Program-made: the position numbers and the translations under genes
Shown: piece by piece, positions 1-64,000 of the stretch
How the letters are laid out: each line of letters opens with the position of its first letter
Numbering within the stretch: the stretch's first letter is position 1
Notes under the pieces: model-generated
What the model was told of the DNA's origin: nothing
The model's input: the letters and a program-made list of their open reading frames with translations, nothing else
Databases searched by the model: none
Source of the DNA: Sphagnum magellanicum
Taxonomy: Eukaryota; Streptophyta; Sphagnopsida; Sphagnales; Sphagnaceae
Length of the DNA: 64,000 nucleotides
Assembly (NCBI GenBank): GCA_021904315.1
Contig: CM038907.1
Coordinates: forward strand, 22,699,223-22,763,222
Direction of reading: 5' to 3'

Positions 1-960
1 TAGTTGTAGATGCAATAATTTGTTGCAATTGTTGTGCATCTCAACTGAAAAGATGAATAAGAAGTGAGTTCATGTCAATCATAATTGATCACCTTGAGTG
101 ATAAATGATAAACAAGTTGTTTTTGCAATTGTTATATGTACTCTTGAACTTTTGTGTCAATTTTTGACTGTAGGCATGACCATCAATTGTGACTAATGTG
201 TACATTTGAATGAATGTATGGAGTAAAATGTTAGGGGGGTTGATAATTAATAAGCAAGTAGGTAGACATGTTGGTAGGTTATAGGTGGGTAGGTTTTGAA
301 TGATAGGTAGATTTGGGCTTTGTAATAAGTACGCAATTAAATAGGTTAGATAGGTAACTAAGCTAGGTAAGTAGTTAGGTTAGGTAGGTAGGCAAACTCA
401 ATGGATAGGTAATTAAGTTATGTAATCAAGTTAGGTATGTAAGTTAGGTAGTTAGATATGTATAAAAACACTAAGTAAATAGGTAGGTACAACCTAGGTA
501 GGTTAGGCTATAAAAATAATTACATTAAGCATGTGCCTAAGTAGGTAAATTAGACTAAATAATTCTATATGTAGGTAGATAGACTAAGTATGTAAGTATG
601 TAGGTTAGATGGATTAAATAATGTAGGTGGGTCAATATGTAGGCTAGGTACTTGGGCTAGGTACATAGTTAGGCTAGGTGAGTAGCTAAACTAAGTAGGC
701 TAGGTTTATATGTAACAAAATTACATAAACAGGCTAGGAAAGTAGGTAGATACATTAACTAACTAACTAGTGAAATAATTAGGTTAAGTAGCTAGGTAAG
801 TAGGCTAAACTAGATAGATTTAAATGTATGTAGGTAGCCTATGTAGGTAGGTACCTAAGCTAAGGGGGTAGTTAGGCTAGGTGGACAAAATAGACTGAGT
901 ACCTAAATTATGTAGGGTAACTAAACTAGGCTACCTAGGTCAATTAGAAAAAAATGATCA
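1..960. repeat. Degenerate TAGG/GGTA simple-repeat field
   Basis: The stretch is dominated by degenerate variants of a TAGG tetranucleotide (taggtagg, ttaggta, gctaggta), mixed with AT-rich bases. It has no uniform unit length or clean array, so it looks like an old decayed microsatellite. It is not the TTTAGGG plant telomere repeat. A weaker patch of the same sequence type occurs near 50640-50740. No coding signal is seen. Confidence 0.75.
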
Positions 961-2514
961 TAATAAATATGACACAAGATATTTTTTATTAAGGACGTGG
1001 TGCATTAGTGAAGGACTTTGTTCCCCATCATGGAGGTGAGAGGTTCAAATATTCAACCTCACAACTTATTCAAATTTCAAAACTAAACCTAGGTTGGTAA
1101 CTAGGTTACCTAGTCTAAACTACTTACCTACTCTTTTTTAACTTACATAATAGGTATGCACACATTTATATGTTCAATCATAGGTGAGTTGTAAAAGTAG
1201 TGGCAAATGTAATCACAACCTTGGTGCAACTAAACATATCACCATCCAAAACAATGAATGAAAAACCTTGGTCAAGTTGTAGGGAAGATGTGATTGCAAT
1301 TGAATGTCACATAATGTGTCATGTATTGTTTTATGTGACTAATTTTTTTGCAACTTGTCTAAAGATATTGAACATTGATATTTATGACTTAAAACTAGTC
1401 ATTAATATTTAAATTCTTTGTATTGCAATAAAAATTTTGAATTCAAAGTTTGATAGAATAAAAAGTAAAAAGCCAAAAAAAACAATTGCTTGGGAATTCA
1501 AAGGTTAAAGTAAGAATGTTTTTCAATAGGATCAAGTTGTGCCTCATGTCATTATAAGATCCTCAAGTAATTTTCTATATTTGTGTCAACCCTTAAACAT
1601 TGCATGCAATTTTAAGTTGAGAAGAAAGCAAAAACAATCAAATTTACATTTCACATTCCCAACAATAGACTATGGACCTTATGCATGAAACAACCATTGG
1701 ATGTTGTTTGCTTCACGTCACAATCTACATATTGCCAAAGCTTCATTATGATCTCAACCAAAATATGAGTGAAATCCAAGTGTGTTTACAACACTTATGT
1801 GGTGCATTGACCCTCAATTTCCCATGTAATTTGATTTGACTAGCCCAAGTTATCCACCAAGTCTAGCATCACAATTTTGTGAAGGTATTTATTTATGTGC
1901 CTTATAAACTTCATTTCAATAGCTTGGGAAAATTTATTGATCTTAATTGGAAACACATACTCGAGCAACATCCTTCAAACACTGGACATCTAAATTGAAA
2001 AACCCAATTTGAACTTTGTGAGATCATGTTGAAAATGTGATAGAATGTCTACTTGTGTGAACATGTTGAGAACATGATAAAATGCTTTATTTTTTTTGGA
2101 ATTTGTTTATGTAGCTTGAAAGGTGATCATCCATAGGATGAAAATGTATATATGGAAAATGGTTATCATCCTAGGAAGATTTAGCCAAATCTAGCTATAT
2201 ATATAAACAAGATGTGGAGTAAAAATGTTTAATCAACCTTCTATATATTCATGGTTACACGTGGAAAACCAAATATAAGAACATGGTAGTTTTTTTGGAT
2301 TTTTTTCCAACTTTTGGAGATGGAAACCTTCCAAAATCACTTCATTTTCAATTTTATTTTATTTTCCATAGAATTTTTTCCAATTATAAAAAGGTTAGGT
2401 AGTGAAATTGAATGAATGCACTAATGTAACCAATGACTTCCACCCATAACCTAACCTATAGTTTAGAGGTTTTGAGAGTGACAATATAACTTTTCAATTT
2501 ATGGATGAAAATTC
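961..2514. other. AT-rich intergenic DNA, no gene seen
   Basis: I see no coding, RNA or transposon signature here. The only reading frame (1200-1412) is short, AT-driven and resembles nothing I know. Confidence 0.5.
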
Positions 2515-2880
2515 AGGTAACTTTCTTTTTTGATAAATGAAAAAGTATGTAATCCTCTTGTTGATGGATGAAAAGTTATGTAGCCATTCTACTTATGAAT
2601 GAAAAAGTATGTAACTTTTGTGTTGATGGATGAAAAGTTTTATAACCCTTTGGTTGATGGATGAAAATTCATGTAACCCTCCTATTGATAAATGAAAAAG
2701 TATGTAATCATCTTGTTGATCAATGAAAAGTCATGTAATTTTTCTATTTATGAATGAAAAGTTATGTAACCCTTTTATTGATGGATGAAAAATTATGTAA
2801 CCTTCCTATTGAAGGATGAACAGTATGATAACCATTATGTTGATGGATGAAAAGTCATGTAACTTCTCGTCAATGGAACA
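2515..2880. repeat. Tandem array of about 40-bp units (about 9 copies)
   Basis: A unit of the form gatggatgaaaagt-tatgtaaccctt-ttgtt recurs about every 40 bases with many substitutions and small indels. The copies are diverged, so the array is old. No coding function is indicated. Confidence 0.75.
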
Positions 2881-2984
2881 AAAAGACTCGTATTCAACAT
2901 CCTATCCGAACGATGTACCAAAACAAAAAAAAGGACGAAAGGTTATGTTCGATTATCAACAAGTGCAAAAACGATTCAAAAGGG

Positions 2985-3260
2985 TAGAGTGAACCTTTGA
3001 CATGTTTTAACAAACATGTTTCTCTTTCTAGTTGTAGAAATTTTCGAATATAAACAATCACAAAAATGAATCAAAAGGGCAAAATGAACCTCCGACATGT
3101 TTCAACAAACATGTTTCTCCCTTTTGAATTGTAAAAATTTTCAAATCTCTACACCAACAAGTGGACGAGTTTTTTCATCGATGTGCCAACATGTCAATTT
3201 TCAAATATCTACACCAACAAGTGGATGAGTTTTTTCATTGATGTGCCAACATGACATGAG
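2985..3260. repeat. Two adjacent short tandem duplications
   Basis: A block of roughly 95-100 bases containing gacatgttt-aacaaacatgtttctc is present twice (about 2985-3050 and 3065-3140). Directly after it, a 60-base block beginning near ctacaccaacaagtgga is also present twice (about 3138-3257). Copies differ at a few positions. Confidence 0.75.
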
Positions 3261-3419
3261 GAATGAAGGGCATTAAAAAACCTTCCTCTCTTAGTTTTGC
3301 ACACATTTTATAAGCAAAAGGTGTTAGTGACATTATAGTGAGCATAGACAATCTCTATTTTGATTTTGAGATGGGCTACTACAATAGGTGAGGGTTCTTC
3401 TAGGGTACACATCCTTTCA

Positions 3420-3575
3420 AGAGGTCCTTGCCTTTCATTATTTGATATGTTTCTCGCAACTCGAGGAAAGGGTTTAGGAACTTGATGTTTCACTTGTGAG
3501 GTCCTTGCCTTTCATTATTTGATATGTTTCTCATGACTTGAGGGGGTTTAGGAACTTGATGTTTCCCTTGCGGTT
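3420..3575. repeat. 78-bp tandem duplication
   Basis: A block starting gaggtccttgcctttcatta and ending near aacttgatgtttc is repeated head to tail with a period of about 78 bases. Small differences and a short deletion mark the second copy. Confidence 0.8.
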
Positions 3576-4565
3576 TGCCCTCTTAGTTGGTTCTTTTGTC
3601 TTCTTGGACGTGGGTCCTCCCATTTTGTTCCTTGTATTCCCCCTTTTTTGGGTGCTTTGGTTAGTATTCGATTGGCGGGGTTTCATCATCTGAAATGGGT
3701 AGGGTAGGTTATGTTATGTTATGTTATGCTATGAATGAATGAATGAGTTAAATGGGGGTGGTGGTGATGGTGCACAAAATATCATAACAATGTTGTCCAC
3801 AACTCTGCTGCAGAGGAGTTGTCAGCAAGTCTTCTTTCATGCATATCTTGATATTCTATTTTGACAGGATCATGACTGGCCTACTACTACTACTACAACT
3901 ACTACAACTGACTCTGACAAAGAATTGGTGAAAATTCTGGTGATGGGTTTTTCAGGTAAGTTTTAAAGTGAGGCGGTGTGACAGTTATAGCTACAGGAGG
4001 AGGAGGAGGAGGAGAATGATACTCATCACTTCTCAAAAGATTTTTTGCCACAGGAGCAACTTCACTGCTTACCCTGTGAATTTTGGATGGGTATATAGCC
4101 AGTTGTTGCTTTGCTAGAGGCTGGAGGAGGAAATAGGAGGGAGGAACACAGAAGTGAAGTGATTTGTGAGGAGAAGAATTGGGTTTGTTTGGAAGTGAGT
4201 GAGTGAGTGAGTGAGTGAGTGATTTCTTACAAGATAGAGAGGACTGTCAGACAGTAGGGAGTTTTATTGTGTGGAAAGGAAGAGCAGAACATTGTACATA
4301 GAATTTGTTGCAACCCATTTTTGGTTTGTCAAGTCATAGAAGGGGAAAAAAAAATTTGCAACTCTGATCTTTTTATTTTATTTTGGGGATTTTTGTTTGC
4401 TAACAAATTTTCAGATCTTTTTGTCCAATGCTGCAAACAAACCCAACACCCCAAATGAATTCTTGAGCTTTTTCCATTTTCTGGCATCTTTGTTTTGGGG
4501 AGTTGTGTGGTGTGAGGAGAGAGATTTTTGTAGTTCCTGGAGTGTTTGCCTCTTTTGCATACAAA
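3576..4565 (+). promoter_or_regulatory. Upstream/5' leader region of AGPase large subunit gene
   Basis: This spacer precedes the AGPase start codon. It holds a GTGA microsatellite (about 4194-4222), a GGA-rich run near 3998-4014 and AT-rich patches (about 4345-4385), but I cannot place a TATA box or transcription start with confidence. Short open frames at 4267-4458 and 4400-4720 (minus) look like chance frames over the leader and first exon. Confidence 0.4.
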
Positions 4566-7500
4566 ATGGAAGTTTGCACAGGGAGTTGTAGATTAGTACT
4601 ACCCAGGCAATGTAATGTTCCAGCTCCTGCAAGAGAGAAGAAGAGCAATGGCATCCAGCACCAGCAGAAGAAGAAACACAAAGTTTGCAGTTTGGAGGTT
4701 GGTGAATCTTCGGCTTTCATGGGTGAGAAAGTGACTCATGGGTTTTTGAAAGTAGCAGGACAATGTGCTCCTCTCCTCAGACGAGACAAAACTTCCACAA
4801 AATTCAGAACCGCCAAGAAGCAACCCAAGCTTGCCATTTCATCAGTCCTCGCCGACTTTCCCTTTGAGACACTGGTGAGCTTGAAAGAGCCTATCTATCT
4901 ATCATCTGTGCAAAACCTTTTACTTTCTTTTTTTTTTTGTTTGGAGTGTTTCTGTTATTCATTTTTGTGAACCAGGAATTGAGCTGAGCTGAGCTGATTA
5001 ATGATGGATTTATGATCCTGATCTCCATGCCAAGCTCATCATGCGATACACTCTCAATGAGTGCCTCAATGAAATTCTTCTGCAGTGACACCCATGTTTG
5101 GATTTTTATTCTCTGTTTACAAATGGACTAAAACCAAGTTTGTAACATGAAATTGGCCACAATTCAGCAGATTGCAGATTGATGGTCATGGGTCTTCTCG
5201 TGCAAGTAGCTACCAAGACCATAGATTTGGTGAAACTTGAGCGCTTTGTAATTAATGAATAGTTGATGGTGTGGTTGTTTGTTTTCTGAAACCAATTATC
5301 AGCAGCAGGTTGCACCCAGGAAGCCGAAAGTGAAGGAGCTAGCCAACCTTAGTAAAGTGGTTTCTATAATCCTGGGAGGTGGAGCAGGCACACGTCTCAA
5401 CCCACTCACACTCCAACGTGCAACACCTGCTGTAAAAGGCTCCAACTTTTCTCTACTGGGTTCTTCTTTGCAGAAGCTTTCATTTGTCATCTTCTGATCT
5501 GTTTGAAAAGAATGCCATAGAAGTCATATAACCCCTTCATTTTCTTTTCTTTTTCTTTCTGGGGACATAGCAGACTCGGTACATAAGATTTTGATGAACA
5601 ACAATGCCACCATAACACTTGTTAAGAGTTTTGAAGATCTTCTTCTTTAGTAGCACTTCTTGTTGCTCTTCTGACGCAGGTGCCAATTGGAGGAGCTTAC
5701 CGACTGATTGATGTGCCCATGAGCAACTGCCTCAACAGTGGGATCAACAAGATCTACATTCTCACTCAGTACAATTCAGCATCTCTCAACCGTCACCTTG
5801 CACACACATACAATTTCGGCAATGGTGTCAACTTTGGCAATGGATATGTGGAGGTAACACATGTGCACACATGTTTTAAGACCTCCAAGCTACATACCCA
5901 CGATCAAACATGAAGGAAAAAGTGATGGGTATGAAGGGTGGTTTTTGCACCTGAATGGTGCCGCTCTCTCTTTTTTTCAATAATTTTATTTAGTGGGTTT
6001 TCATATGAGCTTTCTTTTCTTACAGTTGTGTGTGTCAACAGGTCTTGGCAGCCACACAGAGACCTGGGGTAGGTGGCCAGGATTGCTGGTTCCAAGGAAC
6101 AGCAGATGCAGTCAGGCAATACATGTGGTTGTTTGAGGTACCCTAGCTAATGCTGCAAAGCTTTCAGTTTTGGAGGAGCCATAATTTTCTCAATCTCTAG
6201 AGCTAATGTAAAATCACAAAAATTTAGTGCAAGTTTCTTTCTTCTCAGGTTTATACTAACTTATAGCCTCAATTAGGGAGAGAAACGTGACTAGAATCTC
6301 AGTATGTGTTTTTTCCAGGATGTAAAGAACATGGATGTGGAAGATGTCATCATTCTGTCAGGGGATCATTTGTATCATATGGATTACTTGAAATTCGTGC
6401 AGGTCTGTTCTTCATCCTGTTGCAATCCTTCCTCCTCTTCTCTCTCTCTCTCTGTACAAGATGGATGCACTTATATGAGACTCGCACCCGCACAACAATA
6501 ATAATAGTTGTGTGTGCGGGGTATGTATGGAACTGCTGTTTTTACATGATGGTTTTGAAATCCGTAATCTTGTGATACAATCAATGATGTCTCTGTCTCT
6601 CTGTTTCTCTCTTGGGTACCTTCAAACGTCATTTGCTTTGAGACAATTGACAGCATCAACGGCTATTTTGAAACTTGCAGAGACACAAGGACACAGATGC
6701 AGACATCACCATCTCATGTGTGCCAATGGACTACAGGTATATATATATGTACCTATGCTGCACATCTACCCCCTGCCTTTCAGCTCTGATTCCAGAAGCA
6801 AAAAAACAAACCATGAGATCACAAGAAGTTATGGGGAGCAAATTTTGGTTGCAATCTGAACGGTAAACAACAGGGTAACACTCACTGACTGATGATGTTG
6901 GTGCCTGTTTTGTGGATGGATGTTGTACAGCCGTGCCTCAGAGATGCACCCGTTGATGAAGATTGACAACAACGGGCAGGTTACCCACTTCAATGAGAAG
7001 CCCTGGCACGAGAGTCTGTCATCTATGGTATGTCTGAAAATTTGCACATTTCAGGTCAGCCTGTAAATGGTTCAATGCTTTACAATATGCTCCATTTGAA
7101 ACCTGATTCCCGAAAGTAGTTTTTTCCAGTTATCATTGAACAGCAGAGTCTAATTGATTGGGGTTTTCGCAGCAAGTGGACACCACAGTACTGGGACTCT
7201 CTCCAAATGAAGCAAAAAGGAAGCCATTTATTGCATCCATGGGCATTTACATCTTCAAGAAAAGGGTCCTTCTTAAGCTCTTAAGGTGTGTTGTTCTGGA
7301 TCAGATCATCACTTTGTCAAAAAGACTTCAGCTGAATCAAATTAGGGTATCAAAAAGACTGATGATCTTGCTGTGAGTTGTAGTACATGGGTACCTCCCT
7401 CCTCCCTCCTCCCTCCTCCTGATGGTTGGTTTCCATTAGCCTAACATGCTCTTGACATAATTGACACAGATGGCGTTACCCGACGGCGAATGACTTTGGA

Positions 7501-9430
7501 TCTGAAATCATCCCTGCATCTATCAAAGAATTTAATGTTCAGGTGTGGTGCCATTTCTCGTGCACAGAAAAATTTCTTGTGCATTAGAGGTGGTTGACAA
7601 GCATTAGAAATTTCAGGGTGTTTTTTTCTTTTTCTTTTTTTCAATTTCATGATGTAGCAGGCACACTGGTGATCCATCCACAGGAGGAATTAGCCAAATT
7701 TGGCTACAAGTCAGAGAGGAAAATAGAGAATTTTAAGAATGTTGCTATATTTTTGCAAGCTTCTGGAACCTATTGTCTAAATATGGTAATTTCACGAAAA
7801 AAACAAATTCCTGTGATCTCTTTGTAAGTGAGTATGAAACCCACTAATTATTGTTTCTGGGTCTCAACAGGCGTATTTGTTTAGGGATTACTGGGAAGAC
7901 ATTGGCACTATCAAATCCTTCTTTGATGCAAACTTGGCTCTCACAGAACAGGTAAATCACCTTTTTCTTCACACTCAAAGTCAAGATATAATATTCTGTT
8001 GTATAGATGGATAGCGAAACTTGTGCATGCGTTTTGAACATGAAATTGAAACCGACTGATGCATTTTTGGCATTTGATGAAATTGGGTTTTTTGCAGCCA
8101 CCCAAATTTAGCTTCTACGATGCTTCAAAGCCTACCTTTACATCGCCTCGCTACCTTCCACCCACCAAGATAGAAAGATGCAGGGTTAGTAGTTATAGTA
8201 CTCAAACCTTTTTTCTCCTGACTTCTGTACAAATTCTGAAGTTTATCTCACACATGTCATGAGCCTTCTTCTGTGAGGAAAACCACAATCTCTTCTAGTG
8301 GTTGGACAACTGGAAGTAGTTACATGCTTAAATCTTGTACCCATTTGATGATGATGTCTCATCATATGCAGGTCAAAGACTCTATTATCTCGCATGGTTG
8401 TTTTCTACAAGAGTGTAGTGTTGAGCATTCAGTCGTTGGAGTCCGGTCTCGACTTGAAAGTGGAGTTCAGTTGAAGGTATGGAGTCAAAAATGGGAAACA
8501 CCAAAGTTGTTGGAATCGATCAACTTGACCCATAAGAATTCCACAGCCTGTGCAGTGCTATTTTTCTTGATTCTCATGCAAAATAGGAAAATTTGGGAAG
8601 TTGCAAATCTCTCCAAATTTTTTTGTGTTCTTCTGATCATCTGTGTGGGGAGGTAAAATTTTTTGCAGGACACAATGATGATGGGGGCAGATTCATATGA
8701 GACGGAGGCGGAGATGTCCTCCTTGCTGGCTGAGGGCAAGGTTCCTTTGGGTGTTGGAGAAAATACAAGGATAAGGTGTGCTGCACCTTGTGATCTGAAC
8801 ACTGGATCTGACTTGCAAATCATTGTTTGTTTGTTTTTTCCATTGCTTCTTTTGGAGGAAAACTCTAAACTTTAACTTGTTTGGTGCTATTTTCTCGCTG
8901 TCTATGTTATGTACATGGCTGAAAGTGAAAGATAGATAATCACCTTGTGCACAACAAATGCAATACACAGAAAAGGGGAGAGAGGCTGAATTGTTAAGAA
9001 GGGTCAGGAGTTGGTTCTTTTGAGGGAAAGGTTGTAAACATATGTGGCAAAATTCGGTTTGAATTGTGCAGCAATTGCATAGTGGACAAGAACGCAAGAA
9101 TCGGCTGTAACGTGGTCATTGCAAACACCGATGTATGTTTCTAAACTCCTCTAAACATTTAACCCATGGATCCATCACAATTTTTTGTGTATATCGGTAT
9201 CAATTGGCACATATATTCCCTGGATCACTAGTGTGGCCACGTGGGTGGGGCTTTGTGTACTACTCAAATGGGAGTGAACTTTGTGGCTCCTATATAGTTT
9301 GTGAACCCAAGGTTTTTTTTTGTTGCAGGGTGTGCTAGAAGCTGCAAGACCAAAGGAAGGGTTTTACATCCGGTCTGGCATCACAATTATCTTAAAGAAC
9401 TCCACAATTATGCCTGGAACGGTAATTTAG
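4566..9430 (+). CDS. APL: ADP-glucose pyrophosphorylase large (regulatory) subunit, plastid; 15 exons
   Basis: The AGPase heterotetramer makes ADP-glucose from glucose-1-phosphate and ATP, the committed step of plastid starch synthesis. Exons: 4566-4874, 5303-5431, 5680-5853, 6042-6137, 6319-6402, 6681-6736, 6931-7027, 7173-7285, 7470-7542, 7871-7951, 8098-8184, 8372-8476, 8669-8775, 9072-9132, 9329-9430. All junctions are GT-AG with matching phase and give about 557 residues without a break. Residues 1 to about 100 form a basic, Ser/Lys-rich plastid-transit-like leader. GGGAGTRL (128-135) is the nucleotide-binding loop, SGDH (250-253) carries the catalytic-position Asp252, and EKP (305-307) the sugar-phosphate Lys306. 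The C-terminal part (from about 430) is the left-handed beta-helix. Thr144 in RATPAV is the large-subunit form, where catalytic small subunits have Lys. The start is the first ATG giving a transit-type leader. Confidence 0.96.
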
Positions 9431-9488
9431 TGTGATGCTTATGACTTTTAGGGTTAGTGTGATGCTTATGACTTTTAGGGTTAGTGTG
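9428..9488. repeat. 27-bp tandem repeat starting at AGPase stop codon
   Basis: A 27-base unit beginning with the stop codon TAG itself (9428) is repeated exactly at 9455, with a partial third copy from 9482. The protein end is unaffected; the array lies in the 3' UTR. Confidence 0.9.
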
Positions 9489-9532
9489 CAAAAAGAAGGT
9501 CCAAAATTCATATGTACTGCTGATTGTACGAG

Positions 9533-9767
9533 AGTAGATCCCAAGTTGAATTAGATTGTAGCAAGTATCATACTGAGGGTGATGATTTGAAGTAGATCCC
9601 AAGTTGAATTAGATTGTAGCGAGTATCGTACTGAGGGTGATGATTTGAAGTAGATCCCAAGTTGAATTAGATTGTAGCGAGTATCGTACTAAGGGTGATG
9701 ATTTGAAGTAGATCCCAAGTTGAATTAGATTGTAGCGAGTATCGTACTAAGGGTGATGATTTGAAGT
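9533..9767. repeat. 58-bp tandem repeat, four copies
   Basis: A 58-base unit (agtagatcccaagttgaatt and onward) repeats four times with exact 58-base spacing (anchor positions 9541, 9599, 9657, 9715) and only a few A/G differences. High identity suggests recent expansion. It lies just past the AGPase stop, within or next to the 3' UTR. Confidence 0.92.
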
Positions 9768-12728
9768 TGAGAGTGGAACCTTCTCTATCCAAAGGATTCA
9801 AATATCTTTTGTGCCAAAAATATGTCAAAAGCTTGTTGTAGGCACTAGATAAGCTTTGGTGAGTGGAGTGTATATAAGGTTGCAACCTAAGGCTATAATG
9901 TCTATAGTTTCTTAATTGGGTCTTTTACATAATGGAAGATGGTTCATAAAGACTTAAAACTACATCGGTTTGATTGTAGCACTTGATGATAGGGTATAGT
10001 TCGGTCCAACTATGGAAACAATCACACATTTGACATCGTACCATGCAAGTGCTCAATAGTTGTGATTGAAGTTGCAAGCAACAACCCAAAAGTTAAAAAT
10101 CATTTGAAAGTCTTGGAAGATATTAGGAGAACATTAGAAGAATAATAAATGACCAAAGCATCATAATTAAACCCTAACACTAGATAAAGCAACTATCATT
10201 AGTGTGGGGCCAAGAGTCATGGGCAAGGTGAATGTGAAGCTTGAAAATTATAGGCAAATTTTGGAATCTATATAACATATACTTCATAGTTTTTCATGTT
10301 ATTAACTAAAATCTCATTTGAGTATTTTGTCGCATATTTCTCACCCTTGTTTATGCTCATCTTTTCACTTATGTTTGAAATTATGTTTAGACAAAGTTTA
10401 TTGTAGTTTGTCATAGCTTTTGTTGGTCATACTACTAGTTGTGGTAGTTTTTGTTCCCATGAAAAAATTAGCTCCCAATTGAGCCTACAAATATTCTCAT
10501 TGTTTAGAAATCATGATTCTTTTGAAGTCATGTCTATGTCTAGGGATAAAATAGCGGCTTCCATTGAGGAAATATTTGTTGTTCTTAAACATTTGCAATT
10601 TAAAAATAAATCTTTTCATGAGCCTATTACACATCTTGAGTTTAGTGCTCTACATACAAAATATGTGTTTCTATAACATATGAAACAACCACAAATCAAT
10701 CTCTTAAATAATTTAATAGCCACATTCCAATTTTCAAGGTTTTATGAATTGGATTCACGTAGGCATCTAACTTCATCTTCATCAATACCAAAAGTAGCCA
10801 AACTCAATTTGGTCTTATTGGCACTTTCTATTTACAACTTTATTTGAAGCATTTTGTTCCTTGAGTTCAACACTACCTTGCCACCTTTGGTTGATTGCAA
10901 ATCAACTACTAAACTATGATCCCATCATTCATGTCCACAACCAATAGTTGTGTATGCCTTTAAATTGAAGCTATAAGCATGTGTTATTTCTTGGAATGAA
11001 GTTACATTCGTGATCAATTCCAATTTGGATTATGTGATGATGTAAAACATTTTTTTCTTAACATGCTAAATCCATCATTAAATTAAATGATTTCACAAGC
11101 TATAAGATGTGATAGTCAACTTTCCAATGTTGGGGGCAAGTGTTGGGAACCAAAACAAATGAAATTTTGTGTCTTTGTCGTCATTGCACCTACTAATGAT
11201 TTCACACAAGAATGATTCCATGCAAATCAATGAAACATAATTCAAGCCATTGATAGAGTAAAAAATATATATCAAAAAATAATAATTTTTATTTGTATTA
11301 TGAAAGGATCACATGGTATTTTTAATGAATTATGAAAGAGACATGACCACCATTCAACATGTTTAGTGTTAACCACCATTTAAAATCTTGAAGACTTCAA
11401 AAAACAAAGACATATTGTTCTAATAATTGCCTCAAATTAAACTTCCATGCATCAGACATTGAAAATCTTAGTTGATTTCAAAAACACATCGTGTCTATTG
11501 TTACTAGAATCATGATCAAAAAGTAAAAAGCTATCAACTATGAAAGTTCAAATATTGTTTGAACTTAATGCATGTTTACAAAAATTTGGTCCAACAACAT
11601 AAATGATGATATTAAAGAAAACCACACATCCACCTATTGAAACCATCAATGGTTGAAGCTTTCTTTTGGGACTTATGTGCATGGTATCAAGGTGTTGGAA
11701 GCAATTCTTGTGATTAGTTGAAATGGAGATAATCCAAAATGTAATTTTGTTTAATTTGGTTATAAACAAGTTATGAAAATTTGAAAAGTTAAATATCCTT
11801 CACATTTTTTCTTACATGTTAAAACTTAATAAAGAAATTTAACATCTTTCCACCCCAACAAATCAAAATTTTGGTTACTATGAAACCAAAAACCAAAACA
11901 CATATATATGTTTAGCCAAGTGGTTAATTTTAGACCCAATTTCTTTTGTTAGAACATGTCATTAGACCACATATAAACAGAGTTGGTTTCCATGTCATTT
12001 CATTCATTTGAACTCATTCATCATTGGATTGTTCTCATTTATCTTACATAATCCAAAATGGATTGGCATAAGGGGAGGTTTCATTCTAAAGCATTGGAAT
12101 TTGAAGTTCCTTTTACAAATCAATTTGGTGAAATTCATCATATAAGTACACATGATGTAAATATGAGCATGAAAATGAAAAAATTGATGATGTCACACAC
12201 ACAAGAAAAGTTAAGTAATTGCAAATGGAAGGAAAATCAAATGGCTTTAAACCTTTGGTTGTAAGAAGGAATTTGTGCATGTCATAGAAAAGACAAATAT
12301 GTTTTTTTAAATAATTTCTCCTTCTACAAGATTTTGTAATATAACATGATGTGAAATTCCTTCTCAATATTACAACTATATTAAAAACTTGAGTCCAAAC
12401 ATATGTTAACATCTTAGTTTTAACATTAATAATATGATTACACGACTAATCTTGAAAAAAGGCATCCAATCACCATTTGGGCAAGTCTAAGTAAGGTATT
12501 AAAAAGCCACCACTAGTGTGAGCACAATTTAGTTTCAAAATGTTTTGAAGTGGTAATTAAACTAATGTTGATCATGTTTAATGTATTTAAACAATGATGT
12601 TTCTAAAATATTATTGGAACATTTGGAACTAGTACCCAAAGCATTTTCAAAGCCATGTAACAAATATTTTTGTTGTTTATCCTTGTTCATAAATACTTGA
12701 ATTAAATATCAAAATGGCAATTCTTGAA
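9768..12728. other. AT-rich intergenic spacer
   Basis: No convincing gene, RNA or transposon domain is visible. The open frames (10479-10676, 11548-11769, 12058-12264 and others) are short, overlap in both strands and look like chance frames. Confidence 0.5.
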
Positions 12729-12806
12729 AAAATCTCAACTACACATTTACATCATAATAAAATGTGTTTTACTTTGGGTCATATATTTTTTTAAATTCAT
12801 ATATGC
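12729..12806. repeat. Left copy of 78-bp direct duplication flanking mitochondrial insert
   Basis: The block from aaaatctcaactacacattt to attcatatatgc matches 17775-17852 almost perfectly in the same orientation; the only differences are shifts within the T/A run in the middle. The two copies bracket the mitochondrial-like segment, as a long target-site duplication would. Confidence 0.88.
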
Positions 12807-12839
12807 AAAATGATATATTGATATTTATTTTGTATGCAT

Positions 12840-13090
12840 TTTGTAATCATAACCTCCTTGCAGGAGAGAGACCGCAGTGTTCGCACTATTCTTTAATCAT
12901 CATGATAATTTTCCTGTATTTAATGTTTAAAGAACAAACCTAGTAAATGAAGTAGCTAGGTTGTAAGACCTATATTGAAATGAAGTGTAATCAGATTGCT
13001 CAATCTATAAATATAGATCTGTATGATGTTTTGAATTTCTTTATTAAAGATTTACGCTTGCAGCCTTCATTCAAAATGATAGACAACTTT
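12840..13090 (+). other. Possible LTR-like fragment at the left edge of the insert
   Basis: The stretch has an LTR-like order: a TATA-like tataaatata at about 13006, then ttattaaaga near 13042 and cttgcagcc. No internal retroelement domain or second copy is visible. It may equally be unannotated mitochondrial sequence. Confidence 0.2.
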
Positions 13091-13871
13091 GGAATTATTT
13101 TATAGACGGCTTAAAAATAGAAACTGACAAAAGTATAACTACTATTAGGAAATTTGTTATTATACCATAAACTTGTAAATTAATGGGTCTTTTACCTTCC
13201 ACAGTACCTATGTTCTCACTTTGCGCCTTTAACTCAGTAAAACAAGTCATGATCAAACTAAGAACTATAGAAGATATTTAGTTGGACCAACCAATAGGGC
13301 AAAGTAATCAACTTTTTACGATGGTTAACAACAGAAAAGAAAACACATTTTATTTTCTCCCGCTTGGCCGTGTACTTGAGGTTAAGGAGCAAAGGAATTA
13401 AATTGCACAAAAAGACAAAGTAATCAAGCAACATGGTTGCTTAATTGGCGAGAAAAAATATACTTTTATTCATCAAAAATGCGCTCAATTTAGAAATCTG
13501 ATTATAAGCTATTATGTGCTTTGTTTACCATGTACGCAAAAGGAAATGATCTAAGGTTAAAGCTATAGATCCACGATATAGATAAATAATTTCAGTTATA
13601 AAATAATATAGTATATCATAGGAAAACATAACCAAATGACCCGCCTCTATGATGTTTTATTATGGTAATATACCAACCTATTTCAAAACTTCCAGTTCCA
13701 ATCAAAGCATATAGATCTGTAAAGAAATTGGTATGTATAATTACTTTGGTAGTACTCGTTTCTTGATTGGAAAGAGAAAATCTCTTTTCTAGGAACACAG
13801 TCAACCAAAGTGGGAAACTATTATGTTTGCTTCTCCATGATCTGTCGTCATGGAAAAAATGAAATAAATAA

Positions 13872-13875
<4 letters not shown>

Positions 13876-13907
<32 letters not shown>
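13876..13907. repeat. (TA)n microsatellite inside ccmFC exon 2
   Basis: About sixteen TA units interrupt the ccmFC-like coding sequence between the parts reading HDRSL...LYEDGK and the part containing PLWLTVF. A dinucleotide expansion here destroys the frame and supports pseudogene status. Confidence 0.85.
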
Positions 13908-13910
<3 letters not shown>

Positions 13911-14172
13911 TTATTTTTATTTTTCATTTTTTCCATCTTCATACAAGGGCGCAATAATTGACAACAAGTTGATTATGGCACAAAGTGATCTATCGTGCTA
14001 AAAAATAAATGGTTTTTTTAAGGACAGTTCATAAATAATTAAATTACCACAAATGGAATGAAAAGTGGGTCCATGTAATTGATCAATACCTCGCAAACAA
14101 CAATGTTCCTTCCCTATATGTAGTTTGGAACCCAAAGGCAATAATTGAATAAACTGTCTCTTTTTTGTGTTA

Positions 14173-14942
14173 GTTAACCTAAACCGCAACATTACTACAA
14201 AGGCTTGGCTTCCGAACCGTACATGAGCCTTTGGCCTCATACGGCTATTCTCAGGGGAGTAAACTAAATAAAATAGAAAGTAGAGATTTACATGGCGTCT
14301 GCTTAGTTTATTGTCAGGACGGAAAAAAATCTTTTTTTTGTCCATTTTGCTCATATAAACTCCTCGCCATTTATTATGTTGTGCCCTGAGTCCCCATGTC
14401 AGCCTTTCTTCTGGGAATTCATCATTTTACTAACGCGAGCAAAGTAATTACCCTGAAGGTTTTTCTTTTTGGAAGGATCCTGTTCCCACTAGCTCACGGT
14501 CTGGCTGGCCTGCCAGTTTTACTGGAACTTCATGGAAATTATCATGTTCCCTGGTTAGATGGTTGGATGTGAGATTTATTTCATGAGGAACGGTACAAAC
14601 GTAGATGATATCATCATGACCTCTCTTTTTGTACCGCTAAGAATACTTAATGCCATTTCGCCAACTAGTGTTACCTATGACCTTTCTCGCCATTGGCAAG
14701 TCTCTCAGTGTGGTCAGTACTGGGTGTTTTTGAGTAGTGAAGCTTATACTCAATTACATGGGTTCATCCTAAGTCCTTAAACCTTTTGCACTAATTTGGA
14801 ATGAAGCCATCTTCTTATCAAGGTTCAAAGTCAACTGAGCATCTCAGCGGCGAGATTTAAAACCCGAATTCAACCAAAGTTCACGCCATGTAGGCGTGGG
14901 CTTGAAAGTAATGATGGTCACACATAAGCCATCGGGTCGCAC
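14173..14942 (-). other. Group II intron of ccmFC, about 770 bp
   Basis: On the minus strand the intron starts with the group II consensus GTGCG at 14942-14938 and ends before 14172 with ...TTAAC. Joining the flanks restores the family sequence ILS-NTKK in frame. Domain V is recognisable near the 3' end (14214-14246). The position corresponds to the conserved ccmFC group II intron of plant mitochondria. No maturase frame lies inside it. A nuclear copy would not be expected to splice. Confidence 0.85.
14214..14246 (-). ncRNA. Group II intron domain V hairpin
   Basis: Read on the minus strand the sequence begins AGCCGTATGAGG and ends CTCATGTACGGTTC, the classic helix of plant organelle group II domain V, with the CCAAAG loop between. 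It lies about 40 bases from the intron 3' end, leaving room for domain VI. Confidence 0.88.
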
Positions 14943-16079
14943 GACAAAATAACACCCATAACAAAGATGCAAACTCCTCCATGTGAAATCTTCATAGTCA
15001 TGGGAACTTTTTGAAAGTCATGACCAACATTTATTAGTCTTTTTGGTAAGGCGCGAACAATAAAAAAGATATTCCAATTATTTTTGAAAACAAAAAAAGA
15101 GCTTGTTGAAAAGCAAGCATAAAATAAAGAGCCAAAAATTTGGTTTTTTTGTTGAGGCAGAAGGTTTTTGAAAATCACAACAAAAAAATAAAAAATATTT
15201 TTGATTTTTTCTCTTTTTCCAAAAAAGAAAAAAATTCTCTCTTTTCATTTTTGCCTCTTTTCTCATCGGGCCAAAGTGTTTGGCGCTTTCTTCTTTGTGC
15301 CTGCTTACACAGTTCAATTCATTCTATTCTAAGCTTATGCTCCTTGTTTGTCAACCTATCATGCCTATAATTAGATGATAAAGGAAATATACAAGATAAT
15401 AAAAAACAAAGCACACTACATAAAGATTCTAAATATGATAAGTCTCCTATAAATTTGAAAATGAAAAAGTGAAAATAGGAAATAAAAAAGAAAATAAATG
15501 CGTTTTTAGCTCTAGTTTGGGGGGAGCTTTTCCTAATTATGTTGGTAATAAAATGGGTCTTGCTTTTACCAAAATGATCCTTTCTGTTTTGTTCATAGAA
15601 CGTTAGGTGCATGAGTTTTGCCTATAATATTTGTGGCGTTTCCCTATGGTAATTTGCTTTACATATTAATTTCTAGGTTTTTTCATTTTATCGCACAAAG
15701 ATCCCTAGTAGCTTTCAACTTGTTTTATTTAGCTCCTACTATATGCTTATCAGCATCATCTAGACGTGGTTGTTCTTCATTCATCAGTAATTTTTTTCTC
15801 TTTTATCTGACTAACGGTTGATTACGAGCATTCATTCTTTTTCCCCTTTTGGCCTCTTTCAACAACTGATCTACATTTTTAGCTTCATTAATAAGCACCT
15901 AATCTGATAATCGAACTTCAACTTTTCCAATTTGAAGTTTTTTTCTTGCAATTTTAATTTATTTACTTTATTTGGATTATCTACGTACCTAGAATATAAC
16001 CAAGTGCCCCTCATCGCAGTAAACATGCCTATCCTACTATCAACTATCCTAACATCCTCTATGGATGGGGTTTTCCTCT

Positions 16080-16560
16080 GCAAAGTGACCTATAGCCTCT
16101 CTAGCAACCTTTGTGGCTTGCCTTTTTTTTTTCATACTTTACTTTATTACTTTGTTCACGACCCGCATATTTTTTCGAACTATTCCATGAGGAGTACCTC
16201 TATTGGGCGTACTATTAGAATGGCGGTTTGACCTACAAAAGCAATGAGAGAGCACACAATAAAACTGTAAAAATTTCTTAGTAGGCTTCTATTACCCACA
16301 AAAAAGTAATAGTTAAGCAGTCCTATAGTCTTATGGGCTAGGATATCTAAGTATGATAGTCCTACCAATCTTCTCATCACAGTTGGGAAGCCTTTTGCCC
16401 CATTCAAAGATCCAAATGTCCAAATGGTTCACCGGTTCCACTGAATGCTCGTAATTAGATGCTCTTGGGCATCTTTGCACAATGCGCTTTAGGTGTTTTA
16501 GATACCTTGGGCTTTGATCAAATGTTATGCCTTCGCCCTTTGCTTCGATTTTCGTGAGCA
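16080..16560 (-). pseudogene. Group II intron maturase, domain X remnant
   Basis: Minus-strand translation of about 16407-16180 reads FPTVMRRLVGLSYLDIL, then GLLNYYFFVGNRSLL, then SLIAFVGQTAILIVRP. This follows the domain X pattern of group II maturases (RL..LS..DI, (G/N)LLNYY.F.DNR, then a basic helix). Preceding sequence (16561-16331) is open in another frame, so the gene is frameshifted. The reverse transcriptase part is not recognisable further upstream. The fragment lies outside the ccmFC intron, upstream of exon 1 on the same strand, so it probably belonged to a different mitochondrial intron. Domain X binds the intron RNA during splicing; this copy looks dead. Confidence 0.65.
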
Positions 16561-17774
16561 TAGCAGAAATTGAAATACTTTTTTTTTAGGGATCTTGGTT
16601 TTTTTGTTGTCTTGGTACGATTGTTATTAAGCTTCGTTGTACAAGGAAGACGATGTGATATTCCATTGGAGTCTTGCCAAACACGCTCGGGCTAATATCC
16701 CACCTACACCTCACGTTCACAAATTTTAAAAAATAATAATAATAAATATTTTTCTTCGTTCAACTGCATCTCGAAGACACGGTTGGGTATCGCCCATGGG
16801 TTGGCTATTCCCTATGATTCCCTTTCACGACAAGCTATGTTCTCCATTGGAAGTTCATTCCGTTGGGTGTCTCTAGCAATATATCTATTAGATAAGTCAT
16901 GTCGTCTCGTTGCAGACTTCTACAACGTCTCATTTGTTTGGCACAAATGAACACTTTATTCGATGACTTCACGGTCGCCCTTAATTATAAACTACTTCAA
17001 ATCTTCGTTTTCGGGAGGGATGATCAACTCCACAAATATCGATCAAAACTTGAAAACGTGTATTAGTATGATATTTTAGAAACCATAATAATTGAAATAG
17101 GTAGTTAGGATCGGTATATAATATATTTTCATGTTTTGATTTTTGAAATTGATGTATCCATTTTGGTAAAGTAGCTATCAGAGATTTGAAAAACAATTGG
17201 TTACCCACAAATCGTCTATTTTTTTCTATAAAGTGGGCGCATTAAAATACGAGTCAAAGGGCGAAGCAAAGTTTAGTATTATGAGGGATAAGTTGTCTAA
17301 AAAGGGGGGAGAGGGGAGAACTTTACTAATCTCGAACACTCACTTTATTGAATCCTTCATGGGCGGAATTTACCCGTCATAACAAGGCCACAGGTTATGC
17401 TTTTCAAGCCTTAACCTACAATTTATATTGTAGCCATTTAGAGAGCCATGTCTTCAATGACTTCATTAGCCAAAAAATAACTCGAAATAAAAAATATGGG
17501 GCCCAAAGTCAGAATTTATGTATAGCTTACATCAAAAGGCCAAAGGTCCTTGTACAAGCTTTCGTCTTTCTTAAATAGAGGAGACCCTTCTTTATTCTAT
17601 GGAAATTCTTCTATGAATAAAAGTTGGATGTATAAATGAGGGTTGCAAAGATTCAAGATAAGGACCCCCACAGTAATAAATATGTTGTGTGGCCATTTAG
17701 TCTTCAGTGTAAATGTCAAAATGTTACGGAATGCTCTACTACAAATTGGACTGATTTGAGCTTGTCAACTTAGT

Positions 17775-17852
17775 AAAATCTCAACTACACATTTACATCA
17801 TAATAAAATGTGTTTTACTTTGGGTCATAATTTTTTTAAAATTCATATATGC
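17775..17852. repeat. Right copy of 78-bp direct duplication flanking mitochondrial insert
   Basis: Direct repeat of 12729-12806. AT-rich DNA resembling that left of the first copy resumes immediately after it. Confidence 0.88.
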
Positions 17853-20800
17853 TTATAAATCATGGATTTGAAAATGTTTTTGTAACCAATCATGTTTTGC
17901 CACATAGGTTTGACTAATTAAATACCACATAGGTTGGGTTAATTAATATATTTGTTTTAAAACTCTCTTAGTGAAGCACAATTGGTTCCTTATATTGCAA
18001 TTGCACTTAGACCCATTTATTACTTTGTCATAAAAGAATTTGTGCCAATTTTAAAAATATGTTAAGAAAAAAGGTTTATTCAACATTCCAAATTTCCAAC
18101 TTTTGTTTTAATTTTTTAAATTTTCACATAAATTGTTGAATTTCTTTAAATTTTTGTTAATTACTATAGATTAAAAATAAAATAGGAAACGCATCATGGA
18201 AAGAAACATTTCAAATGTGTTATCGTCGTTTTGAATATGTTGTGATGCATATTAGCCTTATATTTGTACATGTTATCTTTGAACATGTAATAAAAGATGT
18301 CTGACTTGTTTTGGAAAAAGTTGAAAGAATTTAAATTTAAGGTCAAACTAGAAAAATGTGAATTTTCTAGTCCAATGAAATGGAATTCCTTGATTACATC
18401 ATTTTTATTCATGCCATCAACATGGACCTTCATAAGGTTTAAGTTAATGTTGGTAGATTCCTAGATTTGGAGTGCTAAACTTGGGGGTTCAAGTTCAAAT
18501 TATTGTGACCTTGACCTAAATTGACACCCTTTTGGTGGAACCAAAAGAAAAATTGTGTTGTGGAACTAGCCATTTGTTAGAACCACCATCATAAACTTCC
18601 TAGACCACAATTTCACAATGTTGTGTGTCTAAAACACATATGAAACATGTATAAATACAATCCAAGATTATAATGTGGATGACTTTATAATGGAATAAGA
18701 TGTTCAAGATTTTCATCCATACTAAAATCTTGCATTCTACTTATATGTGCTTCATACATGTTTTAAATGCATGACATCCATGTCTAAACAATAGAAACCT
18801 AGATGAAAAAAATTCACACAATTACTATCACCAAATTGTGCCCCATAAGTTTGTGACGTGAAACCAAAACCGTGAAAAAAATCTTGAATACAAGTTTAGG
18901 TTGTTGAACAAGTTGATTTTCTTTAAAAGGTTGGCATGTACATGTTGAACTTTATAAGTATTTGATTAAAACTAATTAGAACTCCATAACTATATAATCC
19001 CCAATTTTAATTTGTTATAAAACTTCAAACCTATAAAATTTCTAATTTTTGGGAGTGTGTAGTATGTACATGGAACTAGACTTGGTTTTCAAACTGAGCC
19101 TAAAGATTCTTGAATTTGAAAAAAAAAAGTGCTAAAACCAAAAGTATAGGTTCAAAAATTTGAAAAATTAGGCTTGAACCCACACTTCAACCTATCAAAA
19201 CTAAAGTTGAAGTTACTTTTTAAAAGGAAGAATCAACCAACACCAATTTAAATCATTATGGATTGAGTTGTATGCATATTTTGGAAGTGATATTCCATGT
19301 TCTATTGGGTGAATACTAACTTTTATTTATGCTTCAACACCCATTATTCCAAGATAACCCTTTTCATTTCTTTGATTATGAAGGATTGACCTTTCTAATG
19401 GGACCTAAAAGCTCAAATTGTTTCAATCATTGAAGGTTTCATTTGCAACATTTTATTTTTTGATTCATGTTGGCATTTCTAAACCATGTTTTTTGGAGAC
19501 TAACAATTTTGCATTAGGATTTTTTTAAACATAAACTAAAGATGATGATTTTTTCCATCTTGTTGGTTTACATTTTTGGAAATTTCTTTGTTGAAAATAT
19601 CTAAGATTCATGATATATATATATATATATATAATTATTATTGACAAATTTGAGGTCAATAGTTTCATTTGTTTGAAAAATTCAACTTGAAATATATTTG
19701 AAAACTATTCACAATAACACAAACCAAAACATGTGAAACAAATGTACTCATTAGTAAAGTTGTGAATAAGTTCATGTTGAAAGTGTGTGTTGTGTCTATT
19801 CAACAATGTTTCAAATATACATTGAAATGAATGTTAAATTTGAAATGAATATAATGAGTATGCAATACCCAAAAACTCAATATAAATAATGTAATTAATG
19901 TCTTTATGGTCAAAATGACTTAAAGTGTACCATGCATATAACCATTTAGTAAATACAACTACTCTTTATTTGAAACCATAAATGAAATACATATTAACAA
20001 AAATAAAATGTTTTGTTCTTTATATTTACAAATTCAAATGCATTAATCAAATATATGTCATTTGAAGGCTTTAGAATTTATGCAACATGAATTAATGAAC
20101 TAAACCTTTATGCAAATGTTTATGTTGTTGTAATGGCATGAAGCAAAGGAAAGCCAATATAAATAGACTGTTTGATTTGGACTTTGGATTACGTTAATAA
20201 CCTCATTGATATATAATGTCATGATTTTTAGGACCACTTTATATATATATATATCCAAGGTGGATGGTTACCACATGTTTTTAGTGATATGCCAAGTGGC
20301 ATTTGTTTTTGGCTAATGATTACAGTTGACTATGCACAAATTATCTAGCTTGAAATGAGTGTTCTTTTGTGTTTGGAATTCAAGTGGCTACAATTTTTTC
20401 CACCTTTTTATGTAGGGGCTATCAGATGCAAAGGAAGGTAAAGTGGATAGCAACAAAACCTTGACATAATAGTTATTGTGGCTATTGAACAGTTTGAAGA
20501 ATGTGTCAAAATATGTCATGATGCCAAAATCTAAACCAAAGACGAAAAAGTTAAAGTATATTCCAAGCTCATGTTTCTATCAATTTTATAATCTAAAATA
20601 ATAATAAAAATAAAATGCAAACACTTTGAAAAGTCATTGAATTGACTAGCCACATTGTAGATTCCTTCACAATATCATATGAAGTAGAACCTTCATTCAT
20701 TGCCATGTTGTTCCATAGGCTAACCATTACTATCTTTTGACTATAAATCCCACACCATCTTCATCCAACAACTTGACAATAAAATTTTCCCATAGTCCAT

Positions 20801-21329
20801 CAACATGTAACCCAAGCTCGAAATAGAAATGTTTACCTTTGGATGTTGAATTTTACATTTTTCCAAGACCAATTTGACATGCTTGCACACATCTAGTTGA
20901 AGGGGAATTGAACCCCAATCCCAAATCAGGAATTTTTCCCACTACAAATTGAGCATTAACTACACTCGCACTCATGTTAAACATACATAAGAAAAGCAAA
21001 AAATCAATTGTCTTTTAGTCCATGATTGAATTTGCGAGATTGTTACACTTGACAACTAGAGGCCCAAATGTGCTTTCAAAACAAGTGCATAATAACAAAA
21101 CACATGCATCATCATAACCCTTTTTTATTCATTGTGGGCTTATAAGCATTATGATACAATTCTAATATGAAACCAACAAGTTTAATTCCATTAGTAACCC
21201 ATTATAACATCCTTTTTTAGAAGCCAAGACTATAGAAAGCTATTGTTGCATATGATTATTGATGTGATTGGCAACTCCATCCTCTTACACAATTCACAAA
21301 GTCTTCTTACACAATTCACAAAGAGTAGT
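17853..21329. other. AT-rich intergenic spacer
   Basis: No gene is supported. There are short TA microsatellites near 19614-19633 and 20240-20252. The only listed frame (18194-18433, minus) has no recognisable feature. Confidence 0.5.
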
Positions 21330-21964
21330 GGGTAGATGCAAGCTACGGTGGCTCACTTTTTTTGTCCTTACATATTTTTTACATAATACACTTTATTCAA
21401 ATGCCACAAATGCATTTTAAAATCCTCAATTTGATAAAAATATTTATGGATTATGATTTTAAACTTGAATAAGAATATTATTAAGGGGTGAAATTCAATA
21501 AACATACACTAACCATATAATAATGGACTTTTAAAGTGGACATATGCATTAACATTTGAATGCACTTTCTGTTATGATTTCATCTCAATATTTTTTATAT
21601 GGACTCACTATATGATACATGATGGGGAAAAAAAATGGATTGAAAAAAATTACAAAAAAACTTTAATCAATAAATAATTTTGGACTTTTGAATGGTTAGA
21701 TTCAGGCTTTATTTTCAAAAGTCCCAATCTTGGTCATTTTTTGTTGGATTGATATTTTTTCCCCCTTAACATGTATAATAAAAAGTTTTTTAAATGGGCA
21801 ACCTTTCATATGAAATTTATTAATTGATTAATCACCACATATGGCCCCCCTCAACATTGGTTTTTAACATTTTTTTTCCATTCTAGTGTTATTTTTTCCA
21901 TTTATATAGACTTTTGGGATCGGGACCCTTGCCACTTTTGAGCCACCATAGCTTGTATCTACCC
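21330..21964. mobile_element. Candidate MITE or small DNA transposon, 26-bp terminal inverted repeats
   Basis: The left end gggtagatgcaagctacggt (21330 onward, to 21355) is the reverse complement of the right end (21939-21964) over 26 bases with two mismatches. The 635-base span has no coding potential and is very AT-rich, as in non-autonomous elements. The flanks show tag on both sides, but offset by one base on the left, so the target-site duplication is unclear. Confidence 0.6.
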
Positions 21965-24900
21965 TAGTTCAATTCCTCGAAGGTCTCAAATGGCCATAAA
22001 TAAAAGTTATAAAGAAACAATGAGGCAAGATTCTCCTATTAATATATTGTGTTACTTTGCACCAAGTTGTATTACTCAACTCATTAGAGTTTCATTAAAC
22101 TCAGAAAGCAAATGCATTAAAAGAGCAAGAATAATAATAAATTAATACATTTAGATACAAATCAATAAAGCTCTTGGATTATATGTCAAAATAAAAAAAT
22201 ATTGACCTATGGTTTAGCGAAGTAATATAGGTACAACTAAATGAAATCTACTTTTGTTAAACAATACTCATTGCAAGAAAGGGTTTTATTCATCTAACAA
22301 GACAAAGGGTTAAAAGCTTTATCAAAAGTGCTGCATTCAAAAAATGAACATTTGTATTGTGTTCATATATAAATTCCTAAACCTTTTGGACTTCTAATAG
22401 TTTTAGTAGTACAAAACACCATAAGACATATAATTGTTTTCCAACACATGTTTTATAATATATTATTGTTTATAATTATAACGATTATTGTAAAAAAAAA
22501 GATGCTTGTAAACATGTGTTGTAGAAATTATTTATATTTTTGGCATGAATGAGAACAATAATCATTTAAAAATATATTTTGATGTTTATCATTTTTTAAA
22601 ACCTTTTTTTAATTCTTATTTGCCTTCACAATTCTTAATTTTTGTTTTCCCCACTTATGTGTGACCATTTCAACAAACTTCATAAAGTAATGATCGACAA
22701 ATTTGTGAAAACCAAACTTCAAACTTTTCATGAGAATTTTCTTGAATAATGTGTTCAAGGTTTTAATGGTGATTTCATTTTGGATTTATAAATTTTTTGA
22801 TAGTGGTTTGTAGTGGTCAAAATGGATTAAAAAAAAAATTGCAACAATGTTCAAAAAGATTGTAAATGAAGAGAAACAATCACAATTAGAATGTGATATA
22901 CAAGTTGTCAACAAACAATTGATTCAATAACTATTGGTTGCCACAAACCATATTAATGTCATGTTGGTAGGCCAATGAAGGTTGTAGCTACACTATTATC
23001 TCCATGAAAAATAAAGAAAGAAAGAGGATGAAGAATCACCTACTAGGGATGGGAAGTAGCCAAATAAGAGAGGGATATCCTACACAAAGCACTTCCAACT
23101 TCATTTATGGCCTCCCAATATTGCTATAATAGAAAAACATGGTAACAATTTTGGAACACTACACTTTTTGAAATGACCTTCAAGAAGCCCAACATGTCAA
23201 ATCCTTACGAAAATTGAGTAGGTCATGCTTATGGGAGTGGTTCATTATTAATGTTGAATTAAAACCAAACTATATGCATGTAGTGGAGGTTGGGACAACC
23301 GTGAAGTTTAATAAAAAAAACTATCCATAAACTATTGGAAGAACACCCATAAATTTGTGATTTACTTGGTGCCATGTTACAAAAAAATGAAACAAGCTCG
23401 ACAATTGCTTTCAACCAACATTGTGTAATCTATTTTTCATAGTATGATCAAATCTTCAACACCTGAAATTTTTAAAAGGCCCTAAAAGGTTTATAATCAT
23501 AAGAGAGTGGACACAACAATTCATAAAACAATACATGAATTGGTTTTTCATAATGGTCGCAATGGCAACAAATAAACTACCACCTAGTTGATATCAACAT
23601 GGATGCAACATGGCTTATCAAGTAGTTTGCCTAATGAAGCCTTATAATATTTCACCGACCGTTATCATCAATAATGACCAAACATGGGTTCATCTCATTC
23701 AAACAACAAGAGAAAGGACTTGGGAAAGCTAAAGAACACAACATATCCAAGTTTTACGGGTTGAAGATAGGAGGCAAGTTATGTTAGTTGTATTTTGAGT
23801 TACGAATGGTTTTTTTACTTATGCTTTAAATTGTTTTCTTAGGTACTATTCATTGTTGTTTGCCATTATAAACCTACTAAAGGAAAAAATAAATGCGTGA
23901 GTTTAGGTTGGGACCTCTCCTTTAGTGAAAACCATTGGTCAACATTAGAGACAACAAAGTAATTCATCCATAAGATCCTAGTGTCATATGTGCACATTCA
24001 AATCAATCACATAGGGTAATTATTAGAAAATTAAAAGATGGTGTAGTTGTTGGATTGTTGTGTGCAAGAATGATGATGTTTTTAACTCAATGAAATAAAC
24101 ATACTTAAATATCTTGGTCATATTTGTTCCATCTAATGCATTAGGGTCTTCTAGCTAGTTGATATCATTTTACAATGCCCATTAAAACATGTTTTCAAAG
24201 CACAATTAGTTTTTGAACTACTATAGTCATCAAACAATAAATCATTGAGGATCAATAAAATCCATAAATTGATTCAAGATTAATAGTTCCTAGAGCCTCA
24301 CATTTGTGAAAATGATTACATTGTGCATGGAAGTAAGCGCACAAAACATGGAGGAGACCATAATGAAAAGTTTGGATAAAACATGAATTATTAGGGCATT
24401 CAAAAGTGAATTTCAACTTGCTACAATGGAAGAAAATATAATCACTTCCTTATTCAATGTCACACTAAACATTGAGAAACATAATGAAACAAAGATTGAG
24501 ATTGATCCAACAAAAGTAACATTGACAATAATATAAGAATATTTACAAGTATAATCACAATGTTAATTATGATTGCAAGTTGTACAACTATTGGTAGTAC
24601 AAAAGGACTAAAATAACTATTTAGGAAATAGAAGACATTGATATAAATGTTACTTGTAAAGACTTTTAAATCATATTGTATAATAGTATTGTTGCCTGAT
24701 TGGGCTTTACTTCCTTTCATTCCTTTAGGAAGGTGGTATTAGTGTTATTAGTAGTTGCATCTAGGTCATTGTTGGTTGGTGCCATAGATCAATGTTAGTA
24801 AAGTTGTATCTATAGTCTATTGTAGAAATGTGGACATGTGCACCAATCCTATTGTTGGAATACATCAAGTTCAACACAAGCAATGGTGTTTGATTAAGAG

Positions 24901-27560
24901 ATATAAGGTGAAAAATATTTACTGTTCATCTTAGACATTTCTTAGTTCACTAGGGTCTATTTAGATAAAATCCAAATGAGTTTTGCATGTTTATAATGTG
25001 ATTATTTAAGACATATTTGGAGTGATCTTTCACTTGTCTTTGGATTCATCTTCATGTAATCAATATTCTTAAAGAAGATTGCCAAGTTGTTTATGAAATG
25101 TCAAATATATCCAATCTTTGGCAGACATTATTAGTATGTAAAACTTGTTTGGTTGATAGGAAAATCATTAGTACAACAAAAATGTCTTCATTTTGACTAA
25201 GTTTTCCATATCTAAAAACCCAATGAATTGAACAATCTATAATCGTTTTAAAACATGCAATAGTTGAAAAAACATTCAATGACAATAAAAAGTAAATAAA
25301 GATATATTTGAACCACAACATCATTTTCATAATTGCAACCGAAATGTGTACATGAGCAAAACAAATATGTCAAACCTTGCAAGGAATATATCAAAAAGTT
25401 ATTATACAAATTTAGTACTTGATTATCATTCAACATGTTTTAGGTCCCAAATAAAACACATTTGATTTGTTATTTTCAACAATAGTAAAAAAAAAATTAT
25501 TAAAAAAAACATTATGGAAAATGATCGTGAATAACAAGCTTACATGACATTAATTGATCAAATTTAGGTTTTTAAAAAGTAAGTTTTGACCTACAATGCA
25601 ACTTTGCTTCCAAGAATTATTGCATGTTCCCAAACCTAGCATGTTTACCAAACTTCTTGACATCAAAACCACTAATCACATTCTCATGGAGTTGCTTTAA
25701 GATATCTATGTCAAAATTGTAATTTAATGCATGAAATTTTCATTGGTGCTATTTCTTCAATCTTTGGGCAATGCCACAAAGAAGCATTGGACATTAACAT
25801 TAGGATATCCTCTTGCATTTATGTGTTTGTTTACTTCCCAATGGTTTACAAACTCCTACATAGGCAAGGTTTAGGGACTTAGGTGAAATAAAGCGTTGAT
25901 GGATTGAAGTTTGTTTTAGAGTTTCTTTCATAAAAAAAATAGGAAACAACATGATAAGATGTCAAGAGAAAGTAGCTTGTGAACTTTGAGGCACATGTCA
26001 AAGTTTAAAACCATAACAATCATGCACCCCAAAGAAAGATCAATGGATTTGACAACATAAAGTAAAAATTGTGAACACCATTTTACATTACTATATTGTA
26101 AGAACAACTATTTGTGTTTTGGAGCAACCCACGTTCACACCTTGGGCAATATCTCATGCCTCACCTTTCTTACCTTGGAAAACAATCCTAGTAGTGTCAA
26201 TGATGGTGAAATTGGGGCAAAACACATATTATGTTTACATCACTATTGGTTTTATCAATATCCTAGAACATTTTTAGACATTCTTTAATCTTCACTTGGA
26301 TTGTTTCAACTATTATTGAAACAAACATAATGACTAGATTTTAGTCATGTGCGTCCTCCTTGAAAATTAGGAATGTAACCACTTTTAGAATCAACAACAA
26401 CTGGCAAGGTGGCCGCCATAAGCCTATACTAGTTTCCTAAAAACTCAATGTTCAACTACAAGGTAACAAATGTCGAAATAATTAAAGCACAAAATTTTAT
26501 ATATATATATATATATGATTCCAATAGTTTGGATTTGGAAACTTTGTTTAATTAGAGAAGATAGCAAAGCTCCAAAACACAAGGATTGTGCAAAATCCCC
26601 AAATAGAGGAAATTTCAAATCTAGAGACACAAATCATGAGATTGAATTTGAAAGAAAGCTTGATGGGTGTGTACATCCTCCACAATGAGACAAAAATGTT
26701 TTTCAATTGACAAGTTTTGAATGTTTCAACCAACATTTTTAACTCTTATGGAACTTTGTTTTGACACACTGTTGGTGGCATTGTTCCATTCAAATGGGAG
26801 GTGGAGCTTGACAAGCCATTGAAGGTGGATATATCATCTATTAATTATGAAGCCAACCTTGTCTTTCTCCTTTTATTGCTTGAAAATATAGCCATGAACA
26901 CATTTTTCTACTTTGGCAATCAATTTTGCATTTATGTAAAATTAATTTTAGGACCTAATCAATTCACATTGCAAACCCATGATCAACATCCATTTGGTTT
27001 ATGTCACAAGTAGGTGTTGCTACTACATTCTTCCTCTCACACCATTTTCAACATTAGTTTTGAACAATGGGAAAAAGAAAAAAGGTTTCTATGTCAAACA
27101 ACGTCACCTATTTTTGTTCACGAGTTCAAAACCAAGCTCATGATTGAGTTCAAAACTCAGTTCACAAATCACTCAATGATTACGTGTCAAAGAAATATTA
27201 TGATGACCCAACAATTAAATCATAAATTTTTTGCCATGGACATCTCAAATTTCCCAAATTTTGACATTATGGGGTCAAAATAGGTCGAAATCGTAGGTGA
27301 ACATTAAATTGCTTAATTAATCCACATTGGTTTGTCATAATCAAAATCAAATCATTTTTGACATTTTCACAAGTGTTAAAAAAAATAGTTTGATCTTGGA
27401 TGCCCCAAAATAAATCTTGAGATAGGCAATCAACAAAATGGTTGCCAACACAATTGCATTAAAAATGCAAATCATAGTAGAATTAAACAACCTCATGTTG
27501 AGTTGAGTTTTAGTATTTGATCAAAACTTTTTAGACTTGATGACTAACAACAAAGAAGAA
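21965..27560. other. AT-rich intergenic spacer
   Basis: Long, gene-poor, low-GC DNA with only short scattered frames on both strands and a TA microsatellite near 26498-26516. I see no conserved protein motif. Confidence 0.45.
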
Positions 27561-27632
27561 TGACAAAATGAATCTTACACTCAACGGATGGGTCTTACAC
27601 TAACTATAGTTTACTCATTAAGAGCGGGAGGA

Positions 27633-27663
27633 TCTTACACCCTACTATATAGTAGGTGTAAGA
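27633..27663. repeat. Near-perfect short palindrome
   Basis: The sequence tcttacaccctacta is followed by tatagtaggtgtaaga, forming a stem of about 14 bp with one bulged C. Related words (cttacact, gtaagacc, gtaaggtcc) recur in the surrounding 27570-27720, suggesting a decayed inverted-repeat element. No coding role is seen. Confidence 0.6.
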
Positions 27664-27989
27664 CCCTTCTATTTCAAGGAGTCAATGTAAGGTCCCTCTA
27701 CACCTACTCTTTAGGATCGCTCTAGAGGGCTTGCTCTTAGCTCTTAAGGCTTGTGATCTACATATGTTTAGGCCGATGATAAGGTCCTAGCATATTATGT
27801 AGGAATTTGTATTAATTGGTTGGGGGGCACTCCTAAAGGTCAAATTTGATTGGTCTATCATCACAAAAGAATATTTCACTTTGTGCACACCCCTAGAATA
27901 TAAATGAGTGCAAATTTAATGTTTCTCCCCTTTGGCTTTACTTGAATAAATAAATAAGTAGGTTACAAAAGTGAAGGATGATGTTCCCA

Positions 27990-28205
27990 TTAAGTGGAGT
28001 ACTATGTAAGAACAAGTTGGGGAAATATATGGGAACTTGGGGAACAAATTGGGGAATATTTCATTCAATATTAGTAGGAGCTTGGTGGGAACAGATTGAG
28101 AAGATATCGGGAACCATATGGAACACATTGGGAACTTCAGAATCTTTAAGAACAAAACCAAAAAAAAAGCCCTTTGGGGTGGGGAGGGGAGGGGAGGGGG
28201 GATGA
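27990..28205. repeat. Dispersed GGGAAC-rich repeat with terminal G-run
   Basis: Variants of ttggggaac / ttgggaac recur every 20-35 bases, and the block ends in a run of GGGGA units (about 28176-28201). A related block on the other strand lies at 48139-48330, sharing cccaatgtgttcc and a GGGGA run. It looks like a degenerate dispersed repeat; the G-run could form a G-quadruplex. Confidence 0.5.
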
Positions 28206-28269
28206 ATTCTGGAGGGGGGATGAATTCTGTTGGGGGGGGACATATGTGTCAGATGAATGTGCCATCAAT

Positions 28270-28767
28270 TTGCACACATGATTCTAGTAACATTGGTTTA
28301 TTATTATTATTATTATTATTTGTGGAAAATGTTGAAATTTTCCCTCCAAAAATTGCATTTTTTTTTTTTTCAAACAGCAAAATTTTGTGAAGGAAAAAAT
28401 AGAGAAATCTTTTATTAGCAAATTTAATAATTATTTGGTTTTTCAACATAATGGAATCTTCAAAAATCAATTAATTAGTTGACACACATGTGTTGAAGAT
28501 GCCCCTGTCCTACCAAGTGTATGTATGTATGTATGTATGTATGTATACATACATACATACACACACACACAAGGTAGTACCATGGCCAAGTTCAACATTA
28601 TAGTGTCAAATAATTATTTGATTTTTGAAGATTCCATTATGTTGAAAAATCAAATAATTCTTAAAATTTGCTAATAAAAGATTTCTCTATTTTTTTCCTT
28701 CACAAAATTTTGTTGTTTGAGAAAAAAAAATGCAATTTTTTGAGGGAAAATTTCAACATTTTCCACA

Positions 28768-28798
<31 letters not shown>

Positions 28799-28850
28799 GA
28801 CCTAATTAGTATGGAACTACTTGCAAGTTGCCATGGTACTAGGGTACATA
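28270..28850. mobile_element. Foldback (long inverted repeat) element
   Basis: The left arm (28299-28470) and right arm (28618-28798) are reverse complements with modest divergence. Each has an ATT/AAT trinucleotide run outside, then sequences around gtggaaaatgttgaaatttt, caaaattttgtgaaggaaaa and ttcaacataatggaatcttc. The centre is itself a GTAT/ATAC palindrome at about 28545. Pairing continues weakly outward to about 28250 and 28860. It lies about 500 bases upstream of the RABA5 start. Partial relatives occur at 51640-51870 and 60860-61050. Confidence 0.8.
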
Positions 28851-29135
28851 GGGTACATCTAACAAGAACTTAGTTAGTTGCAAAAAAAGAAGAAAGGGTA
28901 TAATTATGTAGTTTACCAATATTTTCATAAGTGGCGGTATTTTTGCTAGCAAATGAAGTGAAGTGAAGTGGGTTGGGGGGAGGGGGGTGTGGAAGATTTG
29001 CAGATCTTTTCCCTTGTTGCGTTGCAGCACCAGCTTCCGCACAAAGAAGCGCAGGCAAATCGGAGTCTTTCCACTAGCGTCGCATGGATCATCCCTGTTT
29101 TGATCAGAACTCTTCAGTTCAGAATCGCAAGCGAG

Positions 29136-29180
<45 letters not shown>

Positions 29181-29265
29181 ATTTGGTGCCGAATTTGGTC
29201 GAGATTTGAAGTTGTGAGCACTGTTTTTGTAGATCCGGTTTAGGAATTGAGTTCTTGTGGTGTTG

Positions 29266-29296
<31 letters not shown>

Positions 29297-29339
29297 GTTC
29301 TTTGTTTTGTTTTGTTTTGTTTTGGGGGTAGGGAGGGAA
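28851..29339 (+). promoter_or_regulatory. Upstream and 5' UTR region of RABA5 gene
   Basis: The region includes a GA microsatellite (about 29143-29179), a GGT run (about 29268-29289) and TTTTG repeats (about 29303-29324) just before the start codon. GA-rich tracts are common in plant 5' leaders. No TATA box can be fixed. A long minus-strand open frame here (28839-29786) runs through these repeats and antisense to the Rab exon, and is rejected as a shadow. Confidence 0.5.
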
Positions 29340-30814
29340 ATGGCAGCTTACCTTGATGATGATGAGGAGAGTAGCGAGGACTATCTGTTCAAGGTGGTGT
29401 TGATAGGGGACTCGGCCGTCGGCAAGTCCAATCTGCTTTCCAGATACGCACGCAACGAATTCAACTTGAATTCCAAAGCCACCATCGGTGTGGAGTTTCA
29501 GACTCAGAGTATGGAGATCGATGGCAAGGAGATCAAGGCTCAGATCTGGGACACTGCCGGTCAAGAGCGTTTCCGTGCTGTGACTTCCGCTTACTATAGG
29601 GGTGCTGTTGGTGCCCTCATTGTTTATGATATCAGTCGCAAAGCCACCTTCGACAATGTAGGTCGCTGGTTGGAAGAACTCAGAGGTACCATTGCATTTC
29701 CTTTCAACTGCACCCAAGTTGTTGTCACTCATCAAACAAAGAAAAAAATGAAAGAAAGAAGGAGACCGAGAACAAGATCCACCCAAGAGAAACTCTTTTT
29801 TTTCTTTCTTGGGGTGTTTCTTGTCTTAAGTGGAAGGAATGTGAAAAACTTCATTTTACAGACATTGGGTTGTTGCAATTTTTAGGCTTCAGGAAAACTG
29901 TAGTTTCAGATATCGAAGGAAAATGGAGACACGCTCAACTCTGGTAACAACAGATCACGCACTCCTAGATGCAGCAGTTTGAGAGAGAGAGGGGGGGAAG
30001 AAGAAGACCCATAAGAAACTCTCTTGGGGGGCGAGGGGGTTGGGTCTTTCTTGTCTTTACTAGAAGGAATGTGAAAAACTTCATTTTACAGACATTGGGT
30101 CGATACAATTTTTATGCTTCAGGAAAAATGTAGTTTCAGATATTGAAGGAAAATGGAGACACACCCAACTCTGGTAACAGTAGGTCGTGCACTCCTAGAT
30201 GCAGCAGTTTTCATCTTCAGTTCTATATAATGCAAAATGCTGAAAGATGGAGGGAGGGAGAGACCTGACCAACCAGTTAGGGCATGACTTCACACCCCAA
30301 CTCGTTCTTGTCTCTCTCTCCCCTCCTCCCTTCAGCTTAATTCACAATTATGAATTCCAGTTTGTCAATTTCAAAAAAAAAAAAGTCCATCTGCAAAGAC
30401 AAAACCCATGTTGTCATGCATTCATTCATTACCATTGCTGAGAATGAAGTGGTGTAGTGTTCATTGGCTATGTTGTTGATGTTATTTGCAGTGCATTCGG
30501 ATGCGAGTGTTGTTGTGATGCTTGTGGGAAACAAATGTGACCTCGACAGTAGACGGGAGGTGACAAAAGAAGAGGCCACAGCTGTTGCAGAGAAAGAGAA
30601 CCTGTCTTTCATTGAGACTTCAGCCATGAATGCCACCAATGTGGTTGATGCCTTCCAGACAGTTGTGAAGGAGATCTACAAAATAGTTAGTAAGAAACCC
30701 CTCCTCACATCTTCGGTCTCCATGAAGTCCAATACTGTTCTTGGCAGCAGTCAAAGGTTGGCAGGTCTTGATGCTGCACATCCAAGAAAAACTGGTTGCT
30801 GCACAACTGCTTGA
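29340..30814 (+). CDS. RABA5: Rab11/RABA5-type small GTPase; two exons
   Basis: This is a membrane-traffic GTPase of the plant RABA (Rab11) group, acting in trans-Golgi, endosome and cell-surface transport. Exons 29340-29685 and 30492-30814 (GT-AG, phase 1) encode 222 residues. Motifs: P-loop GDSAVGKS (23-30), switch I ATIGVEF (47-53), DTAGQE (71-76), NKCD (129-132) and ETSA (157-160). The C-terminus ends GCCTTA with Cys218 and Cys219 for geranylgeranyl anchors. [12 protein letters not shown] followed by [11 protein letters not shown] is typical of the RABA5 subgroup rather than RABA1, 2 or 4. The acidic N-terminus ([10 protein letters not shown]) fits too. The start is the ATG after the G/T-rich leader; an upstream in-frame start would add only leader-derived residues. 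All motifs are intact. Confidence 0.95.
29781..30211. repeat. Tandem duplication of about 230 bp inside RABA5 intron
   Basis: Two head-to-tail copies (about 29781-30006 and 30007-30211) share long stretches such as gaatgtgaaaaacttcattt and ctcctagatgcagcagttt, offset by about 230 bases, with a few substitutions. Both lie wholly in the intron (29686-30491). Confidence 0.88.
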
Positions 30815-33800
30815 CACTGGCAAAATGTTACACATGATTGGTTGATCTCCATATTGGATATAAAAGTACATGCCGGATTACTTGACATATCTCTCCAGAG
30901 CTGAGAATTGGTGCACTGAGCACAACATAGGTTTACAACATAGGGTTTTTTGTCAAATCCTTTTTGAAGTCATGTGCATGAACTGTGAGTTTGTGATAGA
31001 TTGTAGGTGAAGCAAGATTATGAATGCAATCTTATTATGAACTGATCATGAGAGATGCAATCACTAGTACCCATTTGTGCTGAATTGACTATTGCCTTGG
31101 CTTTAGAGTGAGATGTGATTTGATGAAGTCTGTCTCCAGCAATCTATGCTTCTCATAGTTGCCTAAATGGGGCCTCAAGGAGATCAGTTGTAGTGATTTT
31201 GGAGACAATTGACATGATCTCTTGCCCAAGGTTGGCTGCCTTCTACCAATCCCAAACCCTATGTGTGCCACTTTCTTGCATGGATGTTTAATTTCTTATT
31301 GGAGTTCTTAGGCATATGCCGTGCCATTGATCTCTTACCTGAGGTCTTTTTCCTGCCTAAACCCTAGTTTGTGTCAGTTTCTCTACATGGGTGGATTTGA
31401 TTGGGTCTGGGCATGTGATCAGCTGGTCAATAACAGCAGGGTCACTGATTCTGGGCAGAATGAGACATATCTTTATTGCTGCTCAAGAGCAGTGTCTGGG
31501 TCCATTTTGAACAAGTTTGCCTGGAGAGATCCAAGATTGAATTGCACGGCCAATGATAGAGCTTCATTACAAGAATTTTGGTTGACAGAGGTGATGGTCT
31601 AGGTTTAGGCCTGCTGTGTGTTTTGCTTAGGTGATTTGTGAAAGGGGATTGTGTCAGTGTTTGGGGGTGGTGGGAGGTGGAGAAGGTGTGTGCGTGTTGG
31701 CTGATCAGCAACATGCATATTGAGACATGGAGATTTGAGGCTGTCCAGCATCTGGGCATGGATGGGTACATTGCATTCCCTTTACCTTTGCATGGTTTTT
31801 TCTCTGATGTCACATATGCATAAAATTCGAGGTTCTTCATCTCACTATATATCAGCCTTTGAGTTCCCCAACAAATAGATTGCACACAACATGATTTTCA
31901 GTCTTTTCTTCATCTGATTGTATGCGATGGCCTGTTCAAATTTCTGCCAACATTAGGTCATTCCAGTGCATATTGATCTAACCTCTACAACCATCAAAGG
32001 GAGATGACAGTGTGCTCTCTGGGATGAATGAAGTAAGAGGTAGCCAGGGGTTTTGTGGGAATGAGTGCTAGTAGCAAAGCTCTATTGTACATGGTGTGAA
32101 GCAATCAGGTGCCGGTGGATCCAAAATTTGGGATGGTAAAAGGTGCTCCTAATGTTTGTTCTTCTGGATTGGTACATGCCTTTCAACTGGCTCCACACCA
32201 ACTCTGAGATTATGTCCTTTGTTTACTCTGCACCCACAGGTAGACAGGTATTACTTGAGAATGGCTTCTCCAGTTCATGTTTCAAATTTTTTGCTCCAAA
32301 TTTTTGTGTTTGAAATATTTGTCATCCTGTGACCTTTGCACAATGGCTATGATTCCAGCCATTTCCCAATGTTTGTTGATCCCCATCATGGTCATGAATG
32401 TTATTTCTTTCAGATCTGGATAGCCTTGCAAGACCTAGTTTGATTGAATATGTTTCTATAGAGGTATTGAAGGGCTTTTTCTTCTGACCTAGCTTTGGAG
32501 GAAGCTATTGAGAAAGGTTCAAAAAGTTTGTCAATAAACAAGAAGAGCTTCTAGGAGTTCAAGGAATCTTGAGTGAATGGAAAACCAAAGTTCTTGTTTT
32601 TTGTTTAGAGGACCTGTTATCTCACCATCTTACATGCCTCTTCTCAATCTTCTGTTTCTGTTCTTTGTCATTACAGTTTCTTTCTTTGGTGGGTAAAAAA
32701 CTCTATGTTTCTTCAGTTTTTTTTGAGCTTAATTCTTCCAATGGTGCAATTTATTGAAGCATTGTTTTACACCTACTCTATTCTTCGTCAGAGATTATCG
32801 CTCCTCCTTAGGTATGATCCTTTTGTCCCACCCGGACTTTCCAGACTTTGAGAATTATTATATGTAAATAGACAAAGAGGTTTTTGTGTGATGTCTTTGA
32901 CAAACATACTCAACTAGAGTATGCAGGTATTGATATGATCCGTATCCCTCATATTCATCCCAGTATCTTTATTATTGCTGAGTTGGTTGCTATCAATTTA
33001 GTTAGTTTTGCAGGTTCTCAAGGCTTTGCAGTTCTAAAGTGTGGTTTGATTCTCAGATGGTCAGTCTCATTATTCTTCCTCTGAAGAATAAAGGCTACAC
33101 TCTAAAGATCCTTTTGAAGAGGATTGCTCAATAAAGAGGATTTTCTTTTTGGAATTTCAGTGTTTGGAGTTTTTTGTATGATTAAATACTATAGTTTTAT
33201 AAGTGGGGAGCTTTTCCTTTGAAACCCACTTGGTCTTTATTTGCCTTCTCCTTTTAGTTTGCTATGGTCTGTTCGTTCTTGCTCATGTGCTTCCTGTTTT
33301 GCTTTTTCTTTTCTCCCCCTTCCTTCCCTCATGCTGTTTAGTCCTTGGGTCGTTGTACTAACAACCACTGCTTTACACGGCCATGGAAGGCACCTTGAGG
33401 GGGTTGTAGCTAGTGTATCATGTTTGAGTCTTCTCATTGCTTTTGAACTTGAGATAGAAACTCGATATGCAGGCAGGCTACTGGTTACATCTACGTATAC
33501 CCATCATGTGAAATTGATGAAGTTACCAGTGAAGTTGTGGTAGAAAAAATAGCTATCATACATAGTACTGTTGATGGTCAATGAACAAGTGACAGATTGT
33601 TGTTGTTGTTGTTGATGATGATTTTATAGTTCATTTTGAACTACATTCGTCTGTTCTATGTATTTCTTCTTTTCACTGTTTTTTAGTTCTCATCTAGAGT
33701 TTTTCACTTCATTCTGATTACTTTTAATCATCACTACGGAGATTTTGTTGATACCTACTAATGAGAGTTATATTAGTCTCTCTAACCGATGGAACATTCT

Positions 33801-34318
33801 TGAAACAGATTTGTTTTCCATTTAGAGCTTTGTTTATGTGATTTTTGTGTCTCTTCACATTTCTTGGTTCTTTTTTCAGTGTAAGGAAGAACAAAAGTTG
33901 TGTCCTAAAATATTAACAACTACATATCTGATCAATAATGTAGTAGATGATGATGAGAAAGGTCAAAAAGCACTGATGGCACAATTGTGTCTATCCCCCC
34001 ACTACTTGCCACTTCTTTAGGACAAATTTGTATGGAGAAAACTATAGATGAGCATGGTTGATCAGGCAGCAAAAGAAGCTTATATAGCTGCTAGCTGCCA
34101 TGGATTTGAATCCATTTTGAAAAGCGCAGCTCGGAAGGAAAAGCAACTTGAAAAGGTTTTTGAAGAAAAATGCTAAACACAAAAGAAGCCCCAAAATACA
34201 CTTTTGTTGTGCATCAAAATAGCAATGTATCATCAATGCACCATATTTCGTCATGCATTATGTTATCATGCATTATGGTATGTCATCAACATAAATCCTA
34301 TGGTACATATGAAACCTT
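30815..34318. other. RABA5 3' flank and intergenic DNA
   Basis: The first few hundred bases are probably the RABA5 3' UTR. Beyond that I identify no gene. Two stretches look mildly exon-like but match no family I know: 32884-33084 (plus) and 33870-34175 (plus, one internal stop, lysine/glutamate-rich end). No transposase or reverse transcriptase motif is seen. Confidence 0.4.
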
Positions 34319-35690
34319 GACACCTGATATACATTTAACATCACTTTTTAATCATAACTAACTATAATTTATCATATGTTTTTTTATACACCAAGGATTT
34401 ATTGATACATTAAGGATTCGTTCAAACATTAAGGATTTTAATCCATCTAACCATAGAAAGAGCAAAGAATTTTTTCAAAATAGATGGACAAGAGGTTGTC
34501 ACATTTCCAAGTTTATAGATAAGGTAAAAAAAATTGTTAATTTAATAAAAAAGCCCATTAATCTACTATCAACACATGATGTGAGCAGTACATTGAATAT
34601 ATTAATAATGTATTTTCACATTTGAGAATTAAATCTTACAGATGAAAAATTGACACCTAATATACATTTACCATCATTTTTCAATTATAATGAATTATTA
34701 TCAACCATATGTTATTGATAGATTAATGATCTATTGATACATTGAAGATCTTTGATACACTAAGGGTTTTATAACATGTCTAAATATAGAAAGAATGTTT
34801 TTTCTTTCAAATAGATGGACTAGAGGTTACCACATTTACAAGTTTATGGGTAATGTAAAACGATTGTTAAAATAATAAAAAACCATTAATCTACTTTCAA
34901 GATGTGATGTAAATAATACATTGAGTGTAATATAAACATATTTTCACATGAAAAATAAACCTTACATATGAAAATTTGACACCTAGTATACATTTACCAT
35001 TAGTTTTTTATTATAACCAATTATTATTAACCATATGTTATTAATAGACTAAAAATTGATTGATACATTAATTATCTTTTAATGCATTAAAGATCATTTG
35101 ATACAATAAGGCTTTTTCAACTCATTTAAACATACCAAAAGCAACATTTTTTTCAAAATAGATGGACAAAAGGTTGCCATACTTCCAATTTTATAGGTAA
35201 GGTAAAACAACCATTAATTTAGTAAAAAAACCATTAATCTACTAAATCGAAATGTAATGTGAGAAATACATTGAATATATTACAAACATATTTTCACAGT
35301 TGAGAAATAAACCTTACATATGAAAACTTGACATCTAGTATACATTTATCATTAATTTTTTGATTATAACTAACTATTATTAACCATATGTTATTAATAC
35401 ACTAAAGATTTATTGAGACATTAATGATCTATTGATACATTGAAGATATTTTGGTACACTAAGGATATATTAACCCATCTTAACATAGAAAGAGTAGGTA
35501 ATTTTCCAAAATAAACAAACAAAAGGTTGCCTCATTTTGAAGTGTATGGGTAAATTAAAAAATTAATTAATTTAATTGAAACGTGCCACTACGCTACTAA
35601 CATGTGGTGTGAACAATACATTGAGTGTATTATTAGTATTTGACATTTGAAAAAAAAATCTTTGCATATGGGGAGAAATTGACATGTTTT
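34319..35690. repeat. Satellite-like tandem array, units of about 330-350 bp, four copies
   Basis: The anchor word acacctaatatacatttacc and its variants occur at 34319, 34651, 34979, 35331 and, weakly, 35681, giving units of about 332, 328, 352 and 350 bases. Each unit also contains gatggacaagaggttg-like and ttgatacattaaggat-like segments in the same order. The copies are substantially diverged. The array is AT-rich and non-coding. Confidence 0.85.
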
Positions 35691-37175
35691 ACACATTTCC
35701 AACCACTTTTTTACTTTAAATAATTGATATTTGCATTTTTTCAGTCTGTTATAAATATTTGTTGAACTTTCAATGAGGATTATTTTACAAATTAGAGTCT
35801 TGGGTCACATTTTGAATGAACACCAAGGTTTCAACACAAGCTTGTTACCTTGTTAATCCGAGGCTTGATTACAACTTTGAATAACTTGATGGTGATTTAA
35901 TCATATCTTGTTGGAGAAAGATGCATTGCAATACAACATTCAAAAAAGTAAGCATCAAGTAGGTTTTTTATATTGTCATTGCATTCCTATAATAGTTGTG
36001 GATTTTGGTCCTTTGTAGGTGACATCAATTGCCTTCCCATCAATGAAATATTTGACATCTTTGGAAAACTTGAAATAGATCAATAAAAGTTGTCAATTAA
36101 ACATTGTGCAATAGTGATACATGGCATTACTCTATATATAACACAACCAAATATTATTTCCAACAATAAAGTGATACATTGAAACAAAAAAAGTTAATAA
36201 CAAAACATGGAGATAGAATCATAGACTCAATTAAAAAGATGAAAATATGGAATAACAAATGCTACTATGTGGTAAATTGGTCATGTGGGATAACTTTTGC
36301 AAATTGGTGGAAAGAACAAATGTAAATGCCATTGACCCAATAACTACTAGCAACATGAAACTAACCATGAAAAAATTTGAGAAAGTGTGAGCAAATATGT
36401 TGTAGACATGTAAATAACATTATTTGTATGGTAGTAGCCACCTACATATTGGGTCCTAATTTCACCGAAATTAAAGACAAAATGAGAAGTCATGATGAAA
36501 ACATTACAAAGGGAAAAAAAAAGGTGACCAAGCAATTTTTCAACTTATCCCATGCACCTTTGAATCAAATAGGACTAGTTATGATCAAGCATTATCATTG
36601 GACACAAACAACACATTGAAGATTATTGGTTCACACTTTCGAACACATTTCAATTTCCTTGACACGTTCAATATCTTGAAGAAATTTATGTTGACAAGTG
36701 CAAACTTGGGAAAATGAATTTACATGTTTCATGAGAAGTATGCTAGAATTAAGACATATATGAAAGAATATAACATTCAAAGAAAAATGTTACAGAAAAT
36801 GATCAAAGTGAAATTGATTTTAATCCTAATGTCATCATGTCAAATTGCAATCTTGACTAGGTAAAAGAATGAACGTGAATGTAGATTAGAGAGAAGGTTT
36901 CAATTCAAATTATAGGATATGAAACTTCCTTGCAAGACTAATTCACATTTTCTAGAACCAAAAATGACTAATCTAGCAATCAAGATTAACATTTTCTAGC
37001 TTGTTGGAACTACTTCATGAGTAGTTCCAAATGGTTGTGGTCCCTTAGCACAAGGCTTACTTTTACAATTGCTATAATACAATTCATTTCAAACTTCAAT
37101 TGGTATAAAGGAGAATAGTATGGCAACAATTAAAATACATCCCTAAAAACTTTTGTTACGATATAATACGCAAAA
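35691..37175. other. AT-rich intergenic spacer
   Basis: No supported gene. The paired frames near 36347-36619 lie on opposite strands over the same DNA and show no family signature. Confidence 0.45.
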
Positions 37176-37655
37176 TGCCAAGTATGTATCAACAAAATGC
37201 CATAAACACATATGTTAAGTACGTATCAATCAAAATGTTACATACTTACCATACAATGCAATTTGTCACAATACTATACCATACAATTGCATATCAACAA
37301 AATATTACAAAATATTATGCCCTACTATGCATATCCAAAATGCTAAAAACAAGTATGTATCAACAAAATGCCAAAAACACATATGCCAAGTATGTATCAA
37401 TCAAACTGTTCCATACTTGCTATGCAATGCAATCTATAGCAATATTATGCCATATCATTGCATATCAACAAATATTGTAAAATATTGTAGCAATACTATG
37501 ACATACTATGCATATCAACAAAATGCTAGAAACACATATGCCAAGTATGTATTAATCAAAATGTTGCATACATGTGCAATGAAATTTATAACAATATTAT
37601 GCCATATTATTGCATATCAACAAAATATTGCAAAATATTGTAGCAATATTACATG
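37176..37655. repeat. Tandem array of about 155-170 bp units, three copies
   Basis: Units containing atatgccaagtatgtatcaa (near 37211, 37381 and 37535) alternate with smaller catatcaacaaaat subunits, giving a higher-order repeat. The listed open frames over this array are by-products of the repeat. Confidence 0.82.
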
Positions 37656-40500
37656 AATGAACAATTTTATACATGGCATGGTACAACAAATAGGAAAAAG
37701 TAGTTTGCTAAATAGCCAATGTAAAATTGATCCAGTTGGAAATGGATCAAGAGCAATCTATTTTACCATAAATGCAACCTACATTTCTATTCCAAAATTA
37801 TGAGAGGATATTAATATAGTCTACAAACCATAGAACAAATGATGAAAACAAATTTTAATAATATCAATGCACGAATTAGAAATACAAAGTGATCAAACTT
37901 GAACCATGAACTATTGGAATTATGACATCACTAAAAAATAAAACAAAATTTCAAAACTTAATTTCCAAAACTGAAATTTTTGTGCTTGAATTTTCCCCCT
38001 ACTTTGAAGTTGCATATAAAACTATGACATCTCTATAGTTAGTCAAAGAGCTAATAGGAGTATCACCCAACTAACTAAACTATCTAGAAACATTTAGACT
38101 AGGTCCGCAACAACCTTGGATCATGCTACACTCTTGTTCAATCTTAATTTGTAGGACATTTTCATAGCCTCCTTCTACATGCTACCTTAGCCTAAAAAAA
38201 TGTTTCAACAACAATCACATTGTCCAAAGTAGAAACACTATTCACCAAAAATGGTGAAGGGCAGGGGGGGTGTGTGTGTGTGTGTGTGTGTGAGTAGAAG
38301 GAAAAAAATGGTTTTTAATCACAAGAGGGGTCAAGAAAAATAAAAATAAATCTTGTGACCAAAAGATGGAAGGGTTGAGAAGGAATATATATATATATAT
38401 ATATGTTTTTGTGACCATAAGGGGTTTTTAGTCACATGAGTAAACACATGAAAGGTCCAGAAGAAAAAAAAAACCTTTTGGAGATGATGATCCTATTTGT
38501 TGACTATTGCATCAACATTTTTTGCTTATTGGAATCCCCCTCATCAACTTTTCCTTGTGACCCTTAATTGATAGCACCTTCTTCTAGTGGACTCCCATCA
38601 TTGACCCTTTTTCATGACCTTTATCGGTAGCTTTTCATGGCTTGGGCTTTTCAACAATCCCAACCCCCTAAACATGTGTGGATTTTGTTGTGATTAACAA
38701 CTTTTTTCAACATGCATCATCATGATTACACACACTTTGCGCAATGTTCAACTAACCACACAAACTAAACTTAAGTCCTACACACAATGCCCAAAGTTGC
38801 GAAAGAAAGGAAAGAACAAGGGACAACGCATGCACTTTTTCAATATTGTGAAAAAGAAAAGAATACAAACAAGGTGTGTGGCATTGCAACGTGCACTTCC
38901 CTTTGGTTCAACCAAATTGGAAGTGACGAGAAACATTAAGCAATAGAAAAAAATAAAAACAAGTTGAGAGGCAAAGATGCCCCATCACCTTAAACCCTAA
39001 CTAGAATATTTTTTCTTTCATTTTTTATAGAAAAATTAGTCTCATTTACATTTAAAAAAAAAAAATCTCCATGGTTAAAACCCATTTTTTTCATTAAATG
39101 ACAATTATGTTTTTTAACAAAATTGTATTGATGTCAACCTTTTTTTAAATTTGACTACATATAACCAAAAAATTGTATTAAAATAAAAAGGTAAATTAAT
39201 GACATTTTTGAAATTTTCAATAGCCATAATTCAACAAAATTTAAGACCACTTTCCATATTTCTATACATGATCCAAGCATGCAACAAAAATATGGAATTA
39301 AAAAAAAAAAAACTTTCATGTTTAGTTTATAACCAAATCTAAATAATTTATTTTCCTAAGTATTATTATGTATCATTGTCACTTTGGCTACAACACAAAT
39401 TTGAAAAAATAAATACATTGCATGGTCATGGTCACATTAACACCTTCACCCTATGCCATGTCATGCAATAATATCATGTTGCAAGACATAATGTCATGCC
39501 ACCATGCATCAATATAATTTGCAATCCTCAATGTGACAAAATTACCCAATGCATCATCAAAGTAAGAATCATATTTGGCCCTTCCCATTTCTTTTAGAAA
39601 TTTTGTGTAGGGCAAGCCCCTGTTGTAAACACTTGCCATCAAAAGCTAACCATCATTTTATGTTTGGGCAAAAAAAGGGGAAGTACTAAACCATTTTTTC
39701 TTTTCATATGATAATTGGATGTGATGTGTTTGCTATTGTGGCAATCCTTACTTTGTGTATTTGATTTTATGTTATAGCCTGAAATGTGCGTATGATCATT
39801 AGTAAATGGACACGGTGAACTTAAATTGAATTTTTTTTTCTAGTAGATACATAACAAGGTTAATTAGCTCCTACAACATCGTTATGATATCTTTCATTTG
39901 GAAAGGATGTACAAACATGCCTTTAGTTGCAAATTGAATTTGAGGGTGTCTCTTCATATATTTTATTTGCTAGCAAACTCTAGGTTCTCTTAGCCTTCAA
40001 TTTTCCTCATGAATTCTCCATTTCAAAAATCCATTGTTGCTGCCTTACAAGCGACTCCCTCCTTAAACATTGTCTTAATGATTCTTTTGTTGAATTGTTT
40101 TGCATTAAGCTATGTGTTAGATAACATTTGATCTTTGAGTCATTTATCACACTCTAATTTTAAATTAAATATATCCCAAAAGGTAACATTGTTATTTTTT
40201 TTCAAATTAATTTCAAATAAGTTTTTTGTTAAAAGCTCATGAATTGTCATAGCTTCTATCAACATTTTTTTGATGCTTTCTTTTTTTCTTTCTTATTGGA
40301 ATTTTTTTCAATGGTTGTCATATTTTCGTTTTCACCTTGATATTTTATGCCTCCATGTCAAACCTATCATCATACATTAACCCTGGATTTTATAACCTCT
40401 TCATTTGTTTGATTTGTTTTTCAACCACTTTGAACATATCAACTCCTTTAATGTTATCAAATGTTGAATTTATTTTTTCGTGTGATTCTTTTTGGGCCTT
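37656..40500. other. Intergenic DNA with microsatellites
   Basis: Contains a GT microsatellite (about 38270-38292) and a TA microsatellite (about 38386-38404). A minus-strand frame at 39451-39642 lies downstream of the transposase relic on its strand and might be a remnant of the element's second gene, but I do not recognise it. Confidence 0.4.
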
Positions 40501-40509
40501 CAAAGCTTA

Positions 40510-41480
40510 GTCCATATCAAAGCCATTTGAATTAACAATACACATGTTATGTAAACATATGCAAACCATCACCAAGTTTGACACATGATGTAATGGAATA
40601 TTTACTATTTTGAGTAAAATTTTAAGCTTTCCTCCTAACATTCCTAAAGCTCTTTCAATTAACATCCTTGTTTTTGATTGTATAAAATTTCAATGTGTTT
40701 TGTATCTTGGCATCTCATTTTTTTTTCCTTTGAATGGCGAATAGAACCATGGCCAGATTGGATTGGCACCATTTCCTATCAACTTGTAAGTAAAAGCTTG
40801 TGCATCATTAAAGATTCTCCTAAATCTATTTTTGGAAAGAAAACCCAATCAGTGAATATTACTCACCACTTGTAGTCATAATAACAAAAACTACATTTTG
40901 CATTTACAACTCCATGAATCAATGTGGAAATTTTTTTTCCAACAATCATATGATTTTGGATTTATTCTAGGTGCAATAACTAGAAGATGACTACCATTTA
41001 TGACACCTAAAATGTAAGGAATTTCATGTATGCTTTCAAAATTGGAGCGATGGTTTCTTTGATTTTATTTTTAGCCAACTAAGTATTATCAGTGGTTTCA
41101 AGTGTTTCCTAATTGTTGCACAATATTCTTTCATTATAATAGATGTCATACTTTGTGCAAGGCCATATACCTTTCTACACATTTTGTAATCAATTTTTAT
41201 TACCCAATCTTATAAAAACCATTGTTATTCTAACTTTTGCATTTGCATGGAAGTTTTATCTCATGCTTGTAATTTTTTCTTGAAGACTTGGACCTAGAAC
41301 CCTAATCAAATCACAAAATGCATCATATTTCAACCTTGTGTGTTGACAAAACATTTTCTTAGAATAGCTCTCAAAAAGTTGATTTTTCATGTATTCAACC
41401 ACCTTTTCATACCTCCATATGTTATGGACTCTTGTTGGCATGTTGACAAACTTTGAAAAAAATAACAATGCATTCGTCAT
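40510..41480 (-). pseudogene. PIF/Harbinger-type DDE transposase relic
   Basis: Minus-strand translation, in pieces across frameshifts, gives the PIF/Harbinger order. First comes an N-terminal part with FCQHTRLKYDAFCDLIRVLG and LQEKITSMR (about 41350-41258). Then comes EIPYILGVINGSHLLVIAP (about 41030-40970), then LIGNGANPIWPWFYSPFKG (about 40790-40730), then IERALGMLGGKLKILL (about 40665-40615), then CICLHNMC (about 40560-40535). These match the family blocks G.IDGTH, GD.AYPL.PW, ER.FG.LK.R and LHN. Both catalytic Asp positions read Asn (INGSH and GNGAN); the Glu is kept. Several frameshifts and stops are present. It is inactive, and its terminal repeats were not located. Confidence 0.82.
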
Positions 41481-43861
41481 ACTCCAATGTTGTGCAATAG
41501 TAGTTCCTTAGAGTGAAACCACTCATGAAATGATTAGATGCATGGTCATAGAAAAAAACTAAAACCACCAATATCTTATGCCTATGCTCATTTATTATGT
41601 ATGTATAGTATGAAGCAAGAAGCGAGAAAAAAAAACATTGAAACAATGAAAAGAAGTGAATTTTTTTATAAAAAAAAAATGTCAACCTAATCTTCTCACA
41701 TACGAATCCCACATTTTTACCAATTGATCAATAATAAAATTGGACCTATACCTTTAGGCACACTCATTGTGCCATAAAATTAAAAATGTGATGAAATGTC
41801 CAATTCCATGGTTCAATTTGCTTCAAATTGGTCCTTGGATTGTCATGTAAAGTGGCCCTTAACATGCAAATCAATCAAGGAATGATTCCAACTTTTTTTC
41901 CAAGAAAATTGGGAAAATTTTAAATTTTTTCCTTCTATTGTAAATTTGACTAATTTTGCTAAAATTTGGAGAACTTTGCCAAATTTTTGGTATCACAAAA
42001 ATAAAATTTGAAAAAAAAAAACCATGATTCCAACCCCATGTTAAGCACATGATTGATATTAAATTCCAAAAGTTCATTGTAGGAAGAGAGTGCACATGCC
42101 CTTGTAATTTGTAATTTATGTCCAAAACTTTGCATTTTACTCATGGGATAAGCATATAGTTTCAAGACATCCTATAGGATATGCATCTTATCATGTTTCA
42201 TTATATCAAACAATTACAATGGAATTTTATCATATGTCATAAGTTTTACTATTTGACAAATGTGAGGTTTCATTAATGCATAACCAACTCAATTTTCATT
42301 GGTTGGCCATCTTTGATTCAACTTGTATTCTTGAGTTAGCTAGTCCATTTTAGTTTGCCTTTTTGGAAGTTAAACCATTAGATTATGGGTTTTATTTTGA
42401 CTTGTCTGCCATTGATTATTCTATTATCTATTTAAAAGGTGTTGACAAACATGGGATGTGGACCAAACATGAGTTAAAAAGATCAAGGGATTTGTGAGCA
42501 AAGAGAGGGAGAACTTCACTTAATAATTTGAGAATATTACATGCAATGTGAGATTAACACAAAAGGTTACCCAAAATGTCATCACAATCAAATCACATTC
42601 CATGTGATGAGATTGAGAGTCATGACACCCTCAAGGAGCCAAGGACATTGAAAACACATTTATTTGAAAAATCATGTCCAAGTTTGGTAATATCTTTTGC
42701 TTAAAAACTTATTTGAAAAGTTTTATTACATAATGCATGATTTTCCTAACCTTTTACGAACAAGTTGAAATTGAATCATAAAATGTTCCAACTTGGGGCA
42801 AGCTTCATTTTTGCAAGCCAACTTGAGAAGTTGGGTAGACCACCTGGGTTCTCACACATATTATCAATAAATATTGTTTTGCACCTTGCTATTACATGTT
42901 GGTGTGTATCACTAGTGCCATGGAGTTTATTCTTGTTTTGAAATATAATGTTCTTGTCTAGACTTTCACATGTTGTCAGATGTTGTGATGCTTGGCATGT
43001 GGGTGCAATGTTTATCATTATGATCTTTATGGCATTTACAAATGGGGGTTCATAATCGGCTTTCAGAGATTCCACTGGGGCATTCCATTGTCAAGCTAGA
43101 AATGTTTGATTTTAATGTGGGCGATTACAAAGGTTCAATCCCCTTGCAAACATATTGGTTGTTCACTAGGTTAGGGATATTGGAAAATGGCTCAAACCAT
43201 TTAGAAATTAAATATTGTGCTTATAATGGTAAGGAAACAACTGGGTATGGAAAACGGTTTTGTGATGCAATATAGGTTGCAACATATATGTTGTAGACTA
43301 TTTGCTTGGGCAAGGACTCATTTGAAGAAGGGAAAGGGGTCACTCCATATTACATTGGAAGGGGAGATGTGACCATGGAATTCATTTGTCAAATGCATAT
43401 ACAAGCGCTCATATGATTTTTTAATCTATTTGCTATTAAATGTTACAAACTCAATTAGATAGCTAATGAACACCTTGTGTCACATCCTGAAAAGCAAGTA
43501 ATTGAACATAACAAATCAATAGTTTGTTGAATTAAAAAGTGAGCACTAGTCTAGTCTTTGAAATATGATTTAGAGAAGTTAATGGAGTGAATTAGAAAGG
43601 GACCACTAATCATCTAGTCTTTGAAATAGGATTTTCACAAGTTAATGGGAGCGATTGGAGAAGAGTTGTATAATTGGAGCCTTCACTTTTGTAGGAGGTG
43701 AGGGCTGCCATCAATCCATGTAGATTAGGTTGGGTTATGTGTGTAAGGGGGTGCGGGACCAAGAAGTGAGAGCTAAATGAGTAGGGTAACACCCAAGGAG
43801 TTGGATGTTGCCAAATGAGTGCCCGCCTGAGGCAGATTGTTTTTACTTCTCTTCAATTTCC
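41481..43861. other. Intergenic DNA
   Basis: No gene is supported. The minus-strand frame 41422-41712 could be leader sequence of the transposase relic. Frames at 42776-43275 on both strands show no recognised motif. Confidence 0.4.
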
Positions 43862-43899
43862 CCCATGATACCCAGAGGATGCATGCTGAGTATCATGGG
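43862..43899. repeat. Short perfect hairpin
   Basis: cccatgatac (43862-43871) pairs perfectly with gtatcatggg (43890-43899) around an 18-base loop. No T-run terminator context or known RNA family is apparent. Confidence 0.6.
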
Positions 43900-46300
43900 A
43901 AAAAAGAAAACAAAGAAAGAAAAAAAGCCCATCTGAGCAGGTGTTTTGCTTTTCAAAATGCCGCATCCTTTGCAGAAGAAAAGATCCACTTGGTAACATG
44001 CCCTCCAGATACACTAGAACTTTTCTGCTGGTGCTTTGAGTGTGTGTGAAAAGGAATGGCATCAAACAACAACTAATAGCAAGATTGAAAGAGTGTGTTG
44101 GAGCCTTGTTCTAGTGTCAGAGTAAACACAAGGAATGGAGGGACAAGTGAGCAACAAGGGTACTGAGATCTTGCCCTTCTCTATTGTACTATGTGTTGAT
44201 GGAATGAAATGTGTGCTTTCTCTGTGTACTTGTTGAGTCTGCAATAGTGAACAAGAACATGTGTGCTGCAAAGGATTGTTACCATTGTGGTGGATTGAGT
44301 AGTTATGTAGATGAGGTCTCCACAAATGCTTTGTAATCGTACAGGGAGCAGCAACTAGATGCTAAAAGTGCTCTCCACATGTTGCAGGTAGATAGAATGA
44401 GGTTTGTTGAATACATAAAGCAATAGGTGGATAGGATAGGTGGATGTTTTTTTTGATTAATTTGTGGCTACCACATATCCCAAACTGCTTTTGCTATCCT
44501 TGTAGTAGTGTTGTCCTAGAGCTTGAATATGTACACAAAGGATGGTTATGGGTATCGGTAATAATGTCACATTTCTCTTCTCTGTACCTGTTCCAGAGTT
44601 CTTAGCTGCAAAACAACCAAATTTATAAATAGGATGTCTATTAGTATGGCAATCCTTCGAAAAGGTTGGAAAGAATCAAGGGAGATGTTCTTTCTCGTGT
44701 TAAGAGCTTAACAGTTGTTAATAGAAAGAAAACATGATGTCTGACATCAAACCTCCTGGACTTTATGGCAATAAAAACACTACAATCAGGAGCAAATGAC
44801 AGGGATTGTTAAAGCACAAAAATCCAGACAAAAAAAATTATGCCCAATACTGGGATGCTACAGCCCAGTACAGTTAGTTCTATCACCAGCCCTATTACCA
44901 AAGCCCAAGTAAAGGGTTAAATGTTTAATCTCAACTAGCAACTAAGGTAGTAACACCTCAACTCGAAGGTGAAAATGGTAGAAGAAGAAGAAGAAGTCTG
45001 CAAGAGTGGAAGTTTAGAGATGGCCAACTCCATTGTGGCCACTGAACTACTTCAAAAATTGACAAAAATAATTTGCTTTGCATCTTGTGAAGAGAAAGAG
45101 AGATTCTTTGTGTAAAGAATGTTAGGTATGATGGGGGATAAGAGGGGGGGAATGATGATGGTCCCTGCTGTTCTTGGGCATCTCTGGCTTGGTTGGGTTG
45201 GCATAGAAAAACACTTTCTATGACTCTTCACTTGAATCCACTGTCACTTCTAACACCAGACCCTTAGAGTAGGGTCAAAATACTTATTCTCTTGTCTCTT
45301 GTCCACTGGCCTTCTAGCATAGACAGATTTGAAAGGGTGGGTGATGATGATGATGATGATGATGATGATACTACTACCCAAAGTAGTCAGTCTTTTGTCC
45401 ACTGGTGAAGTTTCGCCTTAAAAAAAGTGGAATTAAAAATCCAAAAAAGTGAAAATGAAGAAGTGTTTTGAGGGTTTCAATCACCAGAAAGAGGGAAGGA
45501 AATTTTTTTTTTCCCCCTGGTTTCCAGATTTTTATATTTAGGTTTCATTAAGTAGTCAGAAAAAAAGAAAGAAGAATGATTAAAGATTTGTGCTTCATAT
45601 CTGGTTTATAGCCAGATTTATTATTTGGCTCAACTATATATTCCTATGCACGATCCTCCTCGCTTTTTCTACATAATCCCATGGAGGGTTGTCACCAGTG
45701 TTTTTTTTTCATGTCAAATTTGTTCCATTCTTCGAAAAAAATTGGGAAAAAATTGGTATTTTAAGTTTAGAATTACCTAGCTAGCTTCTATAGATGCCTA
45801 CCTGACCTCCATGTGCATCGATTGGGCCCACCGCACCACCGGCAAGCACAAAATGGTGTCAGAGATTCAAAACTGGTGTAAGTAGTAGTAGGACGACAGA
45901 GAGAAAGAGCTGTAGTAGGAAGGTGGCCGCATGTGGTGGGGTAGGCGCAATGTATAGACAAAAAAAAAACACACGCATGTGTGAGAGGGCGGAGGGCGGA
46001 GGAGGGAGAGAATAGCTAGCTAGCGCTCACAAATGATGTTTGGTTCGGCCGGAAGCATGGAACAACAGTCCAGCGCCTGCAAGCTGTAGCTGCCATTGAG
46101 GATGTGGAGAAAGACAAATTTACTGACTTGGGGTGTCAGGCAAGCACCGCGCGCCCCACAGAAGCAAAGCAATTTATGTGTTACTACTACAGCTCACAGA
46201 TTCAAACAAGTCCTTGATTCTCTGCACTGTTTTAGTTAGTGCTTGTTTCATACCGCCTCCTTATATTTAGGGTTTATTACCAAAGTAAGGGCCAGTGTGA
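43900..46300. other. Intergenic DNA
   Basis: Includes a GAT microsatellite (about 45342-45369) and a GC-richer patch (about 45790-46190) with gctagctagc. No protein or RNA gene is recognised. Confidence 0.4.
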
Positions 46301-46622
46301 GGATCGCCTCACATGGGCCCTTATTCTTTGTAAAGCCCACCAATGAGACCACCACCTCATGTGAGTCCTTATTCTGGTAAAGCCCACCAATGAGACCGCC
46401 TCCTCACATGGGCCCTTATTCTTGTAAAGCCCACCAATGAGACTGCCCCCTCACATGGGCCCATATTCCTGTAAAGCCCACCAATGACACAACCTCATGT
46501 GGGGCCCTTATTCTGGTAAAGCCCACCAATGAGACTACCTCAAATGGGCCCTTGTTCTGGCAAAGCCCAACAGTGAGACCGCCTCACTCACGTGGGCCCT
46601 TAATCTGGTAAAGCCCACACAG
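46301..46622. repeat. 47-bp minisatellite, about 6.5 copies
   Basis: A unit containing taaagcccaccaatgagac and cctcacatgggccctta recurs with anchor positions 46332, 46379, 46426, 46473, 46518, 46562 and 46610 (spacing 44-48 bases). Identity is good. Its GC content is well above its surroundings. Confidence 0.92.
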
Positions 46623-48138
46623 CCTTGGGCTTTACTGAGTATAAAGACCTCCTGTCAAATTTTTTTTCCTTGTTTTTTTTTGTGTGATACCTAGTGGGTC
46701 CCCAGGCGAAAAAAAGAAGAAGAAGAAGAAAAAAGCAAAAAAAATGAAATTGCATTCCATTTTCCAAAATGCCCTCCAAACAAACAAACAAACAAACGGT
46801 GGAAGAAAAATGATGCGAGGTTAAGGTACCCTCCAATTACACTGAAAAAAGTCGGTGCAGGTCTTTACTACATGGATAAACTAAACAAAGGCCCAATGTT
46901 CCCTGTTTGAATCTTTATTACTTGTAGAACAGTCAGTGTATTTGGGCAGGCAGGAGGCAGATGATTTTGTTCTGGGGGAAAGAGAAAATGCCAGAGTCAA
47001 TAGCTGTATCCACTTGAGAAACCCTCCCTTTTTGCACACACAAACAAACACCCTTTCTTTCACTGTTATGTCAGCCAGAGCAAACCTTCTTCTCTTTTGC
47101 TGGTTCCCTCTGATGAGAAAGCCGTTAGGAATTACTTACTACTCTATCTATATCAATCTGTGAAGCCCAAAACAAGCTCTGAAATGTGAATCTAGATCAC
47201 TCAGTCTCTCTAATCAGGCCCAGCTTTAGTTCACATTATTACACTCTCAGCTCTTTTGATTCATTTTTCTCCAAAGTTTCATTAAGAACAAGCCTAACTA
47301 GTTATGTGTCGCATCAACACTGTGCAGCAGCTGTGCAATCTTGTTGCTTTTGTTGCCGGAGTACAATTCTACATTCCCCTACCAAAGGCTCCATTGGTTA
47401 GCTGATGAGTTAGTTACTTATATGTGATGATGCAACTCTCCTGGATGTGAGAAAACCCCCCTGTGAACTTTGTGGGTGTCAGTGCAACAAGTCATTTGCA
47501 AACTGCCAGCCAATGTGCAAAGCTACCTGCAGCCAGCAGGGGGGGGCGCATTTGGGTTCTTTTGTTTGTCGGATACTAGGCTATTACTCAGCTGCGGTGT
47601 TTTTAAATTAATTAATTAATTTTTTGGGGTTTCTCTTTATCCAAACACAAGAGATTGTTGTGCACTGACTATGAGTAGTAGCCTATAAAAGATGATAACA
47701 GACTGTTCAGGCTCCAGAGAGGATGGCAATTAGGTGTATCCAGTCTACCCCACGGTGGTACCATAGTCTGGCGAATCTGGCTGGGTGGCATGCTTGCAAA
47801 AGACACACACAAGACCCCACTGGCTCCTCCTTTTTATCTATGTATGTACTAAAAACATCAATTTATTTATTAGCCCTTCCAATACTCTTTGTCTTTATTC
47901 TCCAATCACATGGTTGGGAATTTTGAGCCCCTCAACAATATTGTGGTGTGGACCATAGGAGGATTTGTTTGGAGCATAGGGGGACATTTTAACTCAAGTG
48001 TTAACTCAAGAAGTACACCACTATGTCCCACAATTTGTGCCCCTGCCATTAGCCTAGGCCAAAAATTGTAAAGAACAGAGGTACACATGGAAATATGTTT
48101 GGCAAACCAGCCAGGTGATCCAACATACACCCAAGGGG
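46623..48138. other. Intergenic DNA
   Basis: Short frames only, with low-complexity AAAC and GAA runs near 46715-46797. No gene is recognised. Confidence 0.4.
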
Positions 48139-48330
48139 CCTAGTTTTTTTTTTGGGGAGGGGAGGGGAGGGGAGTAGAAGGGGGTGGGGTTTGAGATTTG
48201 GTTTTTGTTCCCAATGTGTTCCCATCAAGTTTTCAATGGGTTCCCAAAAACATTCTGCTAGTTCCCAACATGTTCCCCAACATATTCCTCAATAGCACCT
48301 TACTTTATCCCATATCCTTTTGCCCTAAGT
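48139..48330. repeat. Dispersed repeat with GGGGA run, second copy
   Basis: Contains a GGGGA run (about 48154-48174) followed by repeated gttccca / gttcccc words and cccaatgtgttccca. It is the counterpart, on the opposite strand, of the block at 27990-28205, except that the G-run keeps the plus orientation in both. Confidence 0.5.
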
Positions 48331-51300
48331 TCTGCCCGTGTAACCAACAATATAAGCAAGCCTGAACTGAAAGGAGGAAACTACAATATATTTATTTATT
48401 TTCGGACTATACAAATCTTGATTGAGTCTTTTGTGATGGGCCGATCAAAGATGCCCATCAGAAAAGGGAATAAAAAAAGAACTTTGGGGTCCTCACAACT
48501 AATTAATATTAGTCACATTATGAAAAAAGAATTTTGGAGGTTTTCAAGTGAGGAAAAAAGAAAAGTAAAAATTGTCAGATTCTTTTGTTTGGTTTTCATT
48601 GTGTAGCCATAAATATAGAAGGTTGATTAAAGATTTCTATTTCAGATCTGGTTTATAGCCAGATTTGGCTAAATCTTCTTAGGGTGATCGCCATTTTCCT
48701 ACATCTTCGGATTGATGATTACCACTAGGTGCTACATAAAGACATTCCTGAAAACAACGCTGTAGGGCTTGATGCTGCATCCTCTTGGTTGCCAAGTGGA
48801 GATGCAACAGAGACATCCAGCTCTCTCACAGCTGCAGGATGTACAGCTTAGTGAATTTTCTTTTTGTTGGAGGTGTTGGTGGTGGGGTGCAAGACTCCAG
48901 ACATTCACTGAAGCCATTCTCAATTCCATGCTTGAAGTACACCAAGCATGATCATTGCTAGTTCAGTATGATGACCCACAGTTGTACACATGAGATGATG
49001 ATAGAATGGAGTTGTAACTTGTGACCCCCCCTAAAAGCTCAATGTAAGTGCACCTACTCGATGTCAAATTCAAACTTGGCACCACCTCGCAAATTTTTCT
49101 TTAAAACATTTCTTCTGTTTTAGTTGGGCATTCTATATGAGCACACGCTGCCTTCTCTTCTATTGTGTGTCAGACCATTTCTCCAAATCCTATTGAAGAG
49201 TGCAGAATTTGGGTAGTGTGGGTTTGATTTTAGAACAGCACCTCTGAGAGTAAGCTCCTGTCCTGTTGCAAAAGAAAAATAACCAAGCTCAAAATACCCA
49301 GAAAATCCTGTCAATTGCAGAGGCAGTGGGGACTTGAACAGTGAAGTGTAAGGTAAAGCCCCCCAGCGTATGGGCAATTCTCAAAATAACTGGGCCAGAC
49401 CCCCCCATCTGTGAGCTTTACCCATTTTAAAGCATGAGGTGAAGGTCGCCATGAACCGAAACATAGGTACCAACCAAGGAACAACCTTGGCTGAAAATTG
49501 CAGTGAAAATCTTGGGACCTTCATGAGCACAGTTTCCAGCTCCAAGTTATCATGGGGAGATTTCACATAAGCTCCCTAGAGCTTGACCATTTTGCTGGGA
49601 TGGAACCTCAGCCATTAATGTGAGTGAACTCTCAGCTCATCTCAGCCAGCTTAGACCTCACCTCCTTTGTTGTTATGCTTGGAAAGGAGGTGCTGTTAGG
49701 GCATTATGCCTTAGACCTTGGGCTCTGCCTTTGGTTATCAAGGTGTAGTAGTTAGTGCCTTGACAGCAATGCCTACCCTTAGGTATAAATCACAAGGTGT
49801 GTGGGATACGGTTCTTTCACATACCTACTCCTTATGAGTGCGACAGATCTTACAACTATAAGTAGGAATAATTTTGCTCCCACTTGTAAATCATAAAAGA
49901 GTAGGCATAATTTACCTCTTCTTTCACAGGAGGGAAGGATATTCATGGATATAAGGTACCTGCCAAATACACTAAGAATTTTCTCCAAGTGCTTTATGAA
50001 TATCATGATATGGTTAGTTAAGAATCATGATATGATCTAAAAGATTTCCCTTTTTTGCTTATGTATTCATTTTGTTGAGGCAGAATGGTGTTCCCCAAAT
50101 GCATATTTGGACAAACATACATACAATCTCTCATTTCCCATTTTCAAAAAACACACTTCAATCCTCCAAATCTCAACTCTTTTCAAATCTTTTCAAATCT
50201 TACTTTTCCATCTTTTTCTAAACCAATTAGCATTGCCAACTTGGCTCTGTTCCCATAAGTTATGATGCAGTTCAAAAGAGAGAGAGAGAGAGAGTGAGAG
50301 AGAGTGAGAGAGGGAGAGAGAGCAGAGTCTTCTTCTCCACCCAATGAGTAGTTAAGCAACAGACCATGCAATGGACAAAGACACAGCTGTAGTGATCAAT
50401 TCCATGAATGAATGTGGACTGAATTCCACTGCAAAAGAGCTCCCTTCCTTTGGACTCTCAATTTGCTATCATAGATTTTAACCTCTCTGCTTTGGGGCCA
50501 GAGTGAACCAGCACCCACCAGTGCACCAAACAGGATGGATGATGGTGTGTGGACAAGAAACACACTTTCTGGTTGCATTCTTGTGCCATAGCTAACCACG
50601 GTCAGCTATAGTGTATATTAACCCGTGTTGGATAGTTATTGAGTTTTCCCCCCAGTTATCAAGTCGGTTATCAGGTAGGTTGTTAGTAACCTACCATAGT
50701 CAGATGACTTGGTTATCATCTAGGTAGGTTATCAATCCTAAAACACTAAACATCTTTCTGATAGAAAATTTTAAAAAACAGATTTTAAATTTTAAAAAAA
50801 ACACTGTAATCAGTGTGTAACCAGTGGTTATCAATCAACTCAGTATTAAAAAAAAACTTGCTCTTACACATAATCAATGGTTATTACCAAAAAAAGATTG
50901 ATAACTTAACTCACACCCAATTTTTTGATTGATATTGATAATGATAACCTAAGCATAACCTAAATTTTTATTTAAAAAAAGAAAAACATACCTTATATAT
51001 TGTTATGAAAAAAAATTTAAATAACCAATCAACATTGATATTATCCATCTGCATGCATCTACTTACCTAGCAGCCCACCATGCGCCTTTACCCAATTAGA
51101 TATTTACATAGTAACAACCTACATTCCATGCCTACTTAACCACAATACTTACCCACTTGTGTAGCCAGTGAAGTAGGAGGGTGGAAGTAGGAGGGTTTAC
51201 GGGATAGGTGGAACTCAGTTTGTGATTCATCCACAACTGGTGGGTGGTTCATTCATCCATATCGGGTTTCAATGGATGGTGCACTGGTGGGTGCTGGGTC

Positions 51301-51639
51301 ACATTAAGCCCTAATTTGGCCCCTCACATGCTCCCAATAATTCATTGGCAAAGCCAGTTGTTGTTGTTGTTGTTGTTCATAGTTCACATCCTTGAAGAAC
51401 AAGTTTGACAAGGCAATGCTGCCCACTCATCTCTTAATGATTTGTTGTTGTGTCTAGTATTTATTCTCTCTAACCTAGAGGGCCACCTCCCACACAAAGA
51501 AAAGACACCCACCAGCTGCACAATCTGTAGCTGGCAACGCAAAAGAAAAACCAAAGCTGACGGGACGGACGGATTCAGGGGAAGCTTCATTTCTCATCTG
51601 GACGTCCTTTAATATATGTAATAATACACACACACACAC
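48331..51639. other. Intergenic DNA with microsatellites
   Basis: A GA tract (about 50278-50322), a TTG tract (about 51358-51377) and TAGGT-rich sequence near 50640-50740. All open frames are short and unrecognised. Confidence 0.4.
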
Positions 51640-51870
51640 TAACTTGGTAGTTTAGACACAAAACATTATTATTTTAGAAATGCTGAAATTTTCTCTAAAA
51701 AGTAAATAATCCTAGGGTCGATTTTGTCATTAAATAATCCTTAAATTTCTTTGTGGAAACATGAAGTTGAGGTGTGAAAAACCTTCATAATTAGTGTCAG
51801 CTATGATCTGAATAATTTCACTAACTGGTATGATGGAAATATCCTAATAATAGTAGACTGTTGTAAATCA
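51640..51870. repeat. Relative of the foldback-element arm
   Basis: cattattattttagaaatgc followed by tgaaattttctctaaa, and later words such as aaccttcataattagtgtca, correspond in order to an arm of the foldback element at 28270-28850. The match is partial and diverged, and there is no second arm here. Confidence 0.45.
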
Positions 51871-52199
51871 TGAAACGTTAAATAATTTGGAATTATAAAA
51901 AACAAATATTTTTTTTTGGAAAAAAATCATTTTTTTAAAAATTAATGTGGAAGGTGATCATAGGCTATAGTAAAACTAAAACAAATAAATTGCTGCAGGT
52001 CTTTAGGGCCCAATAAAACTTGGCTTGTGATTGAAAATAAAATAAATACGATAGAATTTATTATTAAAAGGAAAAGAAAAGAAAAAAGAGAGGGTGGATT
52101 CTATCCGCGGGAACGGCCCTGGACGGTTTTGGCTCTTTGTTAACAGAACGGTTAGCAGAACGCCCACCCGGTCTATAACCGCCCCAGAAGGAAGTTAGC

Positions 52200-52692
52200 G
52201 GTAGTACGCTGCGGAGTGCAGCGCTAGCCTGGGTTACGCGCCTTGTAACCGTGGAGGAAAAGCAACCGGCCTGCCAGTCGCCAGTCAGTCAGTCCTACCG
52301 ACCGCATCTCCCGGGACAGCCGGCGACGGTAAGCTCGCCCGCCCATGGGTTCCTGGAAACGTCCGGCGGACGCATCGTGGATCGTCTGGCGGACGGTGCC
52401 CAGAAGGCAGTGATAAAGGGAGCTCTTCGTCTTCCTTCCCTCTCGTCTTCTCTCGCCTTCGTCGCTGTTCCTCGGCTTCTCCTTCTTCTTCTTCGCATTC
52501 TCGTTCGCTGTTCATTGCACTGTCGTCTGCATCTTGTACTGAATCTTGGGCGTTGGCTGAAGACGCAATCACAGTTTTTTGTGGTTTTTTTTTTCCCCTT
52601 CTGTTTTCGCTCACAGGATTTGAGCGGTAGCTGTGTTTGTCTCAAGAGTTCTTTTTTCTTTCTCAAGCTTTCGGAAAGCTTTGTAAGAAGAA
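52200..52692 (+). promoter_or_regulatory. 5' leader region of the arabinogalactan-peptide gene
   Basis: GC- and CT-rich sequence (ttcctcggcttctccttctt and similar) precedes the start codon, with much more CG than the surrounding DNA. A pyrimidine tract ending cgctcacag at 52617 looks like a splice acceptor, so a 5' UTR intron is possible. A long frame through here (52251-52976) starts without ATG and is not supported as coding. Confidence 0.45.
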
Positions 52693-52899
52693 ATGGCCTG
52701 CAACAAGAGTGCAGTCGCTGCTGTAATGATGGTTGTAGCCGTCGCACTGATCATGCAGTGTCATATGGTAATGGCGGCGGAGGCGCCGAGTCCTGCTCCG
52801 AGCACAGGAAACGCGCCGGGCAGCAGTTCTCAGGCATCGGTAGTGGCGGGATTGGTGGTCAGTGCTATGGCTTTCGTTGCAGGATTCGCTTGGTTGTGA
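52693..52899 (+). CDS. Arabinogalactan (AG) peptide, GPI-anchored cell-surface proteoglycan
   Basis: The 68-residue product has the full AG-peptide layout. A hydrophobic signal peptide spans about 1-28 (ends MVMA). The mature core AEAPSPAPSTG carries Ala-Pro/Ser-Pro dipeptides, whose prolines are normally hydroxylated and loaded with arabinogalactan. A small-residue stretch (GNAPGSSSQ) would hold the GPI attachment site, and a hydrophobic C-terminal tail (about 49-68) would be removed on anchoring. AG peptides act at the plasma membrane and cell wall; the specific role is unknown. The start is the first ATG giving a signal peptide, in a favourable aagaaATGgc context. No intron interrupts the coding part. 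The region is GC-rich compared with its neighbours. Confidence 0.85.
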   Translation: MACNKSAVAAVMMVVAVALIMQCHMVMAAEAPSPAPSTGNAPGSSSQASVVAGLVVSAMAFVAGFAWL

Positions 52900-54268
52900 A
52901 GAGGAGTTTTGTGTGTGTGTGTGTGTGGAGGTGTGGAGGTTGCAGATGGACGGACGGACGGGCGATGTGGTCCTAGAAAAGGTGGTGCTACTGTTGGAAA
53001 ACGGATTTGCGGTTTGGGGATTTCGATTTTTTTTTTGCTGTTATTTTACGTACTGGCGACAGCAGGGGAGAAGAACAACAGAGAGCTATTACCGATTCTG
53101 GGCTTGTAGCGCCCGCCCGCCCTTGACTGATGTCGATTGCCAAGTATGGTGGTAAAGCAGACGGAGGGGGAAGGAGATAAGGAGGAGGAGGTATTTTCTA
53201 AACGTTCGGGAAAGACGATAGGTTGTGGAATAATGTGGTCGGCCCGCCGCTGGCTGGCTGGCTGGCTGTTGCTGCTTCCGGTCTGCGGCATTGTTCAGGC
53301 TTTTGTCAAGAAAGACCAAACAGCGATAACAGTGGTACCTGGAGGAAGAACAGGGAGCTCGTTGGTGTTCGTTCTTCTCAAGAGTTTGGCTTTCTTGTGG
53401 CAGCGATGATGCTGCTTCCACGCGGGGATTGATTGACTGACTTCTCTTCTTCTTCTTCTTCAGTAGAAGAAACCCATAAAAAAAGTTGTGTCAGTTTTCC
53501 GATGTCGTTCGTTCGCCGCGGTTTTGCTTACTCCCTAGATCTGCAGTAAAAAAGTTATTCATTGTGTACAGATTTTTGTCCGCAATAGCTCTTTATACAT
53601 CGTGCACCATTCTGTGCTTGTTGTGGCTCCTTCTTTTAATAAGACAAAAAAAATATTTGGCAGAACACAGATTGGCAACAGAAAGGCTGGTTGGTTGGTG
53701 TTCTTCCCCGCTCCATTGCTTCATGTGTTTTCTTTAACTCCTCCTGCTTTTTCTTTCTGGCTTGCCGCTGAATGTCTGTCTTTGTCTTGAGAAGGCGACC
53801 GTGGTACTCCTATTGCATTCCTGTTGGCTTGTTCTTGAAACCGAGTACTTTATGACGACAAGATCCATGTTCTAGAATCTCGTTTTCTACTGTCCATGTC
53901 TCATTGCCAATCGTTAGATATCCCCTGTTCTTCATTGTCTTCATAGTATGGTCCATGGCATTGTCGTCGTTGAAACCCAAGAGGGGAGGTAGGAGTCGTT
54001 CATTATGGTGCTTGGGGTTCATTGCTTCGTGAAAAGATTTATGGATGTTTTGTTTAAGGTTCTGGTTTCTGGTTGGGGCTCGGTGGGAGGACGAAAATGG
54101 CGAGAACAAGCTAAAGAGCAAAGCATGGTCCAGTACTGTTGACCCCATTCTTGTTCATGTTGTCTCTTTCCCGAATTCCAATGCAAAAATGCATCTCCTC
54201 TCTCAAAGAAAAGACAAGATCCTTCCACCAGAGCAGCAAAATTCCGTTAATAAATGCTGAATAACTAG
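52900..54268. other. 3' flank of AG-peptide gene
   Basis: Probably 3' UTR in the first part, with short GTGT, GACG and GGCT repeats. Numerous overlapping short frames on both strands show no family signature and are treated as chance frames. Confidence 0.45.
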
Positions 54269-54733
54269 CTTCTTTGTTTATTATCTCTTGTTGCTTTTGA
54301 TCATGGTTTGTCACAGAACTAACCCCTATGCTTCTTTGTTTATCTCTTGTTGTTTTTGTTCATGGTTTCTCACAGGATCAACTCCTGTGCTTCTTTGTTT
54401 ATCTCTTGTTGTTTTTTTGTTCATGGTTTCTCACAGGACCAACTCCTATGCTTCTTTGTTTATCTTTTGTTGTTTTTGTTCATGGTTTTTCTCACAGAAC
54501 CAACTCCTATGCTTCTTTGTTTATCTCTTGTTGTGTTTGTTCATGGTTTCTCACAGGACTTAACTCCTATGCTTCTTTGTTTATCTTTTGTTGTTTTTGT
54601 TCATGGTTTTTCTCACGGAACCAGCTCCTATGCTTCTGTGTTTATCTCTTGTGTTTGTCCATGGTTCCTCACAGAACGCCAACTCCTATGCTTCTTTGTT
54701 TATCTTGTATTTTGTTCATGGTTTCTCACTTCT
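54269..54733. repeat. 60-bp minisatellite, eight copies
   Basis: A unit containing ctatgcttctttgtttatct and tgttcatggtttctcacag repeats with anchor positions 54269, 54331, 54390, 54451, 54512, 54572, 54633 and 54691 (58-62 bases). Copies are highly similar. All three plus-strand frames are largely open, giving repetitive hydrophobic translations that are by-products of the array. Confidence 0.93.
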
Positions 54734-55039
54734 TGGCACTGACCACACTAACTGTGCGTGGCAATGCTGCATAGAAACATTCACAAGAAGCATTGCTTTT
54801 CTTTCTTACAGCAAGAAAGAATGATGAGTTCCTGAAGAACCAACCCCTCCTCCCCCCCACTCTTTCTACTTGTCATCACCAGTTTCTTTTTTCCCTCTGG
54901 GATCCTGGGGTAAAGCCCACTAGGGGAGGAGGGTCACAGTGCATTCTCAAAACAAGAATTAAGGGCCCTAGCTAGGATGAGGTGGTAGACTAGCTTCCAA
55001 TCCTAATTGGGACATCTAACCCCAGACCCTATTTGGAAA

Positions 55040-55265
55040 TGTTCCATAGCCATGGGCTTTCTACATAGCAAAGCACCAGGGTAAGGAAGATGATGAAGCC
55101 CCCTGTTGGGGATGTTTGTCCCATACCCATGGGCATAGATAGCAAAGCACCATGCAAAGGAAGATGGTAGATAAATTCATGGCAAAGCTCCTATTTACCC
55201 ATGGACTTTATGCATAGCAAAGCACCACGCGAAGGAAGGTAATGATTCATAGCCAAGCCCCAAGC
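55040..55265. repeat. 73-bp degenerate tandem repeat, three copies
   Basis: catagcaaagcaccatgcaa-like units followed by ggaagatgrt recur at about 55065, 55139 and 55212, and each is preceded by an acccatggrcttt-like segment. Copies are imperfect. Confidence 0.7.
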
Positions 55266-56033
55266 AAGATGATCATCCATAGTTCAAGACATACAAGTTG
55301 TAAAGGGGGAGGGGGTGGCTGGGCAGGAAGCAGGACAATGTGTGCTTTTATTTTGGGGAGGGAAGCATATTTAGGCTTTTTATGTTGGGGAGTTTGCCTG
55401 TGTTCTCAAAATATTGGTGATGGGCCAATCAAAATGGCTCCATCTGAATGAGGGAAAGAAAAAAAAAAAAACTTACTATGGGGTGCACCCCCTCACTAAT
55501 TAATAGAAGCGAACAGGTATGGTGTTCTTAGGTAAGGCTATTAGTCCAGGCCAAAAATAGCGGCAGCCAAATTTAGGAACAGTATTACCATGCAACCAAT
55601 GAGAAGTCAGGCCATAGAGCAAAGGGACCACCCTTTTTTTTCTTTTTTTTTCCAGGTAGGATGAATAAGTACCCCCAGTACTCAGGAATATCCCATGTTT
55701 AGACAAAAAAATCAGGGTCCAAATCTCATATTTCTTGGGTTTAATTTGGCCACTAATCACACAATTAGAAGGTGAAGGTACCCACCACCCTGGCCCCCAT
55801 GCTAGCCAGACGTCAGTATTATTAGTAAAAAATTACGCGCAAGGAAACTAAAACACAAGAAGAAACCGAGTTACCAAACCCCCAGTGTTAGTTAGAAGGG
55901 GCCGGGGGTTAATAATTTTGCTACTTGTGTGGGGGTGGGCACTGGGTGGGTTGAGTTTTTGGGAAGGGAGCAAAAAATCTGTTACTTACTCCTCCTCCTC
56001 ATCAGAATCACATGGAAATGTGTGGAAAAGTCA
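55266..56033. other. Intergenic DNA
   Basis: Contains gatgggccaatcaaa (55421), a word also seen near 48434 and inside the MITE at 59653. Otherwise no recognised features. Confidence 0.35.
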
Positions 56034-56210
56034 GGTCCACCACCAGTTCCAACTCCGGAATCAGTCAGTGATTTCAGGAATCTCACAGTTGGCGGAGTGG
56101 CTGACAGACAGATCGATGCTCAGAGCCTGTTACGACGTGCTGATTGGTACTCCAGATTCCGCCCCCGGGGGGCAGAATCAGTTCGCCAGCTAATTGGCGC
56201 AGGGATGTGA
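56034..56210 (+). other. Unidentified exon-like reading frame
   Basis: After a possible acceptor (gtcag at 56030-56034) an open frame reads GPPPVPTPESVSDF, then VADRQIDAQSLLRRADWY, and ends QLIGAGM-stop. Composition is charged and GC-rich, unlike the chance frames around it, so it may be an exon or gene fragment. I do not recognise the family and see no partner exon with confidence. Confidence 0.3.
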
Positions 56211-58279
56211 CTTGTACGTTTGTGTTTTGGTGCAAATTCTGGCCTGGAATTTAAAACGTGCAAAAAAGTTCTTTTTGCCCAACTTCATTAAAAGTTGTAT
56301 GCATATGGGACACTACTATACTAGACTTGTGAACTTTACCCTAATGACCCTTTGGCAGCAGCAGCACGGGTGCATTTCAGTTGTGAAATGCCCACATGTG
56401 AGTTCTTCCATAACCATAATGATGAGAGAGCCTTGAGGTCTTAACACTGGATTGATTATAAAGCCCTGGACTTTGGGCAAAGGGCCCCAGTCTTCTTTTG
56501 CTTCCCCATGGCCTTTTACCCTGGCTGGCACCTTGGGTGAAGGGCGGAAATGATTTGCTCCCAATGGCTTTACCACCCTACACATAAAACACTTCGCAGC
56601 AGCCGGTTTCATTTCCCAGTTCACCAAGAAATCATAAAGAAATGTAATTCCCAGAGCATCGACAGGAGTATGGCAGGAGAGGAGAGTTGTATTGCATCTT
56701 ACGCCTGGGTTAAGGCCCCCCGGCAATAGGGCATTACACCAGCCGAGCTTGGTCTCTCTGCCCTTGGTTTGCATTTTGCTTTGTTGCCAGGGCTTTTACC
56801 CTAACCGACAACAGCATTCCACCGAACTTGGTACCTAGTTTGACTAACAAGCAGCTAGTTGTCTAATGCCTCTGCGCGCATGTGTCTTGGTGCGCATGTG
56901 AACACTTCTAGATTTTGCAAGAGATTTGTGTCTGTAAGAGAACTGACCATTTCCTTCCAAACCATCAACAGTAAAATTAGGAAATGTTCTTATAATGCGG
57001 GACCATATGAACTCTACTACTACAATTTTCTGTAGTCTGTCCCTTGCAGACACAGCCAATAGGTAGCCTAAAGTGTTACTGATCAATCCAGGCTTTTGCT
57101 CAGTTTTGACTCTAAATTGAAGAGTTTTCCGGGGTTACATGCACTGTGTGACAGACACTAAAACCTCTCTTTACACTTGGCTCCCACTAAGGATTTCCCC
57201 AAACTGTGCCATCCTTGGGGATCATGAACACCCCTGCCCCACCTCTTTGGCGGTTGGTTGGTTGGTTGGGGCTCAATTTTTGAACTTGCAAAGCAGCTTG
57301 TCTTTGTGTCGGACTGGTGTTATAGTGTTCAAATGCCATCATGTTCAACAGCGACCAATGATAGACGAGATTATTATTGCTCTGCTCTTAGAATATTTTA
57401 TCCCCAAACCTTGCCCTTCAAGAAAGCTTTCCTAAATCTGTGAACAGATTTCCAACTATCAGCTTTTTATGATTTAGATCTAACCTCAACTATATATTTA
57501 TTTAGCTTGAGGCTAAGAAACAACTTCAGGCCAAATTCCAAACCCCTTAAAGACTTTCATCATTTCCCAATGTGCCTCTATCATGAAATATCTACCTAAC
57601 TCTATGTGTCTACTAACCCAATTCTCCATATGCAATGAAAAACTCTTGAATTTTTTTGAACATCCATGCAGGAAAACATTATTACCAAAAGAAAACTAGA
57701 CTGCTCTAAGGTTAGAAAGAAAATGTGCTTAGCTTTTTCAAAATACCAACACGCAAAGAAAATGTGCTTAGCTTTTCCAGCAATCTGCATTTGCTTAAAT
57801 CCTCCTTCACGTCATAAATTGCCTTTGACAAACATGACACACTTACAAACAAAAAATCTACCTTATGAAACATGAACAAACAAAAACATAAACACCATCA
57901 GCAAACTTCTTCATGAAAAACAACAAACAAAAAAAAATCACTTACAACACAACGACAGTAACACTTGAGTAAGCTTTCATGCTTCACGTGATTGCCAACC
58001 AACCAGAGTTTTGGCACTTTCTACCTGTCAGCATCTCTTTCTGCCCTTCATTCATTAGGTTAAATCTTCATCTACTATTTTTCTGATGCAGTTTCATGCC
58101 AGAAGGCTGTAAAATTCAACAAGATCTTTTGTGGGATGTAGATTTAGCTTGTGGGTGTTTATCATCTTCATGAAAGGATCTCTACAGCCCAACTTTGGAT
58201 TTTTTTGTTTAAGTGGTGGTATTTTTAAAAAATTGTCTTGTCAGTCCAGTGAGAGAGGAATGTTAGACTCAGTCTGAGC
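56211..58279. other. Intergenic DNA
   Basis: No supported gene. A short 35-40 base duplication (aagaaaatgtgcttagcttt) lies at about 57716-57778. Confidence 0.4.
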
Positions 58280-58785
58280 TCCAAACTTCGAAGGGGTTTG
58301 GCTCCTGCTTCTCGCCCGTTCTTCTTGAATGCAGCAGTCTCTCTCCCTATGAGTGCATCGAGGGAGCCCATGCTTGGGGAAGCGGGCATGGACAAGAAGG
58401 CTAGAGAAATCGATGCAGAATGCCGAAGTAGCTGGGGCACGTTGGGAGATGGACCTTCGTCTTACCAAACTGGTCCAAGAATCTCACCGAGTGGAGCACA
58501 TGTGCGTCGGTAAATCTCAGCAGCGGCAGTCGAGTCGATCAATGTTTGCGCAGGTACTGACCGAACGTGTCCTAGTCTCGCCGCTTCTGAGCTTCTTACT
58601 CTAACTAGCTAAGCGCCCTGATTGATTTAGGTTGATCCTGCCCCGGCAACAGATCATGCTCCTGTACCACTACCACCATGAACTGGAACTGACTCCGCAA
58701 CTCCCGTCATCGAAGTTCCTACCCCATCATCACCCAGTACTAGTCTTCGACCTGCTCCGCCCGGTCACCACTCATGAGATGTGGC
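58280..58785 (+). pseudogene. Unidentified gene fragment, possibly two exons
   Basis: A plus-strand frame reading [20 protein letters not shown] and [11 protein letters not shown] runs to MFAQ at a gcag-gtactg donor-like site (58553/58554). After a gatttag acceptor at about 58630 the next stretch reads VDPAPATDHAPVPLPP, then a stop, then VIEVPTPSSPSTSLRPAPPG. This coiled, charged segment followed by a Pro-rich segment looks like a decayed gene or retroelement gag piece. No family is recognised. Confidence 0.25.
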
Positions 58786-59488
58786 TGATGAAGGCTCAAC
58801 AGAGACATGTAAATTCCCTATGAAGGAGCATAATTCCCGATGAAGAACTGGAACTCTGGAAATTTTGTTCATAAAACCCACTCTCATTAGAGTTAAAATA
58901 TCCAGCCACTGGCTTTCCGAGTTCTCAATCCAACCAAGGCCTGCAGACTCCCCTTCTGCTAACCCTCCAGCGACTTCTGGTCGACCTAATTGGTTACTGA
59001 GACACCCCAGCTAGCTCGAGCAGCTCCTAGCTACTGTCAAAACTCCAAACCGGCCTCCTGCAGAGTACTAACTTCTGCTACATGACTGGGCCAGCTGTTG
59101 TTGAGTAATGTCATAATTAAGCTTTTCAAACATGCTTAATTATTGTCAAATGCTCACGATTGACACTACGAAACTCTTTTTTTCTCCTTTCATACCCCCA
59201 CAGAGAAATGAAGTATCTGTTGGGTGTCACACGAAAAAACAGAAAGAAAAAAAAGAGATTTATCTTGTAGGTCCTGCACTAGGCTGTTCAAAAAGCTAGT
59301 CGCTGATGATGCTGCACACCTCTCTAAAACCCAGACCTACAGCTGCTGCCATGCCTCTGCAGATAGTTCACTGCAATTGTAAAGCGCGCTTGGATCTGCT
59401 ATGGATGTGGTTGTGGATCTGCTGTCGTAGTGGGGATGCAGACTGTAAGCAGTGTTGTTGGCCGGGAACTAGCTTAGGCGGGTAAGAC
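58786..59488. other. Intergenic DNA
   Basis: No gene or repeat of note is visible; composition is moderately GC-rich. Confidence 0.4.
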
Positions 59489-59491
59489 TAA

Positions 59492-59868
59492 GAGCATCTC
59501 CAGCGGTGCTCAGTATGTGACCCTGCGAAAATATTTTTCACATCCAAGTTTAGTTATGTACTCTTTCACAACCCCACCAATAAAACTGAAACTGGGACAG
59601 CAAATAGGTGGTGGGGGACTACTAATAGCAAACCACCTGGACCAATCATTATGATGGGCCAATCAGAAACACCGGCAGCAGTTAGATCATATTTACTACA
59701 CTCTTTTCTGCAGTTGCACAGCGCTGCTGCGCCTTTCACCAGCCACAGCAGCCTGTGCAATTGTTCTGAGCCAAAACCATTTTCCTGAGTCAAACCGGCA
59801 TATGTTAAGATTTCGTTCATCCAATTTTACTGTGCAGGATCACATACAGAGCACCACTGGAGATGCTC
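59492..59868. mobile_element. Tourist-like (PIF/Harbinger) MITE, 377 bp, with TAA target duplication
   Basis: The left end gagcatctccagcggtgctc and onward matches the reverse complement of the right end over about 35 bases with only a few mismatches (left continues agtatgtgaccctgc, right reads agtggtgctctgtatgtgatcctgc on the reverse strand). It is flanked on both sides by TAA (59489-59491 and 59869-59871), the TWA target duplication of PIF/Harbinger elements. There is no coding capacity; the minus frame 59566-59820 lies inside and is not real. Low divergence between the ends suggests a fairly recent insertion. Confidence 0.9.
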
Positions 59869-60748
59869 TAAGAACTGCCCGTTTTAGTTATAGTGAGACT
59901 GAATTTGAACCAATTCCCATCTTTAAAACTGGAATTGAAGATCCAAACTGGAACTCTTTTGAAGAACCAGACCTGTAACATGACTCCCAGTTTTATTATT
60001 AATGTGTGAAAATGTATAGGAGAAGGGTTCTATCAGCAGACCCTTCCAGATTTGAGATCCTCTGGGGGCTCATACTCGGGAGGATCTCAAATTCAGATTT
60101 CACCCGAGGGCTTTAATGTGTGTAAAGACCATGATTGCATAGTGAGAAGAACTGGAAGTGGGGCTTTACAAAAATCATAACACCCATGCAAGAATCAGAT
60201 GAATTTTTTCACTATGTAACAAGATGTCTGACTACACTGAAAATATATAGTTAGCTATGTCTTTGTAAAACAGGGAAAAAATAAATTTATTGTTCAGAGG
60301 TGGAATCTAAGGTTATTCATAAATGGCGAGAGCCACCAGAAAAGGGGAAAAAGAAGAGAAAAAAGGTAAAGAGCCATAGAACACTGGTTGTAAGCACTGG
60401 TTGTAAGCAGTGTTTTTTTTATTCTTGTGGAAAAAAAATTCAACTTGGTGAATTTTTTTCTGAAAATGAAAAGAAAACATGAAAATTTTGCGTTTTTTAG
60501 TGAAAATTTTGCTCATTTTTAAAAATAAAAATGATTAAATTAGCCACATCTAAACCTAGGCACTTCCTATGTTGGCACTTGTAGTAGCAGATTTGTAAAA
60601 CTGCTACAGCCCACCTAGGACAATTGCCATTTAATGCTAATTAATGCTGGGGATCCTTGCCAGTGGACCTACTTGAGGAAATAGGCCCCAAAAAACCCTA
60701 CTTGTGGTTGTGATAGGACCTGCCTGCCAGCCTTAAGCTACGGACTCT

Positions 60749-60770
60749 CTACCTACCTACCTACCTACCT
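60749..60770. repeat. (CTAC)n microsatellite
   Basis: Five to six tandem ctac units. The reverse complement is GTAG, the same tetranucleotide class as the degenerate field at 1-960. Confidence 0.85.
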
Positions 60771-60859
60771 CCACCCCCCTTGCCTCTGACGTTTGATTCG
60801 GTAAGGGCCTGTTCCAATTCTCGGTGTGTGAGTACCTCCTGCCTAGTAGGTACTACCTA

Positions 60860-61050
60860 CACTAATTATATTATTTGTGGAAGTGTTAAATTTTCTTTAA
60901 AAAAAATTAAAAAAAAATATATAGTTCAAAGGGGAAAATTTTATTATGAAGGATAATAATAATAAAGACCATTTTGGAATATTCATAATTAATTAATTAT
61001 ATTTGACAGATATAATATTTTGAGCTGCCCTTGTACTATCAGATCCAGTG
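60860..61050. repeat. Relative of the foldback-element arm
   Basis: attatttgtggaagtgttaa, aaaattttattatgaagg, ttttggaatattcataatta and gagctgcccttgtactatc follow in the same order as the left arm and inner region of the element at 28270-28850. Only one arm is present. Confidence 0.55.
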
Positions 61051-64000
61051 CCTGTGAGGCCACAGCTGAAGGGCATGGGGTGCTGAACTGGCTAAAACTA
61101 AGATGTGTTGAGAGTGGACCCACTGGTAACTTTTTTAATCTTTACATGGCTACCACTTAAAATTTGAAAGTGAAAATTCCAGCCCCTTTGCCAACTTTAG
61201 AGGTGAAAAAATCTGACTACACTTGGAAATCGGTTAGAGGTTTTTGCCCATCTTTTTTTACATTTAGAGTTTTTAAGGTGACCTATGAAATTATTTTGTC
61301 GGCATTTGGCTTGTTCCAAATTATATAGTTTAGGGCATGTGAGTAAGGATTATGAAGTGCATTCTACACACACAATAAAACTTGCATGCAAACTTAAACA
61401 AAAGGCACAAACAACGTATGAACATGCACTAGCAAACACAAGCACTTATGGGGACTTGAACCCTTTAAATTGGCCATTTCTACATGCATGACTTACAAAA
61501 TCAATCCAAGTTAACATACATTTACAACTTCCAGAAGACATGGAAAGAAAAGATATTATAAGCATGGAATTTTGACAATTGGGTGGAATGTGTCAATATC
61601 ATAAAAAGGAAGATGTTTGGTTTGTAAAACGACCATTGAATTGACCAGAAATAAACACAAAAGCCAACACGTTTCTACCTATGCAAAAATTGACCCAATA
61701 ATTACACAAAGCATTATGCTTAACCATCATAACAATATTGTTGTTGTGTTCCTCTCCATTGCTCAATGCATTTTACATATGGGAAATTTTGTAGAGTGTG
61801 GAACTATACGTAGAACAAATGGTAGGTAGGTAGTGAGCATGTTGCAAAATTTTGACTTCATAAAAGCCAATGTAGAATAGCACCTTTCGGCTTCCACATT
61901 GCCTCTTCTCCACCATAACCAATTTAGCCAATATCACATATTTAGGGAAGTTGCAAACAGGTACTTGAAATGTTGTTACCAAATGCCACATTCTAGTGAA
62001 AGGATTGATGTTAAAAGGTGAAGCCATGCATGTTATTACAATTGACTTCATTGTCAAGTTGGAACATGCCTTGTTGGCTATCAAGGTCATTAACATTCAA
62101 GTTTTCAAACACAAAGGTCTCCACCCCATCCACAAGTTGGGTTTTGCCATTTTTGAGGCATTTTGGGAAAGACATCTCACAATTTAGTTACAAAAAATAT
62201 TGGGGATACACAAGCCCAAGCACATCCATGACACCATGTGTTGAAAACCTTGTTTCTAATTCTCAAATCAAAGTTTATATAACCTTTGCCAAAACACCCA
62301 CAAAACCACATAATTACATTTAAAATGAAAACATAAATTGAAAAGAAAAAATGGTGGAAACCTTATTACAATTCTTGAATCAAAATTTATGTAACCCATG
62401 ACCTACAAAACACAAAATTACACAAACAAAATAATGCAAAAGGAGAGTTCCAAGGATTTACTTTTGCATTGGTTTTTCACTAATGATTCCACAATTGCAA
62501 ATACATATTTAATGACAAAAGTATGCATCATGGTCTCCAAATCTTTATGCATTACTCATATATGTTGGCCATTTCCTTCAATGCCACATGTTGAACTCGA
62601 AAATTAATATCAAATACTGATTTCATTTGGATGTTTCGTGCTTGCACTGAAGCAATGACTTGAAGGTTTAGAAAAGGTTTATAGTACAGGTGGAAGATTA
62701 TCCACAATACATGTTGTATAAATCACCATAGTAAACCTTGATAGCATCCACAAGGTTGCACACAAACACATCTTTCATTTTTGCGAACTTAATGAAAACA
62801 TGCATATTTAGCAAAGGTAAAATACAACCAAATTCCAACAAAAATTGAAGGTCACATAGATGTTTGTAATTCATTTTTGCTTGTTAGTTTGTAAGGTTGT
62901 CTAACACCATCTTCACCAAAAGCATTATGTATTTTTGCCATCAATCTTTTAACATGACTCAACATCAAAATCTACCTTGTTTTCACATTTTAGAGAATTT
63001 TGTTGCCCTTTGTTTCAAAGATTTCAATGAATTTTGTAAACTTCAAATGCTCCTTAGGTGAATGTGCAAAGTAGTTGTGCATGGTTTGTAATAGATTTTC
63101 AAGGCAAATGACCTTGAAGACAAACATGGTAAGGTTTGCATTTGTAAAATTGGTGCAATGGGCCATATAATGTTCCAATTTGGCCCATATTTGGCCCAAT
63201 GATTCATATTTTAGCATTAGATGACCCTATTACATCAAATGAAGGAAAATTGCAAATTGAACAACTTTCCTTGTTTTTTCCCACCACCCCATGTGCCAAT
63301 CATACACCAACATTCTCCCACTTGCATGAAGCAAAGGTTTTTTGGTTCTTGGCATGCTTACACACTTTGGAATAATACAAAGTTTTTCTTTCACATTAGA
63401 CCCCATATTCCCATTAGCCTTCTTATAACCTACATGCTTACAAAAAAAAGTACCACTTATGAGCAAGTAATTTGTCCTTACCTTCCACAAATCTTACACT
63501 TTACAATGTGAAACTTCCATTTTCCCTTATAAACAATTCACCCCATGGGAGTTTTGTTCCCCATTTTTCTTTAAGAATTTTGTAGTGGCATCATATTTCT
63601 ACTTCATAACTCTTACTTTGGATGGGTTGGGCAAATTATCTTTAAGGTTGTGGGATTATTCATTCAAGGACATAACAACATTTTCATTATAATTTAAATT
63701 TGAAGGATAAACATAATAAAAGTACAAGTGAAGAGATGATGGAACAATACCATGAGATGAAAATGTTACATCACAAGTAGGAATGATAAAAGGACCACCC
63801 ATAACAAGGTTCTTGGAGGAAAATAAATATTTGAAGTTGTAAGCAAGCAAGAGTAGTAGTGGCAGTATGACAAGAGAATATAACTATAATCAACAAAAAT
63901 TCTATTACAAACCATGTAACTAAACAAACAAAAGATTAACTTTACAAGCTCAAGTCCAATGAGCACATAATAGTGGAAAAAATTTGTTGGCCCCTCATAC
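61051..64000. other. AT-rich intergenic DNA to the window end
   Basis: No gene is supported. A weak tandem duplication of about 115 bases is visible near 62240-62420 (words like aatcaaagtttatataacc). Frames on both strands (for example 63221-63511 and 63230-63490) overlap and carry no recognised motif. Confidence 0.45.

Follow-up and report, generated by a model that had tools for sequence, protein, structure and literature searches.

The locus and its nuclear setting

Within the window, the whole 64-kb stretch of DNA analysed here, an insert of 4,968 bp (12807-17774) carrying mitochondrial gene sequence is enclosed by two same-orientation copies of a 78-bp target duplication, at 12729-12806 on the left and 17775-17852 on the right, both on the plus strand. 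As judged by the genes around it, the setting of the insert is nuclear, since Pfam identifies a nucleotidyl-transferase/GlgC-like (ADP-glucose pyrophosphorylase-like) gene at 5363-8476 on one side and a Ras-family GTPase gene at 29391-29756 and 30494-30679 on the other, each lying in separate pieces. The Pfam scan covered 12807-17774, 29001-33900, 3601-8500, 43501-48400 and 52001-56900, with no family in the last two stretches; across the 64-kb window ARAGORN found no tRNA and Rfam gave no match at gathering scores.

The original prediction that the enclosed segment holds mitochondrial genes is borne out. These are nad9, represented by its first exon, and ccmFC, represented by codons about 66-408 together with a group II intron. 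Every one of these lies on the minus strand; 2,795 of the 4,968 bp carry no assigned identity.

Mitochondrial genes within the insert

Exon 1 of nad9 (16984-17208, minus strand) was recovered by sequence search (best E 5.6e-25) and by PF00329 (E 7.6e-6), and reads as 75 codons from an in-frame GTG, with no internal stop and a stop codon immediately after; the PF00329 match extends about 12 residues beyond that stop. Three bases past codon 75 lies GGGCGACC, which looks like the start of a group II intron. A moss mitochondrial donor would be expected to have a nad9 that begins with GTG and is interrupted at nad9i283, an intron site specific to mosses (PMC3187804; PMC10012718); the putative intron following exon 1 here is a candidate for either moss nad9i283 or hornwort nad9i246. 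In two mosses the nad9i283 intron holds the remnant of a reverse transcriptase gene (PMC3187804); the six-frame Pfam scan found no such remnant in the insert, where perhaps only part of the intron is present. A full Nad9 query of approximate sequence gave exon 1 and one other match of 24.6 bits at 43975-43895, dismissed as noise against the up to 26.2 bits reached by 40 shuffled queries. The 566 unassigned bp upstream of nad9 (17209-17774) would, from their position only, be mitochondrial spacer; their G+C content is 36.4 percent, that of the right flank, measured over 2 kb, 27.8 percent. Mosses are reported to have a cob-nad9 spacer (PMC5493672).

Between nad9 and the ccmFC remnant lie 1,381 bp (15603-16983, minus strand), with GGGCGACC at the nad9 end and no convincing Pfam or Rfam match; one or more junctions towards ccmFC are expected within them. 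The ccmFC remnant was delineated with an approximate seed-plant CcmFC protein sequence as query. Exon 1 (14942-15602, codons about 66-257, minus strand) retains 91 identical residues of 183 aligned and has suffered two frameshifts and one stop, the latter inside a stretch missing from the reference, as well as the loss of its first 65 or so codons. Exon 2 (13655-14174, codons about 258-408, minus strand) has 100/145 aligned residues identical and shows a single frameshift and a single stop, along with an internal (TA)n run and the loss of about 34 final codons, bringing the damage to three frameshifts, two stops and one microsatellite. The intervening group II intron (14175-14941, minus strand, ends approximate) was placed using Rfam families RF04357 (E 1.4e-5) and RF00029 (E 5.4e-4), both below gathering score, and its boundary letters; its 5' end reads GTGCGACC and its domain V is found at 14210-14250. 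A petD Rfam match (E 0.13) overlaps this domain V and was set aside, with Yfr10 (E 2.5) and sraA (E 3.7), as chance or duplicate, and a weak Pfam match to ureide permease in the insert (E 0.035, below cut-off) was set aside on the same grounds.

The CcmFC query matched the insert in five pieces and gave two matches outside it, at 8362-8568 and 48675-48514, whose 23.5 bits each are noise by comparison with the 26.2 bits reached by 40 shuffled queries; the weakest piece inside, 15602-15465 at 29.6 bits, stands barely over that level. Pattern matches to viral contigs (6 for the nad9 piece, 17 for the ccmFC piece) and to prokaryote genome contigs (137 for the ccmFC piece) included none that encode a relative. 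Beyond exon 2, the 848 bp at 12807-13654 (30.5 percent G+C, no family in the six-frame Pfam scan) are unassigned, being either mitochondrial spacer or other filler DNA.

The idea of a single intact mitochondrial stretch is not sustained by this content, in which nad9 exon 1 stands alone and ccmFC is truncated. The absence of nad9 exon 2 and of the two ccmFC ends makes a composite insert probable, with heavy deletion as the alternative; the composite reading depends on approximate seed-plant query proteins, and later deletions or an already rearranged donor would look alike.

The 78-bp direct repeats

The two copies agree at 75 of 78 positions without gaps; when gaps are allowed they share 77 matching bases, with two one-base indels and zero substitutions, and identity is unbroken over the first 55 bases, confirming them as near-identical. 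Local alignment with 200 bases added on each side remains confined to the 78-bp blocks, homology being lost sharply at both ends, and the direct repeats stop exactly at the insert borders, which supports the expectation that they would define those borders precisely. Across 50 first-order Markov simulations of the 64-kb window, the maximum length of an exact repeat was 19 bases (mean 16.6). The pair is far beyond chance and its ends are abrupt.

As to whether the block is a common dispersed repeat, the 64-kb window holds two copies: blastn with both (E up to 0.01) returned these and, at 25440-25467, one partial match spanning 23-29 bases (E 0.001-0.003), and a 26-base piece of the 78-mer, with up to 3 mismatches allowed, is present in the two copies only. 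The suggestion that divergence between the copies could date the event is weakly supported, since the absence of substitutions in 77 aligned bases bounds pairwise divergence only loosely, at less than 3.8 percent (95 percent).

Origin of the insert and its duplication

Decayed mitochondrial genes lie between sharp 78-bp copies in nuclear DNA, and on this sequence evidence the locus is a nuclear mitochondrial insertion (NUMT) with a long target duplication. Insertion together with duplication, as originally predicted, is supported by the sharp copies, the mitochondrial genes and the nuclear genes around them. The kind of event is ordinary; it is the length of the duplicated target that is unusual.

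The original prediction named two routes, a widely staggered break or template copying during repair, of which we retain the first as the best explanation, and a reasonably probable one: a composite NUMT captured in a staggered break, with 78 bases copied on both sides. Cuts or nicks in the two strands, about 78 nt from each other, would have opened the chromosome, mitochondrial fragments would have been joined together before or during repair and end-joined into the gap, and copying of both single-stranded overhangs would have left the 78 bases on either side; the two indels between the copies and the frameshifts, stops and (TA)n run of ccmFC would have followed. The truncation of nad9 and the loss of both ccmFC ends fit joined fragments, as reported for tobacco inserts of plastid DNA (PMC7037861). 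A review of Arabidopsis work describes nicks staggered by 52 nt as giving insertions averaging more than 80 nt, mostly copied from adjacent sequence (PMC5103219), and duplications in rice have been attributed to offset nicks (study cited in PMC7407515). A duplication and its stagger need not be of equal length, the Arabidopsis insertions having exceeded theirs. A point against this explanation is the size of the duplication: primate numts had duplications of 1-11 nt in 17 of 71 cases (PMC2567098), and 78 nt exceeds the largest of these about sevenfold.

Template copying remains the principal rival, one that we consider somewhat unlikely. Here a broken end would have copied or captured mitochondrial pieces and then re-copied 78 neighbouring bases, through polymerase-theta or replication-based repair. 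The apparent switches within the insert suit such a process, as does a possible microhomology, insert and repeat both beginning with AAAAT, but five A/T bases are weak evidence at 28-29 percent G+C. The Arabidopsis nick insertions are themselves interpreted as microhomology-mediated joining (PMC5103219), and this interpretation, together with the insertion lengths, has led us to move some weight from simple fill-in to template copying.

It is quite improbable that a 78-bp tandem duplication came first and mitochondrial DNA entered later at its exact junction: tandem duplications in this size range are reported in rice (study cited in PMC7407515), but the order would require an independent event at precisely that junction, and both copies are full length. 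A mobile element carrying mitochondrial pieces, with the 78-bp blocks as short terminal repeats or as target copies of retroposed mitochondrial RNA, would account for the shared orientation of the repeats, yet we think it highly improbable. The TG...CA ends and short outer target copies of an LTR retrotransposon were not found at the insert ends and repeat flanks, nor is there a copy at the insert of bases outside the repeats; poly(A) is absent from both ends and the ccmFC intron is retained, unspliced, contrary to LINE-type retroposition; no terminal inverted repeats were seen by eye at the insert ends, 0/21 inverted pairs in 12400-18200 join them, and the six-frame Pfam scan (E up to 1) revealed no transposon protein in the insert. 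An assembly artefact misjoining organelle reads into a nuclear contig is equally hard to credit, although hornworts, Huperzia and Treubia have a ccmFC pseudogene in the organelle itself (PMC10012718, PMC3325193, PMC3187804), so that decay alone is no proof of a nuclear copy. The frameshifts, stops and microsatellite of ccmFC count against an artefact, a chimera would not be expected to produce a sharp-ended 78-bp direct repeat, and the nuclear genes in the window together with the decay speak against repeats and insert being contiguous mitochondrial DNA.

Relation to known systems

With NUMTs formed by end joining the locus shares mitochondrial filler in nuclear DNA, apparently from several fragments, and subsequent decay; it differs from those of primates in its flanking duplication, 78 bp versus 1-11 nt (PMC2567098). 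Plant staggered breaks and paired nicks provide direct duplications of tens of bases beside a break (PMC5103219; PMC7407515), whereas here the copies are parted by organelle-bearing filler. The target-site duplications of transposable elements also flank an insert as direct repeats, but those of LTR elements within a maize NUMT measure 5-6 bp (PMC4632043), and the ends and proteins of such elements were not found in the present insert. No NUMT with a duplication this long was found among the literature matches listed, and one may still be in print.

NUMTs are described as captured passively at pre-existing breaks (PMC2567098), and given such capture a duplication at a NUMT border reveals what shape a naturally occurring chromosome break had. 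The 78-bp duplication would then suggest either a widely staggered break or patch copying in a plant genome. It is conceivable, if improbable, that breaks with a stagger of tens of bases, for example offset excision-repair patches on both strands, regularly capture organelle DNA in this lineage, leaving long duplications beside NUMTs; such duplications would in that case record the shape of natural breaks. The evidence is a single locus, and telling a rule from a single accident would need all NUMTs of the species. The exact borders of this insert make it well suited to empty-site comparison.

A duplicated block around mitochondrial genes

A segment of 4,968 bp carrying mitochondrial genes (12807-17774) lies between two same-orientation 78-bp blocks, at 12729-12806 and 17775-17852. 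This is a real insert of a known kind, a nuclear mitochondrial insertion (NUMT), with an unusually long target duplication for such events. The original prediction of near-identical direct copies around mitochondrial genes was borne out: an ungapped comparison of the blocks finds 75 of 78 positions equal, and gapped alignment gives 77 matched bases, no substitutions and two one-base indels, both within an A/T-rich portion, with bases 1-55 identical. Local alignment that includes 200 flanking bases on either side confines the homology to the blocks, whose ends are sharp. By comparison, the longest exact repeat expected by chance was 19 bases (mean 16.6) over 50 Markov-1 simulations of the window. 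A check for dispersed copies within the window found the 78-mer only twice; a stretch of 23-29 bases at 25440-25467 matches it in part (E 0.001-0.003). Direct-repeat families with repeats of 40 bases or more number 20 in the window, this pair among them, and copies are spaced by 353 bases or less in 16 of the remaining 19.

The insert is located in a nuclear chromosome, since Ras-family and GlgC-like genes in the window are split into pieces. Ras-family coding occupies 29391-29756 (Pfam, E 5.8e-39) and 30494-30679 (E 2e-15), the translation of which reads as probably Rab-type, and nucleotidyl-transferase/GlgC-like coding falls at 5363-5479, 5677-5829, and 8363-8476.

Gene content of the insert

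Exon 1 of nad9 (75 residues, minus strand, 17208-16984) is identified by structure-chain matches and PF00329, and reads free of stops. An 86-residue reading has hits at E ≤0.001 to 27 distinct chains from solved structures of complex I and related enzymes, headed by chain C of 7ar7 (E 5.6e-25), an Arabidopsis structure. The PF00329 match (E 7.6e-6; 26.9 bits, cut-off 22.5) extends about 12 residues beyond the point where the exon stops. An in-frame GTG stands at the likely start, and the moss Anomodon is reported to use GTG as its nad9 start codon (PMC3187804). Three bases past the exon on the minus strand lies GGGCGACC, which resembles a group II intron start. Intron nad9i283 is reported to be specific to mosses and nad9i246 to hornworts (PMC10012718), the former carrying a reverse transcriptase gene remnant in two mosses (PMC3187804); a Pfam scan found no such remnant in the insert, and nad9 exon 2 was not found anywhere in the window. 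The intron start seen here could represent either site. A moss is tentatively the likeliest source plant.

The ccmFC remnant (minus strand, 15602-14942 and 14174-13655) was recognized with a seed-plant CcmFC as reference, which gave five matching pieces (102, 82, 60.8, 50.8, and 29.6 bits) and a best joint E of 9e-43, against a maximum of 26.2 bits from 40 shuffled queries. In frameshift-tolerant alignment to this reference, 91 of 183 residues are identical in exon 1, where two frameshifts and a stop occur (score 284), and 100 of 145 in exon 2, where there is one of each (score 439); the best scores from five shuffles of each were 50 and 49. The exon 1 frameshift at 15210 falls in a weakly matching portion, and the exon 1 stop in a segment absent from the reference. 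A (TA)n microsatellite at 13877-13907 within the exon 2 remnant likewise occupies a segment absent from the reference. The exons are separated by a group II intron with 5' letters GTGCGACC. Its domain V matches RF04357 (E 1.4e-5) and RF00029 (E 5.4e-4) below their gathering scores, so the default Rfam scan at those scores returned no entries.

The insert is probably composite. The ccmFC remnant spans approximately codons 66 to 408 of the reference protein and lacks its final 34 residues; both ends of CcmFC are generally conserved in other plants. On the minus strand, nad9 exon 1 and GGGCGACC are followed 1.4 kb further by the ccmFC interior. Because nad9 exon 2 and both ccmFC ends are missing and the ccmFC interior follows nad9 exon 1, mitochondrial order should be broken at two or more points within the insert, unless rearrangement had already occurred in the donor genome or deletions came later. 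Three stretches, 2,795 bp in all, contain no assigned gene, namely 12807-13654, 15603-16983, and 17209-17774 (G+C 30.5, 37.4, and 36.4 percent), the first of which may even be non-mitochondrial filler. The G+C content is 34.3 percent in the ccmFC part and 28.9 percent in nad9 exon 1, compared with 29.2 and 27.8 percent for the 2-kb flanks; the borders are therefore not marked by composition alone.

Origin and age of the duplication

In primate NUMTs, target duplications of 1 to 11 nt are reported for 17 of 71 events and attributed to staggered breaks in which both overhangs were copied (PMC2567098), a range that the 78-bp duplication far exceeds. Neither retroelement nor transposon ends turned up at the insert. 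The most economical account is a chromosome break staggered by approximately 78 nt, which would have captured mitochondrial pieces, with fill-in of the stagger leaving 78 bases on both sides. Of the two origins first proposed, staggered break or template copying, this fill-in is favored, and template copying in its place is retained as the main rival. In Arabidopsis, 52-nt staggered nicks are described as giving insertions averaging >80 nt, for the most part copied from neighboring DNA; the review interprets them as microhomology-mediated joining (PMC5103219). Because these insertions exceed the stagger, template copying gains a little weight. Tandem-duplication insertions in rice have been ascribed to offset nicks in excision repair (cited in PMC7407515).

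The suggestion that copy divergence could date the event yields no date, as the copies provide an upper bound alone: pairwise divergence below 3.8 percent (95 percent bound; 0 substitutions in 77 aligned bases). The ccmFC decay relative to a distant reference protein, amounting to three frameshifts and two stops over 328 aligned codons, is compatible with a modest age. The donor gene may itself have decayed before transfer, since ccmFC is described as a pseudogene in hornworts (PMC10012718), the lycophyte Huperzia (PMC3325193), and the liverwort Treubia (PMC3187804).

Other repeats in the window

A 58-bp tandem unit is present four times at 9533-9767 (98 percent matches), approximately 3 kb left of the insert, and a second array, with units of 326-353 bp that match at 75-77 percent, occupies 34304-35576. 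A near-palindrome at 28295-28802, left of the Ras-family gene, has 69-base arms that are 99 percent complementary, nested arms, and (ATT)n-like ends; it resembles a foldback or MITE-like element. A short dispersed sequence occurs in two orientations at 2154-2246, 45564-45619, and 48611-48699; similarity within the pairs found is 86-89 percent, and the latter two copies have GATTAAAGATTT and CTGGTTTATAGCCAGATTT in common.
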